The notes below the pieces were generated by a model. The model did no database searches, was not told the DNA's origin, and saw only the letters and a list, made by a program, of their open reading frames with translations. Source: Lichenibacterium dinghuense (GTDB lineage Bacteria > Pseudomonadota > Alphaproteobacteria > Rhizobiales > Beijerinckiaceae). Taken from it: a stretch of 64,000 bases of DNA. Position 1 is the first letter of the stretch, and every line of letters starts with the position of its first letter. Location: positions 1,674,501-1,738,500 of the forward strand of contig NZ_JAJLMN010000001.1 in NCBI RefSeq assembly GCF_021730615.1, written 5' to 3'. The position numbers and the translations under genes were made by a program. This document shows, in pieces, positions 1 through 64,000 of this stretch.

Positions 1-1
1 C

Positions 2-97
2 GACTTCAAGGCCGCGACGCTGCGCATGATCGCGGCGCAGGACGGCATCGTCGGCTGGGTGGCCCCGCTCGCGGCCTTGCGGGAGGCTCTGGCGTGA
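2..97 (+). CDS. C-terminal end of a probable cysteine hydrolase (partial)
   Basis: An open frame enters from the left edge and stops at TGA 95-97; only 31 residues are visible. The tail has the look of the C-terminus of isochorismatase-like cysteine hydrolases (ending GIVGWVAPL...LREALA). That assignment is from memory and weak. Biuret-hydrolase-type members of this family commonly sit next to AtzG/AtzE genes, which fits the next two genes. The stop overlaps the GTG start of the downstream gene, so they are one operon. Confidence 0.4.
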   Translation, partial: DFKAATLRMIAAQDGIVGWVAPLAALREALA

Positions 98-297
98 CGG
101 CCCCGGCCTTCGACCCCGAGGCCGTGATCGACGCGATGGCGCCGCTGCTCGGCCTCGCGGTCGCGCCCGAGCACCGCGCCGGGATCGCCGCGAACCTGCG
201 CGCCCTCGCCGCCATGGCGGCCCTGGTGCTCGACCCGCCGGTCGGCGACCACGCCGAGCCGGCGCCCGTCTTCACGCCGGTGATCCCCCATGGCTGA
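94..297 (+). CDS. AtzG-like small subunit (DUF4089)
   Basis: This 67-residue protein has the pattern of AtzG-like DUF4089 proteins: an N-terminal AVIDAMAPLLGL helix, then a RAGIAANLRALAAMAALV helix, then a flexible acidic-to-proline tail ending in a P-x-F-x-P motif. In the cyanuric-acid and biuret pathways AtzG forms a complex with the amidase AtzE and stabilises it. It starts at GTG 94 overlapping the upstream stop, and its end overlaps the ATG of the amidase at 290, indicating translational coupling. Its partner is therefore almost certainly the following amidase. Confidence 0.8.
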   Translation: MTAPAFDPEAVIDAMAPLLGLAVAPEHRAGIAANLRALAAMAALVLDPPVGDHAEPAPVFTPVIPHG

Positions 298-1684
298 TCT
301 CGGCGCCCTGTCGGCGGCCGCGATCGCCCGCGGGGTGGCGGCGGGGTCCCTGCCCGCCGAGGCCGTCGCGCGGGCGGCGCTGGGTCGCATCGCGGCCCAC
401 GACGGGCGCGTCGGCGCCTTCACGCATGTCGCGACGGAGCGCGCCCTGGCGACGGCGCGGGCGCTCGACGCGGCGCGGGCCGCGGGCCACCTGCTCGGCC
501 CCCTGGCGGGCGTGCCCTTCGCGGTGAAGAACCTGTTCGACCTCGCGGGCGTGCCCACCCTCGCGGGCTCCAGGATCGAGCGCGACGCGGCGCCGGCGGG
601 GCGCGACGCCGCCCTGGTCGAGCGGATGGAGGCGGCGGGCGCCGTGTGCCTCGGGGCGCTCAACATGGGCGAATACGCCTACGACTTCACGGGCGAGAAC
701 GCCCACGACGGCCCGTCCCGCAACCCGCACGACCTCGGCCGCATGTCGGGCGGCTCGTCCGGCGGCTCGGCGGCCGCGGTGGCGGCGGGCTTCGTGCCGC
801 TGGCCCTGGGCTCGGACACCAACGGCTCGATCCGGGTGCCGTCGTCGCTCTGCGGGACCTTCGGGCTGAAGCCCACCTACGGGCGGCTCGGCCGCGCCCG
901 CACCTTCCCGTTCGTGGCGAGCCTCGACCACCTCGGCCCCTTCGCCCGCTCGGCCGAGGACCTCGCGCTCTGCTACGACGCCCTGCAGGGGCCCGACCCC
1001 GACGACGCGGGTTGCGCGAACCGCGCCGCCGAGCCGACCCTGGGTCTCCTGGAGCGGGGGGCCGCCGGCCTGCGCGTCGCCGTGGCGGGCGGCTATTTCG
1101 CGGCCGACGACGTGCCGGACGCCCGCGACGCGGTGGCGCGCTGCGCCGCCGCCCTCGGCGCGACCCGACGCGTGGAGCTGCCCGGCGCCGCGCGCGCCCG
1201 CGCGGCGGCCTTCCTCGTCACCGCCACCGAGGGCGCCGCCCTGCACCTCGACCGCCTGCGGGCGCGCGCGCAGGACTTCGACCCCGCGGTGCGCGACCGC
1301 CTGCTGGCCGGCGCCATGGTGCCGGCCGCCTGGGTGGCGCAGGCCCAGAAGGCCCGCCGCCGCTTCGCCGAGGAGGCGGCCCGCGCCTTCGACGGCGTGG
1401 ACATCATCCTCGCGCCCGCGACGCCCTCGCGCGCGCCGCGCCTCGGGCAGGCGACCATGAGGGTCGGCGCGCTGGACCTGCCGGTGCGGGCCAACCTCGG
1501 CCTCTACACCCAGCCGATCTCCTGCATCGGGCTGCCCGTGGCGGCCGTGCCGGTCTGGCTCGACGGCGGCCTGCCGATCGGCGTCCAGGTCATCGCGCCG
1601 CCCTGGCGCGAGGACCTCGCCCTCCGGGTCGCGGCGGCGCTGGAGGCGGCGGGCGTGGCGCGGGCGCCGGTGGCGCCGCTCTGA
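290..1684 (+). CDS. AtzE-family amidohydrolase (amidase signature family)
   Basis: A 464-residue amidase-signature enzyme. The Ser-cisSer-Lys triad is visible: Lys80 in GVPFAVKNLFD, the glycine/serine-rich SGGSSGGS loop at about 153-160, and the nucleophile Ser180 in SDTNGSIRVPSS. Length and the paired AtzG-like gene fit the AtzE type, which hydrolyses 1-carboxybiuret-like compounds in cyanuric acid breakdown. The real substrate here is not shown by sequence; related operons act on other small amides such as oxamate. No signal peptide is present, so it is cytoplasmic. It closes the operon that enters from the left edge. Confidence 0.85.
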   Translation: MADLGALSAAAIARGVAAGSLPAEAVARAALGRIAAHDGRVGAFTHVATERALATARALDAARAAGHLLGPLAGVPFAVKNLFDLAGVPTLAGSRIERDAAPAGRDAALVERMEAAGAVCLGALNMGEYAYDFTGENAHDGPSRNPHDLGRMSGGSSGGSAAAVAAGFVPLALGSDTNGSIRVPSSLCGTFGLKPTYGRLGRARTFPFVASLDHLGPFARSAEDLALCYDALQGPDPDDAGCANRAAEPTLGLLERGAAGLRVAVAGGYFAADDVPDARDAVARCAAALGATRRVELPGAARARAAAFLVTATEGAALHLDRLRARAQDFDPAVRDRLLAGAMVPAAWVAQAQKARRRFAEEAARAFDGVDIILAPATPSRAPRLGQATMRVGALDLPVRANLGLYTQPISCIGLPVAAVPVWLDGGLPIGVQVIAPPWREDLALRVAAALEAAGVARAPVAPL

Positions 1685-1848
1685 CGGGCTGCGGCCCGGC
1701 CTCATCCGCGCTGTCCACGGCATCAGGCCGGTCCGAGGGCCTCACGGATCGCCCACGCGCGGGTATAGAGCGGGGAGCGCGCTGGCGGGAGCGGACCCGT
1801 CGAGCGGCGACGGGCCGGCTCGACGGGCCCGAGCGGAGGACGAGAGTC

Positions 1849-2538
1849 ATGAGGCGATCCGAGATCAACGGCGTGCTTCGCCGCGGCGAAGAGTTCATCC
1901 GCTCCTTCGGATACGCCCTACCCCCCTTCGCCGGCCTGTCCCCGGACGACATGGGCGCCCGCCGCGACGCGCTGGGCACGGTCATCGACCGCGGGCTCGG
2001 CTGGGACGTGACCGACTTCGGGAGCGGCGACTTCGCGCGCACCGGGCTCCTGCTGTTCACCGCTCGCAACGGGGTCGCGGCCGGGTCGGCGGCTCGAGGG
2101 CTCGTCTACGCCGAGAAGATCATGGTCGTCCGCGAGGGGCAGTTCACCCCCACGCACCGGCACGAGCGCAAGGCCGAGGACATCATCAACCGCGGCGGGG
2201 GCGTGCTCGCGCTGCGGCTGTTCGGGGCCGGGCCGGACGGCTCGGTCGACCAGGAGGGAGCCGTCGAGGTCATGACGGACGGCGTGACGCGCGTGCTCCG
2301 GGGAGGCGACGTGCTGCGGTTGCGGCCGGGCGAGAGCGTGACCCTGCTCCCGCGCCTCCACTGGCACGCCTTCTGGGGCGAGGACGGCGACGTGCTGGTC
2401 GGCGAGGTCTCCACCGTCAACGACGACGTCGCGGACAACGTGTTCCTCGAACCGGTCGGGCGCTTCGCCTCCATCGAGGAGGACGAGGCGCCGTTCCGCC
2501 TGCTGGTCTCCGATTACGCCGGCCTGCTCCGAAGCTGA
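1849..2538 (+). CDS. D-lyxose ketol-isomerase (D-lyxose/D-mannose isomerase)
   Basis: This 229-residue cupin-fold protein matches the D-lyxose isomerase family (formerly DUF1498). It opens with the typical RSEIN...RRGEEFIRSFGYALPPFA stretch and carries the metal-binding cupin motifs: QFTPTHRHERKAEDI supplies two His and a Glu, and LPRLHWHAFWGE supplies the later His. Family members interconvert D-lyxose with D-xylulose and D-mannose with D-fructose. The ATG at 1849 is preceded by GGAGGACGAGAG, a good ribosome site. It lies convergent with the SorC regulator gene and next to aldolase, kinase and ABC-importer genes, so it probably feeds that sugar pathway. Confidence 0.85.
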   Translation: MRRSEINGVLRRGEEFIRSFGYALPPFAGLSPDDMGARRDALGTVIDRGLGWDVTDFGSGDFARTGLLLFTARNGVAAGSAARGLVYAEKIMVVREGQFTPTHRHERKAEDIINRGGGVLALRLFGAGPDGSVDQEGAVEVMTDGVTRVLRGGDVLRLRPGESVTLLPRLHWHAFWGEDGDVLVGEVSTVNDDVADNVFLEPVGRFASIEEDEAPFRLLVSDYAGLLRS

Positions 2539-2605
2539 GGGGCGGCCCGCCGGATCCGGTCCCCCGCGGCGTCCACGGAGGTGACGGGATCGCGCGGCGG
2601 TCGCG

Positions 2606-3538
2606 TCAGTCGTCCGGCAGGGCGAGGATCGCCCGCGCCGTCGCGACGTCGGTGACGAGGGCGTTGACCAGCTTGGCCCGCACGGCGGCCCTGATCGCCA
2701 TGGCCTTGGCGGGCGACGAGGCGACGCCCACGACGAGCGGGACGGAGCGGATCTGGGCGGGCGACATGGCGATCAGCCGGCGCTCGCCCTCCCACGGGAT
2801 GAGCTCGCCCCGCGCGTCGAAATAATGCCGGATCACGTCCCCCACGGCGTGGACGAGCGCCTGCTCGTCGCGCGTGATCTGCAGGCGCCCCTGTCCGGGG
2901 TCGACCGCGTGCGGCACGCCGATGCCCACGATCGCCGCGTCCACCCGGTCCCACAGCGCGACGTGTTCCGCGATGACGGCGTCGCTCAGCAGCACCTCCC
3001 GGGCGTCGAGCGAGGGCAGGTAGGGCGCGTGGATGAAGCGGGGGGTGCCGCCCATCTGCTCGGCCGCGAGGCGCACGAACTCGCCGATCTGGAAGTGCGG
3101 GGCGGGCTGCTGCATGCCGCCCGTCGCCGGCACCGTGACGACGCCCGGCATGCGCGGCAGGCCGGTCGCGATGATCTCGCGCACCGCCCGCCCCCACCCC
3201 ACCGCCACGACGGACCCCGCCGACAGCGACGCGTCCTTCAGGAACGAGCCGACGGGCCCGGCCAGGGCCGCGAGGCCGCCCGCGTCGGTGCCGTCGACCA
3301 CGGCGGCCCGCTTGAGCCCGAGCCGCGACGTGAGCTTGGCGTTGACCTCGTTCGGCGTCTCGAGCTCGCGCACCTCGATGTGCACGATCCCCTCGCTCCG
3401 CGCGCGGCGCAGCAGGCGGGACACCGTGGCGGTCGACACGTTCAGCCGCCGCGCGATCTCGACCTGCGACAGGTCGGCCTCGTAGTGCAGCTTTGCCACG
3501 GTGTGGAGAGTCGTACGGGAGGCGAGGTCCTGGGGCAC
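2606..3538 (-). CDS. SorC-family sugar-binding transcriptional regulator
   Basis: A 310-residue protein with an N-terminal helix-turn-helix (about residues 22-45, LSQVEIARRLNVSTATVSRLLRRA) and a C-terminal SorC/DeoR sugar-phosphate-binding domain (GTDAGGLAAL, VGWGRAVREI, VGIGVPHAVD, VVGVASSPAKAMAIRAAV). Such proteins repress or activate sugar operons in response to a phosphorylated sugar. It is divergent from the aldolase-kinase operon, and the shared intergenic region holds a near-perfect palindrome at 3566-3579. It is the obvious local regulator for the whole 1.8-10 kb cluster. Confidence 0.88.
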   Translation of the reverse strand: MPQDLASRTTLHTVAKLHYEADLSQVEIARRLNVSTATVSRLLRRARSEGIVHIEVRELETPNEVNAKLTSRLGLKRAAVVDGTDAGGLAALAGPVGSFLKDASLSAGSVVAVGWGRAVREIIATGLPRMPGVVTVPATGGMQQPAPHFQIGEFVRLAAEQMGGTPRFIHAPYLPSLDAREVLLSDAVIAEHVALWDRVDAAIVGIGVPHAVDPGQGRLQITRDEQALVHAVGDVIRHYFDARGELIPWEGERRLIAMSPAQIRSVPLVVGVASSPAKAMAIRAAVRAKLVNALVTDVATARAILALPDD

Positions 3539-3565
3539 GTCGACGGACAGCTTGAAATTCCTTCC

Positions 3566-3579
3566 TGCAACATGTTACA
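3566..3579. promoter_or_regulatory. Candidate SorC operator between sorC-like gene and aldolase operon
   Basis: The 14-bp sequence TGCAACATGTTACA is a near-perfect palindrome (consensus TGYAACATGTTRCA, one mismatched pair) in the 176-bp gap between the divergent regulator and aldolase genes. It is preceded by TTGAAATTCC. A similar arrangement, TTGGCAATTCC followed by a TGCA-N9-TGCA inverted repeat, lies before the ABC-importer operon at 6915-6943. Binding by the SorC protein is an inference from position and symmetry. Confidence 0.45.
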
Positions 3580-3714
3580 GAACCCGCGGCCGAGAGGGAA
3601 GGGGTTCCATGCCCCGGTCCTCCGCGGCGCGCGGCCGCCGCGGAGTCCAGTGTAGGACATCTCCGGGCCTGCGGCAGCGATTTCCCGACCGGATCCAGAG
3701 CAGGACCAACGACG

Positions 3715-4629
3715 ATGCCAGCCATGACGACGGCCGAGAGCCGCGGGTACCAGCAGATCTGCGGGCGCGACGGGGCCATGATGGTCATCGCCGCGGACCA
3801 GCGCGGCGGCATGCGGAAGATCATGGCCGCGCAGCCCTCGGAGGAGGCGGCCATCACCGAGGCCATGCTCGGCGAAACCAAGGCCGACATCGCCACGCAT
3901 CTCGCGAGCGCGGCCGGCTGCATCCTGCTCGACCCTGTCTGCGCCGTGCCCGGCATCGTCGACGGCAAGGTCCTGGCGCGCGACACGGCGCTGCTGATCG
4001 GCCTCGACGCGTCGGGCTTCGACGTCACGGCGGAAGGCTACCAGCTGTCGAGGCTCGTGCCGGGGGTGGACGCCCGCAGGGTGCGGGCGCTCGGCGGCAC
4101 CGGCGGCAAGATCATGGTCTACCTCCGGGCCGACCGTCCGGAGGCCAACACGGCCAACGTCGAGATCCTGCGCCGCTGCATCGAGGACTTCGCCCGCGAG
4201 GACCTGCTGCTCGTCGTCGAGTTCCTGACCTACCGGCTGCCCGACGAGAGCAGGGAGGACTATCAGGCGGCCTTCCCCGGCCTCATCGAGGAGGGCACGC
4301 GCATCTGCGTGGAGCTCGGCTCCAAGGTGCTGAAACTGCCCTATCCGGGCAGCGCCGAGGCCTGCGCGCGCGTGACGGCGCTGTGCGGCGACATCCCCTG
4401 GGCGGTGCTGTCCGCGGGCGTCGACCACGAGACCTTCCTGGGCCAGGTCGAGACCGCGATGGCCAACGGGGCTTCGGGCGTCATCGCCGGGCGCGCCCTG
4501 TGGAAGGACTGCATCTCGCTCGACCGCGACGTGACGCGCCTGCGGCTGACCTCCGTCGCCGTCCCGCGCCTGCGCCAGATCCAGGAGATCGTCGCGCGGC
4601 ACCGGGGCGCCGCGACGCGGGCCGCCTGA
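3715..4629 (+). CDS. LacD/YihT-type class I aldolase
   Basis: A 304-residue TIM-barrel aldolase of the tagatose-1,6-bisphosphate / sulfofructose-1-phosphate aldolase group. Visible hallmarks are MVIAADQRGGMRKIM near the N-terminus, the Schiff-base lysine region GSKVLKLPYPG, and the C-terminal block PWAVLSAGVDHETF...ANGASGVIAGRALWKD followed by VPRLRQIQEIV. These enzymes split a ketose (bis)phosphate into dihydroxyacetone phosphate plus a three-carbon aldehyde or its phosphate. The substrate is not determined. It starts at ATG 3715 (ATG 3724 is an alternative) and is followed after 7 bp by the ROK kinase. Confidence 0.8.
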   Translation: MPAMTTAESRGYQQICGRDGAMMVIAADQRGGMRKIMAAQPSEEAAITEAMLGETKADIATHLASAAGCILLDPVCAVPGIVDGKVLARDTALLIGLDASGFDVTAEGYQLSRLVPGVDARRVRALGGTGGKIMVYLRADRPEANTANVEILRRCIEDFAREDLLLVVEFLTYRLPDESREDYQAAFPGLIEEGTRICVELGSKVLKLPYPGSAEACARVTALCGDIPWAVLSAGVDHETFLGQVETAMANGASGVIAGRALWKDCISLDRDVTRLRLTSVAVPRLRQIQEIVARHRGAATRAA

Positions 4630-4636
4630 GCCGCCC

Positions 4637-5530
4637 ATGTCCAGCGGCGATTGGACGATCGGCGTCGACGTCGGCGGCAGCAACCTGCGGGCCGCCCGCG
4701 TGGGGCGGGACGGCGCGCTCGACGACAGGCGCTCCGAGCGCATCAGCCGGGACCCGGACGCCGCGGTGTCGCGCATCCGGGACCTGTGCCGGGATCTGGG
4801 CTCCTCCCCCGTCGCCGGCATCGGCATCGGCATCCCGGGCCGGGTCGACGGCCGCCGCCGGCGCGTCCTGTCCGGCGGCTACATCGACTTCGCGGCGTCC
4901 CGGCTCGTCGAGCGGATCGAGGACGCGGTCGGGGTGCCGGTCTCGATCGACAACGACTGCAACATGGCGCTCGTGGCCGAGATGGCGGTCGGCGCCGCGC
5001 GGGGCGCCCGCGACGTCGTCATGTTCACGATCGGGACGGGCATCGGCGGCGCGGTCGCGCTCGACGGCGTCGTCACGCGCGGGGCGGGCACCGCCGGGCA
5101 GCTCGGCCACCTCACGGTGGAGGCGGACGGGCCGCCCTGCAACTGCGGCCGTCGCGGCTGCGTGGAGACCCTGAGTTCCGGCTCCGCGCTGGGCCGGCGC
5201 GTCGCGGAGGCGGGGTTTTCCCCGGAAACCCGCCTCGACGACCTCGAGGCGGCCGCGGCCCGCGGCGACGCGCGGGCGGAGGCGGTCCTCTCCGGCTGGA
5301 TCGCCCCGCTGCGATCGGCCATCGACAGCATGGTGGCGGCGGTCTGCCCCGACCTCGTGCTGCTCGGGGGCGGGCTCGGCGCCGCCGCCGCCGCCGCGCT
5401 CGTCCGGGCTCCCGCGGCGTCGCCCTGGTACCAGTGCGCGGTCCGGGCGGCGCTCCTCGGCGACGAGGCCGGGGTCATCGGAGCGGGGCTCGCGGCCGGC
5501 GGCCGGACGGGGGGAGACGGACGGCGATGA
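4637..5530 (+). CDS. ROK-family sugar kinase
   Basis: A 297-residue ROK protein without a DNA-binding domain, so a kinase rather than a repressor. It has the phosphate-binding DVGGSNLRAARV loop near residue 10, GIGIPGRVDG, the catalytic aspartate in IDNDCNMALVAE, GTGIGGAVALDG, and the ROK zinc motif GHLTVEADGPPCNCGRRGCVE. Family members phosphorylate glucose, fructose, mannose or related sugars at C6. Here it probably phosphorylates the ketose made by the isomerase or SDR before the aldolase step. Its stop overlaps the ATG of the next gene (ATGA). Confidence 0.85.
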   Translation: MSSGDWTIGVDVGGSNLRAARVGRDGALDDRRSERISRDPDAAVSRIRDLCRDLGSSPVAGIGIGIPGRVDGRRRRVLSGGYIDFAASRLVERIEDAVGVPVSIDNDCNMALVAEMAVGAARGARDVVMFTIGTGIGGAVALDGVVTRGAGTAGQLGHLTVEADGPPCNCGRRGCVETLSSGSALGRRVAEAGFSPETRLDDLEAAAARGDARAEAVLSGWIAPLRSAIDSMVAAVCPDLVLLGGGLGAAAAAALVRAPAASPWYQCAVRAALLGDEAGVIGAGLAAGGRTGGDGRR

Positions 5531-6099
5531 AGAAGGCCATCCTGGTCAACGGCGTGCCGGCGAGCGGGAAGAGCACGGTGGCGCGCGCCCTCGCGCGGCG
5601 GTTCGGCGCGCCCCTGATGACGCTCGACACCGTCAAGGAGCCGCTGTTCCACCACGTCGGCATCGGCGACCGCGAGCACAACCGCAAGCTCGGGCGGGCC
5701 AGCTACGAGATCATCTTCGCCGCCGTCGGCGAATGGCCCGACGACGCGCTGGTCGTGGTCGACGCCTGGTTCGGGTTCCAGCCTCCGGAGGTGCTGGAGC
5801 GCCACCTGCTCACGGCCGGCATCGGCCGCACCGTCGAGCTCTGGTGCACGGCCCCCGGCCCCGTGCTGGCCGAGCGCTACCTGTCCCGGACGGGCGCCCG
5901 CTCCCCGGGGCATCCGGGGCCCGAATACGCGCCCGAACTCGTCGCGCTCAGCGCCCGCGCGGCGCCCATCGGGCGCGGCCCGCTCCTGGCCATCGACACC
6001 ACGGAACCCTTCCGCCTCGACGAGGCTGCGGATTTAGTGGCGCGGGCCCTCGATGTGCCCCCGCCGGCCCGATCCGGCGGGGCCCTCAGCAGGCCGTGA
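5527..6099 (+). CDS. Small P-loop kinase-like ATPase
   Basis: A 190-residue protein with a Walker A motif GVPASGKST at residues 9-17 near its start and a VVVDAWFGF strand resembling a Walker B. It belongs to the AAA_33/gluconate-kinase-like small kinases. Translational overlap with the ROK kinase (ATGA at 5527-5530) puts it in the sugar operon, so it could be a second sugar or sugar-phosphate kinase producing the bisphosphate substrate of a LacD-type aldolase. The substrate is inferred only from context. Its 3' end overlaps the 3' end of the convergent SDR gene by 14 bp. Confidence 0.7.
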   Translation: MKKAILVNGVPASGKSTVARALARRFGAPLMTLDTVKEPLFHHVGIGDREHNRKLGRASYEIIFAAVGEWPDDALVVVDAWFGFQPPEVLERHLLTAGIGRTVELWCTAPGPVLAERYLSRTGARSPGHPGPEYAPELVALSARAAPIGRGPLLAIDTTEPFRLDEAADLVARALDVPPPARSGGALSRP

Positions 6100-6814
6100 A
6101 GCCGCCGTCGATCGGCAGGGACACGCCCGTGATCATGGAAGCGCCGTCGCCGAGCAGGAACACGATCGGCGCGGCGATCTCGTCCTCGGTGGCCCAGCGC
6201 CCGAGCGGCATGGCCGACAGCAGCGGGTCGCCGACCTCGGGCCTGCCCCAGTACCAGGCCGACATGGGTGTCATGATCACGGTCGGGTTCACGCTGTTGA
6301 CCCGGATGTCGTAGCGGCCGAGCTCCAGCGCCGAGACGCGGGTGATGTTGTCGAGCGCGGCCTTCGAGGAGCCGTAGGAGATGTGGCCGGACAGGGCCAC
6401 CAGCGAGGCCTGGCTCGACACGTTGACGATGGAGCCGCCCCGGCCGAGCCGGATCATCGAGCGCGACGCGTATTTGGTGACGAGCAACGCGCCGCGCGCG
6501 TTGACCGCGATCACCTTGTCGAAGACGGAGATGTCGGTCTCCATCGGGGTCGCGATCTCGCCGCCGAAGCCGCCGCAGTTGACGAGGCCGTAGAGGTCGA
6601 GGTCGCCCACCGCGCCGCGGATGCTGTCCTCCGATTCGAGGTCGAAGGGCAGCGTCCGGCAGCCCGTGGAGGCCGCGAGCGCCGCGAGCGCGTCCACCGA
6701 GCGGCCGCCGGCGACGACGTCGGCCCCCGCCGCCACGAGTTGCCGGACCGTGGCCCCGCCGATGCCGCCGCTGGCGCCGGTCACCAGCACCGTTTTGCCG
6801 TCCAAACCGAACAT
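6086..6814 (-). CDS. SDR oxidoreductase resembling L-xylulose reductase (DCXR-like)
   Basis: A 242-residue short-chain dehydrogenase. It shows the TGASGGIGG nucleotide-binding motif, Ser in NVSSQASL, and YGSSKAALD as the YxxxK pair. The C-terminal part (VNSVNPTVIMTPM, MPLGRWATEDE, SLPIDGGFTAC) closely follows L-xylulose/dicarbonyl reductases, including the terminal GGF-x-AC. It probably interconverts a ketose and a polyol. Unusually, the NNAG motif reads VNCGG. The start chosen is the ATG at 6814 with GGAGGAT upstream; the frame remains open further upstream but without family similarity. It is divergent from the ABC importer. Confidence 0.82.
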   Translation of the reverse strand: MFGLDGKTVLVTGASGGIGGATVRQLVAAGADVVAGGRSVDALAALAASTGCRTLPFDLESEDSIRGAVGDLDLYGLVNCGGFGGEIATPMETDISVFDKVIAVNARGALLVTKYASRSMIRLGRGGSIVNVSSQASLVALSGHISYGSSKAALDNITRVSALELGRYDIRVNSVNPTVIMTPMSAWYWGRPEVGDPLLSAMPLGRWATEDEIAAPIVFLLGDGASMITGVSLPIDGGFTAC

Positions 6815-6926
6815 GATGGATCCTCCGGGCGGATCGCCGTGGTGACGGACGGCCGGCGCCCCTGTCCGGCCCTCACCCCGCGCCCGAGGGCGATCTAGCG
6901 CCCGCGCCGCGCGCTTGGCAATTCCG

Positions 6927-6943
6927 TGCAGAAATTTATTGCA
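6927..6943. promoter_or_regulatory. Candidate operator upstream of ABC importer operon
   Basis: TGCAGAAATTTATTGCA is a 17-bp imperfect inverted repeat with perfect TGCA ends, in the only AT-rich patch of the gap between the divergent SDR and solute-binding-protein genes. It is preceded by TTGGCAATTCC, similar to TTGAAATTCC beside the palindrome at 3566. It could be a second site of the SorC regulator or part of the promoter; this is inference. Confidence 0.35.
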
Positions 6944-7052
6944 TCCGCGGCGCTTCCATCTAGGATCGCCCTCGCGCCGGGACGCGGCGCCGGATCGGCG
7001 ACGAGGTCCCCGCAAGCAGGGACGGCCGGTCAGCAGGCTCGGGGAGGATGAA

Positions 7053-8030
7053 TTGCGGAAGACGCTCACGATTCTGGCTGCCGCCGCCGTCGGCATGGGG
7101 GCGCTGATCGGCAACGCCGAGGCGCAGACGAAGGCGCTCACCATCGCGCTAGTCCCGGGCCTCACGACGGATGCCTTCTACATCACGATGCGCAAGGGCG
7201 CGGAGGCGGCCGCCAAGGCGGTCGGCGCCGACCTGACGTTCCAGGGCGCGCCGGACTTCAACCCCGTCACGCAGAGCCCGGTGCTCGACGCGGTGATCTC
7301 GCGCCATCCCGACGCGATCCTGATCGCGCCGACCGACAAGGCCCAGATGGTGCAGCCGCTGAAGAAGGCCGCCGACGCGGGCATCCCGGTCATCACGGTC
7401 GACACGTTCATCGGCACCGGCGACTACGGGACCGGCAAGGGCGAGGCCGACTTCCCGCTCTCCTACATCGCCTCCGACAACCTGCTCGGCGGCAAGATCG
7501 CGGCCCGCACGCTGGCCAAGGCGATCGGCGACAAGGGCAAGGTCTACGTGTCCAACGTCAAGCCCGGCATCTCCACGACCGACCAGCGCGAGGAAGGCTT
7601 CAAGGAGGAGATGAAGTCCCATCCCGGGATCACCGTCCTGACGACGCAGTTCAACGACGACGACGCCAACAAGGCCGCGTCCCAGCTCCAGTCCGTCTAC
7701 GCCCGCAACCCGGACCTCGCCGGCGTGTTCGGCGCCAACCTGTTCTCGGCGCTCGGCTCGGCCAACGGCGTCAAGCAGGCCGGCCAGGGGGGCAAGGTCA
7801 AGGTCATCGGCTTCGACGCGCCGACCTCGGTCGTGGCGGACATCAAGTCGGGCACCATCGACGCGGTCATCGCCCAGCATCCGGCCGAGATCGGCTACTT
7901 CGGCGTCATCTGCGCCTACGCGCACCTGACGGGGCAGTCGATCCCGACCAAGATCGGCACCGGCTTCACCGTGATGGACAAGGCCAACATCGACGATCCG
8001 AACGTCGCCAAGTTCATCTACAAGGACTGA
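7053..8030 (+). CDS. CUT2-family ABC sugar transporter, periplasmic binding protein
   Basis: A 325-residue periplasmic-binding-protein-like I protein of the ribose/fructose class. The TTG at 7053 is chosen because GGGGAGGA precedes it and because it begins a standard signal peptide (KTLTILAAAAVGMGALIGNAEA, cleavage near residue 23). Mature features include GLTTDAFYITMRKGAEAAAKAVGADL, DAILIAPTDKAQMVQPLKKAADAGIPVITVDTF and GVFGANLFSALGSANGVKQAG, typical of the family. It delivers sugar to the permease and ATPase encoded next. The sugar is likely related to fructose, mannose, ribose or a polyol, judged by the neighbouring enzymes only. Confidence 0.88.
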   Translation: MRKTLTILAAAAVGMGALIGNAEAQTKALTIALVPGLTTDAFYITMRKGAEAAAKAVGADLTFQGAPDFNPVTQSPVLDAVISRHPDAILIAPTDKAQMVQPLKKAADAGIPVITVDTFIGTGDYGTGKGEADFPLSYIASDNLLGGKIAARTLAKAIGDKGKVYVSNVKPGISTTDQREEGFKEEMKSHPGITVLTTQFNDDDANKAASQLQSVYARNPDLAGVFGANLFSALGSANGVKQAGQGGKVKVIGFDAPTSVVADIKSGTIDAVIAQHPAEIGYFGVICAYAHLTGQSIPTKIGTGFTVMDKANIDDPNVAKFIYKD

Positions 8031-8064
8031 CGCGGACATCCGGCCAGCGAGCCGCATCGCGGCA

Positions 8065-8087
8065 GCGGGCGCCCGCGCGGCGCCCGC
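8065..8087 (+). other. Stem-loop between binding-protein and permease genes
   Basis: GCGGGCGCC and GGCGCCCGC form a perfect 9-bp stem around a CGCGC loop, inside the 154-bp gap of an otherwise tightly packed operon. No T-run follows, so it is not a simple terminator. In many ABC operons a hairpin here protects the upstream mRNA and lets the binding protein be made in excess; that role is inferred. Confidence 0.5.
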
Positions 8088-8184
8088 GCGAAGCCGGCCT
8101 CCGGTCGGGGCCGCCGGCGGGCGCAGTCCCGCCGTGGCCGGCCCCCGCCCCGAACCAGCCCCTTCTCACCTTCCGGAACGGCGC

Positions 8185-9219
8185 ATGTCCGCTCAAACCA
8201 CCCCGATGCTCCGCGCGCGTCGCCACGCGAAGATGCCGCATCCCTGGCTCGTCCGGCTCGCCGCCCTGCGGGCCTGGCTGTTCCTGGCCCTGCTGCTCGT
8301 CGTGTTCGAGACCTGGGCGCGCCTGAGCTACGGCACGAGCTTCGTCCTCTCGACCTACAACCTCCAGTCCGTCGCGATCTTCGCCGTGGCGCCGCTGCTG
8401 CTCGCCCTCGGCGAGACTTTCGTCATCATCGCGGGCGGCATCGACCTGTCGGTCGGCTTCGTGATGGGCCTGTCGGCGGTCGTGGCGGCCCACGCGGCCA
8501 ACGGCGCGGGCGGCGTGCTCCCGTCCTTCCCGGCCATGCTGGTCGGCGTGGCGGCGGGCGTGCTGGTCTCGCTGGTGCCGGGCGCCATCAACGGCTGGCT
8601 CATCTCCAAGCTCAAGGTGCCGCCCTTCATCGGCACGCTCGGCATGTTCGGCGTCGCGCGCGGCGCGGCGTTCCTCCTGGCGAAGGGCACCACCGTGCCG
8701 GTCTCCAACGACTGGTTCGCGGCCCTGGGCAACGGGCGCCTGTTCGGGGTGCCGTCGGTCGTGATCGTCACCGTGCTGTTCCTGCTCGTGATGCACTACC
8801 TGCTCAGCCAGTCGCGCTTCGGTCAGCACACCTACGCGGTCGGTGCGAGCGAGCAGGCGGCGCTCAGGGCCGGCATCGGCGTCGGCCGCCTGACGCGGCG
8901 GCTCTACCTCCTGTCGGCGCTGTGCGCCGGCATCGGCGGCGTGCTCTACGCGGCGCGGTTCACCGCCGGGGCCGCGCAGGCAGGCGAGCCCCTGCTGCTC
9001 GACTCCATCGCGGCCGTGGTCATCGGCGGGGCGAGCCTGTTCGGCGGCTCCGGCACCATCCTCGGCACGGTCGCCGGCTCGTTGGTGATCGCGGTCATCC
9101 AGTACGGCCTCGTCTTCGTCGACGTCGAGCCCTTCTGGCAGTTCGTCGCGGTGGGCGTCGTCATCATCATCTCGGTGCTGGTCGACCAGACCCAGCGCAA
9201 GCTCGGTGGAGAACGCTGA
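8185..9219 (+). CDS. CUT2-family ABC sugar transporter permease
   Basis: A 344-residue integral membrane protein with about eight to ten hydrophobic segments and the family-specific sequence GETFVIIAGGIDLSVGFVMGLSAV, followed later by GASLFGGSGTILGTVAGSLVI and a C-terminal FVAVGVVIIISVLVDQ helix. This matches RbsC/FrcC permeases, which form the inner-membrane channel as a homodimer. The TGATG at 9217-9221 couples it to the ATPase gene. Confidence 0.9.
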   Translation: MSAQTTPMLRARRHAKMPHPWLVRLAALRAWLFLALLLVVFETWARLSYGTSFVLSTYNLQSVAIFAVAPLLLALGETFVIIAGGIDLSVGFVMGLSAVVAAHAANGAGGVLPSFPAMLVGVAAGVLVSLVPGAINGWLISKLKVPPFIGTLGMFGVARGAAFLLAKGTTVPVSNDWFAALGNGRLFGVPSVVIVTVLFLLVMHYLLSQSRFGQHTYAVGASEQAALRAGIGVGRLTRRLYLLSALCAGIGGVLYAARFTAGAAQAGEPLLLDSIAAVVIGGASLFGGSGTILGTVAGSLVIAVIQYGLVFVDVEPFWQFVAVGVVIIISVLVDQTQRKLGGER

Positions 9220-9974
9220 TGGAGGCCGCGGTGACCACGAAGCCGATCCTCGAGATCCGCGACGTCTACAAGCGGTTCGGCGGGGTCGAGGCCCTCAAGG
9301 GCGTCTCGCTCGTGCTACGCCCCGGCGAGGTCGTGGCGCTCGCCGGCGACAACGGCGCGGGCAAATCCACGCTCACCAAGATGATCTCGGGGGTCTACCG
9401 CGCCGACGGCGGGGAGATCCGCCTCGACGGCGCGCCGGTCGACTTCGCGACGCCCGAGGCCGCGCGCGCCGCGGGCATCGAGACGATCTACCAGGACCTC
9501 GCCCTGGCCGACAACCTGTCGATCGGCGCCAACATCTTCCTCGGCCGCGAGCCGATGCGGCGCCTGTTCGGCATCCTCCCGGTGCTGGACCGCCCGAAGA
9601 TGGCGGCCGCCGCCAAGGCCACGATGGCCGAGCTCGACTTCCACGTCGACCGACTCGACGCTCCTGTCGGCCGCTTCTCCGGCGGCCAGCGCCAGGCGGT
9701 CGCGATCGGCCGGGCGACCTACTGGAACGCCCGCGTGATCCTCATGGACGAGCCCACGGCCGCGCTCGGCGTGCCGGAGCAGCGCAAGGTCATGGCGCTG
9801 ATCCGCATGCTGAAGTCGCAGGGCCGCGGCGTGATCTTCATCTCCCACAACCTCCAGGACATTTTCGCGGTCTCGGACAGGATCGTCGTGCTGCGGCGCG
9901 GGTCCCTCGCGGGCGAGCGGAGGATCGAGGACACCACGCACGACGAGGTCGTGAAGCTGATGATCGGGGGGTGA
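9219..9974 (+). CDS. ABC sugar transporter ATP-binding protein (single-domain, FrcA-like)
   Basis: A 251-residue ATPase with Walker A GDNGAGKST, the ABC signature FSGGQRQ, Walker B VILMDEPTAAL and the H-loop FISHN. Ribose-type importers usually have a double ATPase of about 500 residues; this one has a single domain, as in the rhizobial fructose importer FrcBCA. Together with the isomerase that can act on mannose/fructose and the ROK kinase, this mildly favours a hexose or polyol substrate. It is the last gene of the importer operon. Confidence 0.88.
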   Translation: MEAAVTTKPILEIRDVYKRFGGVEALKGVSLVLRPGEVVALAGDNGAGKSTLTKMISGVYRADGGEIRLDGAPVDFATPEAARAAGIETIYQDLALADNLSIGANIFLGREPMRRLFGILPVLDRPKMAAAAKATMAELDFHVDRLDAPVGRFSGGQRQAVAIGRATYWNARVILMDEPTAALGVPEQRKVMALIRMLKSQGRGVIFISHNLQDIFAVSDRIVVLRRGSLAGERRIEDTTHDEVVKLMIGG

Positions 9975-10218
9975 TCGATCCGGCCGGGGCGCGACCGGTG
10001 CCGCCGGCCGCGGCCGGGCCGTCCTCCTCGGGGGCCGTCGTGAACCGTGAGAAGCGGCTTCCCTGAAACCATTTTGGGATGACCCGCAGGGGGGCGCCGA
10101 GGGCCAGGGTCCAGCGACGGTCGAGAGGGTCGGCGAACGGGGGCGCGAAAGAGGGTGCGGCACGATCGCCTCCCATGGTCCATAGATGGCCGGCCGAAGT
10201 CCGACGCGGAGTCCCTCG

Positions 10219-11082
10219 ATGGTCGATGAGAATGCAGCCGCCCCCAACGCCGACCAGGTCGCCTACTGGAACGGCGAGAACGGCGACAAGTGGGCTCGCC
10301 TGCAGGCGCGGCTCGACGCGCTGTTCGCGCCCATCACCGCGGCCGCCATCGCGGCGGCGGCGGCGCGGCGCGGCGACCACGCGCTCGACGTCGGCTGCGG
10401 CTGCGGCGACACCGTGCTGGCGCTGGCCGAGGCGGTGGGCCCGCTCGGCGCCGTCACGGGCGTCGACATCTCGGCGCCCATGCTGGCCGTGGCGGGGCAC
10501 CGCATCGCCGCGCGCGAGCTGACCCAGGCCGCCGTGCTGCGCGCCGACGCCGCGACGGAGCCCTTCGCGCCCGGCTCGGTCGACCTCGCCTTCTCGCGCT
10601 TCGGCGTGATGTTCTTCGACGCGCCGACGGAGGCCTTCATCAACATCCGCCGCGCGCTGAAGCCGGGCGGCCGTCTGTTCTTCGCCTGCTGGCGGCCGTT
10701 CAAGGGCAACCCGTGGTTCCACGCGCCCTACAAGGCGGCGGTGCCGCATCTGCCCGAGCAGGACAAGGTGGACCCCGAGGCGCCCGGCCCCTTCGCCTTC
10801 GCCGACCCCGAGCGGGTGCGCCGCATCCTCGGCGTCGCGGGCTTCGGCGAGGTCGCGGTCGAGCCCTTCGACGCGACGCTCACCTTCGCGCCGAGCGGCG
10901 CAGTCGAGGACGCGCTGGAATTCCTCGTGCAGGTCGGCCCCGTGGCGCGGGCGCTGGCGACGGGCACGGAGGAGCAGCGCGCCGCGGCGCTCGACGCCGT
11001 GCGGGCGCGGCTCAGGGAGGCGGACGGGCCGGAGGGCGTGCGGCTCGGCGCGCAGTGCTGGTTCGTGTCGGCGGTGGGGTGA
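10219..11082 (+). CDS. Class I SAM-dependent methyltransferase
   Basis: A 287-residue methyltransferase. Motif I reads ALDVGCGCGDTVLALAEAVG, followed by VTGVDISAPML (acidic loop binding the ribose) and the motif IV/post region FSRFGVMFFDAPTEAF...ALKPGGRLFFACW. The N-terminus, DQVAYWNGENGDKWARLQARLDALF, is shared by small-molecule methyltransferases of the UbiE/COQ5-like group. The substrate is unknown. The ATG at 10219 is preferred over one at 10186 because family similarity starts there. It stands alone between the sugar cluster and the ligase operon. Confidence 0.8.
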   Translation: MVDENAAAPNADQVAYWNGENGDKWARLQARLDALFAPITAAAIAAAAARRGDHALDVGCGCGDTVLALAEAVGPLGAVTGVDISAPMLAVAGHRIAARELTQAAVLRADAATEPFAPGSVDLAFSRFGVMFFDAPTEAFINIRRALKPGGRLFFACWRPFKGNPWFHAPYKAAVPHLPEQDKVDPEAPGPFAFADPERVRRILGVAGFGEVAVEPFDATLTFAPSGAVEDALEFLVQVGPVARALATGTEEQRAAALDAVRARLREADGPEGVRLGAQCWFVSAVG

Positions 11083-11152
11083 CGCGCGACGGACCGACGC
11101 CCTACTCTCCTGTCAGGGGAGGGAAGGCCTCGGGGAACCGGGGAACGATCTT

Positions 11153-12802
11153 TCACCCCTCCGCGGCCAGCATCCGCTCCAGCACGTCGAAGCGGTCCGC
11201 CTCGACCGTCGGCTTGTCCCAGCGGATGCGCGCCACGCGGGGGAAGCGCATCGCCACGCCGGACTTGTGGCGCGTCGAGCGGTTCAGGCCCTCGAACAAG
11301 ATCTCCAGCACCAGCCCCTCGTCGCGGCTGTGCACCACCTCGCGCACGGGGCCGAAGCGCTTCACCGTGTTGTTGCGCACGAAGCGGTCGAGCTTGGCGA
11401 GCTCCTGGTCGGTGAAGCCCGAATAGGCCTTGCCGACCGGCACCAGCACATCGCCGTCCGGCCCGTCCTTCCACACCCCGAACGTGTAGTCCGAGTAGAA
11501 GGAGGCGCGCTTGCCCGAGCCGCGCTGGGCGTACATCATCACGGCGTCGATGTTGAACGGCTGGCGCTTCCACTTGAACCAGGGCCCGCGCGGCCGGCCC
11601 GGCACGTAGGCGCTGTCGCGCCGCTTCAGCATCAGGCCCTCGATGGCCTCGGCGTCCTCGCCCCCGCCGTGCGCCGCGGGGTCGGCGCGCACCGCTCCGA
11701 GCTGCTCCCAGTCCGCGAAGGGCACGATGGGCGACAGGTCGAAGCGCGGGTCGTCGACGCGCTCCACGAAGGCCTCGAGCCGCCGCCGCCGCTCCGCGAA
11801 GGGCAGCGCTCGCAGGTCCTCGCCCCCGTCGAGCAGGATGTCGTAGGCGCGGCAGTGGATCGGGTACTGCTGGATCGTCTTCGCAGAGACGGTCTTGCGG
11901 TTCAGCCGCTGCTGCAGGCTGGAGAAGGGCTGCACGCGCCCGTCGATCACCACCAGCAGCTCGCCGTCGACCGCCGCGGCGCCCCAGCGCTCCGAGCCGA
12001 GGCTTTCCAGGAGGTCCGGGAAGGCCTTCGAGATGTCGTCGCCGCTGCGCGAATAGAGCCGCCCGGCGTGGCGGCCGTCGCGCTCGAAGCCCGTCACGGC
12101 CTGGACGCGGATGCCGTCCCACTTCCATTCGGCCGAATAGGCGGCGGGGTCGAGCGCCGCGAAGTCCTTGGCCTCGTCGATCGGGTGAGCCAGCATGGGG
12201 GTGCGGAAGGGCGTCGGGTCGACCCCGTCGGGCTTGGGGCCCTGCCCCGCCGCGTAGGCGAAGAGCTCGACGTAGGGCGGGCGCAGCCCGTGCCACACCT
12301 CCTCGACGTCGTCGGGCGCGTGGGGCCCGAGCGCCGCCACCGCGGTCTTGGCGAGGCGGGCCGAGACGCCGATGCGCAGGGACCCGGTGATGAGCTTCAA
12401 GAGCGCCCAGCGGCCGACCTCGTCGAGGCTGTCGAGCCAGCCCGCGATGACGGCGGGCAGCGAGGCCTTGCCCGTGGTGGCGAGCGTGGTGACGACCTCC
12501 GAGAGCGGCGGCGGCGCGCGGTCCGACGCCCGCGCCGGCCACATCAGGGCGACCGTCTCGCTGAGGTCGCCGACGTAGTGGTAGGACATCTGGAACAGCA
12601 CCGGGTCGGTGCGCTCCGCCGCCAGCGCGTGCAGCATCGCCGGCTTGGCGTCCGGGAACACCAGCGAGTCGGTGAGGGCCGCCAGCGCGTAGCCGCGCTC
12701 GGGGTCCGGGGTCGCGGCGAAATAGGCCGACAGCATGCGGATCTTGCCGTTGCGGCCGGGCTCGAAGGCGAGGCGGTCGAGGAGCTGCGCGAAGTCCCTC
12801 AT
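11153..12802 (-). CDS. ATP-dependent DNA ligase of the Lhr/exonuclease-associated type
   Basis: A 549-residue ATP-dependent DNA ligase. The nucleotidyl-transfer motif with the catalytic lysine is EWKWDG (Lys227), and later nucleotidyltransferase motifs include VDGELLV, EGLMLKRRDSAYVPGRPRGPWFKWKR, followed by an OB-fold domain ending RFPRVARIRWDKP. An N-terminal all-helical domain precedes the core. It overlaps the stop of the exonuclease gene upstream by 4 bp, forming an operon. In alphaproteobacteria and others this ligase works with a beta-lactamase-fold exonuclease, an Lhr-like helicase and PdeM; the last two are at 22761-26088 in this window. Confidence 0.9.
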   Translation of the reverse strand: MRDFAQLLDRLAFEPGRNGKIRMLSAYFAATPDPERGYALAALTDSLVFPDAKPAMLHALAAERTDPVLFQMSYHYVGDLSETVALMWPARASDRAPPPLSEVVTTLATTGKASLPAVIAGWLDSLDEVGRWALLKLITGSLRIGVSARLAKTAVAALGPHAPDDVEEVWHGLRPPYVELFAYAAGQGPKPDGVDPTPFRTPMLAHPIDEAKDFAALDPAAYSAEWKWDGIRVQAVTGFERDGRHAGRLYSRSGDDISKAFPDLLESLGSERWGAAAVDGELLVVIDGRVQPFSSLQQRLNRKTVSAKTIQQYPIHCRAYDILLDGGEDLRALPFAERRRRLEAFVERVDDPRFDLSPIVPFADWEQLGAVRADPAAHGGGEDAEAIEGLMLKRRDSAYVPGRPRGPWFKWKRQPFNIDAVMMYAQRGSGKRASFYSDYTFGVWKDGPDGDVLVPVGKAYSGFTDQELAKLDRFVRNNTVKRFGPVREVVHSRDEGLVLEILFEGLNRSTRHKSGVAMRFPRVARIRWDKPTVEADRFDVLERMLAAEG

Positions 12803-13824
12803 GCCGCTTCCAGCACCTCGTCCTCCTGGTCCTCGCCGTAGCCGATGAGGTGCAGCGGCCGGGCCGCGATGCCCTGCCCCCCCGCCCAGTGCACCAGCGC
12901 GTCGGCCTCGCCGTGGGTGACCCACAGCTCCTCGCATCCCGTCTCGACCACGGTGGTGCAGAGCGCCTCCCAGTCGGCGTGGTCGGACACGATCAGCGGC
13001 AGCTCGACGCCCTTCAGCCGGGCGCGGGCGCGCACCCGCATCCAGCCCGAGGCCGCGGCCGTGACGGGGTCGGGGAACTTTCGGGCCCACAGGTCCTTGA
13101 TGGCCGAGGGCGGGCAGATCACGATCTCGCCGCCGAGCTTCGGCCGCTCCGCCGCGACGACCTTGACGACTTCGCCGAGCACGACGCCCTGCCGGCCGTA
13201 ATAGGCGGTGAGTTTCTCCAGCGCCCCGTGGACGTAGATGGGGCGCTCGTAGCCGGCGCGCCGCAGCAGCGCCATCAGCCGCTGCGCCTTGCCGAGCGCG
13301 TAGGCGCCGAGGATGTGGGTGCGCTCCGGGAACAGCGCGCGCGAGGCCAGGAGCTTGGCGATCTCGTCCGCCGCGTCGGGGTGGCGGAACACGGGGAGGC
13401 CGAAGGTCGCCTCCGTGATGAAGGCGCGGCAGCGCACGGGCTCGAAGGGCAGGCAGGTGGGGTCGAGGGCGCGCTTGTAGTCGCCCGACACGACGACGTT
13501 GAAGCCGTTCTGCTCGATCTCGATCTGCGCCGAGCCCAGCACGTGGCCGGCGGGGTGGAAGCGCACCCGCACGTCGCCGACGCGCGTCCACTCGCCGAGC
13601 GGCGCCATCTGCCGGGACAGCGTGAAGTCCTCGCCGTAGCGCAGCGCCATGATGTCGAGCGTCTGCGCGGTGGCCATCACGGCGTCGTGGCCCGAGCGCG
13701 CGTGGTCGGAATGGCCGTGGGTGACGAGCGCCCGCGGCACGGGCCGCATCGGGTCCAGATGAAAATCGCCGCCCGGACAATAAAGGCCGAGCGGCGTCTG
13801 GGTCAGGATGTCCTTGGCCGACAT
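12799..13824 (-). CDS. Ligase-associated DNA exonuclease (metallo-beta-lactamase fold)
   Basis: A 341-residue metallo-beta-lactamase/beta-CASP-like protein. The zinc motif THGHSDHARSGH (H36, H38, D40, H41) and later HPAGHVLGSAQIEI, SGDYKR and VSDHADWEAL are visible. Family members named ligase-associated DNA exonuclease are related to SNM1/Pso2 nucleases that trim damaged or cross-linked DNA ends. It is the first gene of the two-gene operon with the ligase, overlapping by 4 bp, supporting a joint job in DNA end processing and sealing. Confidence 0.88.
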   Translation of the reverse strand: MSAKDILTQTPLGLYCPGGDFHLDPMRPVPRALVTHGHSDHARSGHDAVMATAQTLDIMALRYGEDFTLSRQMAPLGEWTRVGDVRVRFHPAGHVLGSAQIEIEQNGFNVVVSGDYKRALDPTCLPFEPVRCRAFITEATFGLPVFRHPDAADEIAKLLASRALFPERTHILGAYALGKAQRLMALLRRAGYERPIYVHGALEKLTAYYGRQGVVLGEVVKVVAAERPKLGGEIVICPPSAIKDLWARKFPDPVTAAASGWMRVRARARLKGVELPLIVSDHADWEALCTTVVETGCEELWVTHGEADALVHWAGGQGIAARPLHLIGYGEDQEDEVLEAA

Positions 13825-13856
13825 GGTTTCTTCGCGATGCCCGACGACAACCGATG

Positions 13857-14087
13857 TCAGTCGTTGCAGACGAGCTTCTTCGCGGTGTGGAGCTGGCCGC
13901 CCGGACGGGGCACGCGGCGGAGTTCGAACACGCAGTCCTCGTCGTCCGGCCCGAAGGCCTGCACGACGTGGATGCCGCGGTTGACCGTGAGGGGCCGCAC
14001 CAGCGCCTGCCCCTGGGCCGCCATCGGGATCGCGAGGAGCGGGGCACCGACGAAGCAGGCCATCACGACGAGGCCCAGGCGGCGCAT
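13857..14087 (-). CDS. Small exported protein of unknown function
   Basis: A 76-residue protein beginning MRRLGLVVMACFVGAPLLAIPMAAQGQA, a clear signal peptide with likely cleavage near AQGQA. The mature part is about 50 residues with two cysteines (DDEDCVFELRR and KKLVCND at the very end) that could form a disulfide. An ATG at 14114 in the same frame would add 9 residues before the signal peptide and is less likely. It lies directly upstream of the exonuclease gene on the same strand but its function is not recognised. Confidence 0.6.
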   Translation of the reverse strand: MRRLGLVVMACFVGAPLLAIPMAAQGQALVRPLTVNRGIHVVQAFGPDDEDCVFELRRVPRPGGQLHTAKKLVCND

Positions 14088-14177
14088 GTGTGTGGTGGGG
14101 GTCGTCGAAGCCATGGTGCCAACCTTCGAAAGATCCGCCCCGCCGACCGAGGCCGGGGCGTCACGCCGCTCGGATCC

Positions 14178-14423
14178 TCAGTCGTCCGACCTGACCCGAC
14201 GCTGAACACTCTGGCGGCGCGCGTAGACCGGGCGGTAAACGAGGCGCTCCTCGTCACGAAAACGCCCGGACTGTGCCACAAAGGCGACACGGGCCACGAC
14301 GAGCGCCGAGATCAGGGCGACGGCCAGCGGAGCGGAACCGAGCGCCACCGTCACGGCCGCGAGGACTGCGGTGCCGGCGCCGAGGACCGCCTGTGTCGGA
14401 AGAGAGTTCATCGTGCTGTCCAT
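14178..14423 (-). CDS. Small membrane protein of unknown function
   Basis: An 81-residue protein with two adjacent hydrophobic stretches (AVLGAGTAVLAAVTVALGSAPLAVALISALVVARVAFV) and a basic C-terminal tail rich in Arg and Tyr. An internal start at MNS (14411) is possible. No family is recognised. Codon composition matches the chromosome, but the evidence for expression is only the intact frame. Confidence 0.45.
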   Translation of the reverse strand: MDSTMNSLPTQAVLGAGTAVLAAVTVALGSAPLAVALISALVVARVAFVAQSGRFRDEERLVYRPVYARRQSVQRRVRSDD

Positions 14424-14471
14424 CCCGTTCTCGGCTTGACAACCGCGCCGTTTGAGCTTGGTTGCAGCGTC

Positions 14472-14494
14472 GCGGCGTCCGTCGCCGCTTTTTC
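14472..14494 (+). terminator. Terminator-like hairpin without an obvious plus-strand gene
   Basis: GCGGCG-TCCGT-CGCCGC followed directly by TTTTT is a classic intrinsic-terminator shape in the plus direction. The flanking genes are both on the minus strand, so it would end a plus-strand transcript antisense to the small membrane protein gene, or an unannotated small RNA. Confidence 0.4.
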
Positions 14495-14671
14495 ATGATC
14501 CGTAAATATGTTCGTGATTCCGCCGCGCAACGCGGCCGGGCCGTCTTGCCGCGGCGGGGAACCCGCGACGGGAAGACTGACACGGGACCGCCGGCAGGCG
14601 CAGCGGCTCCCGGTGACGCGCTTAAAATCTCCTTGACGGCTGGGGCAGCGGCGCCGCTCCGGCGACCGCCT

Positions 14672-15031
14672 TCAGCGGCACATGGGGATGGGCGCGTAGC
14701 CGGCAAAGTTGCCGTCGGCGTCGTAGTCGGGCTGCACCGCGACCGGGCAGCCGTTGCCGACCGCGAGCGGGCTCGGCACGCCGGGCAGCAGCGGGTAGCC
14801 GTAGATGTCGTAGCGCATCGGCGCGGGCCGCACGGGCACGCGCGCGACGCGGAAGCCCCCGCCGCCGAAGGCCGGCTCGTTGAAGCTCTGCGCGCCGTAG
14901 ATCGGCGGAGGCGCCGGGAAGAAGGGCAGGTCGGCGGCGCGCGCCGGCGCGGCCGCGCCGGCCCAGGCGGCCGCGACGGCGATCGGCAGCAGGGACAACG
15001 TCGGCCAGCACGGCGGAGTCGGATGGGTCAT
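14672..15031 (-). CDS. Small exported proline-rich protein of unknown function
   Basis: A 119-residue protein with an N-terminal signal segment (LSLLPIAVAAAWAGAAAPARAADLP, cleavage near ARAAD). The mature region is rich in Pro, Tyr and Gly (FFPAPPPIYGAQSF, MRYDIYGYPLLPG) and contains two cysteines, one at the penultimate-but-one position. No family is recognised. It probably resides in the periplasm or outer membrane. Confidence 0.6.
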   Translation of the reverse strand: MTHPTPPCWPTLSLLPIAVAAAWAGAAAPARAADLPFFPAPPPIYGAQSFNEPAFGGGGFRVARVPVRPAPMRYDIYGYPLLPGVPSPLAVGNGCPVAVQPDYDADGNFAGYAPIPMCR

Positions 15032-15136
15032 GGGTCTGTCCAGGGGGCCGGAGTCGGAGATGGCCCGCAGGATGGACGCGCCCGCCTACGGCCGTGTTAA
15101 GCCGGTGCCGATCCGTTTCCCCCCCGAGTCCGTCCC

Positions 15137-16060
15137 GTGTCCTCCTCGTCCGACCTCATCGCCGACCGCCGCTTCGCCTGGGCGAAGGCTTATGCGGAAG
15201 AGGGCGACCACGCCGCCGCGGCCGACCTCCTCGCGCAGGTCGCCGAGCGCGTGCCCGGCTGGGCGCCGGGCTGGGCGGCGCTCGGCGAAGCGCGCGAGCG
15301 GTCCGGCGACCCCGCCGGCGCGCGCGACGCCTGGGCCCGCGCGGCGGACCTCGACCCCGCGGGCGCGCTCGGCGCCGGGGCCCACCTCGCGCGGCTCGAC
15401 GGGCGCACGCCGGGCGCCCTGCCCGGCGCCTACGTGCGGGCGCTGTTCGACGATTACGCGCCGCGCTTCGACCGCCACCTCGTGGAAGCGCTGGACTACC
15501 GCGGCCCGGCGGTGCTGCGCGACGCGATCGGGCGCGCGGCGCCCGGCCGAGGCTTCGCCCGCGCGCTCGACCTCGGCTGCGGCACGGGGCTGATGGGGCT
15601 CGCGCTGCGCGGCCTGGCCGAGCGGATCGACGGCGTCGACCTGTCGCCCGCCATGGCGAAGCGGGCGCGCGAAACCGGCGCCTACGCGGAGGTCGCGGCG
15701 AGCCCGCTCGAGGACGCGCTCGCGGCGGTGCCGGCCGGCGCGCTCGACCTCATCACGGCGGCCGACGTGCTGGTCTACCTCGGCGACCTCGCGCCCGTCC
15801 TCGCCGCCGCCGCGCGCGCCCTGCAGCCGGGCGGCCTCGTGGCCTTCACGGTGCAGAGCCTGGCGGGGGGCGAGGGCTACGCGCTTGGCCCCGACATGCG
15901 CTTCGGCCACGCGCCCGCCTACGTCGAGGCGACGCTGCGCGAAGCGGGGTTCGCGCGGCTGCTCCTCGAAGCCGCCTCGACGCGGCGCGAGCGGGGCGCC
16001 CCCGTGCCGGGGCTCGTCGCGGTGGCGGAGCGTCGCCGAACCGTCAACCGGCCGGGGTAA
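15137..16060 (+). CDS. TPR-domain methyltransferase
   Basis: A 307-residue protein combining an N-terminal tetratricopeptide-like region (FAWAKAYAEEGDHAAAADLLAQVAERVPGWAPGWAALGEARERSGD, residues about 15-75) with a C-terminal SAM-dependent methyltransferase (ALDLGCGTGLMGLALRGL, DGVDLSPAMAKRARET, ADVLVYLGDLAPVL). This matches the group of predicted methyltransferases containing TPR repeats. The start is GTG 15137. The substrate is unknown; the TPR part may bind a protein partner. Confidence 0.78.
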   Translation: MSSSSDLIADRRFAWAKAYAEEGDHAAAADLLAQVAERVPGWAPGWAALGEARERSGDPAGARDAWARAADLDPAGALGAGAHLARLDGRTPGALPGAYVRALFDDYAPRFDRHLVEALDYRGPAVLRDAIGRAAPGRGFARALDLGCGTGLMGLALRGLAERIDGVDLSPAMAKRARETGAYAEVAASPLEDALAAVPAGALDLITAADVLVYLGDLAPVLAAAARALQPGGLVAFTVQSLAGGEGYALGPDMRFGHAPAYVEATLREAGFARLLLEAASTRRERGAPVPGLVAVAERRRTVNRPG

Positions 16061-16141
16061 CGGGAGTGGCGGCGTGGTCCGCGCCGCGCCACACTGGCCG
16101 CGGCGCCGGCCCACCGCGGCGAAGTTCGAAGAGGAGTCGAG

Positions 16142-17536
16142 ATGATCCGCAGCATCGGTTTCGGCGTGGCCCTGGCCGGCCTCGCGGCGGCGACGGGCGC
16201 CGAAGCGCAGTCGGCCGCGAATCTGGCGGTCCTGCGCGGCCTCGCGCCCGTCTCGGCCCTGGCGAAGACGCCGGCCGGCCGGGCCGCGCTGGGCTCCAAC
16301 TACGCCGTGACGGGCGGCATCCAGACCGGCGCGCTGCGGCTGCCGACGCCCCTGCCCTTCGCGGAGCAGCAGGGCCAGGCGCTGCGCGACGCCTTCATCA
16401 CGGACGGCAACGTCGCCGAGCTCGCCGACGGACTCGGCACCACGCTCGGGGCCGCCTACGTGGCGCGCGCCCACTATCTCGACCGCGACCACTTCACCAA
16501 TCTGTCGCCGGCGATCGCCGATCTCATCGCCTACACCAACGCCACCACGGGCTCGGACTCGAACAGCGGCAAATACTTCTTCGCCAACGGCACGAAGGAC
16601 GGCAAGGCCGCTGTGTCCGACGAGGCCGGCGCGATCTTCAAGGCCGCGAACGGCGCCCCGGACCCGTTCGGCACCGCCTACGGCCGCCCCGCGGGCAGCC
16701 CGGGCGCCGACGCCTTCGGCGACTCGCGCCCGTTCCAGACCGAGCCGAGCGTCGTGACGATCTACGGCCTCGACTATTTCGGCGCGCCCGCGAGCAGCGA
16801 CGTCTACAACCGCGGCCCCATCTCCAACCTGCAGGACAGCCCGTCCTACCCGAGCGGCCACACGACCTACGGCTATATGGGCTCGATCCTGCTCGGCGTG
16901 CTGGTGCCCGACCGCTACCCGCAGATGGTCGCCCGCGCGGCCGAATACGGCAACGACCGCATCCTGATGGGTGCCCATTACGCGATGGACGTGCTCGGCG
17001 GGCGGACCCTCGCGACCCACGACCTCGCCCACCTCCTGGCGAACGACCCCGCCTACATGAACCAGAGCTTCAAGGACGGCGCCTCGCCGATGCTGCCGGG
17101 CGGCGGCAAGCGCGAGATCCCGCCGATCGCCGACTACCGCGCCGCCGTGAAGGCCGCGCAGGCCGAGATGGCGAGCGCCCTGCAGGCGGGCTGCGGCGGC
17201 CCGGTCGCGGCCTGCGCCAAGGCCGACATCGGCCGCTTCTCCGACCCCGCCGCGCTCGACAGCTTCGTGGCCGCCACGCAGACCTACGGCCTGCCGGTGG
17301 TGCACCCCGAGACGGCCGGCACGATCGAGGACGTCGGCAAGCTCGCCCCCGAGGCCGGCAACCTCCTGACCGTCGCCTTCCCGACGCTGACGCTGGATCA
17401 GGCGAACGCGATCCTGACTGAGACGGAGGGCCCCGGCGGCGGCTTCCTCGACGACGGCTCCGCCTTTGGGGTCTATTCCCGCCTGAACCTCCGCGCCGCG
17501 GCGAAGCGGGCCGCGGCGGCGGTCGCCGGCCGCTGA
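16142..17536 (+). CDS. Exported PAP2-family phosphatase
   Basis: A 464-residue protein with a signal peptide (SIGFGVALAGLAAATGAEAQ) and the acid-phosphatase signature PSYPSGHTTYGYMGS followed by GNDRILMGAHYAMDVLGGR, the SGH and SR-x6-H-like catalytic motifs of class A acid phosphatases/PAP2 enzymes. It is longer than a typical class A enzyme because of a N-terminal region and a C-terminal extension of about 150 residues. It probably dephosphorylates organic phosphates in the periplasm. A GAGGAGTCGAG ribosome site precedes ATG 16142. Confidence 0.82.
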   Translation: MIRSIGFGVALAGLAAATGAEAQSAANLAVLRGLAPVSALAKTPAGRAALGSNYAVTGGIQTGALRLPTPLPFAEQQGQALRDAFITDGNVAELADGLGTTLGAAYVARAHYLDRDHFTNLSPAIADLIAYTNATTGSDSNSGKYFFANGTKDGKAAVSDEAGAIFKAANGAPDPFGTAYGRPAGSPGADAFGDSRPFQTEPSVVTIYGLDYFGAPASSDVYNRGPISNLQDSPSYPSGHTTYGYMGSILLGVLVPDRYPQMVARAAEYGNDRILMGAHYAMDVLGGRTLATHDLAHLLANDPAYMNQSFKDGASPMLPGGGKREIPPIADYRAAVKAAQAEMASALQAGCGGPVAACAKADIGRFSDPAALDSFVAATQTYGLPVVHPETAGTIEDVGKLAPEAGNLLTVAFPTLTLDQANAILTETEGPGGGFLDDGSAFGVYSRLNLRAAAKRAAAAVAGR

Positions 17537-17573
17537 GGCTTCCCCGCCGGAGCGCGGCGCCCTCCGGCGGGCT

Positions 17574-17981
17574 TCAGCCCGCGCCCGACCCATCGTATTG
17601 CGCGTCGGACACCTTCTCCATCCAGTCCACGGGGGAGCCGTCGTGCTTCTCCTGGATCGCGACGTGGCTCATCGCGGTCGCGGGCGCGGCGCCGTGCCAG
17701 TGCTTCTCGCCCGGCGCGAACCACACGGCGTCGCCGGGCCGGATCTCCTCGACCGGCCCGCCCTCGCGCTGCGCGCGCCCGCATCCGGCGGTCACGACCA
17801 GCGTCTGGCCCAACGGGTGGGTGTGCCAGGCCGTGCGGGCGCCCGGCTCGAAGGTGACCAGCGCCGCGGCCACCCGCGCCGGCTCCGGCGCGTCGACGAG
17901 CGGGTCGATCCGCACCGTTCCGGTGAACCACTCCTCCGGCCCCCGGCGGGACGGCTGGCTGCCCGCGCGCTTGATCTCCAT
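17574..17981 (-). CDS. Cupin protein of the (R)-mandelonitrile-lyase-like group
   Basis: A 135-residue single-domain cupin. The metal site is visible as [13 protein letters not shown] and [17 protein letters not shown]. The N-terminal [12 protein letters not shown] and the C-terminal HVAIQEK are typical of bacterial cupins annotated as (R)-mandelonitrile lyase-like or carboxymuconolactone-decarboxylase-associated cupins. The true reaction is unknown. It is convergent with the phosphatase gene. Confidence 0.75.
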
Positions 17982-18261
17982 CGCATCGTCCTCTCGGCAT
18001 CGTCGCCCGGCCGGCGACCCCCGATCATGTAGGCGCGGACGCCGGGCCGATCAGGTTCGGGGCGAAGCGCCGCCCGGGCTCGCGATGGCGGGCGACACGA
18101 ACTCGGCCGGCGCCTCCCTCCGGCTGTCGGGGCTCACCCTCCCCCGGCGGCTGCGACGGGCCGCTGCCGATCCCGCACGGCCACGCGCGACGAGGTGAAC
18201 CGCGGGAGCCTCGGGCCGATCGCGCGGCGGAGCCGGGCCGCGGACTGGCCGGCGCGCCCCG

Positions 18262-19344
18262 TCAGGCCGGATAGGCCGACAGGGCCGCGTCCACCCGGTC
18301 CTCGCGCGAGCGGTCCGGGACCGGCGCGGCGTCGCCCGTCGGCCCCCGGAAGCGGCCGAGGTCGGCCCCCACCGCGGCCGTCCGGTACGTCCCGCGCCCC
18401 GCGTCCTTGGCGTCGTAGAGCGCCCCGTCGGCCCGGCGCATGAGGTCGTCCCGCGTCGAGGCCGCGTCGGCGGCCGCGACGCCGACGCTCACGCCGATCG
18501 AGGCGCGCCCCGTCATCAGCCGGTAGGGCGCGCCGACGCGCCCGATCATGCGGCTCGCGGCCTCCTCGGCGGCCGCAGCGGGGCCGGGGACCAGGACGGC
18601 GAACTCGTCGCCGCCGAGCCGCGCCACCGTGGCGCCGCCCCCGACCGCGCCGCCGAGGCGGGCCGCGACGGCCCCGAGCAGCTCGTCGCCGCCGGCGTGG
18701 CCGAGTTCGTCGTTCACCGCCTTGAAGCGGTCGAGGTCGAGGCAGAGCACCGAGAAGGCCGGGCCGCCTTCCCGGAGCGCGCGCAGCGCCGCCTCGACGC
18801 GCTCGTGGAACAGCACGCGGTTCGGCAGGCCGGTCAGGGCGTCGTGGTGCGCCATGTGGTGGGCGACGTCGTGGGCCTCCGCGGCCTTGGCCAGGGCCGC
18901 CTTCATGGCGGTGATGTCGGAGCGGATGGCCACGATGTTGCCGGAGGCCGTGCGCTCCTCGTGGATCAGGATCCAGCGGCCGTTGGCGAGCTGCCGCTCC
19001 GCCGTCTGGCTGCCGCGCCGGTGCGCCTCGACGAGGTCCCGCACGAACTCCTCCTCGCGGCCGACGGCTTGCGGATATTGCCCCCTGGCGGCGCCGAAGC
19101 GGATCAGCGCCTCGAAGGTGATGCCGCGCTTCAGGGCGGGCCCGCACAGGGGATAGATGTCGCGGAAGGCCTGGTTCCACAGCATCAGGCGGTCCTGAGC
19201 GTCCCACATGACGAGGCCGCCCGGGATCGCGCCGGCGACCTCGCGGAAGAGCCGGCTCGTGCGCCGCTCGCGCCACAGGGCGACGAGAAGGGCGCCGAGC
19301 GAGGCGGCCGCGACGATCCAGGGCAGAAGCGCTTGATTCGACAT
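18262..19344 (-). CDS. Membrane-anchored PAS-GGDEF diguanylate cyclase
   Basis: A 360-residue signalling protein: one N-terminal transmembrane helix (LPWIVAAASLGALLVALW), a PAS-like domain (EVAGAIPGGLVMWDAQDRLMLWNQAFRDIYP and following), and a GGDEF domain starting HDALTGLPNRVLFHERV with an intact catalytic LGGDEF. It should make cyclic di-GMP from GTP. The inhibitory RxxD site expected just before GGDEF is absent (GGGATVARLGGDEF), suggesting no product inhibition at that site. It stands alone, so its target process is unknown. Confidence 0.88.
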   Translation of the reverse strand: MSNQALLPWIVAAASLGALLVALWRERRTSRLFREVAGAIPGGLVMWDAQDRLMLWNQAFRDIYPLCGPALKRGITFEALIRFGAARGQYPQAVGREEEFVRDLVEAHRRGSQTAERQLANGRWILIHEERTASGNIVAIRSDITAMKAALAKAAEAHDVAHHMAHHDALTGLPNRVLFHERVEAALRALREGGPAFSVLCLDLDRFKAVNDELGHAGGDELLGAVAARLGGAVGGGATVARLGGDEFAVLVPGPAAAAEEAASRMIGRVGAPYRLMTGRASIGVSVGVAAADAASTRDDLMRRADGALYDAKDAGRGTYRTAAVGADLGRFRGPTGDAAPVPDRSREDRVDAALSAYPA

Positions 19345-19453
19345 GCCTCATTTGACAGGCGCCCGGGTTTCCGAGGTCGGAACAAACGAGGTGAATCCAT
19401 CGCCAGTTGGTACGACCAACCGTGGCGTGCGCTCCGCGCCTGTCCCCGCGATG

Positions 19454-19981
19454 CTACTGCATGTCCATGCCCGGCATGGGATGTCCGGCCGGAGCCGCGC
19501 CGCCGCCCGGCCCCTTCGCGCCGATGCCCTCGACGGCGAAGTCGACCTTGGCGGTCCCGGCATGCTCGAATGTCAGCGTGCCGGGCACCGTCTCGCCCTT
19601 CTTCAGCCCGCGCTTCAGGCCGGTGAACATGATGTGGAGGTTGGAGGGGTCGAGCGTGACGGTCCTGCCGGGCGGGATCTCTAGCGGGCCCGCCGGCCGC
19701 ATCCGCATCACGCCGCCGTCCATCGTCATGGAATGCAGCTCGAAGCCGCTCGACGCCGCGAAGGTGCCGCCGGTCAGGCGGTCCGGCGCCGTCCCCTTGT
19801 TCTCGATCGCGAGGTAGCCGCCGCCCACCTGGGCGCCCCCGGGCGTGGCGCGGGCCCAGGGCTGGTGGATGACGATGTCGCCGAGCGTGACGTCGCCCGC
19901 CACCGCGGGCGTGGACGCGAGGGCCGGCGCGAGCAGCAGGGCGAGCGCGGCCGCGCGGCCGGCCGTGGTGAGAAAGGTCAT
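19454..19981 (-). CDS. Periplasmic copper chaperone PCu(A)C
   Basis: A 175-residue exported protein with signal peptide (AALALLLAPALASTPAVA) and the copper-binding H-M-x10-M-x21-H-x-M pattern: HSMTMDGGVMRM and SNLHIMF. A Met/His-rich C-terminal tail (GHPMPGMDMQ) may add copper capacity. PCu(A)C delivers Cu(I) to the CuA site of cytochrome oxidase, often together with SCO proteins. Here a DUF2946 protein and an SCO protein follow upstream on the same strand, so the three are one copper-related group. Confidence 0.88.
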   Translation of the reverse strand: MTFLTTAGRAAALALLLAPALASTPAVAGDVTLGDIVIHQPWARATPGGAQVGGGYLAIENKGTAPDRLTGGTFAASSGFELHSMTMDGGVMRMRPAGPLEIPPGRTVTLDPSNLHIMFTGLKRGLKKGETVPGTLTFEHAGTAKVDFAVEGIGAKGPGGGAAPAGHPMPGMDMQ

Positions 19982-20075
19982 GACGGGTCCTGTGAGGTCC
20001 GCCCGCGGCCGTGCGGGCCCACGGGATGCGGGCCGGCCGGGGCTGGCTGGGAGGAGGGTTTCGGATCGGCTCGGG

Positions 20076-20444
20076 TCAGGCCGCCGGGGGCCCTCGCGGC
20101 AGGCGGTGGTCGCGCAAGCGGGCGACGACGGGCGCCCGGAACGCCGCCGCGGCCCGCGCGGCGGAGCGCGCGGCGGGGGCGGGCCGGACCAGGCGCGGAG
20201 GCGCCGGGAGCACGGCCGCGGCCAGCAGCGCGCCATCGTCGCAGCAGTCGTGCGAGGCGTCGCGCGCCGGCGCCTCGCCCGCGCCGGAATGGCAGATCGG
20301 CGCGGCGACGCCGGCGATCACCGCGCGGGCGGCCGCGGACGGGGCCGCCGTCGCGACGGCCCGGCCCAGGCCCCCGAGGGTCAGGGCGAGCATCAGCACC
20401 GCGGCGAGGCCGCGCCGCAGCCCGCGATTCGCTGGGAGCGTCAT
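20076..20444 (-). CDS. DUF2946-like exported protein
   Basis: A 122-residue protein with an N-terminal hydrophobic segment (AAVLMLALTLGGLGRAVA) and the cysteine/histidine motif PICHSG...HDCCDDGALL typical of the DUF2946 family, members of which often sit beside copper-resistance and PCu(A)C genes. A metal-binding role is likely by motif and context but not proven. It lies between the PCu(A)C and SCO genes. Confidence 0.7.
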   Translation of the reverse strand: MTLPANRGLRRGLAAVLMLALTLGGLGRAVATAAPSAAARAVIAGVAAPICHSGAGEAPARDASHDCCDDGALLAAAVLPAPPRLVRPAPAARSAARAAAAFRAPVVARLRDHRLPRGPPAA

Positions 20445-20497
20445 GCGGGAATCGGGCGCGGCGCGCGTGCCCTTGTCAAGGCGCGCGCCCCGGGCGG

Positions 20498-21124
20498 TCA
20501 GCCGCCCGCGGCGGTCGAGCCCCCGGCAGTGCCCGGCGCGGCCCCGACGAGCCCTTCGAGCCGGGCCAGGATCGCCTTCTCGTCGTCGTCGGCCGAGACC
20601 GTGCCGGCGAAGCGACCGCGCGCGTCGAGCAGGATCACCGCGGCCGTGTGGTCCATCGTGTAGTCGCCGCCCTCGAGCGGCACGCGGCGGACCTGCACCT
20701 TGAAGGCCTTGGCCATGGCGGCCGTCTGCGCGTCCGTGCCGACGAAGCCCCGGATGCGGGGGTCGAAGGAGCCGAGGTAGTCGCGCATCGCCTCCGGCGT
20801 GTCCCGCGCGGGATCGAGCGTGACGAAGACGGCGTTGAGCCGGTCCGCGTCCGGCCCCATGCGCCCGAGCACGGTGGTGAGCACCTGCAGCGTCACCGGG
20901 CAGGTGGCCGGGCAGCGCGTGAAGCCGAAGAACAGCGCGGTCGGCCGGCCGACGAGGTCGGCCTCGGTCACGGGCCGCCCCGTCATCTCGGTCGTGGCGA
21001 AGGCGCCGCCGATCCGGCGCGACGGGCCGGCCGACCCCGTCTGCGTCAACACCAGCGCCGCGAGGCCGACCATCGCGGCGGCGGCGATGCCGCCCACCAG
21101 GAGCAGGACGCGGCGCGGGATCAT
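20498..21124 (-). CDS. SCO-family copper chaperone/thioredoxin-like protein
   Basis: A 208-residue protein anchored by an N-terminal transmembrane segment (VLLLVGGIAAAAMVGLAALVL). The SCO signature is intact: GFTRCPATCP provides the CxxxC pair and DHTAAVILLDARG provides the copper-binding His. SCO proteins mature the CuA centre of cytochrome c oxidase. The start at ATG 21124 places the membrane anchor at the N-terminus. The neighbouring PCu(A)C supports this role. Confidence 0.9.
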   Translation of the reverse strand: MIPRRVLLLVGGIAAAAMVGLAALVLTQTGSAGPSRRIGGAFATTEMTGRPVTEADLVGRPTALFFGFTRCPATCPVTLQVLTTVLGRMGPDADRLNAVFVTLDPARDTPEAMRDYLGSFDPRIRGFVGTDAQTAAMAKAFKVQVRRVPLEGGDYTMDHTAAVILLDARGRFAGTVSADDDEKAILARLEGLVGAAPGTAGGSTAAGG

Positions 21125-21140
21125 GGGGCCTCCGGACGGG

Positions 21141-21917
21141 TCACGCGGACTCGGGACGGAGATGGACATCGCCGGGCGGCGGTCCAACCCGGGTGGACGT
21201 TTCGTCCACCCCCGCCGCGGCCTTCGCGGCGGCGCCCCGCTCGCGGATGAGGGCGAGGTAGTCGCGCAGCAGCGCCGCGCGCCGCGGCCGGAAGCTCACC
21301 TCCGAGGGGCGGGCGTCGGCGATCCGGTCCGCGCGGAACATGCGGAAGTCGCCGCGCAGGCAGCACCAGGCCAGCACCGTCAGGCTGCGCTCGTGGTACA
21401 CGATCGCCAGAGGGAAGACCGCCCGCTCCGTGCCCTGCCCCGCCCTGTCGGTGTAGCGCAGGATCACCGCCTCCTCGCGCCAGCAGCCCCGGCGGATCGC
21501 GTCGAGCGCGAGCGGCACGGGGGACGACTTCTCGAAGCGGTACACCTGCGACACGGCGTGGAGCAGGTGCCCCTGCACGGCGTCGGGCAGCGTCGCCGCG
21601 ACCTTGGCGAGGACGGACGAGGCCGCCCCGGCCAGCGCCGCGTCGCCCATCTGGCGCACCTCGGCGAGGCCCAGCACCAAGGCCTCGATCTCCATGCGGT
21701 CGAACATCTGCGGCGGCAGCGCGCCGTCCTCGACGAGGCGGTAGCCGTAGCCGCGCTCGCCGTCGATCAGCGCGCCGGCCGCGCGCAGGCTGTCGATGTC
21801 GCGGTAGAGCGAGCGGACCGACACGCCCGTCTCCTCCGCCAGCCGCGCCGCCGTGACGGGCGGCGGCAGGCTGCGCAGGGCCCGGAGGAGGCGGAACAGG
21901 CGGTCGGTGCGGGCCAT
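21141..21917 (-). CDS. YafY-type HTH/WYL-domain transcriptional regulator
   Basis: A 258-residue protein with an N-terminal HTH (RLFRLLRALRSLPPPVTAARLAEETGVSVRSLYRDIDSL) and a C-terminal WYL-type ligand-binding domain (YHERSLTVLAWCCLRGDFRMFRADRI). The ATG at 21917 begins at the usual MARTDRLFRLL start of this family; the frame is open 18 codons further upstream. It is divergent from a glutathione S-transferase gene with an 86-bp gap, a pairing often seen, so it probably controls that gene. Confidence 0.83.
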   Translation of the reverse strand: MARTDRLFRLLRALRSLPPPVTAARLAEETGVSVRSLYRDIDSLRAAGALIDGERGYGYRLVEDGALPPQMFDRMEIEALVLGLAEVRQMGDAALAGAASSVLAKVAATLPDAVQGHLLHAVSQVYRFEKSSPVPLALDAIRRGCWREEAVILRYTDRAGQGTERAVFPLAIVYHERSLTVLAWCCLRGDFRMFRADRIADARPSEVSFRPRRAALLRDYLALIRERGAAAKAAAGVDETSTRVGPPPGDVHLRPESA

Positions 21918-22003
21918 GGCGGGAGCGGGGCGCTGCTGACGGAAACTGGCAGGACGGCTGGGACATAACACGCCCGCCGCCGCCGCGGCCCGGAGTTCCC
22001 GCC

Positions 22004-22603
22004 ATGCTGACGCTCTTCCATTCGCCGAACAGCCGCTCGACCCGCGTGGTCGCCCTGCTCCACGAGCTCGACGCGCTCGACGCCGTCCGCATCGAAACCG
22101 TGACGGTGGCGCGCCGCGACGGCTCGGGCGCGCCGGACGCCCGCAACCCCCACCCGGACCGCAAGGTGCCCTACCTCGTGCACGACGGCGTGGCGGTGTG
22201 GGAGTCGAGCGCCATCATGCTCCACCTCGCCGACCTGTTCCCGGCGGCGGGCCTGTCCGTGCCGGTCGGGGACCCGCGGCGCGGCGCCTACCTCAGCTGG
22301 TTCGCTTGGTATGCCGGCGTGATGGAGCCGGTGATGATGCTGGAGGCGGCCGGCGTGGCGCATCCCGCCCTCGCCGCGACCTTCCGGGGCGGCGCGGAGA
22401 TGCGGGCTCGGCTGGCGGAGGCGCTGGACGGCCGGCCCTACCTGCTCGGGGAAGCGTTCACCGCGGCCGACCTGCTGCTCCACTCGCCCTTCGCCTTCTT
22501 CGGCAAGCCGGGCGTGCCGGCCATCGACGCCTGGGTGGACCGCTGCAGCGCGCGGCCGGGCGCGGCTTACGCTGCGGCGTTCGACGCCACGCGGCGGGCG
22601 TGA
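22004..22603 (+). CDS. Glutathione S-transferase family protein
   Basis: A 199-residue GST. The N-terminal thioredoxin-like domain has FHSPNSRSTRVVALLHEL (with a Ser at the usual catalytic position), KVPYLVHDG (cis-Pro) and the glutathione-contacting ESSAIMLHLADLFP. The helical C-terminal domain includes GEAFTAADLLLHSPF (N-capping box). It likely conjugates or reduces electrophilic compounds with glutathione. It is divergent from the WYL regulator. Confidence 0.87.
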   Translation: MLTLFHSPNSRSTRVVALLHELDALDAVRIETVTVARRDGSGAPDARNPHPDRKVPYLVHDGVAVWESSAIMLHLADLFPAAGLSVPVGDPRRGAYLSWFAWYAGVMEPVMMLEAAGVAHPALAATFRGGAEMRARLAEALDGRPYLLGEAFTAADLLLHSPFAFFGKPGVPAIDAWVDRCSARPGAAYAAAFDATRRA

Positions 22604-22630
22604 GAGCCACGTCTGGAGATGAGTCGATCC

Positions 22631-22676
22631 CTCGGTCATTCCGGGGCGAGCGGAGCGAGAGCCCGGAATGACCGAG
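22631..22676. repeat. Perfect palindromic intergenic element
   Basis: CTCGGTCATTCCGGG at 22631-22645 and its exact complement at 22662-22676 form a 15-bp stem with a 16-nt loop of GCGAGCGGAGCGAGAG type. Elements of this form recur between genes in many Hyphomicrobiales genomes (recalled, not searched). It lies just after the GST gene and may also act as a transcription stop for it. Confidence 0.7.
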
Positions 22677-22760
22677 AGGTGGATACGTCATCTCGAAAAC
22701 CATGCCCATGACGGCCTGCTCCGGACGCTGGACCTCGCCACGCCGTCCCCCGCTCCCTAG

Positions 22761-25397
22761 TTGGGAAGGGTGCTCGACCGCTCCCCCGCCTCGCCCGAGG
22801 CCCCTCCCCCCGCCGCGGCGCTGCCGCCCGCCTTCCTGGCCTGGTTCGCGGGCCGGGGCTGGGCGCCGCGCCCGCACCAGTTGGCGTTGCTCGCCCACGC
22901 CGAGGCGGGCCGCTCCGCGCTGCTGATCGCGCCGACCGGCGCCGGCAAGACGCTGGCGGGCTTTCTGCCGAGCCTCGTCGAGCTGTCGGCCGACCCCGGG
23001 CGCAAGCCGGGCCTCCACACGCTCTACGTGTCGCCGCTGAAGGCCCTGTCGGTCGACGTCGCCCGCAACCTCGAGACGCCCGTCGCCGAGATGGGCCTGC
23101 CGGTCCGCATCGAGACCCGCACCGGCGACACATCGGCGGCGAAGCGCCAGCGCCAGCGCCGCGACCCGCCCGACGTGCTGCTGACGACGCCCGAGCAGAT
23201 CGCCCTGCTGCTGGCGAACCCCAAGGCGCGCGAGATGTTCGGCGGGCTGCGCCGCATCGTGCTCGACGAACTCCACGCGCTCGTCACCTCGAAGCGCGGC
23301 GACCTGCTGGCGCTCGATCTCGCGCGCCTGCGCCGCCTCGCCCCCGGCGTGCAGACGGTGGGCCTGTCCGCCACGGTGCGCGAGCCGCTGGAGCTCGCCG
23401 CCTATCTGTCGGGCCGGGACGATCCGGCGCCGGCGGTCGTCACGGCGCCGGAAGGCGCCGCCGCCCACGTCACCATGCTGGACACCAAGGAGCGGCTGCC
23501 CTGGTCGGGCCATTCGGCGCGCCACGCGCTCGGCGAGATCTATGACGAGGTGCGCCGCGCCAAGCTGGCCCTGCTCTTCGTCAACACGCGCTTCCAGGCC
23601 GAGCAGCTGTTCCACGACCTGTGGCGCATCAACGGCGACAACCTGCCCATCGCGCTCCACCACGGCTCGCTCGACGTCGGCCAGCGGCGCAAGGTGGAAG
23701 ATGCGATGGCGGAGGGGCGGCTCAAGGCCGTGGTCGCCACCGCCACGCTCGACCTCGGCATCGACTGGGGCGACGTCGACCTCGTGGTCAACGTCGGGGC
23801 GCCGAAGGGCGCGAGCCGGCTGATCCAGCGCATCGGCCGCGCCAACCACCGGCTCGACGAGGCGTCGCGCGCGATCCTCGTGCCGGCCAACCGCTTCGAG
23901 GTGCTGGAATGCCGCGCCGCGATCGACGCCGCCGCGGCCGGCGTGCAGGACACCGCCGTGCCGCGCTCGGGCGCGCTCGACGTCCTCGCCCAGCACGTGC
24001 TCGGCATGGCCTGCGCCGAGCCCTTCGACGCGGACGACTTCTTCGCCGAGGTGACCGACGCCGCGCCCTACCGCGACCTTCCGCGGGACGACTTCGACCG
24101 CGCGGTGCAGTTCGTCGCCCACGGCGGCTACGCGCTGCAGGCCTACGACCGCTTCGCCAAGATCCGGCAGGACAAGGACGGGCGCTGGCGCGTGTCCAAC
24201 GGGCAGGTCGCGCAGCAGTACCGCATGAACGTCGGCACCATCGTGCAGGCCTCGATGCTGAAGGTGCGCCTTGTCCGGGGGCGGACGACCGCGTCCGGGC
24301 GTTCCGCCACGTCGGACGGCCGCACCGCCGCGGCGGGGCGCATCGGCCGCGGCGGGCGCGTGCTCGGCCAGGTCGAGGACGGCTTCCTGGAAACGCTGGT
24401 GGCCGGCGACACCTTCCTGTTCGGCGGCGAGATCCTGGCGCTGGAGGCCATCGTCGAGGACGAGGCGCTGTGCTCGCGCGCGGGCGGCACGGAGCCCAAG
24501 ATCCCCTCCTACGCGGGCTCGAAGTTCCCGCTCACCACCTATCTGGCCGAGCAGGTGCGGGCCATGACGTCCCACCCCGAGGACTTCGACCTGCCGGCCC
24601 AGGTCGAGGACTGGCTCGCCATCCAGCGGCGCCGCTCCGCCCTGCCCTCCCCCGACGCCATGCTGGTCGAGACCTTTCCGCGGGGCGGGCGGCACTACCT
24701 CATCGCCTACGCGTTCGAGGGCCGGCTCGCGCACCAGACGCTCGGCATGCTGCTGTCCCGCCGCATGGAGCGGGCGAAGCTCCGCCCGATGGGCTTCGTC
24801 GCCAACGACTACGCCATCGCGGTCTGGTCGCGGAACGACGTCGGCTCGCGGATCAGCAAGGGCCTCGTCTCCCTCGAAGAGCTGTTCGACGAGGACATGC
24901 TGGGCGACGACCTCGAGTCCTGGCTCGACGAGTCGACCATGATGAAGCGCACCTTCAAGAACTGCGCGACCATCTCGGGGCTGATCCAGCGCCGCCATCC
25001 CGGGCGCGAGAAGACCGGGCGGCAGATGACGGTGTCGACCAACCTCCTCTACGACGTGCTGCGCCGCCACGAGCCCGACCATATCCTGCTCAAGGCCGCG
25101 CGCGACGATGCGGCGACCGGGCTCCTCGACCTCAAGCGCCTCGGCGAGCTATTGGGGCGCATCCGCGGGCGGATCCTGCACAAGCCGCTCCGGAGGGTCT
25201 CACCGCTCGCCGTGCCGATCATGCTGGAGATCGGCCGCGAGCCCGTCTGGGGCGAGGCCGAGGATGCGGTCTTGGCCGACGCCGCGGACGTGCTGATCGA
25301 GGAAGCCACCGGGGACGATGACAGCACTGAAGAGGAAGGCGCCGGCCGAGGCCAGGTCCGGCGAGATCAAGTCCGGCGACATCGGACGCATGCATAG
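22761..25397 (+). CDS. Ligase-associated DEXH-box DNA helicase (Lhr-type)
   Basis: An 878-residue superfamily 2 helicase. RecA domain 1 has APTGAGKT (Walker A), a TTPEQ motif and the DEXH box VLDELHAL with SATV; domain 2 has LLFVNTRFQAEQLF and the arginine-finger motif IQRIGRANHR; a winged-helix and Lhr-core region follow. Lhr proteins are 3'-5' helicases for DNA and DNA-RNA hybrids in repair. The start is either TTG 22761 or GTG 22770. The stop overlaps the PdeM start, giving an operon that complements the ligase/exonuclease operon at 11-14 kb. Confidence 0.92.
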   Translation: MGRVLDRSPASPEAPPPAAALPPAFLAWFAGRGWAPRPHQLALLAHAEAGRSALLIAPTGAGKTLAGFLPSLVELSADPGRKPGLHTLYVSPLKALSVDVARNLETPVAEMGLPVRIETRTGDTSAAKRQRQRRDPPDVLLTTPEQIALLLANPKAREMFGGLRRIVLDELHALVTSKRGDLLALDLARLRRLAPGVQTVGLSATVREPLELAAYLSGRDDPAPAVVTAPEGAAAHVTMLDTKERLPWSGHSARHALGEIYDEVRRAKLALLFVNTRFQAEQLFHDLWRINGDNLPIALHHGSLDVGQRRKVEDAMAEGRLKAVVATATLDLGIDWGDVDLVVNVGAPKGASRLIQRIGRANHRLDEASRAILVPANRFEVLECRAAIDAAAAGVQDTAVPRSGALDVLAQHVLGMACAEPFDADDFFAEVTDAAPYRDLPRDDFDRAVQFVAHGGYALQAYDRFAKIRQDKDGRWRVSNGQVAQQYRMNVGTIVQASMLKVRLVRGRTTASGRSATSDGRTAAAGRIGRGGRVLGQVEDGFLETLVAGDTFLFGGEILALEAIVEDEALCSRAGGTEPKIPSYAGSKFPLTTYLAEQVRAMTSHPEDFDLPAQVEDWLAIQRRRSALPSPDAMLVETFPRGGRHYLIAYAFEGRLAHQTLGMLLSRRMERAKLRPMGFVANDYAIAVWSRNDVGSRISKGLVSLEELFDEDMLGDDLESWLDESTMMKRTFKNCATISGLIQRRHPGREKTGRQMTVSTNLLYDVLRRHEPDHILLKAARDDAATGLLDLKRLGELLGRIRGRILHKPLRRVSPLAVPIMLEIGREPVWGEAEDAVLADAADVLIEEATGDDDSTEEEGAGRGQVRRDQVRRHRTHA

Positions 25398-26088
25398 CCA
25401 CGTGACGATCGCGGGGGTCGACCTCCTCGCTGACTTCTGCGGGGCGCTGTTCCACGAGGGCGACCGCGTGCTGCTGGTCGCCGACCTCCACCTGGAAAAG
25501 GGCTCCTCCTTCGCCCGGCGCGGCATGATGCTGCCGCCCTACGACACGGCCGCGACGCTGGCCAAGCTCGCCGCCGTCGTGGCGCGCACGAAGCCCCGCC
25601 TCGTCGTGGCGCTCGGCGATTCGTTCCACGACCGCGGCGGCGCGTCCCGGATGGGCGAGGCCGACAGGGCGGCGCTGGGCGCGCTCCAGGCCGGGCGCGA
25701 CTGGCTGTGGCTCGCCGGCAACCACGACCCCGCCCCGCCGGACGGGCTCACGGGCGACACCGCGGATCAGTGGCACCTCGGGCCGCTGACGCTGCGCCAC
25801 GAGCCGACGCCGGGCGCGGACAACCGCGCTGGCGCGGCAGGCGAGATCGCGGGCCACCTCCACCCCGTCGCCATAGTGGCCGGGGCGGGCAGCGCCGTGC
25901 GGCGGCGCTGCTTCGTGTCGGACGGCACGCGCTGCATCATGCCGGCCTTCGGGGCCTATGCGGGCGGGCTCAACTTCCGCCACCCGGCCTTCGCGGGCCT
26001 GCTCAAGGACGGGCGGCGCATCGCCCACGCGCTGGGGCGCGACAGGGTCTACGCCATCCCCGAGAGCCGCTGCCTGTCGGGGGCGTGA
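25390..26088 (+). CDS. pdeM: Ligase-associated DNA damage response endonuclease PdeM
   Basis: A calcineurin-like metallophosphatase of 232 residues from the ATG at 25390 (an ATG at 25318 would add 24 residues with no family similarity). Metal-binding motifs are in order: VADLHLEKGSSF, ALGDSFHDR, LAGNHDP and GHLHP. PdeM is regularly encoded next to the Lhr-type helicase, and the two genes overlap by 8 bp here. It is thought to cleave phosphodiester bonds in damaged DNA. Before the island inserted, this gene would have been convergent with the manganese catalase gene. Confidence 0.87.
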   Translation: MHSHVTIAGVDLLADFCGALFHEGDRVLLVADLHLEKGSSFARRGMMLPPYDTAATLAKLAAVVARTKPRLVVALGDSFHDRGGASRMGEADRAALGALQAGRDWLWLAGNHDPAPPDGLTGDTADQWHLGPLTLRHEPTPGADNRAGAAGEIAGHLHPVAIVAGAGSAVRRRCFVSDGTRCIMPAFGAYAGGLNFRHPAFAGLLKDGRRIAHALGRDRVYAIPESRCLSGA

Positions 26089-26097
26089 GAAACCCAT

Positions 26098-26227
26098 CCT
26101 TCTCCCGTGGAACGGGAGAAGGTGTCGGCGCGGAGCGACGACGGATGAGGGGACGCTCGACCGTCGCGGTTCCCCTCATCCGACCCGACTTCGTCGGGCC
26201 ACCTTCTCCCGCTCTAGCGGGAGAAGG
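26098..26227. repeat. Composite palindromic intergenic element
   Basis: About 130 bp made of nested inverted repeats: CCTTCTCCCG...CGGGAGAAGG at the left, GGATGAGGGG...CCCCTCATCC in the centre, and CCTTCTCCCGCTCTAGCGGGAGAAGG at the right, so the element begins and ends with the same hairpin. This mosaic form is typical of repeated intergenic elements in Hyphomicrobiales. It lies right after pdeM and immediately outside the attL site of the island. Confidence 0.7.
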
Positions 26228-26240
26228 GCGTGTGACGCCT

Positions 26241-26263
26241 ACATCTGCTCCTTCTGGGCGAAG
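26241..26263. other. attL, left attachment site
   Basis: A 23-bp sequence starting ACATCTGCTCC and ending TGGGCGAAG, identical to 47444-47466. It is a displaced copy of the 3' end of the manganese catalase gene. Read on the minus strand, the bases to its left would give CAG ATG TAG, which is the same last two codons plus a TAG stop: the probable pre-insertion end of the catalase gene. Confidence 0.9.
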
Positions 26264-26311
26264 GGCGGAACGCACTGTTTTCCTTGGTGAAATTCGATGT
26301 CCGGCGCGCAT

Positions 26312-26324
26312 TTGTGTACCGGTC
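26312..26324. promoter_or_regulatory. Candidate left integrase arm site
   Basis: TTGTGTACCGGTC occurs here and at 47383-47395 in the same orientation. This copy is exactly 48 bp inside attL; the other is exactly 48 bp inside attR. In the excised circle they would flank the attP core symmetrically, as integrase or excisionase arm sites do. Confidence 0.6.
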
Positions 26325-27037
26325 ATCGGCACCAGCGCCATGCGACGGCCTGCCGCACAGCTTGTTCCGAGATAATTCTATTTATGATCGAAAACCAAAG
26401 TCGATATGGAATTTAGAGCGCCTGCTTTCTAAGTTTCCATAGTAGATAAGCATAATCATCTTTGATATTCTCTTTCTCCTGTATTGCTGAAGCCATCGGA
26501 TTGATAATAGCAGTCACGCCAGCCGCGCCAGCTACCGCAGTTATAGCTGCAGCAGTTCCGGAATAGTAACCAGCCCCGAGCGTCGCCATCACGCTTGTGA
26601 CTGTTGCCATTCCAGCTTTTAATCGACCCAGATTTGCTGCCGCATTGAACTTTCTCTCGATTCGAGAAATCTTTGGACGTACCACATCATGATATATCTC
26701 AGTCGCCTTAGAGCCTTGCCTATGCGCATCACGAATGGCTAATTTAAAGTTCACTCGAAACTCATCGATTATATCTTTTTCATCGATAATGATACGTGTG
26801 ATATCTTCGATTGTGACGTTCTTCAAAACAGGAACAGCTACATCAAATAATGTTTGTCGAAATTCGTCATCAAGGGACGAATCTATGATGAGTGCCTTTT
26901 CTGAGGGTTCACGCTGTCCAAACGTGGTGATTTCCCATACCTCACGCGGTGCGTGATGCGGGACGTCGAGCATCCCCCAATTCTTTGGCGTTTTGCCCGG
27001 ATCAGAGTCCAAATACATCAGGAAACGAAACGGTTTA

Positions 27038-28170
27038 TAGCCCGATTCCGTGAGGATGCGGGGTTGACGGCGGGGTCGCTTTCGATTCGGTTTTGTGTCG
27101 ATGATCAAGCGCCATTTCCTGAGCAAGGACGATCGTGCGCGGCTGACGGGCATCGCGCGGGATGGGCTTGAGGAGCATCGGGTCGCCCGGCGCGCCAACG
27201 CGATCCTTTTGTTGGACAAGGGCTGGAGTTGCGAGCAGGTTTCGGAGGCTCTCCTCCTGGACGACGACACGATCCGGAGCTGGTTCAAGGTTTATCGCGA
27301 GGGCGGCGTACCGGCTCTGGCGCGCTTCGACTTGGCGGGCGGGCACCGCGCCTTGACGGTGGAGCAGCTCACGGCCCTGAAAGCCTGGGCCACGGAGGCG
27401 CTTCCGGCGTCGACACGCGCGATCGGTCATCACATCCGGACGACGTATGGCATGTCGTACACGCGATCCGGTTTGATCAAGCTGATGGCGGCGCTGGATT
27501 TTGTCTGGCGCAAGCCTGACCTTGTGCCCTCGCATCTCGACCTTGCGGCGCAGGAAGCGTTCATCGAGCAGCATGAGCGGCTCCGCAACGGCCTTGGGGC
27601 CGACGAAGCGATCGTCTACGGCGATGCCGTTCACCCGACCCATCAGACGCGACCGGCGGGCGTGTGGATGCCGCGTGGCGCCGACGTCGCGGTTCCTGCG
27701 GCGTCGGGCCGTGATCGCATGAACATCCATGGTGTGATCGACCTGGAGACCGGCGCGACGCGGATGAAGGAAGTGCTTTCGGTCGATGCGCAAAGCACGA
27801 TCGAGCTTCTGACCTCCATCGAGAACGCCTACACGACGATGCGTCGGATCCATGTCTATCTGGACAACGCCCGCTATCATCATGCCCGTGCTGTTCAGGA
27901 TTGGATGAGGCAACCGGGACGGCGCATCGTGCTTCACTTCATCCCGAGTTACTGCCCTCACCTCAACCCGATCGAGCGGCTCTGGGGCGTGATGCACCAG
28001 AACGTCACCCACAACCGGTACTATGCCACATTCAAGGACTTCGCGGAGGCGATCCTGACATTCCTCAAGGAAACGGTCCCGAAGCACTTCAGTCGCTTCT
28101 CATCCCGAATCACCGATAACTTCCGCATCCGAGACCCAAAGGATTCTCGGGTCGTCGCGTCGTAGATGTA
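27038..28170 (+). mobile_element. IS630-family insertion sequence
   Basis: About 1133 bp, flanked by TA at 27036-27037 and 28171-28172, the standard IS630 target duplication. The ends were placed by the criterion that excision restores the reading frame of the interrupted gene; both junctions read TATA, so a shift of two bases is possible. Terminal similarity is weak: both ends contain CCCGA...TC...GGATGCGG. It encodes one transposase on the plus strand. Confidence 0.8.
27095..28165 (+). CDS. IS630-family transposase
   Basis: A 356-residue single-frame transposase. The N-terminal half has a helix-turn-helix (LTGIARDGLEEHRVARRANAILLLDKGWSCEQVSEALLLDDDTIRSW). The DDE catalytic core is intact: Asp in VYGDAVH, Asp in VYLDNARYHHA and Glu in HLNPIERLWGVMH. 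The start is GTG 27095 or ATG 27101. Coding sequence appears undamaged, so it may still be active. Confidence 0.9.
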   Translation: MSMIKRHFLSKDDRARLTGIARDGLEEHRVARRANAILLLDKGWSCEQVSEALLLDDDTIRSWFKVYREGGVPALARFDLAGGHRALTVEQLTALKAWATEALPASTRAIGHHIRTTYGMSYTRSGLIKLMAALDFVWRKPDLVPSHLDLAAQEAFIEQHERLRNGLGADEAIVYGDAVHPTHQTRPAGVWMPRGADVAVPAASGRDRMNIHGVIDLETGATRMKEVLSVDAQSTIELLTSIENAYTTMRRIHVYLDNARYHHARAVQDWMRQPGRRIVLHFIPSYCPHLNPIERLWGVMHQNVTHNRYYATFKDFAEAILTFLKETVPKHFSRFSSRITDNFRIRDPKDSRVVAS

Positions 28171-28653
28171 TAGGTAGCAACCACCCCTCATGAATAAATG
28201 GCGACACCTCTTTCATGAGGTCGTCCACAACACTTCCCGAGTGCAAAGCAAACGCCGGTCGAATTAGGCCTTGTTCACATGCCTCCATAAAGTGTTTCGG
28301 AGCATTCGCAGGAATGGTTATGTCAATTTTTTCCTCACCATCATCCCTAAGAAAGCCAACCTTCTTGGGCCATATCAGAGACATGTTAGGGGATGCCGGC
28401 CCTTCCATCATGGAAAGATCATGCAGCAAAATGCTCGCCTTAATTTTATCAAGGTACTCAGCGTCTGAACCCAGACGAATAACAGATTTCAATTTAGAGA
28501 TATCGTTCTGTACCGCATGAAACGCCTTGAAATTGTCGCTGTAGTGGCTAACTATTTGGTCCGGTTCATTTCGTGATATCTTGCCAAGAGCCTCGAAAAT
28601 TTCCGACATTGAACCACCCCCAGGACTCCATTTAACATATAGGTCTACAAGCC

Positions 28654-28869
28654 ATGCCGACCACTATGCAGACATGTCCTCCCTTGGACGGAACCCGCGT
28701 CTTGTTCCTCAACGTCGACCACGACGGCGTCACCGCGGATGGCGAGCGCTTTGACGTCGATCCCGTGGTCTACCGTGCTCACGCCCGTATCGAGGATGTG
28801 GTGATCCGCTTCCCCGATGGAAAGCTGAAGCTCGTGCAGCGGGTGACACCAGCGCGGCAGCTCGTTTGA
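28654..28869 (+). CDS. Small hypothetical protein
   Basis: A 71-residue soluble protein (starts MPTTMQTCPPLDGTRVLFLNV) made mainly of predicted beta strands: VLFLNVDHDGVTADGERFDV and EDVVIRFPDGKLKLVQRV. An intact frame with a plausible start lies just upstream of the divergent-strand split gene. No family is recognised. Confidence 0.5.
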   Translation: MPTTMQTCPPLDGTRVLFLNVDHDGVTADGERFDVDPVVYRAHARIEDVVIRFPDGKLKLVQRVTPARQLV

Positions 28870-28995
28870 ACTTCATCCCGTTTCAGTCTATACTTTCTCT
28901 GTCGCCGCTCCAGCGACTCCGGCGTTGAACATTCCGCCGGCACCTTGCCCCCGATACTGTCGAGCGTTGCTCCGGGTCGGGGGCCTTCTTCATGG

Positions 28996-29784
28996 TCACT
29001 CCACCACGGCCCCACGGCGCTTCATGCTGATCATCTGTCCCCCGCGTTGGACAGATCGCACCTCCGCCACCAATCTGAGACGCGCCCTGGCCCGGCCAAC
29101 GGTTGTCGGGCTGCACTTCATCTGTCTCGCGATGTCCCGGTCAGCACGAGACGGGTCGGCTTTCAAGACGTCGTCGAGCGTCGACTCAGAGCCATCGATA
29201 GGGCGGGAGTGCCATTCGCGGCTCAGCGAACGCAGACCGTCGATCAAACGGCTCATGTTGTCGCGATCCGAACCGCGTAGCTTTCCACGATCGTTGATCG
29301 CGCTCGCGTGATTCAACAGCTCTTGTATCCGCTGTTCAACGGTTTTGCGCTTGAGCACGACGGGCTTCGATGAAGCACGGCCGCCAGCTATGTCGTTCGG
29401 CGCAAGCGAGACTCCATCGGCCGGCTTCGATCTGTCCACAGTCTGAACAGATGCTTTCTCCTCTGTCATTCTGGCGAGCGTGGCGGCGGCAGTATGCTGC
29501 GCGCGTTCGTCGGCGAGGATGCCGTTAATCCTGTGCGCGATGTTGTACCCAGCCCAGAAGTATGACTTCTGACGTTTCTGGAACGGCGAGCGTGCCTGAT
29601 CTTCAGCGGTCAATGGGACGTCGGGCATCATCCGCCCCACCTTGACGAGGTCGTGCGGCGCGATGCGCTTGCCGTTCACCACGATCGCGGGACGCTGGCC
29701 CGTCCTCCGCGTTTCCGCCAACGCCTCCAACATGGTGCCGAATAATCCACGCAGGTCATCGCCGTCGAAGATCAGATCGCCCAT
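28996..29784 (-). CDS. Putative DNA-binding protein with C-terminal helix-turn-helix
   Basis: A 262-residue protein from the ATG at 29784, chosen because GGAGAG lies 4 nt upstream. (The frame stays open to an ATG at 29862, adding a CPICG motif, but that stretch overlaps two inverted repeats that look like operators.) The C-terminal region DADPSRADRDIARQMKCSPTTVGRARARL-like segment resembles an HTH of replication or partition regulators. Three ATCTGTCC-type inverted repeats lie upstream of and inside the gene, suggesting autoregulation or partition-site binding. The specific role is unknown. Confidence 0.6.
   Translation of the reverse strand: MGDLIFDGDDLRGLFGTMLEALAETRRTGQRPAIVVNGKRIAPHDLVKVGRMMPDVPLTAEDQARSPFQKRQKSYFWAGYNIAHRINGILADERAQHTAAATLARMTEEKASVQTVDRSKPADGVSLAPNDIAGGRASSKPVVLKRKTVEQRIQELLNHASAINDRGKLRGSDRDNMSRLIDGLRSLSREWHSRPIDGSESTLDDVLKADPSRADRDIARQMKCSPTTVGRARARLRLVAEVRSVQRGGQMISMKRRGAVVE
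29033..29056. repeat. ATCTGTCC inverted repeat, copy 1 (inside HTH gene)
   Basis: ATCTGTCC (29033-29040) and its exact complement GGACAGAT (29049-29056) are separated by 8 bp. The same arms recur at 29430-29452 and 29792-29814. Confidence 0.6.
29430..29452. repeat. ATCTGTCC inverted repeat, copy 2 (inside HTH gene)
   Basis: ATCTGTCC (29430-29437) and GAACAGAT (29445-29452), 7 of 8 arm positions paired, with a 7-bp spacer. Confidence 0.5.
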
Positions 29785-29791
29785 CGCCCTC

Positions 29792-29845
29792 TCCTGTCCA
29801 CATATGGGACAGATGGCGAACGCCGGATCAGTCCACAAGGTGGAC
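29792..29845. promoter_or_regulatory. Operator-like inverted repeats upstream of HTH gene
   Basis: TCCTGTCC (29792-29799) pairs with GGACAGAT (29807-29814) across 7 bp, the third copy of the motif seen inside the gene. A second, perfect repeat GTCCAC-AAG-GTGGAC lies at 29831-29845. Both are immediately upstream of the preferred start at 29784, where an autoregulatory site would be expected. Confidence 0.55.
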
Positions 29846-29908
29846 ACATGAGGATTGTCCATACGGGCCGCCCTTGACCCATGAGGAACAAAACCGGAAC
29901 ATGCGCCG

Positions 29909-30211
29909 ATGCGCTTGTCGGCTTATCCCTACGTTGTGGTCCGCATCAGGTGCCGGAACTGCCCGCGCGCCGGCTCTTACAAATTGGCGAGGCTGGCCGA
30001 GAAATTTGGCGCGGAGATCGAGATCGCCGAGTTGGTGATGAAGCTCTCCGCCGACTGCCCGAACCGCTCGATCAAACGACACAAGGGAGAGCATCCCCGC
30101 TGCGGCGCGCACCTCCCCGACGTCGCGGGCTTGCCGGAACCCGAGCCGCCACCAGCGGTCCCACCAGCGCCAGCGTTGCGGGTCGTGGGAGGTGGGCGTG
30201 ACCGATCGTGA
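29909..30211 (+). CDS. Small zinc-ribbon-like protein
   Basis: A 100-residue protein with a Cys pattern suggesting a zinc site: RIRCRNCPRAG near residue 15, SADCPNRS near 50 and PRCGAHLPD near 65, followed by a proline-rich tail. Proteins of this layout (RCRNC...KLARLAEKFGA...L...LSADCP) are common as uncharacterised genes in alphaproteobacterial mobile elements, recalled from memory. It is divergent from the HTH gene. Confidence 0.65.
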   Translation: MRLSAYPYVVVRIRCRNCPRAGSYKLARLAEKFGAEIEIAELVMKLSADCPNRSIKRHKGEHPRCGAHLPDVAGLPEPEPPPAVPPAPALRVVGGGRDRS

Positions 30212-30327
30212 TCGTCCGACAAGCGGGATCGACAAAATCAGATTGACCTTATGTTAATGGCTGTTCATCATTGTCACTAGCGGTTCGAAGAAGCTTCATG
30301 AGCGTCGACCGAACGGGAGGATGAATA

Positions 30328-30531
30328 ATGCGTGCGCTCGGTCCCGCCGCAGTTGCTTCCGCCGCGCTTTGGGCATCACTTGCGTGGTGCTTCGTCGCTG
30401 CTCGCACTGTAATCGGATGCGACCATATCCACCTATGCGCGAGAGAGTTCGGTTTCTACTTGCTCTGTATTGATATCGCCTTCATGGCCGCGCTCGTTTG
30501 GCATGATCGGATCAAGCCTGACAATGGCTGA
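30328..30531 (+). CDS. Small membrane protein
   Basis: A 67-residue protein with two hydrophobic helices (AAVASAALWASLAWCFVAA and FGFYLLCIDIAFMAALVW) separated by a short loop with two Cys (GCDHIHLCAREF). AACGGGAGGATGAATA precedes the ATG, a strong ribosome site. No family is recognised; small membrane proteins are common in prophage accessory regions. Confidence 0.55.
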   Translation: MRALGPAAVASAALWASLAWCFVAARTVIGCDHIHLCAREFGFYLLCIDIAFMAALVWHDRIKPDNG

Positions 30532-30533
30532 CG

Positions 30534-30722
30534 CTATAGCCAATGAACAATGGCGATCACGCCCTTAGTTATGAGCCAAAGTAGAAATACGGACCAGCCG
30601 ATCGTCAGTGATACGATCAGGGTCACGCCGAGGATAAACCCAGAGGTCTTGAGCGATCTCGGTAGACGGCCACGGTTCCGAACTGAGGTCATTTGTGTCA
30701 TCTCGGCACCGCCCCGCTTCAC
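30534..30722 (-). CDS. Small membrane protein
   Basis: A 62-residue protein with a basic N-terminus (RNRGRLPRSLK) and a C-terminal hydrophobic hairpin (SGFILGVTLIVSLTIGWSVFLLWLITKGVIAIVHW). A second ATG in frame at 30701 may be the real start. It is convergent with the preceding small membrane gene, with a 2-bp gap. Confidence 0.5.
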   Translation of the reverse strand: MKRGGAEMTQMTSVRNRGRLPRSLKTSGFILGVTLIVSLTIGWSVFLLWLITKGVIAIVHWL

Positions 30723-30840
30723 TCTCGCCGCGGTTGCAACTCTCGGTACGATACTCTTGTTTCCGTGATCGCTTTTGTAGACTTCGATTCGATGATGGTT
30801 AATGCGACCCCGTGGCCGTGATCACACGCCACCGCCCGTC

Positions 30841-31011
30841 GTCCGCACCTTCCTGTCCGTTGACGTAGGATCGACCTCTATCCGTTGGAGCCTGGTTATC
30901 GTCCGCTAGGATTATGTCCGCTGATCAGTGTGTCCGTTGATTGATTCCGACCCTTACGGACATGCTTTTCGGGCCATCGGATACTGACCGTTAGAGCATA
31001 CCTTAGCGGAC
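30841..31011. repeat. Iteron-like array of GTCCGYTRR motifs
   Basis: Direct copies or near-copies of GTCCGTTGA/GTCCGCTGA lie at 30855, 30881, 30901, 30916, 30932 and 30986, with an inverted copy (TTAGCGGAC) at 31003-31011, spaced about 15-50 bp apart. The 30723-31218 stretch has no convincing gene. Such clustered short repeats are typical of protein-binding arrays at origins or complex operators; which protein binds is unknown. Confidence 0.45.
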
Positions 31012-31053
31012 GCGCAAAAACGCATGGGTCGGCGCTGGGCTGGGTTCGTGACC

Positions 31054-31172
31054 GTCTCGGCGTGCGTTTGTCTCGTATGGATTTAGACCCGCACCGTCCG
31101 GTGTCTCGGAAGTCCCAAACCGGCCCATATGAGACGCGAAATCTGTCTCATCGGATCGTCTCGCTCAGGTAT
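31054..31172. repeat. Cluster of GTCTCG/CGAGAC motifs
   Basis: GTCTC(G/A) or its complement occurs six times in about 120 bp. Two copies form a longer inverted repeat: GTCTCGTATGG at 31070-31080 and CCATATGAGAC at 31125-31135 (10 of 11 paired). The cluster lies in the non-coding region beside the preceding motif array and just past the 3' end of the small HTH gene at 31219. Confidence 0.4.
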
Positions 31173-31218
31173 ACCGATAAGAGTCTGCGCCGAACGCATG
31201 GCTTAGGAATTGACCGGC

Positions 31219-31443
31219 TCAGCGACGGGAAGCGATGGCGCCGGGTGGGCCGTGACGGAGAAGCAGGCGCCAAACCTGCATTGAGGCCCACCGACCGCCG
31301 CGCAAGGCTGGCACGCCACGTGCGTTCAGCGCGTCCGCAATTTCCTGTAACGTCGTCGCTCCGCTCGCTCTCGCCTTTTCGATCTCGGGCAGCGCCGAAT
31401 GCGCCCACGCCCGTGCCTCCGCAACCGTGATGCGCCGATTCAT
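31219..31443 (-). CDS. Small recombinase-associated HTH-like protein
   Basis: A 74-residue protein whose core TLQEIADALNARGVPALRGGRWASMQVWRLLLR matches the DNA-binding HTH segment found in the C-terminal part of serine recombinases and in free-standing small proteins. No catalytic domain is present, so it cannot itself be a recombinase. It may be a DNA-binding accessory factor of the element. Confidence 0.65.
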   Translation of the reverse strand: MNRRITVAEARAWAHSALPEIEKARASGATTLQEIADALNARGVPALRGGRWASMQVWRLLLRHGPPGAIASRR

Positions 31444-31623
31444 CGTCCTGTTCCCATCCCCTGGTTGTCAGTATCGACATACCGGTCGCGGGTTGTGTGG
31501 TCTAGGTGGTCGTTTCAATCGGCGGCATGGGTTGTGCCACCAGCGTCACTCCGTAGCCATAGCTACACAATGAGATGAGGTGGAGCACGTCGACACGATC
31601 TACGCGCGCACTACATCGCCTGC

Positions 31624-31752
31624 ATGATCATCGGCACCAAGCCGCGACCCAGGAACACCAGCGCCACCACCGCCACCCTGCTCGTGCTGACCTTCGTGTT
31701 GTCGCTCATGGTGGCGATCGGCATCGCCGTCGCGGTGATCATCGCGTTCTAG
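31624..31752 (+). CDS. Single-pass membrane micro-protein (42 aa)
   Basis: A 42-codon frame from ATG 31624 to TAG 31750-31752: a short basic N-terminus (MIIGTKPRPRNTSATTA) followed by one long hydrophobic helix (LLVLTFVLSLMVAIGIAVAVIIAF). The sharp split between charged and hydrophobic parts is hard to obtain by chance, but there is no homology evidence. Confidence 0.4.
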   Translation: MIIGTKPRPRNTSATTATLLVLTFVLSLMVAIGIAVAVIIAF

Positions 31753-32422
31753 GACATCATCCAGAATTGATGGCGGCGTGCGCCTCAGTCCGCGTCGAGC
31801 AGCACGGCGTGGTGGCCGTGAAAGGGAAGGCCGGCGTTGGGCAGTGCTAGATGAACGCGGGCGCGCGAAACGCACGAAGGCGCGGAAAGTTCCGAGGGGG
31901 GGGTCGTTTTTTTGTGGCGGAAGGGTGGCGGGTGACGTCGAGCCCCTTTTCAAGTCAGACTCTCCCGCGAGCCTTGTACCTGGATTCCACTTTTGAATGA
32001 TAATTTCCAGAGTTAACGCTATCTGAAATAGTGCGAGCAAGACAAAAGTGGTTTTCGGAGGCCGTCGACCCTCTCCGACGGCATCAACCTCGGGCGCGCA
32101 GCAACAAAAGGGCTTTAATCCCTTGTAGCTCTAACTCTTGCAATCGTGCAAATGGATCAAATCTGGACGTTACTGATCGGTAACATCAGTATCGACACGG
32201 ATTTTGAGCCGCCGTTGCAGGTTCTTCGGGTCGGTGATAAGGAACTTATCGGGAACATTGTCCCGCCACGAAACCCTCACCCCTTGCCGGGGGCGAGGTT
32301 CGCGCGGTGAAGTCGGTATTCAAGGAACGTCAGACCCCCTTGATATCGGAATCATCCCTCTCCTGCAACACCTGTTGCGGGCTCGGGAACGCGCGGCCTC
32401 GTTAGATTTGAACGATTGCCCG
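31753..32422. other. Non-coding control region before the replicator gene
   Basis: About 670 bp with no convincing gene. It holds a run of eight G followed shortly by seven T (31895-31913), an inverted repeat AAGGG-N7-CCCTT near 32108-32124, and overlapping palindromes at 32169-32188. These sit upstream of the replicator gene on its strand, so promoter and control sites for it are likely here. Confidence 0.5.
32169..32190. promoter_or_regulatory. Overlapping palindromes upstream of the replicator gene
   Basis: GTTACTGATCGGTAAC (32169-32184) is a palindrome with one mismatched pair, and it overlaps ACTGAT-N7-ATCAGT (32172-32190), a second inverted repeat sharing its bases. Two mutually overlapping symmetric sites about 230 bp before the gene suggest a switch-like operator; binding proteins are unknown. 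Confidence 0.45.
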
Positions 32423-33991
32423 ATGTCCGGTTTCCACGACTACGCCGACCCACTCGCCGACCATTTCTCCCGAGCTAACCCCGCGGCGACGCGGATTCAG
32501 CCGACCACGCCCAACACGGCAAGGCCGAGCTACCGCCCTGCCCCGACTCCGCCCCGCCCGCCGTTGAAGCGCGACCCGTCACCGGGGTCCGTCCCTATGC
32601 CGGCCGGGTTGTCGTTTTCCGTCGCGCTCCGTCGCGTCGCGCTCGCCGCCGGCATGACGCAGGAAGAGATCGACGACGTGATGGTGCGGCTCCGGACCAA
32701 GGAAGCGGGTGAGCTGCGAACCCCGCGCGAGTGGGGATCGATCGCCAGCACGGCCATCATGTCGGCCATGTCGGCGCACCGCATTGGCACCAAGCCTCCG
32801 AAGACCACCCCCGAGCCTGCCGTCGTCGACATCGAGCCCGAAGCCGCGCCCGCCGTTGCGGTGGAAGAGCCGGATTGGTCGGGTGAGTGGGACGGCCCGC
32901 TCAACATCGTGCCCGAGGTGCTGGTGACGGTGCAGCCTGAGCCGATCGTCGCCGACGAGGACCACGCCCCCGAGATTGAGATGATGGAGACTCCGAAGCC
33001 GGCCGAGCAGCCTATTGCGGCGCCCGCCGCTGAACGTGGTGTTGCTGCTACGTCGAAGCGGAACCCCGCGCGGAAGCGATCCGACCCGTCCACTCTGACC
33101 ACGAGCCCCGGCATCAGGGCCGACAGGAAGGTGGTGTTCCTGCGCGTGGTCGCTGCCGATGAGACGCTGAGCAAAAGCGCGGTGCGTGTCGCCATCCCAT
33201 TGTTCGACCGGATCAACGCCGAGGTCGGGCACAGCTTCATATCCATGAACCGGCTCGGCAAGGAAGCGGCCATGGGCTGGCGATCGGTTCAAAGGGCGAT
33301 CAACGAACTAGAGGACGCGGGATATATCGCCGTCGACCGCATCGAGGGCGAGGCCCATCACATCGCGATCCGCCGCTCCAAGTTCGAAGGCGCGAAGCTG
33401 AACGGGGACCAGAAGACGGCCTCGCGGGAGTCGGGTCGGGGCAAGGTCGAAGGTGACACCCCTGCCAAAACTGACAGGGGTTCGGCCAAGCGCGACGACG
33501 TCGGAGAGGGTGCGGATATCCCCCCCACCCCTGCCAAAACTGACAGGGGTACTCCTGCCAAAACTGACAGGGGTCCCCTGTCAGAACTGGCACCCGTACT
33601 CAGTGACCGGGCTGTGATGAAATCCAGTGAAAAGGAAAACGTGGAAAACGAGGCTGCTGACGCAACCCCGGTTCGGGTGCGGACGGGTTTCGATCGGGAT
33701 TGGTTGACCTTCAAGGATGCCTACCCGGCGTATGTCGATGACCAGTGGCGCCCCCTGTTCATGCGGGTGCGCTCGGATGGCTGGAGCCTTGACCAGCTCC
33801 TAGAAGGGATCGAACACGTCCGGTCGACGATGTGCGAGGGCCAGGTCTTCCACAACGTAGCGGCCTTCCTCGGCCGAGAGATGTGGGCCGACGCCGATCC
33901 CCACATGAAGCCGGAACACCACGAACACGAGGATGTGCCGATGGGGCTGGACTCGTTCGTTGACTTGGATTCGGCATCCATCCCGTTCTGA
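32423..33991 (+). CDS. Phage lambda O-like replication initiator
   Basis: A 522-residue protein from ATG 32423 (MSGFHDYADP). Layout: a Pro/Ala-rich N-terminal region, a winged-helix domain at about residues 230-315 (RADRKVVFLRVVAADETLSKSAVRVAIPLFDRINAEVGHSFISMNRLGKEAAMGWRSVQRAINELEDAGYIAVDRIEG), a low-complexity linker encoded by iteron DNA (TPAKTDRG repeats), and a C-terminal helical domain (WLTFKDAYPAYVD...ALFMRV-type helper-interaction region). This order, DNA-binding domain, in-gene iterons, C-terminal loader-binding domain, is that of lambda O. Function is inferred from layout, not from a clear family hit. Confidence 0.68.
   Translation: MSGFHDYADPLADHFSRANPAATRIQPTTPNTARPSYRPAPTPPRPPLKRDPSPGSVPMPAGLSFSVALRRVALAAGMTQEEIDDVMVRLRTKEAGELRTPREWGSIASTAIMSAMSAHRIGTKPPKTTPEPAVVDIEPEAAPAVAVEEPDWSGEWDGPLNIVPEVLVTVQPEPIVADEDHAPEIEMMETPKPAEQPIAAPAAERGVAATSKRNPARKRSDPSTLTTSPGIRADRKVVFLRVVAADETLSKSAVRVAIPLFDRINAEVGHSFISMNRLGKEAAMGWRSVQRAINELEDAGYIAVDRIEGEAHHIAIRRSKFEGAKLNGDQKTASRESGRGKVEGDTPAKTDRGSAKRDDVGEGADIPPTPAKTDRGTPAKTDRGPLSELAPVLSDRAVMKSSEKENVENEAADATPVRVRTGFDRDWLTFKDAYPAYVDDQWRPLFMRVRSDGWSLDQLLEGIEHVRSTMCEGQVFHNVAAFLGREMWADADPHMKPEHHEHEDVPMGLDSFVDLDSASIPF
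33459..33596. repeat. Four iterons inside the replicator gene: candidate origin of replication
   Basis: Four 22-bp copies: 33459-33480, 33528-33549, 33552-33573 (direct) and 33575-33596 (inverted). Each is itself an inverted repeat with CCCCTG and CAGGGG ends around a CCAAAACTGA centre (third copy starts CTCCTG; fourth reads as CGGGTG on the complementary strand). Downstream, 33616-33655 is rich in A on one strand (GATGAAATCC...GAAAAGGAAAACG). Lambda ori has the same form: palindromic iterons with an AAAA centre inside gene O followed by an A-rich tract. Confidence 0.7.
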
Positions 33992-34059
33992 TCCGTGAGG
34001 AAGAAAGATGTGGCGAGGGGTGTTTGTGTTCTCCCCTCGTCATGGTAAATAGAACCCGA

Positions 34060-35483
34060 GTAACTACCCACGGGGTGCGCAGCTTGGCTGAGCGCCGTCA
34101 GGCGCCGATGGTGCCCAGCACGGTGCTGAACGTGCCGGCGCCGGAGGTCAGGCGCGCGGTGGCCACCACGGTTCGCACGGCGGCCTCGCCCTTGGCGGAC
34201 CACATGGCGCGGTAGCCGTTGGTGTTCTTGCGCTGGATCACCGCTGGGCGGAGGTCGCGCTCGCAGGCGTTGTTCGTGGCCTCGACCCGTCCGGGGAAGG
34301 CCGCGAAGGTCAGGAGCTGGTCGCGGGCGCGACGCATGCGGTTCTGGATGTCGCGCGCCAGGTCGCAGGTGGCCGGGGCGGCGAGGATGTCGTCGAGGGA
34401 GCGCTCCAACTTGCGGCGCTTGGTGGCCACCGTCGAGGGCGCCGCTGTGGTGACGGTGCGCGCCAGCGCGAAGGCTTTGTCGAGCCACAGCTTGAGCCGC
34501 AGGGCGAGGATGTCGTTCCCGGCTTCGAGCGCATAGGCGACGTCGCGGGCGAGGTGGGCCAGGCAGGTCTGTTGCCGGTCGGCATGGCCCTGTTGGGCGG
34601 AGTAGCGATCCGACAGCCACACGGCGGGCCGGTGCCCGTCCATGATCTCGTGCACCACGCAGGCGCCCCGCGTCGGGGCGGCGTGGTGCACCACCGCTTC
34701 CTCGCAGCGGAAGACCCAATGGTACGAGTTCGTGCCCTCGATGCGCACGCCCGTCTCGTCGGACGCCACAACGGTGGCGCGTCGCAACACCGACAGGGCC
34801 GCGTCGCGCCCGGCCGCGAAGCGCGTCTCGGCCCGGCGCAGCATGTTGGTGAGCCCGCCCTGGCTGATGCGCAGGCCGAACAGGTCGAACAGGGCCTTTT
34901 GCAGCCGCTCGTAGGACAGGGCCTGGAAGGTCTTCAGGTACACGGCCGTGGCGTGCAGGCGCAGCCCGAACGGCGAAGCCGCAGCCTCCGCCGGTCTCGG
35001 CGCCGCCACGCGGGCCCGGCATCCCGGGCACACCACGGCGAGCCGCCGGTGCTGCTCGACGACGGGCTTCACCTCCGGCAGTTCGATGTGCTCGTGCACG
35101 CTGACCGTCTCGACCGGCAGCTCGGCCGACAGCGCCAGCCCGCAGTCGGGGCACTCGGTCGGACGGTGATCGACGACCGTGTCGGGATCTTCGGCGACGA
35201 GGCGGTTATGGCCCTCGTGGCCGGGCTTCGCACCACCGGGGCGGGACTGTTCGCGCCGCTCCTTGCGGTCGGTGGAGGGCGGCTTGGACGAGGTGCGCGA
35301 CGTCTTGGCCGGGCGCTGCAGCTTCAGCACCAGTTCGATCAGTTCCTCCTTGCTCAGGCGCTCGAGATCACCGCGGCTCATGCCATCAGGGAATCAGCCT
35401 TCATCACGCCGCGCAAGCCCTCGTTGCACTTCGACCCGCCCCACCCGGCACCGGTCGCCTCACACCACCCCGTGGGTAGATAC
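34060..35483 (-). mobile_element. IS66-family insertion sequence
   Basis: A 1424-bp element with terminal inverted repeats GTAACTACCCACGGGGTG (left) and GTATCTACCCACGGGGTG (right, complementary strand), beginning with the GTA typical of IS66. The 8-bp target duplication GAACCCGA is at 34052-34059 and 35484-35491. It carries a single transposase gene. It sits between the replicator gene and the small-gene train without deleting sequence. Confidence 0.9.
34098..35381 (-). CDS. IS66-family transposase
   Basis: A 427-residue IS66 transposase. It has an N-terminal LSKEELIELVLKLQ helix, a zinc-ribbon-like CPDCGLAL...CPGCRARV pair, and the DDE core: VASDETGVRIEG, HEIMDGHRPAVWLSDRYSAQQGHADRQQTCLAHLARDVAYALE, and EATNNACERDLRP with the catalytic Glu. 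IS66 elements often need small accessory genes; none is present here, as in single-gene members of the family. Confidence 0.92.
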   Translation of the reverse strand: MSRGDLERLSKEELIELVLKLQRPAKTSRTSSKPPSTDRKERREQSRPGGAKPGHEGHNRLVAEDPDTVVDHRPTECPDCGLALSAELPVETVSVHEHIELPEVKPVVEQHRRLAVVCPGCRARVAAPRPAEAAASPFGLRLHATAVYLKTFQALSYERLQKALFDLFGLRISQGGLTNMLRRAETRFAAGRDAALSVLRRATVVASDETGVRIEGTNSYHWVFRCEEAVVHHAAPTRGACVVHEIMDGHRPAVWLSDRYSAQQGHADRQQTCLAHLARDVAYALEAGNDILALRLKLWLDKAFALARTVTTAAPSTVATKRRKLERSLDDILAAPATCDLARDIQNRMRRARDQLLTFAAFPGRVEATNNACERDLRPAVIQRKNTNGYRAMWSAKGEAAVRTVVATARLTSGAGTFSTVLGTIGA

Positions 35484-35532
35484 GAACCCGAGCCGACGCG
35501 ATCGGCCGGGACCTTTTCATCCCGAGTTTATT

Positions 35533-36000
35533 ATGACCGCCTATTCTCCCTTACCGGAAAAGATCCTGCCCCGCGTCGGGCAGTTGCTGCGGCTGCTCGA
35601 CTCAGATCAGGACCACGAAACCCTTGCGGCCTGCCGGGCACTTCGCAAGACGCTGAAGGGAGCGAAGGTCGACTTGCACGATCTTGCTTCGGCCATCGAG
35701 GAGCCGAAGCCGATCAAGGTCGTATACCGGGACCGCCCTGTGGAGCCGCCGCCACCGCCCCCACCACCGCAGCGGCCCGTCGACAACCCTTATGTCGGAT
35801 GGAGCGCCAGCCTCGGCGAACGCGCCACCGAAGCGCTGCGCCGTGCCCTCGCCGATGCCAGCACCAGTGAATGGGAGCGTGGATTCATCACAAGCGTCCT
35901 GCCGGAATTCGAAAAGAAGCGGGGCCGCCTCACACTGAAACAGTCCGAAATCGTGAAACGGATCATGCTTCGAATGGAGAAGGCGGAGGCCGCCGCGTGA
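35533..36000 (+). CDS. Prophage-type hypothetical protein
   Basis: A 155-residue protein. The N-terminal half (LPEKILPRVGQLLRLLDSDQDHETLAACRALRKTLKGAKVDLHDLASAIE) and the C-terminal half (SEWERGFITSVLPEFEKKRGRLTLKQSEIVKRIMLRME) are separated by a run of prolines. Proteins with both halves are frequent in alphaproteobacterial prophages and plasmids with no known function (recalled). It ends in GTGA, overlapping the next start. Confidence 0.6.
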   Translation: MTAYSPLPEKILPRVGQLLRLLDSDQDHETLAACRALRKTLKGAKVDLHDLASAIEEPKPIKVVYRDRPVEPPPPPPPPQRPVDNPYVGWSASLGERATEALRRALADASTSEWERGFITSVLPEFEKKRGRLTLKQSEIVKRIMLRMEKAEAAA

Positions 36001-36338
36001 AACTGTCCAACCCATCGATCCGGTCGGGCGCCGCGCATGACCTGTTTCGCAGACATCAACGGCGCTTGCTCCCCTCCGAAACCCTTGCCGATCTCCACGG
36101 CGATGCCGTCATGGCAGCGATCCGGGCCGCTGAAGCGCGCAAAGCTTTGGGTGTGTTCCAGGCCATCGCCGAGCGCGATCGTGCTGCCGGTCGGCCGATG
36201 TCACTCCTGCTTGGGGATCGAATCCGAACAGCTCGGGCCGCCCTCGCCGATGCTGAAGCTGCCCTCGGCGTTGCACAGAGCACCGTGAGGATAAAGCGGC
36301 ACGCCGAGGTGGTCGACGATGACAAAGGGGTGAACTGA
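35997..36338 (+). CDS. Small helical protein of the element
   Basis: A 113-residue mostly helical protein starting at GTG 35997 inside the preceding stop (GTGA). The stretch AEARKALGVFQAIAERDRAAGRPMSLLLGDRIRTARAALADAEAALGVAQ resembles the LGLLDRDRATGREPSDLLVERHRAAVVELDAAETAFG segment of the next gene, so the two are probably diverged copies of one module. Function unknown. Confidence 0.6.
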   Translation: MKLSNPSIRSGAAHDLFRRHQRRLLPSETLADLHGDAVMAAIRAAEARKALGVFQAIAERDRAAGRPMSLLLGDRIRTARAALADAEAALGVAQSTVRIKRHAEVVDDDKGVN

Positions 36339-36340
36339 CC

Positions 36341-36601
36341 ATGCGCCGTCCGAAATCCAGGAATCCACGCATCCCGCCGAGGGAGCTGAATTTGATTGCC
36401 GCGACCTTCGCTGGCGCCGACCTTGTTCAAGCACGTCGCCGCGTAGCAACTCTCCTTGGTCTCCTTGATCGCGATCGAGCTACCGGCCGAGAACCCTCCG
36501 ACCTCCTCGTCGAGCGGCATCGTGCGGCGGTGGTCGAACTCGATGCGGCTGAAACGGCGTTCGGTGCGGCAACGTCGAGAATGGTTTCGACCTTAAGGTA
36601 A
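36341..36601 (+). CDS. Small helical protein, paralogue-like to the preceding gene
   Basis: An 86-residue helical protein, 2 bp after the previous stop. It shares with that protein the order: Ala/Arg helix, a turn with RDRA-x-GR-x-x-S-x-LL-x-x-R, and a second Ala-rich helix. This points to gene duplication inside the element. Function unknown. Confidence 0.6.
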   Translation: MRRPKSRNPRIPPRELNLIAATFAGADLVQARRRVATLLGLLDRDRATGREPSDLLVERHRAAVVELDAAETAFGAATSRMVSTLR

Positions 36602-36934
36602 TGCCGGGCCGCCCATTTATGTGATGGTCAATCGCTATAGGGTGAGAGAATAGACCTTAATCGCATATATGATCGGCAATCATCTTGCCGCGTAATGCTA
36701 TTCTGGACTTGACGCGAAGCTTTTCGGGTGGTAGTGTTCTGATATGCTATTCGCCGGAAAGCCGTTATAAGCATAGCTTCACACAATTGATTGAAATCAA
36801 TCGCGGGAAATGCCCGACGATCGAGGCGTTCAGCGTCACCGAATGGGATGTTTTCCCTCGGAAAAGCGGTCTCACGTGGCCTTGGGTTCGACCTGTCCAC
36901 GTCGTTTTCACACAAAACAGAAAATCACATTATC
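36602..36934. other. AT-rich gap before the tiny-gene operon
   Basis: 333 bp with no convincing gene: open frames on both strands overlap each other and match nothing. The composition is much more AT-rich than the genes on either side (for example GTGATGGTCAATCGCTATAG and CGTAATGCTATTCTGGAC), so it probably contains the promoter of the operon that begins at 36935. Confidence 0.5.
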
Positions 36935-37150
36935 ATGGAAACAAAGCGCAAGCTCCCGCCGCCTCGCAAGAAGAAGACGATGGTGGGGCAAATTTACACA
37001 AGCCTCCCCGAAGACGTTCTCGCCGTAGTCGATCGTCATGCGAAGATCGAAATGCTCGATCGCGCAGCGGTCATCCGGAAAATGGTGATCTTTGGCCTGG
37101 AAAGTAAGGGTTTCTGGTGCCGGCCGGCCGCCGACGTGAAGGGCATGTGA
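36935..37150 (+). CDS. Ribbon-helix-helix-like small DNA-binding protein
   Basis: A 71-residue protein with a basic start (METKRKLPPPRKKK) and a CopG/Arc-like ribbon-helix-helix: strand VGQIYTSLPEDVLAVVDRHAKIEM followed by LDRAAVIRKMVIFGLES. It is the first gene of the tightly overlapping operon that leads to the tape-measure gene, so it may control that operon. The TGATG at 37148-37152 couples it to the next gene. Confidence 0.65.
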   Translation: METKRKLPPPRKKKTMVGQIYTSLPEDVLAVVDRHAKIEMLDRAAVIRKMVIFGLESKGFWCRPAADVKGM

Positions 37151-37392
37151 TGACGATTGTCGAGAACTTCAACACGCCCCTGCACCATCTCGCCGCACTT
37201 ATGGAGAAGGACTTCCCCGGCGAACCCGCTCCGCGATCGACAACTGTGTTTGATGCGCTTCTCGCTCTGGAAACCGCGCAGATCTTCAAGGTTGAGGCCG
37301 AGTTCTGCTTCGAAAGGGCGATCCGAGCCGTGGTGGATGCCGAGAACCGCCTCGAATTTGCGAAGAAGGCCAGCGCGAGCAATAATGTCTGA
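37150..37392 (+). CDS. Small hypothetical protein (operon member 2)
   Basis: An 80-residue helical protein (TPLHHLAALMEKDFPGEPAP, then FDALLALETAQIFKVEAEFCFERAIRAVVDAENRLEFAKKA). It begins at ATG 37150 overlapping the previous stop and overlaps the next start by 8 bp. No family recognised. Confidence 0.6.
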   Translation: MTIVENFNTPLHHLAALMEKDFPGEPAPRSTTVFDALLALETAQIFKVEAEFCFERAIRAVVDAENRLEFAKKASASNNV

Positions 37393-37642
37393 CCGTCGCA
37401 TCGAGTTTTTGCAGGGGCGCATCACCGCCCTCGAAGCATCCATCGCCGCACTGAAGGCCGAAGACGTCGCGCTGGATTCGCGTAAGTCTAACCTGAACCG
37501 CCTCCATCGCAACCTTTGGCAAGATAAATTGTGGTCGGCGGTGGTCCACCGTCAATCACGCATTCCGATCCTAATCCAGCACGCCGAGCGCGAAATCGAA
37601 CAATTCCGCGTTGACCTAGAACGATACCGCACATTCCATTGA
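37385..37642 (+). CDS. Small coiled-coil protein (operon member 3)
   Basis: An 85-residue protein with a clear heptad pattern (RIEFLQGRITALEASIAALKAEDVALDSRKSNLNRLHRNL) and a second helical stretch (ILIQHAEREIEQFRVDLERY). It overlaps both neighbours by a few bases. Probably a small scaffold- or partner-binding helix protein; function unknown. Confidence 0.6.
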   Translation: MSDRRIEFLQGRITALEASIAALKAEDVALDSRKSNLNRLHRNLWQDKLWSAVVHRQSRIPILIQHAEREIEQFRVDLERYRTFH

Positions 37643-37836
37643 GACTGAAATTGACCTCCGACGAAATCGAATTTGACGAACTGCTGCGCGCGTTGCGACG
37701 CAAGACCGAACAACGAGACGAAGCGCTTTCCGACCTCGCAAAGATCTATGCGGGAATGCGCGAGATCGAGGACCGGCTGAATACCCTCCTTCGGACCGGC
37801 ACCACTGCTGAATACATCCACGGATTCGAGGACTAA
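37639..37836 (+). CDS. Small coiled-coil protein (operon member 4)
   Basis: A 65-residue helical protein (IEFDELLRALRRKTEQRDEALSDLAKIYAGMREIEDRLNTLL) starting at TTG 37639 inside the preceding stop region (TTGA). The unusual start is supported by the overlap and by the following gene starting 2 bp after its stop. Function unknown. Confidence 0.5.
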   Translation: MRLKLTSDEIEFDELLRALRRKTEQRDEALSDLAKIYAGMREIEDRLNTLLRTGTTAEYIHGFED

Positions 37837-37838
37837 CG

Positions 37839-38132
37839 ATGTCCTTCAGCCGAGGTTGGCGCGCCCGTCGCGCCGCGTTCCAGCACCGTGCCGCTTTGGC
37901 AAAGCATGGTAGTTCTGAATACCGAGAATATTCTCAACGCCAGCGTGAAAACGAACGGCGGATGTTGCAGGGACTTCCCCCTCTCACGGATGAGCCCGAA
38001 CAGCAACGCGAGACGCCGGAGGAGGCCAAGGCACGCCGCCACCGCGACGCGATCTTGCTTCTGACCACCATTGAAGACATCGAGGCCGAAGCTGAAGCGG
38101 CCGTAATCATTCCGAAGAACGAATTGAACTGA
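37839..38132 (+). CDS. Small charged protein (operon member 5)
   Basis: A 97-residue, very charged protein: basic N-terminal part (SRGWRARRAAFQHRAALAKHGSSEYREYSQRQRENERRM) and an acidic C-terminal part (IEDIEAEAEAAVIIP). It lies 2 bp from both neighbouring genes. No family recognised. Confidence 0.58.
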   Translation: MSFSRGWRARRAAFQHRAALAKHGSSEYREYSQRQRENERRMLQGLPPLTDEPEQQRETPEEAKARRHRDAILLLTTIEDIEAEAEAAVIIPKNELN

Positions 38133-38134
38133 CC

Positions 38135-38746
38135 ATGAACGATATTAAACCCGGTCCGCACGACCGCGTCATCACGCCGGACGCGAATGGAAACCTGCAC
38201 TTTCAGGCAGGGGACAATAAACGTCGCGCCGCAGCCCTCGCCGCCCGCCGTGCCGCCGATGCCGAATCCGCTGCCAAGCGCTTTTCGCCGGATGCGATGG
38301 ATGCGCGAGAGGTTAAGCTAGAACAGGCCGACCGCCAGCGTCGTCAAGGTGCCATCAATGATGCTCTCGCCGGTGTCAAGCGTGTGGAGAACTTACGTGA
38401 TGAGCTGACAAAGGACCGTGACGAGGCACGCGCCTCCGCGCGGAACCTTGTGGATATTGGAGAGGCTGGCGCCGCCCTGGCCGAAGCTGCGGTGTACGAC
38501 CGGAAGCTCAGTCAAGTCCCCGCCGCTCTCGATGCCGCCCTGTCCGCCGTTGCGGACGCCCGTGAAGCTCTCAAACGCTTCGACGCTTCCACTGCCGCTC
38601 GTGCCGCCGATCGTGCCGCCGCCGCGGAGAAGCGCAGGGCCAACGTCGAGCGCGAAGCCGCCGCCCGCGCCGCCGCGGAGGAAGTCTATCAGCGGCTCAT
38701 GGCCGAACCTCCCCCGAAGCCCGTCGCCGTGAGGAAGAAGCCATGA
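38135..38746 (+). CDS. Long alanine-rich coiled-coil protein (operon member 6)
   Basis: A 203-residue protein, almost entirely Ala/Arg/Glu-rich helix (AALAARRAADAESAAKRF; RVENLRDELTKDRDEARASARNLVDIGEAGAALAEAAVYD; the C-terminal third AARAADRAAAAEKRRANVEREAAARAAAEEVYQRL). Elongated helices like this occur in tail chaperones and scaffolds encoded just before the tape-measure gene, but no homology was recognised. ATG 38743 of the next gene overlaps its stop. Confidence 0.6.
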   Translation: MNDIKPGPHDRVITPDANGNLHFQAGDNKRRAAALAARRAADAESAAKRFSPDAMDAREVKLEQADRQRRQGAINDALAGVKRVENLRDELTKDRDEARASARNLVDIGEAGAALAEAAVYDRKLSQVPAALDAALSAVADAREALKRFDASTAARAADRAAAAEKRRANVEREAAARAAAEEVYQRLMAEPPPKPVAVRKKP

Positions 38747-39006
38747 CCAGCACCGTCGATCAACTCGCTGCCGCCCTGATTGAGCGTGCCGACGCTCTTC
38801 CTGAAACTGCACCGCTCCTGGCGAAGATGATCCTCGACGCCGCGCCTGATGGGGACCGCCTCGCCGCTTTGGATCTCGCCCGCACTGCCTACCCGTCAAT
38901 GTTCAAGGCGAAGGTGGCCGAAGCCGCCTCCACCGTGCCCGTCGAGGAGTCCGTTTCGCACATGCCGGTGACGATGCGAGTGCTGCGTGAGGCTCGCGGC
39001 GGATGA
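38743..39006 (+). CDS. Small hypothetical protein before the tape-measure gene (operon member 7)
   Basis: An 87-residue helical protein (VDQLAAALIERADALPETAPLLAKMILDAAPDGDRLAALDLARTAYPSMFKAKVAEAA). It overlaps the genes on both sides by 4 bp (ATGA). The place directly before the tape-measure gene is usually filled by tail assembly chaperones; the fit is positional only. Confidence 0.58.
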   Translation: MTSTVDQLAAALIERADALPETAPLLAKMILDAAPDGDRLAALDLARTAYPSMFKAKVAEAASTVPVEESVSHMPVTMRVLREARGG

Positions 39007-42000
39007 GCGACGAAACACTCTCGCTTGGGATGGACCTTGTCGCGCGTGACGAGGCCAGCCCTGCAATTAACGCCGTCCGCGCGTCGCTCGATGAGTTGCG
39101 GAAGTCCGCCCTGGCGATCGGACGGACGATCAAGCGGTCTCTGAACACCGAGTTCGTCCAGGCCATGAACGCCGCCACCAGCGCGGCCACGAAGCTCGGG
39201 GCTGATACGACGGCGTCGCTGAACCGGGTCGCGACGTCGATCCGGGCCGACACCGCCGCCATGGACGCCTTCACGGTTTCCGTCCGCGCCGCTGCCGCTG
39301 CCCAGCGCGATCTATCCCGTGGTGCAAGCCGTGGTGGTCGCGGTGGTGGTGGTGGCAGTCGACCGCCTGCACCTCCCCGTGGCCTGCCCGACCTCCGCGA
39401 GATCAGGCGCCGATGGACTCTGCGCGAGCGCTCCGCCCGTGCCGAGGTGGCCGAGATCCAGGCCAGCGCGAAGGCCGAAGCCGTCCGCCAGAAGGCTGTG
39501 CTCGACGGTGTTGCTCGTCAATGGCGTCTCCGTCAGAACAGCGAATGCGCCGAGTTGCGGCACCTGAGCGCCGTCCGCCGCGAGCGCACCGCTATGCGCC
39601 GCGAGATGAACAAGCGAGTCGGTGAGGTCTATCATCACGGCCGACATGCTATCAGAAGTTTAAACCACCCGGCCTTCGAATCCGCGGGGTTTTGGCTGAG
39701 TGCTGGCGCAGCGTTCGGAGTCGAAGCCGGAAAGCATCTCATCGAAGCTGCCAAGCAACTCGACACGGTGACGACGCGCTATAAGATGCAGCCCGGCGTT
39801 TCTGCTTCCGATGCGGCAAAGGTCCGTGAGGAATCACTGCGCGAGGGCATCCGTCTCGGCGTCGATCCCGCTGAAGTCGCGAAGCTTCGATTGCAGGGGT
39901 TAAAGGATGGTCTTCAGCCTGACGTCGCGAAGATCCTGCCGTCCAGTATCCAGGCCGCGATTCAGACGATGGGTGGAAGTCTCGACAAAGACGGCGATGA
40001 ACTTGCGAAAGCCATTCGTGAGGGTTCAACGGTCGGATGGGTGAAGAATGCCGCCGATGCGCGGTCCATGATGAATGAGATTGCTGGCCTGTCGACCTTC
40101 AACGGCAACTCGCCTGAAAAGATGCAACAGTTCCTGGCATCAGGTGGCATCGGTCGAGGAAAAGAACTCGGCTGGTCCAAGCAACAGACGATGGCGTTCG
40201 GCGCTGCTTTGAACGGCTCCGGTGAAAGAACAGGTTTCGGCTCAGCTCGTTTGATGGCGCAACTGCCGGAAATCCAAGCTGGCATCGTCGACAAGTATCG
40301 TCGGGCGGCTCGCTCGCATGAAAACTCCGAAGAACGCCGCGCTGTTCTGTCCGGTCCTCGTAAGTTGGGCTACAGCGGCCCATTCGAGATGCAACAGGCA
40401 TTCCGAACTCCCGAAGGTGTCGTGAGCTTTCTGAGCCGTCTACAAGGTCTCGATGAGAAGACGCGCGCTCAAATCGAGAAGGGATATGGCCTCGGGCCGC
40501 AGTTCAACGCTGTGTCGGCCGAAATGGGTGCGAACCACGGCGAGCGTTACCATCACGCTTTGAAACGCGAGAACGAACTGAGCGGTCAAGACGCCTCGAA
40601 CGATGTTCTGAGTCAGAACAGCAAGACGTGGTCGAAGTCCATCGAGTTCATGCTTGACCAGCTCAAGGCTAGCACGTCGGCGGTGCAGGCCGAACTTGGC
40701 GACGTGATCAAAGATGATGTTTTGGAGCCGTTCACCGGCTGGTGGGTCAGCATCTCGAATGCGTTGCTTGACGGCGGGATGAAGCAGGATTTGCATCGTG
40801 CGATTCAGAGCTTTGTTCAAGGCTTGGGCTTCGACGATCTGACGGCAGCTCTAAACAGTCTGCGTGCCAGCGTCGGAACCTTCGACCTTTCCGGATTCCT
40901 GCTCGGTGTCGGCCAAGGTCTCCGAACCGTCACGGACAGCTTCGCCAGCATCGCGCATGTCCTCGGCTTTGCTGGTGACGGCTCGGCGCGGCAGCTTGGG
41001 AAGCTCGCGGCCGAACTGTTGGGCATGAGCGTCGCGCTCAGGATCGCGTCGCCGGTCATCACGCTCTTGTCTGGCATCGCCTCCGGCTTCATGGCGATCA
41101 AGGCCGCTGTTTCGGGCGTGTCAATCGCGTCCAAGTTCTTCAACCTGTCGACCGGGCTGAAGGCTCTGCTCGGCGTGGAAACCGCCGCCATGACCACGGG
41201 CTTGATCGGCCTCGCGGGCGCTCTGACGACCATCGGGGTTGCGGTTCAGGCATTACTCGACTTGGGCATCCTCAACAAGGTGACGCTGTTGCCGAAGGGC
41301 ACCTCGGCGCCAGCCCTCGACGAATGGCTTTGGGGCCGGACGCCGGACGGCAAGAGCGCCCGCCCTGCGTGGGTCGACCGCCTCACGGGCAATGCGCCAG
41401 CGGCCTCCCCTGCCCCCGTTGTCCCCCAAGGGGCTCCGAATCCTACAACGGAAACACCCGCCGACTACTGGCGGCGCAAGCGCGGGTTCCACCCATCGTC
41501 ATATGAAGGCGACGGGCAGTCGTGGCGGGACTTGATGACGCCAGCGAGTTGGAGCCCGGCCGATGCCAGCGAGACGACGCGCAGCGCCATCGTCGACACG
41601 GCACGCTCAACGGACCATATCCGGCAAGGAATCGACCGCGTGGCCGACCTCCTACATCGGGCTTCGTCGAATCCGCTGGCCGGCGTAGGTGGCGATGGTG
41701 ACGCTGGAGGATTCAGCTCGCGTTCCGGCGGTGCAAGCATCCGACACGGCCACCGCGGCGCGACCTTCGATGCCTCGCTTCCGAATATGCGCTACGGCCA
41801 CGGTGGGGGCGGAAGCTACCGGCGGACGCCTGGAAACCGCGCCCCGAGTGGTCACACCGATGCCGACGACGGGAGCAGTGGAGCGCCGAGCGATGGTTCT
41901 TCCATCGGTTGGACGGCCGCCATCCTTCGGAAGAAGGAAGGATTCATCGGTCACGCCGCATGGGATGTGAATCACTACCGGCTCGGGTACGGCTCCGACA

Positions 42001-42677
42001 CCATCACGGACGCGAACGGAAACGTTCGATCGGTCCAACGTGGTGACAGGGTCAGTAAAGAAGATGCAGAGCGTGATCTCAGGCGCCGCATGCCGCAGTT
42101 TCAAGCTGGACTCCGCAAGGAAGTCGGCGCAGCCGCGTGGGATAAACTCGATCCCGCCACGCAAGGTGCTCTAACCTCCGTTGGTTATAACTATGGCTCG
42201 TTCAAGAAGCTCGCCAGCTTGAGGGCCGCCATCGGAACGGGCGACAAGCACACCATCGCCCAAGCGGTTCGAAACCTTCAAGGCCACAACGGCGGCGTCA
42301 ACCGTCAGCGTCGGCTTGAAGAAGCTTCGATCATCGAAACGGGACACCTGCCGTCGTCGTGGAAGACGAAAGACCCATCGTCGGCTCCAGTCGGAACAGC
42401 GTCGAATCCGATGGTGGTCAAACCGGACCCGAAGTCGACGCCCCGCACAGTATCACCCGAGGCCGCTGAAACTGCCCGTCGCGTCCTCGGGAACACCCGG
42501 TCGAAGTCTGACGACACCCGGCCGGCGAGTAACATCCAGGCCGACAACTCATCGAGCGGTCACACCTACAATTTCCACATTCATGGTGCCCACGATGCTC
42601 GCCACGTCGCACGGACCGTGGAGGCGATGTTGGACAGGCGGAACAACGCTTACCACGATCAGCACGAGTCAGTCTAA
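39003..42677 (+). CDS. Phage tail tape-measure protein with C-terminal lysozyme domain
   Basis: A 1224-residue protein. Residues 1-650 are mostly helical with Ala/Arg-rich heptads (MDLVARDEASPAINAVRASLDELRKSALAIGRTIK), the tape-measure style; hydrophobic segments follow near 670-700 (LGMSVALRIASPVITLLSGIASGFMAIKAAV) and 735-755. Residues about 970-1105 form a T4/GH24-type lysozyme: LRKKEGFIGHAAWDVNHYRLGYGSDTITDANG with the catalytic Glu, then LDPATQGALTSVGYNYGSF. Such proteins set tail length and help the tail cross the cell wall. It heads the gene pair with the gpD-like hub. Confidence 0.87.
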   Translation: MSDETLSLGMDLVARDEASPAINAVRASLDELRKSALAIGRTIKRSLNTEFVQAMNAATSAATKLGADTTASLNRVATSIRADTAAMDAFTVSVRAAAAAQRDLSRGASRGGRGGGGGSRPPAPPRGLPDLREIRRRWTLRERSARAEVAEIQASAKAEAVRQKAVLDGVARQWRLRQNSECAELRHLSAVRRERTAMRREMNKRVGEVYHHGRHAIRSLNHPAFESAGFWLSAGAAFGVEAGKHLIEAAKQLDTVTTRYKMQPGVSASDAAKVREESLREGIRLGVDPAEVAKLRLQGLKDGLQPDVAKILPSSIQAAIQTMGGSLDKDGDELAKAIREGSTVGWVKNAADARSMMNEIAGLSTFNGNSPEKMQQFLASGGIGRGKELGWSKQQTMAFGAALNGSGERTGFGSARLMAQLPEIQAGIVDKYRRAARSHENSEERRAVLSGPRKLGYSGPFEMQQAFRTPEGVVSFLSRLQGLDEKTRAQIEKGYGLGPQFNAVSAEMGANHGERYHHALKRENELSGQDASNDVLSQNSKTWSKSIEFMLDQLKASTSAVQAELGDVIKDDVLEPFTGWWVSISNALLDGGMKQDLHRAIQSFVQGLGFDDLTAALNSLRASVGTFDLSGFLLGVGQGLRTVTDSFASIAHVLGFAGDGSARQLGKLAAELLGMSVALRIASPVITLLSGIASGFMAIKAAVSGVSIASKFFNLSTGLKALLGVETAAMTTGLIGLAGALTTIGVAVQALLDLGILNKVTLLPKGTSAPALDEWLWGRTPDGKSARPAWVDRLTGNAPAASPAPVVPQGAPNPTTETPADYWRRKRGFHPSSYEGDGQSWRDLMTPASWSPADASETTRSAIVDTARSTDHIRQGIDRVADLLHRASSNPLAGVGGDGDAGGFSSRSGGASIRHGHRGATFDASLPNMRYGHGGGGSYRRTPGNRAPSGHTDADDGSSGAPSDGSSIGWTAAILRKKEGFIGHAAWDVNHYRLGYGSDTITDANGNVRSVQRGDRVSKEDAERDLRRRMPQFQAGLRKEVGAAAWDKLDPATQGALTSVGYNYGSFKKLASLRAAIGTGDKHTIAQAVRNLQGHNGGVNRQRRLEEASIIETGHLPSSWKTKDPSSAPVGTASNPMVVKPDPKSTPRTVSPEAAETARRVLGNTRSKSDDTRPASNIQADNSSSGHTYNFHIHGAHDARHVARTVEAMLDRRNNAYHDQHESV

Positions 42678-42704
42678 AACTCTACCTACACTCGATTTGA
42701 TATC

Positions 42705-42732
42705 AGCCTCGGCTTCGGCCGGGGCTTTTTTT
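42705..42732 (+). terminator. Intrinsic terminator after the tape-measure gene
   Basis: AGCCTCGGC-TTCG-GCCGGGGCT followed by TTTTTTT is a strong hairpin plus T-run, ending the operon before the gpD-like gene. Its presence means the gpD gene may need its own promoter or readthrough. Confidence 0.85.
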
Positions 42733-42748
42733 ATGTCTGGATTAATCT

Positions 42749-43801
42749 TTGGGTTACACAACTGCGCTCGGCTACACGCCGATATTTCGTATTTCTAAGG
42801 GCGACGACGACCTCACACCGCAGTTTAAGGATCGCGTTCTTTCGATTCGCGTCAATTCCGTCCAAGGCGGCGGCACGGCCGACAGTTGCGACATCGTCCT
42901 CGACGATCGCGGCTGGCAACTCGCTCTCCCAAATATCGGCGAAGGTTCAGCGACCCTAGATATCAGTCTAGGCTATGCCGAAACCCAGCTCTATCCGATG
43001 GGTAGCTTCGAGATCGACGAGGTTGATCTATCCTTTCCGCCAAAAACCATGCTGCTCCACGGCAACAGCGCCGGGATGAACAGCAATCTCAAATCGCCGC
43101 TAATAACGAGTTACGCCAATCAAACATTGAACGACATCGTCGGCAAGCTCGCGTTCAGCGCTGGTGTAACGCCACAGGTCGATCCGACCATCGGTGCCAT
43201 CCAACTCGAATGGCTCCACCAGCACAGCGGCTCTGGACATCTTCTCACACAGCTTGAGCGGAGGTTCAACGCCCTCGCCAAGTTCAGCGACGGCATGTTG
43301 AGCTTCACCCAACGCGGGTCGGGTAACAACGTATCGGGCCTGAGCATCGGATCGGTGACGCTCGACGCCGCCGACATATCCGATCTCAAAATGAAGTTGA
43401 CGAACATCGGTTCGTTCGGCTCGACGAAGGCCAGTTATTGGGACAAGGATCAACATAAACTGGTGTGGGTTCAGGCCGGTGTCGCTGGTGATCCTGCATC
43501 GTCTGTGCCGTTCACGATCAAGAGGGCCTACAATACGCAGGCGGAAGCACAAGCCGCCGCCGACGCGCAGCAAGCTATGCTCAATCGGAAGGGCGCGACA
43601 GGATCTTTGACCCTGGCAAAAGGCGACCCGTCCATTCGCGGCGCGCAGCACATCACCATCACCGGGACCCGGAGCGGGATCGATGGCGAATATCTCGTGT
43701 CGAGCGCCACCCACACGTTGGTGAAGGATGCCGGCCTGACTTCGGCGATCGACTTCGAATCCGAAGACGGCGCGGGCGGCGAGGACAGCGCCTCGGAATA
43801 A
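42749..43801 (+). CDS. Phage late-control gpD-like baseplate hub protein
   Basis: A 350-residue protein of the P2 gpD/phage late control group, the baseplate hub corresponding to VgrG/gp27. Typical features: ALGYTPIFRISKGDDDLTPQFKDRVLSIRV at the start, SCDIVLDDRGWQLALPNIGEGSATLDISLGY, SPLITSYANQTLNDIVGKLAFSAGV, and AEAQAAADAQQAMLNRKGATGSLTLAKGDPSIRGAQHITITG near the C-terminus. The start is TTG 42749, since no in-frame ATG lies nearby. In P2-like phages D follows the tape-measure region, as here. Confidence 0.85.
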   Translation: MGYTTALGYTPIFRISKGDDDLTPQFKDRVLSIRVNSVQGGGTADSCDIVLDDRGWQLALPNIGEGSATLDISLGYAETQLYPMGSFEIDEVDLSFPPKTMLLHGNSAGMNSNLKSPLITSYANQTLNDIVGKLAFSAGVTPQVDPTIGAIQLEWLHQHSGSGHLLTQLERRFNALAKFSDGMLSFTQRGSGNNVSGLSIGSVTLDAADISDLKMKLTNIGSFGSTKASYWDKDQHKLVWVQAGVAGDPASSVPFTIKRAYNTQAEAQAAADAQQAMLNRKGATGSLTLAKGDPSIRGAQHITITGTRSGIDGEYLVSSATHTLVKDAGLTSAIDFESEDGAGGEDSASE

Positions 43802-43842
43802 CAGTCCTCCAGATTTGGATTGTCCCCTTTCGATCACTCAAC

Positions 43843-43867
43843 GGCTGTCCTTCGGGGCGGCCTTTTT
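43843..43867 (+). terminator. Intrinsic terminator after the gpD-like gene
   Basis: GGCTGTCC-TTCG-GGGCGGCC (two non-paired positions) followed by TTTTTC forms a UUCG-capped hairpin, 40 bp after the gpD stop and before the HNH-like gene. Confidence 0.7.
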
Positions 43868-43883
43868 CATTTCAGGACCATTG

Positions 43884-44345
43884 ATGCCTCAACGTGCCAA
43901 GCGCGCGGCCGATCGCTATTATTCACACGTCGGCCCTCGCTTCTCGTGCTGCTACTGTGACGAGCCCGCGGAGCAGGTCGATCACGCCACTCCCGCCTCA
44001 TGGCTCCATTACAACCTACACCTCATCGAGGATTGGCGCTTCTACAGCGTGGCCTCGTGCGCCGACTGCAACGCGAAGGCCGGTGCCAGCTTCGATCTGA
44101 CCTTCCGTGAGCGACGCGCCCGCATCGCCCGTGCTGTCCGCAAGGAGAACACCAAGCTCCTGTCGGCGCCGCGGTGGTCCGACGACGAACTCGACGAAAT
44201 GGGGTCGCTCATGGTGGCGGAGATCGTGAAGGCCATGAGGGAGAAAGAGCGAGTGAAGCGCCGGCTGAAGGTCCTCGAATCCAGATCCATCCCCGAGGGC
44301 GTGCCGAACGACATGCTCATGCGGCGGGAAATGGCCGAAGCGTAG
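43884..44345 (+). CDS. HNH-like endonuclease-domain protein
   Basis: A 153-residue protein. The first half has an HNH-like zinc finger: CCYCDEPAEQVDHATPASWLHYNL then YSVASCADCNAKAGASFDLTF, giving two CxxC pairs and a central DH. The second half is a charged helix with basic clusters (RERRARIARAVRKEN, REKERVKRRLKVLES). Free-standing HNH proteins occur in phage packaging and homing systems; here neither terminase nor an intein is visible, so the job is open. Confidence 0.7.
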   Translation: MPQRAKRAADRYYSHVGPRFSCCYCDEPAEQVDHATPASWLHYNLHLIEDWRFYSVASCADCNAKAGASFDLTFRERRARIARAVRKENTKLLSAPRWSDDELDEMGSLMVAEIVKAMREKERVKRRLKVLESRSIPEGVPNDMLMRREMAEA

Positions 44346-44768
44346 GGCGTGTAGGAGGGCCATCAGCGCCCGTTCCGTTTCGGGGTCCGCTTCGATGGCG
44401 AAGGTCGAAACGAAATCGCCGCCTACGGGGCTGCTAGACGCCCTGCCGCACGATCCGCGATCGGGTGGAGGCTTGCAATCCTGCAAATCGGACCGGACCG
44501 CGTTCGGTGACGGCAGATTCACCACGGCCAACGCCGATCGCGCTGCATCGCAACATCGAGGTTGCCGCAGCGTGTCGGATGCCCTACAAAGAAGATGCGC
44601 CTTCGGGCGTATGCCCTTCTTGGGCGTTTCCTCCCTAGACTTGGGCCGCTTTCCGTAGGGGAGGCGGCCTTTTTTGTTCGTTCGTCATCTTTTGCACATG
44701 GTTCAGCCTTGTGCAAGCGAAGTGTGCAAGTGAGCTGTGCGCCCATCGCATGGCTTGAGCTGAGCCAT
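44346..44768. other. Gap between HNH-like gene and integrase remnant
   Basis: 423 bp without a convincing gene. Short frames on both strands overlap and match nothing. It contains an intrinsic terminator (44643-44676) and the direct TGTGCAAG repeats at about 44711-44730. Confidence 0.5.
44643..44676 (+). terminator. Intrinsic terminator
   Basis: GGGCCGC...GCGGCC with a long loop, followed by seven T (44670-44676). It would stop plus-strand transcription from the HNH-like gene before it runs antisense into the integrase gene. Confidence 0.7.
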
Positions 44769-44922
44769 TCATTCGACGTTCGGGAATGGGAGGCGCGCCA
44801 CGGCCTCGGCCAACGTCGCCACATCGATGTGACGGTATGTCGACGCTTCGCCTTTCCCGGCGTGCCCCATCAAGGCATCTGCGGTGCTGTCTGCGACACC
44901 GGCTCGATGCAGCGCCGTCTTA

Positions 44923-45837
44923 GAGTCCGTCCGGGAAGTCAGGCTGCGCAACCTATGCGACGTAGCAGCATCATGACGGACGCAGCGTAGAGGAAGGCCT
45001 TTGCGGATGCGATTGTGGCCTCCGGATCCTTCCAGAGGCGTCGATTGCGGCTGATCCAGGCGAAGAAGCGCTCAACCACCCATCGCCGGGGGTGAACCAC
45101 GAAGCCGACCTGCCCGGGTGGTTTGCGGACGATCTCGACGGCGATGAGCGTGGCGCTGTCCGGCTTGTCGCCGGCGTAGCCCGCGTCGGCGAAGGCCTTG
45201 GCGATGAAAGGATATGAACGGCGTGACTGCTTGAGCACCGGCACGGCCCCGTCGCGGTCCTGCACGTCGGCCGGCTGCGGGTCGAGCACCAGGGCGCGGC
45301 CGTCCGTGTCGACCAGGGCTTGGCGCTTGCGACCCTTCACCTTCTTGCCCGCGTCGTAGCCCCGCGGACCGCCGCTCTCCGTGGTCTTCACGCTCTGGCT
45401 GTCGAGCACGGCCGCGGTGGGCGAAGCCTCTCGCCCGGCCCGCTCGCGATCCAGCATGACGAGATGGTGGTTGATGCCGGCGAACAGGCCCTCATCGCGC
45501 CACGCGCTGAAGTAGCCGTACACCGTGCTCTTCGGGGGCAGGTCCTTCGGCAACAGGCGCCAGGGAACGCCGCCCCGCAGCACATAGAAAATGCCGTTCA
45601 CAATCTCCCGCAACGACCACAGCCGGGGCCGTCCGAGCGGGTTGCCGGGCGGCAACAGCGGTTCGATGACGGCCCATTCGGCGTCGGTCAGATCGGTTGA
45701 GTAGCGGAGTTCGGAGCGGCTATGCTGCTCGCGGGTGGCCGGGGTCCACATGGCGGTTCCAGATCAGGTTTCAGCACCCTCCTGGAATCATCTCAGCCCC
45801 GGCCACTCAACCCCACGTGCCCTTATCGGACGGACAC
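44923..45837 (-). mobile_element. IS5-family insertion sequence (IS1031-like)
   Basis: A 915-bp element with ends GAGTCCGTCC (left) and GTGTCCGTCC (right, complementary strand) and a TTA target duplication at 44920-44922 and 45838-45840, the TNA type of the IS1031 group. It carries one transposase gene and disrupts the integrase. Confidence 0.92.
44939..45751 (-). CDS. IS5-family transposase
   Basis: A 270-residue transposase: YSTDLTDAEWAVIEPLLPP, GIFYVLRGGVPWRLLPKDLPPKSTVYGYFSAWRDEGLF at the N-terminus, and the DDE core with AVLDSQSVKTTESGG, AFADAGYAGDKPDSA and PRRWVVERFFAWISRNRRL. The gene looks intact; the frame spans nearly the whole element. Confidence 0.93.
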   Translation of the reverse strand: MWTPATREQHSRSELRYSTDLTDAEWAVIEPLLPPGNPLGRPRLWSLREIVNGIFYVLRGGVPWRLLPKDLPPKSTVYGYFSAWRDEGLFAGINHHLVMLDRERAGREASPTAAVLDSQSVKTTESGGPRGYDAGKKVKGRKRQALVDTDGRALVLDPQPADVQDRDGAVPVLKQSRRSYPFIAKAFADAGYAGDKPDSATLIAVEIVRKPPGQVGFVVHPRRWVVERFFAWISRNRRLWKDPEATIASAKAFLYAASVMMLLRRIGCAA

Positions 45838-47382
45838 TTAACGAAGTGGCGCAGGCCGTGGAGCGCCGCGACCCGCTCCGATCCGAACCCTTTCCAGCGA
45901 ACCCACTCGCCCACCTTCCGCCCGACGCCCACCGAAGGATGCAGCGCGTCCGGCTCGACCTTTCGCGGGCTGTAGAACAGCGGACCGGTCCCCTTCCCCC
46001 GCGCCCAAGCGACGAAGCCGATATGCACCAAATATGGATGCAAGGGAACGACACGCTCCGATCCCGCCGTTTTCACCCGGCCGCCATCCGCTGCGCCGCG
46101 GATCTCGATGCACGGCACGCCATCGCGCTCGACGATCTGTTCGGCGTGGAGTTGGAACACCTCGCCCGCCCGCGCGCCCGTCAACGCGAGCAATGACACA
46201 CCGAAGCGGCGTTCCGGTTTCGTCTCGCTCGCCGCCGCCCGGAGCAGCCGAAGCGCTTCATCGGCGCTGTACCCGAGCTTCGCCTCGCCCGGCTTCACCT
46301 TCGCGGACACCTTCACGCCCCGCGCAGGGTTGTCACGGATGAGGCGGTTCTCGACCGCGAAGCCGAACAGACGGTTCAGGCACACGAGATAGATGCGGGC
46401 GAACGTCCGCGCCGCCGTCCCATCGGCAATCAGCGCATCCTTGAACGCCACGATCGTCTCCGGGGTGATCCGGCCTGCATCATCGTGGCCGACATGCGCG
46501 CGCAAACGCCGCACCACCGCTTGCCAATTCTGAAGCGTCCGCGGGCTGGGTTGGGCCTCGGCGCGCCAGCGATCCAACAGCTCCGTCATGGTGATCGATG
46601 GGACAGAAGGCTTCGGCGCTTCGAACGCCGGAAACCGCGCTTCGACCTCGGGCGAGGGCGTGAAATCCATCCGCGCGTGCCGCTTCAGCACCACGGCCGC
46701 ATCGGTCACGGCCTTCTCTATGGCGTAGAGCAGCCTCACGCGATCGTCGGGGCCGATCTCGACGCCCTGCCGCAGCAAAGTCCAATTGGCGAGCAGGCCG
46801 AAGCGCGCCTCAAGGGCCGCGACTTCCGGTGTACCGGCCGGGTGTCCGTCGACCCCTTCTGTCAGATCGATCCCGAACACCTGTCGCGCGATGTCGCGCT
46901 CGTTGGCGCGCTTCGGGTCCGGCTGCAACGTGGGCGGCGCCACGATGCGCCCTTCCTTCACGGCGCGGTTGAAAGCCTTGACCGCTATCCAGTTGTCCGC
47001 GGTGCCGGGATCGTCCCCGACCTCATCCATGAACAGCCGGAACACGTCGCCCGACAGGGCCACGATCTGGCGAAGGGAAAGGGGCTTCGGGCCGTTGCGG
47101 ATACCGGCGAACAGCTTGTTCACGCACGACAAAGCCGCCCCGTGACGGGCCTTCGCCGCCACCGGATCGCGGGTCCGCAGGCTGAATTTGACAACGTCCC
47201 CGACCTTGGCCGCCACCGTCACGGCATCATCGGTGCCGATGGCGGGGAGATCGATGAACATGAGCCGCCCGCGTGCCTTCAAGAGCACGTCGGACGGGAC
47301 GCGCATCCGGAACTGAAGCAGGCTGGAATCGTCGCGGGTGGACAGGTTCGGCATGACGAAGCGCATGGCAATGGGACCGGTG

Positions 47383-47395
47383 TTGTGTACCGGTC
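47383..47395. promoter_or_regulatory. Candidate right integrase arm site
   Basis: TTGTGTACCGGTC, identical to 26312-26324 and exactly 48 bp inside attR. It is also embedded in a perfect inverted repeat GGGACCGG-N9-CCGGTCCC (47373-47397) just upstream of the integrase start, so it may double as an operator of the integrase gene. Confidence 0.6.
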
Positions 47396-47441
47396 CCACC
47401 GCGCTTCATCAAGGGTTTGTGCGCTTACAAGGGCTTAACCC

Positions 47442-48293
47442 TCACATCTGCTCCTTCTGGGCGAAGCTGTCCTTGCGGGCCGGGCCGAGCACGGGCTCCT
47501 CGCCCATGGGGGCGTTCTGCATCACGGAGAACTCGCCCTTGCCGTCGAGGCTCGGGCCCTGCGTCCAGCGGCCCGCCATGGGCGGGGTGCCGTCCGCGGC
47601 CGAGCCGAAGAAGGCGTAGGAGTACTTCTGCGTCTCCTTGGACTGGTCCCAGCTGTTGGGCATCGGCAGGTGCGCCTTCTCGCCCAGCTCCTCGATCACG
47701 GCCAGCCACTGCTGCTGGTGCATCGTGTCGCGCGCGACGTTGAAGGCCAGCATCTCGCGCATGCCGGCGTCGTTGGTCGCCTCGTAGAGCCGGCAGGCCA
47801 GCACGCGGCCGGTCGATTCCGCGGCGACGTTGCAGTACATGTCGGCCGCGAGGTTCCCGCTGGCGTAGATGTGCGACATGTTGAAGGGCACGCCGTCGGC
47901 GTCCGCCGGATAGGCCGCGAGGCCCGTCGACAGGATGTGGCGGTGCAGCATCCCCTCAATGACGCCCTTGGTGTCGCCGCCGCCCATGATGGAGCCGACG
48001 ATCCCGTCCGCCGCGCCAGCCTCCTGCTCGGTCACGGGCGCCTTGTCGAGGTTCAGCGCCACGGCGGTCGCCAGCATCTCGATGTGGCCGATCTCCTCGG
48101 TCGCGGTGTGGAGCAGCATGTCCCGGTACTTGGTGGTGGGGCCGCGGGCCCCCCAGGCCTGGAAGAAGTACTGCATGCAGACGCGGATCTCGCCCTCGAC
48201 GCCGCCGATGGCCTGCTGGAGCTGGCGCGCGAACAGCGGGTCGGGCTTCTCGACCTTGACGGGCCACTGCAGGCGCTTGTCGAAGTAATACAT
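47442..48293 (-). CDS. Manganese catalase
   Basis: A 283-residue di-manganese catalase with ferritin-like four-helix bundle. Metal ligands are recognisable in GGVEGEIRVCMQYFFQAWG (Glu), TATEEIGHIEML (Glu, His), NVAAESTGRVLACRLYEATND (Glu) and VARDTMHQQQWLAVIEELGE (His). It splits hydrogen peroxide without heme. The 3' end is the integration target of the adjacent island, which preserves all codons. Upstream, 48294-48556 holds no gene; AAATTAATTTATGATAGCG at about 48438 is AT-rich and may be promoter DNA. Confidence 0.93.
   Translation of the reverse strand: MYYFDKRLQWPVKVEKPDPLFARQLQQAIGGVEGEIRVCMQYFFQAWGARGPTTKYRDMLLHTATEEIGHIEMLATAVALNLDKAPVTEQEAGAADGIVGSIMGGGDTKGVIEGMLHRHILSTGLAAYPADADGVPFNMSHIYASGNLAADMYCNVAAESTGRVLACRLYEATNDAGMREMLAFNVARDTMHQQQWLAVIEELGEKAHLPMPNSWDQSKETQKYSYAFFGSAADGTPPMAGRWTQGPSLDGKGEFSVMQNAPMGEEPVLGPARKDSFAQKEQM
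47444..47466. other. attR, right attachment site within the manganese catalase 3' end
   Basis: The 23-bp repeat identical to attL. It encodes the last codons of the catalase (ending EQM) on the minus strand. The first two bases of the TGA stop (on the plus strand, TC at 47442-47443) come from the island, which replaced an original TAG with TGA without changing the protein. Confidence 0.9.
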
Positions 48294-48556
48294 CGTGCCT
48301 CTCCCTGGATTTCTCGCGAGGGCTGTGCCGCAGCACCCTGCGCTCGGGCGGAAGAAGTCGGACGTTCCAGAGAAAGGTTCGAACGCCGCCGCACAATCGA
48401 CTGCCGACGAGCCGTTTCCGGACTGAGCAGAACCTCAAATTAATTTATGATAGCGCTCTGTTTTGCTGCCGCGGCGCGGTGCGTCTTTGTCGCAAGCTGC
48501 CGATCGCCGCATCGACGTTGCGGAAAGCGGAGCGCCTCCTCGGGCCGGCCCGCGCG

Positions 48557-50323
48557 TCACAGGGCCGCCCAGCCGGCGAACAGCGCGATGCCGACCGCGA
48601 ACCACACGACGTAGTCGTTGACGACGCCCGTGTGGAGCCGGTTCAGCCCGGCGAAGAAGGGCGTGAGCACGCTCGCCTGGACGCGGGGGAGCTGGCGCGG
48701 CAGGCGGTCGCCCGACAGCGCCAGGGTCGCGACCAGCAGCACGCCGCCGAGCGCGAGCCAGGGCATGAGCAGGCCCCACGCGGCCGGCTGCGGCAGGTCC
48801 ACGGCGGGCCCCACCACGCCGAACTGGGGCACGACCCGCGCCGCGAGGCCCTCCACGACGCCGGCCGGCGTCAGGAGGTCGATGGCGAGCAGGACGACGC
48901 AGGGCGCGAGCATGAGCCACAGAGGCCGGCCGGCCTTCTCCCGCTCCTGGTCGGTGGGCGCGTGGGCCTCGTCGCCAGGGTCCGCCCCGAGGCCGAGGTA
49001 GATCCGGCCCGCGAAGCGCAGGACCGCGCCGCCGGTCAGCACGGTGCCGAGCAGGGCCGCGAGGCGCACCACCCATCCGGCCGGGCCGGGCGGCGCGGCG
49101 GCGTCGATCAGATGCGCGCCCCCGTGCAGGATGCCGACGGGCGCGCCGCCGAGCAGCAGGGCCGCGACGGCCGTGGCCACGCCCGCGGGCCAGATGTCGC
49201 GCCCGAGGCCGCGCAGGTCGAGCTCGTCCACGCTCGCCTTCTCGGCCAGCAGGATGCCCACCAGCATGAACAGCGTGCCCTTCACCAGCCCGTGGCCGAC
49301 CACGTAGGCGAGGAACCCCGCGAGCCCCACGGGGGCGACCGCGGCCACGCCGGTCAGCATGATGCCGACGTGGCTGATCGTCGAGAAGGCCAGCAGCCGC
49401 TTGAGGTGGCGCTGCGACCAGGCCAGCAGGCCGCCGAAGACCGCCGTGGCGCAGCCGATCCCCAGCACCAGCCGGTACAGGATGTCCATGGCGTCGGGCG
49501 AGCCGGGGAAGATCTGGAGCCGGATCTTGGCGTAGCCGAACAGCCCGATCGGCACCATGATGCCGGAGAAGATCACCGAGACGGGGCTGGGCGCCACGGC
49601 GTGGGCGTCCGCCAGCCAGAACTGGAACGGCAGGATCGCGCCCTTGGTCAGCAGGGCCGCCGACACCAGGCAGAAGCCGGCAATCACCACGGGATCGTCG
49701 CCCATCCGGTCGACGGCGGTCCGCACGGCCTCGAAGTCGAGCGCGCCCGTGCGGGCGTAGACGAGGCCGATGCCGGCCAGCATCAGCGTGGAGCCGAGGC
49801 TGTTGATGACCGTGAAGTTGAGCGCCCCCGCGAGAGACGCCGTCCGGAGCGAGAAGCCCGTCAGCGCGTAGGCGACGACCGACATGACCTCGAACCAGAC
49901 GAACAGGTTGAACATGTCCCGCGTCAGGCAGAAGCCCTGCATGGCGGCCAGGAACAGCAGCATGAGGACGTTGAAGACGGAGCGCACCTCGTCGAAGAAA
50001 CCCCAGGCGAAGACCAGCGCCGCGGCGAACAGCAGCCCGGTGAAGGCCGCGATCCCGGCGCTGGCGGGGTCCGGCGCGAAGGCGATGCCGAGGGTGACGC
50101 CGGGGCGCGGCACCCATCCGCCGAACCAGTAGACCGGGGTGGAGCCCAGGGCGCCGTGGGCCAGCACGGCCGACAGGGCCGCCACGGCCAGGGCGGCCGC
50201 GATGCCGAGCGCCTCGGGCACGTGCCGCGGGAGCCGTTCCCCCGCGGCCAGGACCACGGCCGCGACGGCCAGCGGCAGCACCACCGGGAAGGGGACCAGG
50301 GTTTCGAGGAGCGTCACCGTCAC
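48557..50323 (-). CDS. mrpD: Mrp-type antiporter large subunit MrpD
   Basis: A 588-residue membrane protein of the NuoN/MrpD proton-translocating family, with about 14-16 helices. The typical core FNLFVWFEVMSVVAYALTG, LLTKGAILPFQFWLADAHAVAPSPVSVIFSGIM (ion-path Lys and the PSPVS motif) and LLAFSTISHVGIMLTGV are present. The start is GTG 50323, overlapping the stop of the MrpC gene (GTGA). It is the only large antiporter-like subunit in the operon; no NuoL-like MrpA N-terminal part is present nearby. Confidence 0.88.
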   Translation of the reverse strand: MTVTLLETLVPFPVVLPLAVAAVVLAAGERLPRHVPEALGIAAALAVAALSAVLAHGALGSTPVYWFGGWVPRPGVTLGIAFAPDPASAGIAAFTGLLFAAALVFAWGFFDEVRSVFNVLMLLFLAAMQGFCLTRDMFNLFVWFEVMSVVAYALTGFSLRTASLAGALNFTVINSLGSTLMLAGIGLVYARTGALDFEAVRTAVDRMGDDPVVIAGFCLVSAALLTKGAILPFQFWLADAHAVAPSPVSVIFSGIMVPIGLFGYAKIRLQIFPGSPDAMDILYRLVLGIGCATAVFGGLLAWSQRHLKRLLAFSTISHVGIMLTGVAAVAPVGLAGFLAYVVGHGLVKGTLFMLVGILLAEKASVDELDLRGLGRDIWPAGVATAVAALLLGGAPVGILHGGAHLIDAAAPPGPAGWVVRLAALLGTVLTGGAVLRFAGRIYLGLGADPGDEAHAPTDQEREKAGRPLWLMLAPCVVLLAIDLLTPAGVVEGLAARVVPQFGVVGPAVDLPQPAAWGLLMPWLALGGVLLVATLALSGDRLPRQLPRVQASVLTPFFAGLNRLHTGVVNDYVVWFAVGIALFAGWAAL

Positions 50324-50667
50324 TGGCCCTGCAAGGGTTTGATCTCCTGGGGATCGAGCGTGCCCTGGCGCTTGTGGACCTGCACGGCCAGGGCGAGCAG
50401 CAGGGCCGAGACGACCGCGCCGACCACGATGTCGGTGAGCACGAGCGCCTGCACGACGGGGTCCACCGCCGCGGTGCCGGGCGGATGGTCGTAGAAGATG
50501 GGCGGGCCGCTCCCCTGCACGTATCCGAGGCCGAGCAGCAGGACGTAGACGGCGGACTGGCACACCGTGAGGCAGCCGATGAGGTGCACGTAGTTGCGGC
50601 TCGTGACGATGCCGTACACCCCGGCGCCGAACAGCCAGGCCGCGACCACCCAGGGCAGGACGCTCAT
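50320..50667 (-). CDS. mrpC: Mrp-type antiporter subunit MrpC (NuoK-like)
   Basis: A 115-residue protein with three hydrophobic helices (VVAAWLFGAGVYGIVTS; LIGCLTVCQSAVYVLLLGLG; VDPVVQALVLTDIVVGAVVSALLLALAV), the pattern of NuoK/MrpC, including ALVLTDIVVG. Both ends overlap neighbours by 4 bp. Confidence 0.88.
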   Translation of the reverse strand: MSVLPWVVAAWLFGAGVYGIVTSRNYVHLIGCLTVCQSAVYVLLLGLGYVQGSGPPIFYDHPPGTAAVDPVVQALVLTDIVVGAVVSALLLALAVQVHKRQGTLDPQEIKPLQGQ

Positions 50668-51437
50668 TCCCCGTCCTCCGGTCCCGTCTCCGAATCCGTG
50701 GCGCGCGTCTCCTCCATGAACTCGATGAGCACGGTGGCGAAGCCGCCCGCGACCGCCAGGGTCACGCCGGCGTTCTCGACCAGCATGAGGCCGCCCGACA
50801 TCATGTCGCCGAGCGTGCCGAGGGGGAGAACGTTCGTCAGAAAGGCGAGCCCCATCGCGACCGGGAGGAGGCCGGCCGCCACGAACAGGAGCGCGCCGGC
50901 GCCCTCGACCGCGTCGAGGACCGGCACGCGGACGAGCTGGCGCCAGCGGCCGTAGCCCTCGCCGATGTAGATGAGCAGCAGGGCCGACGCGATGACGACG
51001 CCGCCCTGGAAGCCGCCCCCGGGCGTCACCGTCGCGTGCAGCGCCACGTAGACCCCGAAGATGAAGGTGAAGGGGCCGCAGATCCGGCACAGCAGCACCA
51101 CGGCGTCCGAGCGCGGCGACACCGGCCGGCCGCCGATGCGGCCGCCGACGTCGACCCTGTCCTCGCCGCGCCCCCCGCGCAGCAGCAGCACGGTGCCCGC
51201 GACGGCGGCCAGCAGCATGAACTCCTCGCCGACGGTGTCGAACCCCCGCACGTCGAAGTTGATGGCCGTCACCATGTTGGACACGTGGCGCAGCTCCGGC
51301 AGCAGCGCGTTGACGGACTGGCCGTAGACCGCGACGGGGTGCCCGAAGGGCGGCAGGGCTCCGATGACGTGCGCCGCCCCCGGCAGGATCGCCAGCCCCG
51401 CGAGGATCAGCAGGGCGAGGCGCAGTCGCGGGCTCAT
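50664..51437 (-). CDS. mrpB: Mrp-type subunit with MbhE-like and MrpB domains
   Basis: A 257-residue membrane protein joining two parts. The N-terminal part (VNALLPELRHVSNMVTAINFDVRGFDTVGEEFMLLAAVAGTVLLLRG) is the MbhE-like region normally found at the end of MrpA. The C-terminal part (RICGPFTFIFGVYVALHATVTPGGGFQGGVVIASALLLIYIGEGY, then GGLMLVENAGVTLAVAGGFATVLIEFMEETR) is MrpB. This shows that the C-terminal modules of MrpA are distributed over separate genes here. Confidence 0.85.
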   Translation of the reverse strand: MSPRLRLALLILAGLAILPGAAHVIGALPPFGHPVAVYGQSVNALLPELRHVSNMVTAINFDVRGFDTVGEEFMLLAAVAGTVLLLRGGRGEDRVDVGGRIGGRPVSPRSDAVVLLCRICGPFTFIFGVYVALHATVTPGGGFQGGVVIASALLLIYIGEGYGRWRQLVRVPVLDAVEGAGALLFVAAGLLPVAMGLAFLTNVLPLGTLGDMMSGGLMLVENAGVTLAVAGGFATVLIEFMEETRATDSETGPEDGE

Positions 51438-51447
51438 GGGCTTCCCC

Positions 51448-51702
51448 TCACGCGGGCGGCTTCCTCTTGCCGTTGATCCGCACCGCCGCCAGGGCCGCGA
51501 GGAAGAGCAGCGGCGTCGCGGCCGAGCCGACGGCCAGCTCCGACAGGGCGACGTCGGGCGCCTGGAGGACCAGGAACACGAGCGTCAGCACGAGGCCGTT
51601 GCCGGCGAGCGCGAAGACCTGCCGGCGCGGGTCGCGGGCCAGCACGACCGCGAGGCCGGAGGCCGCGGCGAGCAGCAGCAGCGCGGCGAGGAGCGCCGTC
51701 AC
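51448..51702 (-). CDS. Mrp-type subunit with DUF4040 (MbhD-like)
   Basis: An 84-residue protein of three hydrophobic helices; the DVALSELAVGSAATPLLFLAAL stretch is the hallmark of the DUF4040/MbhD domain that elsewhere forms part of MrpA. It overlaps the MrpG gene stop by 4 bp and lies 10 bp before the MrpB gene. Confidence 0.83.
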   Translation of the reverse strand: MTALLAALLLLAAASGLAVVLARDPRRQVFALAGNGLVLTLVFLVLQAPDVALSELAVGSAATPLLFLAALAAVRINGKRKPPA

Positions 51703-51983
51703 GCCCGCGGCCCGTCGCGCAGCGCCAGGGCGCGGCCGGCGGCGTGGCTGACGCCGGCCCCCGTCACCAGCACGAAGGCGACCAGGCAGGCGAGCTTCAC
51801 CGAGCGCGTCGACACGCCGTCGGCCAGGAAGGCCGCGACCGCGACGAGGATGCCGGCGGAGGCGTTCACGAAGGCGACCGCGTGCAGGCGGTCGAGCGGC
51901 CGGCGCAGGCGCAGCGCGCCGAAGCAGCCGAGCCAGACGCAGGCCACGGCCAGCGCGAGGCAGAGGTCGACGGCGAGGCTCAC
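51699..51983 (-). CDS. mrpG: Mrp-type antiporter subunit MrpG
   Basis: A 94-residue membrane protein with three helices and the MrpG-type loop LRLRRPLDRLHAVAFVNASAGILVAVAAFL (compare the usual FPD-x-x-x-R-LHA pattern). Overlaps both neighbours by 4 bp. Confidence 0.85.
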   Translation of the reverse strand: MSLAVDLCLALAVACVWLGCFGALRLRRPLDRLHAVAFVNASAGILVAVAAFLADGVSTRSVKLACLVAFVLVTGAGVSHAAGRALALRDGPRA

Positions 51984-52270
51984 ACCCAGCGCTCCACGAA
52001 GACGGCGTAGAGCAGCGAGGCGGTCACGGCCAGGATGCCGAAGGTGACGGCGAGGTCGATCGACGAGGGCTGGCCGAACGCGAAGGTCATGACCGCCATG
52101 ACCACCGTGCCGACCGAGCCGGCGAGCTGCACGCCGGCGAAGCGGCTGCCGACCGGCCCGCGCCAGCTGAGGGCCAGCGCGGCGACGAGCGGAGGCATCA
52201 GGAGCAGCAGCGCCAGCGTCCAGGCGACGGATCCGCCCGGCGGCAGGGCGGCGGCGAGGGCCGCCGTCAC
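51980..52270 (-). CDS. mrpF: Mrp-type antiporter subunit MrpF
   Basis: A 96-residue three-helix membrane protein starting at GTG 52270, inside the stop of MrpE (GTGA). The ending SSIDLAVTFGILAVTASLLYAVFVERW is characteristic of MrpF (D-x-A-x-x-x-A-x-L-x-F). Confidence 0.83.
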   Translation of the reverse strand: MTAALAAALPPGGSVAWTLALLLLMPPLVAALALSWRGPVGSRFAGVQLAGSVGTVVMAVMTFAFGQPSSIDLAVTFGILAVTASLLYAVFVERWV

Positions 52271-52728
52271 GACGGCCACCGCGGGTCGCGGCTCGGGGCG
52301 GCGCCCGTCAGGCTGTGGTAGGTGATGGCCTGCTCGGACAGCGGCAGCCGCAGCACGTAGCTGTCCGGCGCCAGCGAGGTGGACAGCACCACGGCGGCGC
52401 GGCGTCCGCGGTCGCGCGGGTCGTCCGAGGTGCCGCGGTGGAACGGGTGCTCGATGCGCTGCCCCTCGACCGGCCGCAGGAGCGCGGAGGCGAGCCGGGC
52501 GCCGACGCGCAGCGTGGAGCCGGGAAACCCGAGCAGCGCCGCGGCGGCGGAGCGCAGCGCCGGGCGCTCGAAGGCGAAGCTGCGGGCGCCGTCGTTCATC
52601 ACGGCGAAGTGCCAGCCGGCGCCGAGGCCGCCGAGCACGACGGCCGCGGCCACCTCGTCGGCCGAGAACTGGCCGGCCAGGATCATGTAGGCGACGGCCC
52701 CCGCGAGCCAGGTGAAGATCGCCGTCAC
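52267..52728 (-). CDS. mrpE: Mrp-type antiporter subunit MrpE
   Basis: A 153-residue protein, first of the seven-gene operon. It has N-terminal hydrophobic helices (FTWLAGAVAYMILAGQFSADEVAAAVVLGGLGAG) and a C-terminal cytoplasmic domain ending DSYVLRLPLSEQAITYHSLTGA-type sequence; this matches MrpE only loosely but position and size fit. The operon order is E-F-G-D4040-B-C-D. Such complexes exchange Na+ or K+ for protons in alkaline or salt stress. Confidence 0.75.
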   Translation of the reverse strand: MTAIFTWLAGAVAYMILAGQFSADEVAAAVVLGGLGAGWHFAVMNDGARSFAFERPALRSAAAALLGFPGSTLRVGARLASALLRPVEGQRIEHPFHRGTSDDPRDRGRRAAVVLSTSLAPDSYVLRLPLSEQAITYHSLTGAAPSRDPRWPS

Positions 52729-52947
52729 GCCATGTCCCCGCCCAGGCTCCGGCGGTGCGCCGTCGTGCCGAGACTACACGCCGTCCCGCGCCGCTGCCAA
52801 GCCGCGGGACGCCGACTCCCGGTGGACAGCGGCCGCCCGCGGCGGGCCGGAGCACGAGGGGGCCGACCACAGGGGCCGAGGAACTATCGCTGGCTCCGCG
52901 CCTTCTCCGGGCGACGCCGCGCGCGTTCCCCCGCGAGGAGACAGCCC

Positions 52948-53397
52948 ATGAGCCAGCCCGACAAGCCCAGGATGCCCTACTGGCACGTCTACACGGACGC
53001 CGACGGCGTGAGCCGGCAGGAGAAGTTCGAGCTCACGGAGTTCGAGCTGAAGGGCGTCAACCCCGAGGTCACGCCGCAGTGGAACGACAAGATGGACCCG
53101 TCGAAGGCCGGGGTGACGTTCACGGTGCTGCCGGTCGGCTGGGTCGGCGACTGGCACGAGAACCCGAAGCCGCAGTGGATCGCCATCCTGTCCGGCCGCT
53201 GGTTCGTCGAGACCATGGACGGCCACCGCGTCGAGATGGGCCCGGGCGAGCTGATGATGGGCGAGGACCAGAACACGAAGGAGCGGGACGGGCGCAAGGG
53301 CCACAAGTCCGGCACGGTGGGCGACGAGGTCTGCACCATGATCGTCACCGGCCTCGACGTCACCCCCACGGTGAACCAGCCCGGCCGCTTCAAGTGA
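52948..53397 (+). CDS. Cupin-like protein
   Basis: A 149-residue single-domain beta-barrel protein. It shows cupin-style blocks: VLPVGWVGDWHENPKPQWIAILSGRWFVETMDGHRVEMGPGELMMGED and later GHKSGTVGDEVCTMIVTG. Only one of the usual two metal-binding His motifs is recognisable (DWHENP; GHKSG), so metal binding is uncertain. A GAGGAG ribosome site precedes ATG 52948. Function unknown; divergent from the Mrp operon. Confidence 0.72.
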   Translation: MSQPDKPRMPYWHVYTDADGVSRQEKFELTEFELKGVNPEVTPQWNDKMDPSKAGVTFTVLPVGWVGDWHENPKPQWIAILSGRWFVETMDGHRVEMGPGELMMGEDQNTKERDGRKGHKSGTVGDEVCTMIVTGLDVTPTVNQPGRFK

Positions 53398-53400
53398 CGC

Positions 53401-53634
53401 TCAGGCGAGGCTGTCGACCCTGAGCTCCAGCGACGCCGCGTAGAGGCCCCGGCCCGCGGCGTCCCGCACCGTCACGGAGAAGAGCCGCGGCGAACCGAGG
53501 GCGACCTCCGCGTGGGACAGGTCGCGCAGCAGCGCGACCGCCTGCTCGACGGCCTCGGCCTCGCCGGCCAGGTCGGTGCCGGAGCCGTCGACGATCCTGC
53601 GCTCCCCGTCGTGGGTGTCGAAGAAGAACATCAT
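53401..53634 (-). CDS. DUF6894-family small protein
   Basis: A 77-residue protein with the family pattern: MMFFFDTHDGERRIVDGSGTDLAGEAEAVEQAVALLRDLSHAE. This uncharacterised family is abundant in Methylobacterium and Bradyrhizobium, often in many copies per genome (recalled), supporting the taxonomic placement. Convergent with the cupin gene, 3 bp apart. Confidence 0.78.
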   Translation of the reverse strand: MMFFFDTHDGERRIVDGSGTDLAGEAEAVEQAVALLRDLSHAEVALGSPRLFSVTVRDAAGRGLYAASLELRVDSLA

Positions 53635-53742
53635 CCCGGCGTCCCCGTGCGGCCGGCGCGTCCGGCGCGGCGGCGATGCATGCGAGACGGCGATTCGCCC
53701 CTGCCCCCGCGCGCTTCAGCATCGCGGGTCGCCCTTTCGGCT

Positions 53743-54801
53743 TCAAGGGATGACATTCTCCCGCCGCAGGCGCGCGAACAGGTCGAAGAAGGCCTCGTCG
53801 GTCGCCTGGTAGTCGAGGAACCCCGCCTTGCGGCTCTTCCCCATGTCGGTGACCACCTCGATGGGCCGGCCGAGGTCGGCGTCGGTGTGCCAGGGCGAGG
53901 CCAGGCGGGCGAGGTCGGGCTCGACGAGGCCGTGCCGCTCCGCCAGCGCCGCCCAGGCCGCGCCGTCGTCCGCCATCTGCGCCTCCAGCAGCGTCGGGTG
54001 GCCGGGATAGGGCGCGGGGTCGAGGCCGAACCATCCCGCGATGCGCTCCCACATCCAGCTCCAGCGGAAGACGTCGCCGTCGACCACGTTGAAGGCCTGG
54101 TCGCGGCCGGCCGCGGCGGTCGAGGCCCAGGCGAGGTGGCGGGCGAGCAGCCGCGCGTCGGTCATGTCGGTCAGGCCGTGCCACTGCTGCGGCGAGCCGG
54201 GGAACAGGAAGGGCCGGCCCTGCGCCCGGCACAGGCTCGCGTAGGCGGCCAGCGTGACGCCCATGTTCATGGCGTTGCCGAGCGCGAAGCCGATGATCGT
54301 GTGCGGGCGGTGCACGCTCCAGCCGAAGCCGCGCTCGCGCGCCGCGTCGAACACCGCGTCCTCCTGGACGTAGTAGAAGTTCTCGACCGGGAGCCGGCCC
54401 TGGCTTTCGCGGAACGGCGTCGCCGGCAGGGCGCCGCGGCCGTAGGCCTCGAAGGGCCCGAGATAGTGCTTCAAGCCCGTCACCAGCGCCACGTGCTCCA
54501 GCGGCGCCGACCCGAGGGCGCCGAGCAGGTTGCGCACCATAGCGCCGTTGACGGCGCAGTTCTCGGCTTCGGTCGGCCGGCGCATCCAGGTCGTGACGAA
54601 GAGGTGGCTCGGGCGCAGCCCGGCCAGCGCCGCCCCGACCGAGGCGGCGTCGGTGAGGTCGGCCGCGACCGGGGCGACGCCCGGCGTGTCGCCGGGGCGG
54701 CGGGCGAGGCCGTGGACGGCCCAGCCCTCCCCGACGAGGTGCCGGGCGAGGTTGTCGCCGACGATGCCGGTGCTGCCGGCGATGAGGGCCGTGCGGGCCA
54801 T
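53743..54801 (-). CDS. SDR oxidoreductase of the PRISE (progesterone 5-beta-reductase/iridoid synthase-like) type
   Basis: A 352-residue extended SDR. The Rossmann start is ALIAGSTGIVGDNLARHL. The PRISE-type catalytic pair is visible: Lys in ALVTGLKHYLGPFEAY and Tyr in RLPVENFYYVQEDAVF, plus WSVHRPHTIIGFA. These enzymes reduce activated C=C bonds of enones using NADPH. It is divergent from an HxlR-type regulator with a 92-bp gap, so the pair probably answers an electrophile or enone signal. Confidence 0.85.
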   Translation of the reverse strand: MARTALIAGSTGIVGDNLARHLVGEGWAVHGLARRPGDTPGVAPVAADLTDAASVGAALAGLRPSHLFVTTWMRRPTEAENCAVNGAMVRNLLGALGSAPLEHVALVTGLKHYLGPFEAYGRGALPATPFRESQGRLPVENFYYVQEDAVFDAARERGFGWSVHRPHTIIGFALGNAMNMGVTLAAYASLCRAQGRPFLFPGSPQQWHGLTDMTDARLLARHLAWASTAAAGRDQAFNVVDGDVFRWSWMWERIAGWFGLDPAPYPGHPTLLEAQMADDGAAWAALAERHGLVEPDLARLASPWHTDADLGRPIEVVTDMGKSRKAGFLDYQATDEAFFDLFARLRRENVIP

Positions 54802-54893
54802 GGTGCTGCCTCCTGTGTCCTCCCCGAGATGGGCGAGGCTGGACGCCGCCGCGAGACGGCACCAGAAGGGGTCATAGCCACCCGGAGGTGCCC

Positions 54894-55289
54894 ATGGACG
54901 CGCGCGACGCCGACTCGAGGAGCGACGCCTTCGCCGAGGACTGCGCGCCGCGCCGGGTGCTGGAGCTGTTCTCGGCCAAGTGGACCAGCCACGTGCTGCA
55001 CGCCATGCACGCGCTCTACGGCGGCACCTGCCGGCCCGGCGCCCTGCAGCGGGCGCTGCCCGGCCTGTCCAAGAAGATGCTGACGCAGACGCTGCGCGAG
55101 CTGGAGCGCGACGGGCTCGTCGCGCGCGAGGTCCACCACGTCGTGCCGCCGCGGGTGGATTACCGGCTCACGCCGCTCGGCCGCACGATGATCGAGCCGA
55201 TCGAGTTGCTCTACGGCTGGGCGCGCGAGCACGAGGCCGAGCTGTCCGCGCTCGGGCTGCGCGCCCGCTCGCGGCGGCGCAAGGCGTGA
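54894..55289 (+). CDS. HxlR-family winged-helix regulator
   Basis: A 131-residue regulator with the HxlR fold: AFAEDCAPRRVLELFSAKWTSHVLHAMHAL, RRPGALQRALPGLSKKMLTQTLRELERDGLVAREVHHVVPPRVDYRLTPLGRTM. The start is ATG 54894 or 54888. Divergence from the PRISE reductase gene suggests it controls that gene, as is usual for HxlR proteins, which often sense aldehydes or quinones through Cys residues; Cys is present near residue 18. Confidence 0.85.
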   Translation: MDARDADSRSDAFAEDCAPRRVLELFSAKWTSHVLHAMHALYGGTCRPGALQRALPGLSKKMLTQTLRELERDGLVAREVHHVVPPRVDYRLTPLGRTMIEPIELLYGWAREHEAELSALGLRARSRRRKA

Positions 55290-55292
55290 GGC

Positions 55293-55739
55293 TCAGCCCT
55301 TCGCGTCGATCAGCGCGGCGAGGCGGCGCAGCGCCAGGCCGTAGCCCTGCGTGCCGCAGCCCGCGATCACGCCGTCGGCCCGCAGCGACACGTAGGAATG
55401 GTGGCGGAAGCCTTCGCGCTTGTGGACGTTGGAGATGTGCACCTCGATCACGGGGCCGTCGAAGGCGTTCAGCGCGTCGAGGATCGCCACGGAGGTGTGG
55501 GTGTAGGCGGCGGGGTTGATGGCGATGCCGGCCGCCGTCTCGCGGGCCTCGTGGATCCAGTCGACGATCTGCCCCTCGTGGTTGCTCTGCAGGAAGCGCA
55601 GCTCCAGGCCGAGCTCGGCCGCGAGCGCCCGGCACGCGGCCTCGACGTCGGCGAGCGTCTCGGAGCCGTAGATGTGGGGCTGGCGCTTGCCGAGGAGGTT
55701 GAGGTTCGGCCCGTTGAGGACGGTGACGAGGCGGCTCAT
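55293..55739 (-). CDS. aroQ: Type II 3-dehydroquinate dehydratase
   Basis: A 148-residue enzyme of the shikimate pathway with all family motifs: [15 protein letters not shown] (with the catalytic region), [17 protein letters not shown], and [19 protein letters not shown] with the catalytic His. It converts 3-dehydroquinate to 3-dehydroshikimate. The N-terminus is placed at ATG 55739; upstream sequence is a palindromic element shared with the divergent HpcH/HpaI aldolase gene. Confidence 0.92.
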
Positions 55740-55773
55740 CGTTTCGCTTTCCTCCGTCGACCCGCGGTCGAGC

Positions 55774-55820
55774 GTGTTATCGGTTTCGAAAGGCTCACGG
55801 CCTTTGCAGACCGATAACAC
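55774..55820. repeat. Palindromic element between aroQ and the divergent aldolase gene
   Basis: GTGTTATCGGT (55774-55784) and its exact complement ACCGATAACAC (55810-55820) enclose an inner stem AAAGG-N7-CCTTT. The two-part stem looks like a repeated intergenic element that has landed in the shared promoter region, only 14 bp before ATG 55834 and 35 bp before the aroQ start. Confidence 0.65.
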
Positions 55821-55833
55821 GGAGGAGACGGCC

Positions 55834-56598
55834 ATGAACCTGCCGGTCAACCGCTTCAAGCGCGCCATCCGCGAGGGACGCCAGCAGATCGGGCTGTGGT
55901 GCACGATCCCCGGCGGCACGGTGGCCGAGGTGCTGGCCGGCGCCGGCTACGACTGGATCGTGTTCGACACCGAGCACACGCCGGGCGACCCGGCCTCGGT
56001 GATGGGCCAGCTCCAGGCCGCCGCACCCTACCCCGTCTCCGCCGTGGTGCGGCCGGCCGGCAACGACACGGTGGAGATCAAGCGCTACCTCGACGTCGGC
56101 GCGCAGACGCTGCTGATCCCCTACGTGCAGGACGCCGAGGAGGCCCGCGCCGCCGCCGCGGCGGTCCGCTACGCCCCCGCGGGCCTGCGCGGCGTGTCGG
56201 GCTGGACGCGCGCGACGCGCTACGGCCGCGTGCCCGACTACGCGCGGCGGGCCGCCGACGAGATCTGCCTCCTGGTCCAGGTGGAGACCGCCGAGGCGCT
56301 GGAGCGGATCGACGCCATCGCGGCCGTGGACGGCGTCGACGGGCTGTTCATCGGCCCCGCCGACCTCGCCGCCAGCATGGGCCACGCGGGCGACCCGATG
56401 CACCCGGAGGTGATCGCCGCCGTCGAGGGCGCGATCGGGCGCATCCGCGCCGCCGGCAAGCCGGCCGGCATCCTGACGCTCGACGCCGCCTTCGCGGCGC
56501 GCTGCATGGCGCTCGGCACCGTCTTCACCGCGGTGGGCACGGACGGCGGGATCCTGTCGCGCGGCGCCGACGCCCTGCGGGCCTCCTTTCCGGCCTGA
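55834..56598 (+). CDS. HpcH/HpaI-family aldolase
   Basis: A 254-residue class II aldolase. Hallmarks: [12 protein letters not shown] at the N-terminus, [49 protein letters not shown] and [14 protein letters not shown], the metal-binding Glu and Asp being in the last two. Family members cleave 4-hydroxy-2-oxo-acids such as 4-hydroxy-2-oxoheptanedioate or 2-keto-3-deoxy sugar acids. GGAGGAG lies just upstream of the start. Substrate not determined. Confidence 0.88.
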
Positions 56599-56662
56599 CG
56601 GCGCGCTTCAGTTCCGCGGCGCCGGCGGCACGGCGCGCTTCAGTTCCGCGGCGCCGGCGGCA
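56599..56662. repeat. 32-bp perfect tandem duplication
   Basis: The unit starting CGGCGCGCTTCAGTTCC occurs at 56599-56630 and again, identically, at 56631-56662. It begins right after the stop of the aldolase gene and the second copy covers the 3' end and stop codon of the small minus-strand gene at 56640. The duplication therefore provides the small gene with two copies of its final codons and stop. Confidence 0.9.
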
Positions 56663-56876
56663 CGGCGCCCGAGGCCGCCACGCGCTGGGCGAGTTGGAGC
56701 GCCTTGTTGAGGTGCTGCGCCACGAGCTGCAGCCCGCCCGCCTCGGCCTGCCTGGCGAGGTCCGGCAGGGCCGACGCCAGCCCGCGAGCGGCCTCGGTCA
56801 GCCCGCCGGCGTCGATGGCGCAGGCCGGGGGGGAACGCCGCAGCGTCGACCGGGGGAACATCGAGGAGCGGGGCAT
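56640..56876 (-). CDS. Small hypothetical protein
   Basis: A 78-residue protein with a helical core (GGLTEAARGLASALPDLARQAEAGGLQLVAQHLNKALQLAQRVAASG). Ala/Leu heptads suggest a small helical bundle. The C-terminus lies in the 32-bp tandem duplication. No family recognised; the frame is intact and codon use fits the chromosome. Confidence 0.5.
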   Translation of the reverse strand: MPRSSMFPRSTLRRSPPACAIDAGGLTEAARGLASALPDLARQAEAGGLQLVAQHLNKALQLAQRVAASGAVPPAPRN

Positions 56877-57489
56877 CGGCTGTGATCCGGACCGGCGGCG
56901 TGCCCGCGGGCACAGGTGGGCCCCGAACGACCAGCGGGGGTTCTGGCAGGCGTGTGGCGGACGGGCCGCGGCCCATCGGACGGGCGCGCCGTCCGGTTGA
57001 GCGAGCGGCGCCAGGCCCCGACCGCGGCAGCCCTCCGACGCGACTTTGTCCCGATTGTGACAGACTCGTCAACCCGCCATAGTCGGCCGGCTCTATTCGA
57101 GCGGACGCGGGCTTACTTGACCTAACGTTAGATCGGTGGGGCCTACACGCTGGCTGGCTTTCGATCATATTGTCGGACGAGCGTCGCCCGCCGTCGGACG
57201 ACGCTTTCCGGGCCGAACATAGATCAGACGATCCAGGCGGCGCTCCACGCAGTATTTCATCCCTGGCGTGTGTCCAGACCCGGCCGTAGCAACCGCGCAC
57301 CGGACGAGAGTTGCATTTCTACATCAGTTCCGGACTTCGAGAACGAGGGGTGCTCTTAAACTCATGTTTAAGCAACCTGCTAAGTTTCGCCTAAGTCGGC
57401 CACATTACCCCTGACTTCAAGGCAGAACCGGGGCAGCCGATGGCTGCGCGCCGATGTTCGAAGCAGATCCGCCTCGGGGAAAGACCGCA
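56877..57489. other. Long non-coding control region before the porin gene
   Basis: 613 bp without a convincing gene. It contains the perfect palindrome CTAACGTTAG at 57122-57131 directly after TTGAC, and the perfect inverted repeat CTTAAAC-TCAT-GTTTAAG at 57355-57372. Towards the porin start the DNA becomes unusually AT-rich for this chromosome. A long, structured leader is common for strongly expressed porins. Confidence 0.55.
57355..57372. promoter_or_regulatory. Perfect inverted repeat upstream of the porin gene
   Basis: CTTAAAC and GTTTAAG pair fully across TCAT, about 118 bp before the porin start. It looks like an operator for a dimeric regulator; the regulator is unknown. Confidence 0.5.
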
Positions 57490-58974
57490 ATGACCGGTTT
57501 GAAAGTAACACTGCTGGCTTCGGCGATCGCGCTGGTCGGCGCGAACGCCGCACTGGCCGCCGACCTGCCGGTCGCCAAGGCGGCCCCGGTCGACTACGTC
57601 CGCGTCTGCGACTGGACCGGCGCGGGCTTCTTCTACATCCCCGGCACGGACACCTGCCTGGCGATCGGCGCCCAGGTCCGCACCGAAGCCGCCTTCATCA
57701 ACAATTCCCGCGCCTTCTACCCCACGGGCGGCAACAACGTCGGCGGCACCACCGGCGCCTTGGCCCGCACCGTCGTCCCCGGGCGCGACCGCGACGAGGC
57801 CGGCTTCCTGGCCCGCATGCGCCTCGGCGTCGACACCCGCACGCAGACCGCCTACGGCACGCTGCGCGCCTACGTCCAATATCAGATCGACCGCCTGCAG
57901 GGCGTCTACGGCGCCGGCGGCGCCAGCGGCGGCTCCAACACCTTCACCAACCAGGGCGGAAACAACGCCGTCGTGCGCCGCGGCTTCATCCAGTTCGCCG
58001 GCATCACCGCCGGCCGCGTCCAGTCGTTCTTCGACTTCTACGCCGACAACTACAACTATGAGGGTCTCGCCAACTCGGACCAGAACCAGAACGTCTTCGC
58101 CTATACCTACCAGGTCGGCGGCGGACTGGCGGCGACCCTGTCGATCGAGGACCGCAACGGCCGCAACCTGCCCAACGGCATCGGCTCGATCACGGGCGCC
58201 GGCACGGGCCTCGTGCAGACAGCCCGCTACGCCGGAGAAACGATCCCGGACATCGTCGGCGTGCTGCGCTACGACCAGACCTGGGGCTCCGCCCAGCTGT
58301 CGGCGGCCTACCACGACATCACCACCACCCAGGGCGGCAACTCGACCGGCAACGGCTTCCCGGGCACGGGGGGCGAGGGCTTCTCGAAGGCCGATGCCGA
58401 CGGCTTCGCCGTGCAGGGCGGCCTGCGCATCAAGCTGCCGATGCTCGCGGCCGGCGACGACCTGTGGCTGGAGGGCGCCTACCAGCAGGGCGCGTACCTG
58501 TATCAGGACTCCGGCACGGGCTTCAACCAGTCCATCAACGCCGGCCTCGCCGCGGGTGGCTTCATCCATATCGACAAGGACGCCGTCGCCATCCACCCCT
58601 TCGGCACGCCGGCCGCCTTCTATCGCCTGAGCGAAGGCAAGGGCTTCAACGCCCTGTTCGCCTTCAACCACTACTTCTCGCCGAACTTCCACGACGTCGT
58701 GTTCGGCTCCTACGAGCAGATCTCCTACGGCGGCGCGGTGAAGAACACCGACTGGACGCGCGGCGGCATCGGCGACGCCAGCGAATACCGCGTCGGCAAC
58801 CAGTTCCTGTGGGATCCCGTGAAGAACCTCGAGCTGGGCCTCGAAGTCGACTACATCCACATCGACCAGACCCTCGCCCACGAGCCCGGCCGCGCTCCCA
58901 CCGCGCTCCCGACGGGCGTCGCGGTCAACCCGGACGGGTTCGAGGTGCGCTTCCGCATGGAGCGCGACTTCTGA
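57490..58974 (+). CDS. Outer-membrane porin of the alphaproteobacterial type
   Basis: A 494-residue porin. Signal peptide VTLLASAIALVGANAALAADLP; the mature N-terminus has the family box AAPVDYVRVCDWTGAGFFYIPGTDTCLAIGAQVRTEA with two Cys. Repeated strands with aromatic ends follow, including RMRLGVDTRTQTAYGTLRAYVQYQ, RGFIQFAGITAGRVQSFFDFY, and the C-terminal VRFRMERDF ending in Phe, as needed for outer-membrane insertion. Forms trimeric beta-barrel channels for small solutes. Confidence 0.93.
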   Translation: MTGLKVTLLASAIALVGANAALAADLPVAKAAPVDYVRVCDWTGAGFFYIPGTDTCLAIGAQVRTEAAFINNSRAFYPTGGNNVGGTTGALARTVVPGRDRDEAGFLARMRLGVDTRTQTAYGTLRAYVQYQIDRLQGVYGAGGASGGSNTFTNQGGNNAVVRRGFIQFAGITAGRVQSFFDFYADNYNYEGLANSDQNQNVFAYTYQVGGGLAATLSIEDRNGRNLPNGIGSITGAGTGLVQTARYAGETIPDIVGVLRYDQTWGSAQLSAAYHDITTTQGGNSTGNGFPGTGGEGFSKADADGFAVQGGLRIKLPMLAAGDDLWLEGAYQQGAYLYQDSGTGFNQSINAGLAAGGFIHIDKDAVAIHPFGTPAAFYRLSEGKGFNALFAFNHYFSPNFHDVVFGSYEQISYGGAVKNTDWTRGGIGDASEYRVGNQFLWDPVKNLELGLEVDYIHIDQTLAHEPGRAPTALPTGVAVNPDGFEVRFRMERDF

Positions 58975-59000
58975 TCGCCCGACACCTCGACGACGAACGG

Positions 59001-59025
59001 AAAGCCCGGCCCCGCGCCGGGCTTT
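59001..59025 (+). terminator. Hairpin terminator after the porin gene
   Basis: AAAGCCCGGC and GCCGGGCTTT form a perfect 10-bp stem around CCCGC, 26 bp after the porin stop. The T-stretch is inside the stem end, and the complementary A-stretch allows it to work in both directions. Confidence 0.8.
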
Positions 59026-59125
59026 CCCGTTTCCGGGCCCCCATCGGCCGGCATCCCGCTCAGGAGCGCGGGCGTTGTCCCCCGCTCAGCCGACGCGCTC
59101 GCTGACCGACGGGGACCATCGCACC

Positions 59126-60223
59126 ATGCCGGCAAAGACCAGTTTCATCCGCTACAGCGACGACGTCGAGACCCGCCCGGCGGGCGAGGACGACACGATC
59201 GCCGAGATCATCGCCACCATGACCAGCGAGAGCCGCAAGGTGGCGGACCGCGAGGGCCACACCGTGCGCGCCTCGCACGCCAAGGCCAACGCCTTCCTGA
59301 AGGGCGAGCTGCGCGTGCTGGACGGCCTGCCGCCCGAGCTGCGGCAGGGGCTGTTCGCGGAAGCCAGGACCTACCCGGTCGTGGTGCGCATGGCGCAGGG
59401 GCCCGGCGAGCACCTGCCCGACAGCGTCTCCACCCACCGCGGCATGGCCATCAAGGTGCTGGACGCGCGGGGCCCCAAGATCGACGGCCACGCCGAGGAC
59501 ACGCAGGACTTCGTGCTCGCCACCGGCCCGGTCTTCCCCAACCCGGACGCGGCCAAGTTCCTGGGCGCCATCAAGGGCATCGAGAAGCACGCCGGCAAGG
59601 ACGATGCGCTGAAGGCGGCCGTGTCCAGCGTCGCGCTGCAGCTCGACAAGGTGGTCACGGCGGTCAAGGGCGACCACAGCCCGCTGCTCGACTTCTTCGG
59701 CCACACGCCGCGCCACCCGCTGACCGACACCTATTACAGCCAGGCGGCGCTGCGCTACGGCGACCATGTCGCGAAGATCTCGGCCGTGCCGGTGTCGCCG
59801 GGCCAGGCCGCGCTGGGCGACGCCCCGATGGATACGTCCGGACGCCCCGACGCCTTCCGCGACGCGACCGCGGCCTATTTCGGGGACGAGGGCGCCGAGT
59901 TCGAGATCCGCGTGCAGCTCTGCACGGACCTCGAGACCATGCCGGTCGAGGACGCGTCCGTGCGCTGGCCCGAGGACGAGAGCCCCTATCGCGCGGTGGC
60001 CCGGCTGGTGCTGCCGCGCCAGGACGCGCTCGGCGAAGCCCGGCGGGCCTATGTCACGGAGCGCCTGTCGTTCCGCCCGGCGCACAGCCTCGCGGCCCAT
60101 CGCCCGCTCGGGTCCCTGATGCGGGCGCGGCTCGCCACCTACCCGGCGCTCGCCGCCTACCGGCAGAAGCAGAACGGCGCCGAGGGCATCGAGCCGACGT
60201 CGCTGGACCAGATCCCGGACTGA
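59126..60223 (+). CDS. Catalase-family heme protein
   Basis: A 365-residue protein of the catalase-related group. The distal His region is VRASHAKANAFLKGELRVLDGLP, followed by VVRMAQGPGEHLPDSVSTHRGMAIKVL, with the heme-ligand RxxxY-type motif RARLATYPALAAYR near the end. It is shorter than classical clade catalases (about 480-500 residues) and lacks their N- and C-terminal additions, so it may act as peroxidase or lipid-hydroperoxide enzyme rather than true catalase. Start at ATG 59126. Confidence 0.8.
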   Translation: MPAKTSFIRYSDDVETRPAGEDDTIAEIIATMTSESRKVADREGHTVRASHAKANAFLKGELRVLDGLPPELRQGLFAEARTYPVVVRMAQGPGEHLPDSVSTHRGMAIKVLDARGPKIDGHAEDTQDFVLATGPVFPNPDAAKFLGAIKGIEKHAGKDDALKAAVSSVALQLDKVVTAVKGDHSPLLDFFGHTPRHPLTDTYYSQAALRYGDHVAKISAVPVSPGQAALGDAPMDTSGRPDAFRDATAAYFGDEGAEFEIRVQLCTDLETMPVEDASVRWPEDESPYRAVARLVLPRQDALGEARRAYVTERLSFRPAHSLAAHRPLGSLMRARLATYPALAAYRQKQNGAEGIEPTSLDQIPD

Positions 60224-60260
60224 CGGGCGGGCGGGCGTCCGGAAGGGCGCCCGACGAGAA

Positions 60261-60282
60261 CGGGCGGCCCGGAGGCCGCCCG
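60261..60282. terminator. Bidirectional hairpin between convergent genes
   Basis: CGGGCGGCC and GGCCGCCCG form a perfect 9-bp stem around CGGA, midway between the convergent catalase-family gene and the Tyr/Arg-rich protein gene. No T-run; its role as terminator is by position. Confidence 0.5.
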
Positions 60283-60307
60283 TCCCGTCCCGACGAGGGA
60301 AGGTCGA

Positions 60308-60604
60308 TCAGTAGAAGCGGCGATAGCCGTAGCCGTAGAACGGGCGACGATACACGAACGGGCGGCGGTAGCCGTAGAAGCGGCGATAGCCGTAACCGTA
60401 GTAAGGCCGCACGAACGGGCGATAGAACCGGCGGACGAGCGGCCGACGATAGCCGTAGCCGTAGTAATAGACCTGCTCGACCGACGCGCTCGCGGCGGCC
60501 GGGCTCATGGGGGCGACCGGCATCGCCTGCGCTTCCGCGGTGGCGAGCGTGGCGCCGGCGAGGGCGAGCGTGCCGACGACGATGCCCTTCAAAGACATGT
60601 GCAT
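60308..60604 (-). CDS. Exported Tyr/Arg/Gly-repeat protein
   Basis: A 98-residue protein with a signal peptide (GIVVGTLALAGATLATAEAQA) and a mature part of about 55 residues made almost only of Tyr, Gly, Arg, Phe and Pro in repeats such as YYYGYGYRRP and FYGYGYRRFY. Similar YGYGYRR proteins are found in the periplasm or envelope of many Hyphomicrobiales with unknown job. The DNA repeats AGCGGCGATAGCCGTA several times on the plus strand, so copy number can change by slippage. Confidence 0.75.
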   Translation of the reverse strand: MHMSLKGIVVGTLALAGATLATAEAQAMPVAPMSPAAASASVEQVYYYGYGYRRPLVRRFYRPFVRPYYGYGYRRFYGYRRPFVYRRPFYGYGYRRFY

Positions 60605-60677
60605 GGTTGTCTCCTCTGATGTCGAAGGACGATGGTCCCGCGCGGATGAACCGCGCGTGACCGCAGAGGTTCCAACG

Positions 60678-61307
60678 CTAGCGCACGCCGGCGGGCTGCC
60701 GCTTGAAGCGGTTGAAGCAGCCGAGCTTGTAGCAGCCGAACAGCGCCACGGCGGCGGCGCCGATCGCCACCTTGGTGCCGGTCGACAGCGTGCCGCCCTG
60801 GGCCGGCGCTTCCGCGCCGGGCTGAGCCTCCGGGGGAGCCGTCGCCACCGCCGGGGCCGCGCCGCCCGCCCCCGGGCCGCCGAGCGTCGCGGTCACGCGC
60901 TGCGCTTCCTGCGGGCCGCCGCCGGCGGGCAGGAAGTCGACGTTGATCTGCTTGCCCGGCGCGACCGAGCCGACGTAGTCGGCGAAGGCCGGCACGGTGG
61001 GGAACACCCGCCCGTCGACCGACACGATCTCGTCGCCCTTGCGGAAGCCCGCCTGGGCGCCGGCCGCGCCGGGCTTGACGCTGTTGACCTTGAGGAGGCG
61101 GAACGTCATCCCGCCGCTGGTGATCTGCTCGCCCGGCCCGACGTTGAGGCCGAGCGTGCCGCCGGCCTTGGGCAGCGCGTCCGCGTCCTTGGCCGACAGG
61201 AAGCGGTAGTTCATCGCATTCTCGGCGTAGGCCGCCGGCGCGATCCCCGGCTGCAGGCCGAGGAAGGACGCCAGCACGAGGGCCGAAACGGTGCGCTTGA
61301 CGATCAT
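60678..61307 (-). CDS. Exported PDZ-domain protein with C-terminal membrane segment
   Basis: A 209-residue protein: signal peptide (VSALVLASFLGLQPGIAPAAYA), a PDZ domain at about residues 50-140 (GGMTFRLLKVNSVKPGAAGAQAGFRKGDEIVSVDGRVFPTV), a low-complexity Ala/Pro/Gly linker, and a hydrophobic stretch (STGTKVAIGAAAVALFGCYKLGCF) before a basic C-terminus. It probably binds C-terminal peptides at the membrane outer face. No protease domain is present. Confidence 0.78.
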   Translation of the reverse strand: MIVKRTVSALVLASFLGLQPGIAPAAYAENAMNYRFLSAKDADALPKAGGTLGLNVGPGEQITSGGMTFRLLKVNSVKPGAAGAQAGFRKGDEIVSVDGRVFPTVPAFADYVGSVAPGKQINVDFLPAGGGPQEAQRVTATLGGPGAGGAAPAVATAPPEAQPGAEAPAQGGTLSTGTKVAIGAAAVALFGCYKLGCFNRFKRQPAGVR

Positions 61308-61330
61308 CGCGGTGGCTCCGTCGCGCGGGG

Positions 61331-61783
61331 TCAGACGTTCACCGAGCCGTCGTCGGCCCCGCCGCCCTGCGTGGCGCCGTCGACCGCCTGCGGCAGGGCC
61401 TGGCTGAGCTGCTGGAGGAAGTCGCCGTGGTCCATGCCGGCCTGGTCCGCCATGGCCTGCGTCTGGCCCTGGCCGAACACGCTCTGGAGTTGGTCGGGCG
61501 AGACCGGCTGGTTGGCGCCGTTGCCGATCCAGGACTCGGCGATGTGGCCGAGGCCCGCCTGCTGGAACTGCGACAGGAGCCCGCCGATGCCGCCCGCGCC
61601 GCCGAGCGCGCCCGCCAAGCCGCCGGCCGCGCCGCCGGGCGCCTGCCCCTCGTACCCGCCGCCCTGCGCCCCGCCGCCGCCGAGCACGCTGGAGATGATG
61701 CCGCCGAGCGGCGAGCCGCCGCCGGCCTGCTGGTTGTTCTGGCCGCCGAGCAGGTTGCCGATGACCGAATCGAGAATGCCCAT
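61331..61783 (-). CDS. YidB/DUF937-family protein
   Basis: A 150-residue protein: MGILDSVIGNLLGG start, glycine/glutamine-rich middle, and the DUF937 segment (GLGHIAESWIGNGANQPVSPDQLQSVFG, AMADQAGMDHGDFLQQLSQALPQAVDGATQGG). The family is uncharacterised; in Escherichia coli YidB is a member. It lies 23 bp upstream of the PDZ gene on the same strand. Confidence 0.85.
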   Translation of the reverse strand: MGILDSVIGNLLGGQNNQQAGGGSPLGGIISSVLGGGGAQGGGYEGQAPGGAAGGLAGALGGAGGIGGLLSQFQQAGLGHIAESWIGNGANQPVSPDQLQSVFGQGQTQAMADQAGMDHGDFLQQLSQALPQAVDGATQGGGADDGSVNV

Positions 61784-62182
61784 GGTGGATGTCCGCCTGT
61801 GAGACCCGCCCTGCCCCGCCGGGGCCGTTCGGGATGCACGCCGATCTTTCGGTGGAGGGAACCTCGGGCGCGCGACCGGCACCGACGACGCACGAGGCTT
61901 CAGGGCACCACTTGGCCCGGGGAGGGCCGAGACTGCTTCCTTCCGTCCGCCGATGCCGCGGCGGGCCGGACGGTCCTCTCGCGGGGGTCCATCGGTCCGA
62001 ACAACCGGCACGGGCGGGCTTGGTTCCGTTTCGCGCCGGGGTGAGCTTCGGCTAAGCCGCTGATCCCGGACGGTTTCGGCGGCCCGTCCCCTCGGCCCAC
62101 CCCGGCGCAAGCTCGGCGGCCCACCCTGGCGCCAGGACCGGACCGGCCTCCGCGCGGGGGACGGCCGCGGCGGCGGGACACC
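61784..62182. other. Gap before flhA
   Basis: 399 bp without a convincing gene. It is divergent promoter space for the YidB-like gene and flhA. Long frames on the minus strand here and beyond are mirror images of flhA codons. No clear sigma-28 or sigma-54 promoter was identified. Confidence 0.45.
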
Positions 62183-64000
62183 ATGAGCATCGCGACCATC
62201 ACACCGGCGAGGGCGCCGCAGACCAAAGCCGCGCTCCCCGGCGCCTCCGCCCGCGCCCCGCGGCGCGGCGGCCGCGACGTCGGCTTCGCCATCGGCATCG
62301 TGGCGATCCTGTCGATCTTCTTCCTGCCGATCCCGTCCTTCATGATCGACATGGGGCTGGCCTTCTCGATCGCGCTGTCGGTGCTCATCCTGATGGTGGC
62401 GCTGTGGATCGAGCGGCCGCTGGAGTTCTCGGCCTTCCCCACCGTGCTGCTGGTCGCCACGCTGCTGCGCCTGTCGCTCAACATCGCCACGACGCGGCTG
62501 ATCCTGTCCGACGGCCAGGAGGGCGCCAACGCGGCGGGCTTCATCATCGGGGGCTTCTCGCGCCTCGTGATGGGCGGCGACTTCGTGATCGGGCTGATCG
62601 TCTTCGCGATCCTGCTCACCATCAATTTCGTGGTCATCACCAAGGGCGCGACCCGCATCGCCGAGGTCGGCGCCCGCTTCACGCTCGACGCGATCCCCGG
62701 CAAGCAGATGGCGATCGACGCCGACCTGTCGGCCGGCCTCATCAACGACAAGGAGGCGCAGCGCCGCCGCCGCGAGCTGGAAGAGGAGAGCGCCTTCTTC
62801 GGCTCCATGGACGGCGCCTCGAAGTTCGTGCGCGGCGACGCGGTGGCGGGCCTCATCATCCTGGCCGTCAACGTGTTCGGCGGCATCGTCATCGGCGTCA
62901 CGCGCCACGGCATGCCGCTCGGCCAGGCGGCCGACGTCTTCGCCAAGCTGTCGGTCGGCGACGGCCTCGTGTCGCAGATCCCGTCCCTCATCGTGTCGCT
63001 CGGCGCGGCGCTGCTCGTGTCCAAGGGCGGCACGCGCGGCTCGGCCGAGAAGGCGGTGATGAACCAGCTCGTGCACTTCCCGCGCGCGCTGCTGGTCGCG
63101 GCCCTGATGATGTTCCTGCTGGCGCTGGTGCCGGGCCTGCCCTTCCTGCCCTTCGCGGTCCTCGGCGGCCTGATGGCGGCGGCCGGCACCGTGCTGCCGC
63201 GCCGCCTCGCCGCCGCCCGCGCCGCCGAGGCGGTCGAGGCGGCGCAGAAGGCCGACGCCGCCGCGGCGGCCGAGACGCGGGATTCGGTGAAGGAGTTCCT
63301 GCGCACGGCCGAGATCGAGATCGCCATGGGCAAGCAGCTCGCCGCCCGGCTGCTGCCGTCCCAGGCCGAGCTCGCCCACCGCGTCACCAAGATGCGGCGC
63401 AAGTTCGCGCGCCAGTACGGCTTCGTGGTGCCCGAGATCAAGGTGTCGGACAGCGTCGACGTGCCGGCGAAGTCCTACCAGATCCGCATCCACGGCACGG
63501 TGGTGGTGTCGCAGGAGCTGCGCCTCGGCGAGTCGCTGATCATCACCGGCGACGGCCGCAAGCCCGACCTGCCCGGCACGGAGACGCGCGAGCCCGCCTT
63601 CGGCATGAAGGCCCTGTGGGTATCGGACGCCTACGCGGCCGAAGCCAAGCGGCAGAACTTCCAGACCGTCGACACGCTGTCGATCCTGCTCACCCACCTC
63701 AGCGAGGTGATCCGCAACAACCTGTCCCAGCTCCTGTCCTACAAGGACATGCGCGCGCTGCTCGACCGGCTGGAGCCGGAGTACAAGAAGCTGATCGACG
63801 ACATGTGCCCCGGCCAGATCTCGTATTCGGGGCTGCAGGCGGTGCTGAAGCTCCTGCTCGGCGAGCGCGTGTCGATCCGCAACCTCCACCTGATCCTGGA
63901 AGCCATCGCCGAGATCGTGCCCCATTCGCGGCGCTCCGAGCAGGTGGCCGAGCACGTGCGGGTGCGGATGAGCCAGCAGATCTGCGGCGACCTCGCCGAC
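62183..64000 (+). CDS. flhA: Flagellar export gate protein FlhA (partial, runs off the window)
   Basis: 606 codons are visible from ATG 62183, with no stop before the right edge; full-length FlhA has about 690-700 residues. The N-terminal membrane part has eight helices with the FHIPEP-family sequence [46 protein letters not shown], then [68 protein letters not shown]. The C-terminal cytoplasmic domain (EIRVQ-like, [17 protein letters not shown]) binds export chaperones. It indicates that a flagellar gene cluster begins here. Confidence 0.96.

Follow-up and report, generated by a model that had tools for sequence, protein, structure and literature searches.

Lambdoid phages can carry the replication origin inside the gene of the initiator that acts on it. 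A review places iterons and an AT-rich tract within the λ O gene (PMC5043065), and a study of Stx-phage O proteins describes the same two elements within O (PMC7466680). Here, we analysed a 64,000 nucleotide stretch of Lichenibacterium dinghuense DNA (the window), in which a gene of 522 codons very probably both specifies a phage replication initiator of the O type and harbours the origin (Table 1). We read it in this way because of the matches of the protein to PHROG families, the layout of its domains, iterons that are unique in the genome, the repeats and the rise in AT content found in related genes, and the helicase-type genes that neighbour those relatives.

Table 1. Features of the initiator gene and of the surrounding prophage remnant, in window coordinates
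Feature	Position	Strand	Remarks
O-like replication initiator gene	32423..33991	+	522 residues; open frame with PHROG and HTH_36 matches
N-terminal extension, residues 1-232	32423..33118	+	Mostly low confidence; helices at residues 65-120
Winged-helix DNA-binding domain, residues 233-320	33119..33382	+	Confidently modelled (AlphaFold2)
Iteron 1	33459..33480	+	CCCCTGCCAAAACTGACAGGGG
Iteron 2	33528..33549	+	Same sequence as iteron 1
Iteron 3	33552..33573	+	22-mer with one change
Iteron 4	33575..33596		Degenerate; 16/22 against the consensus in either sense
A-rich, purine-rich tract, candidate unwinding element	33615..33656	+	74% purine, 57% AT
C-terminal helical domain	33683..33832	+	Confident part is residues 421-470
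IS66-family element	34060..35483	-	Directly past the initiator gene; 18 bp ends 94% complementary
IS4/5-family transposase gene	44939..45751		Beside the truncated integrase, within 44769-47399
Tyrosine integrase	45807..47399	-	Catalytic domain truncated
Prophage remnant, 21.2 kb	26241..47466		23 bp perfect direct repeat at both ends

Against PHROG 270, 'replication initiation protein', the window protein scores E 2.6e-9 (residues 244-497 against profile positions 40-255 of 383), in an alignment that spans the winged helix and the C-terminal region up to residue 497, and it also matches PHROGs 391, 345 and 678, 'replication initiation O-like'. A Pfam scan up to E 0.1 reported HTH_36 as the sole domain and did not return Phage_rep_O (PF04492), which λ O, run as a control, matches at 5.7e-36; the view of the first-pass annotation that this is not a standard O homologue is thus upheld. 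A sequence search of the PDB gave zero matches, and the structural matches of the winged helix were generic winged helices, including CodY/MarR-type regulators. In the AlphaFold2 model, block-mean pLDDT is 84-90 in the C-terminal domain and drops to 57-63 at residues 471-490, and the linker encoded over the iterons is modelled as disordered. Translation of 522 residues from position 32423 is plausible; no clear ribosome-binding site was seen upstream of it, and a TTG at 32204 is listed as an alternative start of the frame. For N-terminal residues 51-134 (84 aa), the sole match among 199 genomes of the family was the protein's own genome.

Four iterons of about 22 bp lie at 33459-33596, with the coordinates and spacing that the first-pass annotation had given, and the modelled layout agrees with its placement of them between the winged helix and the C-terminal helical domain. 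Their starts are 69, 24 and 23 bp apart, iterons 1 and 2 being separated by 47 bp. The inverted repeat CCCCTG...CAGGGG, which had been ascribed to every iteron, is perfect on both sides in iterons 1 and 2 only; iteron 3 begins CTCCTG and the degenerate iteron 4 reads CCCCTG...CACCCG. A description of the array as three direct copies and one inverted is weakly founded, since the unit is near-palindromic; iteron 4 agrees with the consensus at 16/22 in either sense, its best ungapped stretch being the inverted one (15/18, 83%). Dyad symmetry extends over 16 of the 22 positions of the 22-mer, a value equalled by 0.085% of 20,000 composition shuffles. When the 6.1 Mb genome was searched with the 18-mer core, allowing up to two mismatches, the three direct copies were the only matches and the reversed core, used as a control, had none, so the iterons are not a product of chance.

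The iterons are also constrained as DNA. Iterons 1 to 3 share a reading frame and each encode TPAKTDRG, with seven codons the same in all three copies (P = 3e-4 with genome codon use, and 3e-6 when codon use is taken from four genes of the island). Of the eight codons, five (CCT, AAA, ACT, AGG and GGT) have genomic shares of 2-6%, and the repeat coverage of the gene after the winged helix was equalled by 1 of 200 synonymous shuffles; the peptide alone is therefore insufficient to account for the iterons. Past them, the A-rich tract noted earlier is present: of its 42 nucleotides, 18 are A and 13 are G, and its A content ranks in the top 0.7% of the gene. With winged helix, intragenic iterons, purine-rich AT tract and C-terminal domain in this arrangement, the λ-O-like organization that had been proposed holds good.

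The idea that the core of this iteron is widely shared was rejected after inspection of fetched loci that bear it. A scan with CCTGNCAAAACTGNCAGG matched 26 stretches in viruses and at least 120 in genomes, 80 of the latter being fetched; by our estimate, about 120 matches to CCTGNCAAAACTGNCAGG would be expected by chance in the genomes (16 fixed bases, 257 Gb, both strands). None of the 106 fetched loci bearing the core had a winged-helix gene by HMM, and reading of 11 such loci revealed no initiator-like frames; a further approximate core copy (up to four mismatches) lay within 400 bp in 13 of the 106. On one viral contig (L060:7317-7475), several near-palindromic CTGTCAG..TGACAGG copies form a cluster, and the HMM found no winged-helix gene there.

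No close homologue of the whole protein was recovered from phage, plasmid, genome-contig or viral-contig collections, and a scan with the protein P0004 yielded zero relatives; within the family, 10 of 298 genomes gave matches, the window's own counted. Two of the ten, L012 and L013, were not retained as relatives: they match the N-terminal part alone, and their frames resemble unrelated proteins. A winged-helix HMM, trained on the window protein and seven of its relatives, was run over the loci from the homologue searches and identified 25 distinct genes; 24 of these (the window gene among them) had a testable linker. Over the winged helix, similarity to the relatives is distant (28-35%), and these relatives include no proven initiators.

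We counted recurring 9-mers in the 300 bp past the winged helix and compared them with synonymous-codon shuffles. Every one of the 23 distant homologues showed an excess of repeats at no more than 6 of 200 shuffles, with 21 at 1/200 or less and the remaining two at 3/200 and 6/200, so that the layout was general in the relatives tested; of the 95 genes taken as controls from the window's genome, 12 reached 5/100 or less and 6 reached 1/100 or less. Excess repeats were found at 0/200 shuffles in λ. Of 18 named phages, for five of which the HMM placed the winged helix poorly, 15 also gave 0/200; the others were Itty13 (4/200) and, without significance, LASTA (23/200) and RHph_TM3_3_3 (63/200). 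The suggestion of the first-pass annotation that the locus may represent a distinct replicator family is not supported, given these same-place repeats in homologues and named phages and the matches to PHROG 270 and three O-like PHROGs.

The repeat units differ mostly between genes, the alike pairs being L016/L210 and L041/L044, and their spacing is frequently 22-25 bp. In most relatives, as in λ, one DNA unit recurs within the gene in different frames or strands; selection on the peptide cannot produce such changes of frame. A different form occurs at L015:961-1761 (minus strand), where a 33 bp unit is repeated four times in frame past the winged helix. The DNA becomes richer in AT past the last iteron in 22 of 24 genes, including the window gene (mean +10%, Wilcoxon 3e-6). 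A survey of downstream genes covered 19 neighbourhoods of relatives; three of the seven downstream proteins tested match a phage DNA primase/helicase family, and of the 19 named phage regions that were fetched, 6 have a gene annotated as helicase, helicase loader, DnaC or DnaB next to the initiator or close by.

Many related phage initiator genes have a further element past the iterons, namely 11-13 bp GAACC[A/G]TC repeats that often change reading frame. Examples are found across loci L233-L312 (such as L301:1007-1864) and in phages MD8 (L353) and Galaxy (L403), and 12 of the 24 genes of the family set have at least two GAACC in the 85 bp around or after the last iteron. When viral contigs were scanned for GAACCATC-GAACCATC-GAACC, gaps of 3-7 being allowed, at least 120 stretches matched, and 80 loci were fetched. 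These held 89 matches, of which 43 lay in a frame with an upstream winged helix; the other 46 had no winged-helix frame by our criterion and many are simple-repeat proteins, and a few (for example, L273) may be initiators that the HMM missed. The reversed triple motif, as a control, matched 29 times in 24 stretches and never within a winged-helix gene, and the motif itself lay on the strand opposite to the winged-helix frame once, with a borderline score. Excess repeats at no more than 1/100 shuffles were seen in 39 of 42 distinct linkers from the motif loci, at a median distance of 108 bp. The commonest intervals between GAACC copies (n=104) were 11 bp (37), 12 bp (40) and 13 bp (14), which means that about half of the steps shift the reading frame. 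At least three GAACC directly follow the iterons in 9 of the 18 named phages (MD8, PotUPM1, PhiR49_2, PP9W2, Itty13, PseuP_222, Riah, LESphi3 and Galaxy), a count reached by 0-15 of 300 shuffles. Several of these are not independent, being close relatives found with motif-selected queries; Galaxy was found via the protein P0003, chosen without regard to the motif. Named phages with the array include ones of Pseudomonas and of Escherichia, as well as Galaxy, an Arthrobacter phage.

As evidence for an unwinding element, these observations are mixed. The triple motif was not enriched in 298 genomes of the family (5 matches, compared with 23 when the motif was reversed, three of the five being initiator genes already in the set) or in 385 genomes of the class (5 against 5). 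In the 24-gene set, 14 genes have at least two GAACC in 60 bp and 1 of the 14 beats synonymous shuffles at 5%. Among 34 distinct viral O-like genes selected by protein rather than by motif, 20 have GAACC copies at intervals of 11-14 bp, located at gene positions 328-420, and 32 have excess repeats at 1/100 or less; 0 of the 34 beat the GAACC shuffles at 5%. As synonymous shuffles were rarely or never beaten in these two samples, an EPxxEP peptide motif is a possible cause of their GAACC copies. The window gene has GAACC at 32718, 33061 and 33247 and none past the iterons, and the array is absent from both this gene and λ. A literature search covering few subscription papers did not find the array in print; in one paper, GAACC appears in oligonucleotides. 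This by-product of our analysis may be newer than the intragenic-origin layout itself. We suggest tentatively, at somewhat less than even chances, that many O-type initiator genes contain a composite origin, in which variable iterons are followed by a conserved unwinding array of 11-13 bp repeats, GAACC[A/G]TC on the coding strand, the window gene being a variant with an A-rich tract instead of that array. The array would be read by something less specific than the contacts of the initiator with its iterons, be it a host factor or a single-strand-binding face that is conserved.

The initiator gene is intact and the prophage around it is decayed. The 23 bp repeat, a putative att core, has copies at 26241-26263 and 47444-47466, the right one at the 3' end of a Mn-catalase gene. 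By eye, the frame at 44769-44951 resembles the C-terminal end that the integrase has lost. The integrase has plasmid relatives in Methylobacterium, Microvirga, Bradyrhizobium and similar genera, which agrees with the alphaproteobacterial setting given in the first-pass annotation. The IS66 copy has an 8 bp target duplication (GAACCCGA), and the island also contains an IS630-like transposase gene with a DDE_3 domain. Among the island proteins scanned, a subset of the frames, were a tail protein and a lysozyme-bearing one that weakly matches tape-measure proteins, and no terminase, capsid or helicase-loader gene was recognized; neither was a helicase loader or primase recognized adjoining the initiator gene. 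The initiator gene is followed by the IS66 copy, and the next rightward frame tested, 35296-35997, had no PHROG match. A 288-residue protein encoded at 28996-29862 on the minus strand, with a Cys motif near its N terminus and a weak HTH match towards the C terminus, had no Pfam match at 0.001 and is a possible prophage regulator.

By analogy with λ, we favour a mechanism in which the winged helix would bind the four near-palindromic iterons, probably as one dimer per iteron. The occupied array would bend the DNA and melt the adjoining A-rich tract, and the C-terminal domain, tethered through a flexible linker encoded by the iteron DNA, could then recruit the replicative helicase, either directly or via a loader. 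Weighing against the initiator reading are the distance of the relatives, the failure to recognize a loader adjoining the gene, the empty PDB sequence search, the generic structural matches, the degeneracy of iteron 4 and the 47 bp gap.

Were the protein an autoregulating winged-helix transcription factor and the repeats its operators, the structural likeness to CodY/MarR-type regulators would be explained. That reading is nevertheless very improbable, for the sites lie 1 kb past the start of the gene, as a tandem array with an A-rich tract behind it, the family models point to replication initiation, and the relatives adjoin primase/helicase, loader or DnaB genes. Slightly less credit still is due to the proposal that the repeats are a feature of the protein, a TPAKTDRG linker whose DNA identity is left over from recent duplication. 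Three copies do share a frame; iteron 4, however, encodes another peptide, rare codons are identical between copies, the unit is near-palindromic, and most relatives read their DNA unit in varying frames or strands.

An initiator with an intragenic origin is compatible with a module that was formerly an origin and is inactive in the present genome, and on this question we judge the chances to be even. The module may have ceased to work, given the broken integrase, the lack of a recognized loader or primase adjacent to it and the IS66 copy directly downstream. The position of an IS4/5-family transposase gene beside the truncated integrase, the presence of three transposases in 21 kb and the failure to recognize a terminase or capsid gene in the frames scanned all favour inactivity; on the other side, the initiator frame is unbroken and three of the iterons are preserved, features that would be expected to decay in the absence of selection.

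Overall, our work indicates that very divergent phage initiators, with iterons that mostly differ between genes, follow the λ plan of an origin within the initiator gene. It offers a simple computational route to origins in unstudied phages, by inspection of the DNA just past the winged helix. If the GAACC array were a true unwinding element, it would provide a short conserved DNA signal that marks phage origins and a lead to the factor that recognizes it.

Several known systems can be set beside the window gene. RepA_N plasmid initiators such as pSK41 RepA have an intragenic origin. The PDB entries 4pql, 4pt7 and 5kbj, which we take to be pSK41 RepA, have no sequence match to the window protein and share with it the winged-helix fold alone, a fold so common that the structural match does not show kinship. 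With PHROG 270 and the O-like PHROGs 391, 345 and 678, the protein shares matches over the winged helix and C-terminal region, and the gene shares the intragenic repeats of the relatives; it differs from the PHROG 270 group in its N-terminal extension, its own iteron sequence and the absence of a GAACC array. The O-like gene of Pseudomonas phage MD8 (NC_031091) likewise has a winged helix and intragenic repeats (0/200 shuffles) and is followed by a P-like loader gene, but has four GAACC repeats past its iterons, which the window gene lacks. λ O, a Phage_rep_O member of 299 residues, is shorter than the window protein with its N-terminal extension and has a P gene, whereas no P gene was recognized beside the window gene; the iteron sequences also differ (best ungapped overlap 8/18). 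Nevertheless, both genes place a DNA-binding domain (a winged helix in the window protein) ahead of the iterons and a C-terminal domain behind them, and both have four intragenic iterons with a C-rich arm, an A-tract and a G-rich arm, followed by a purine-rich AT tract, at similar spacings of 20, 24 and 23 in λ and 69, 24 and 23 in the window.
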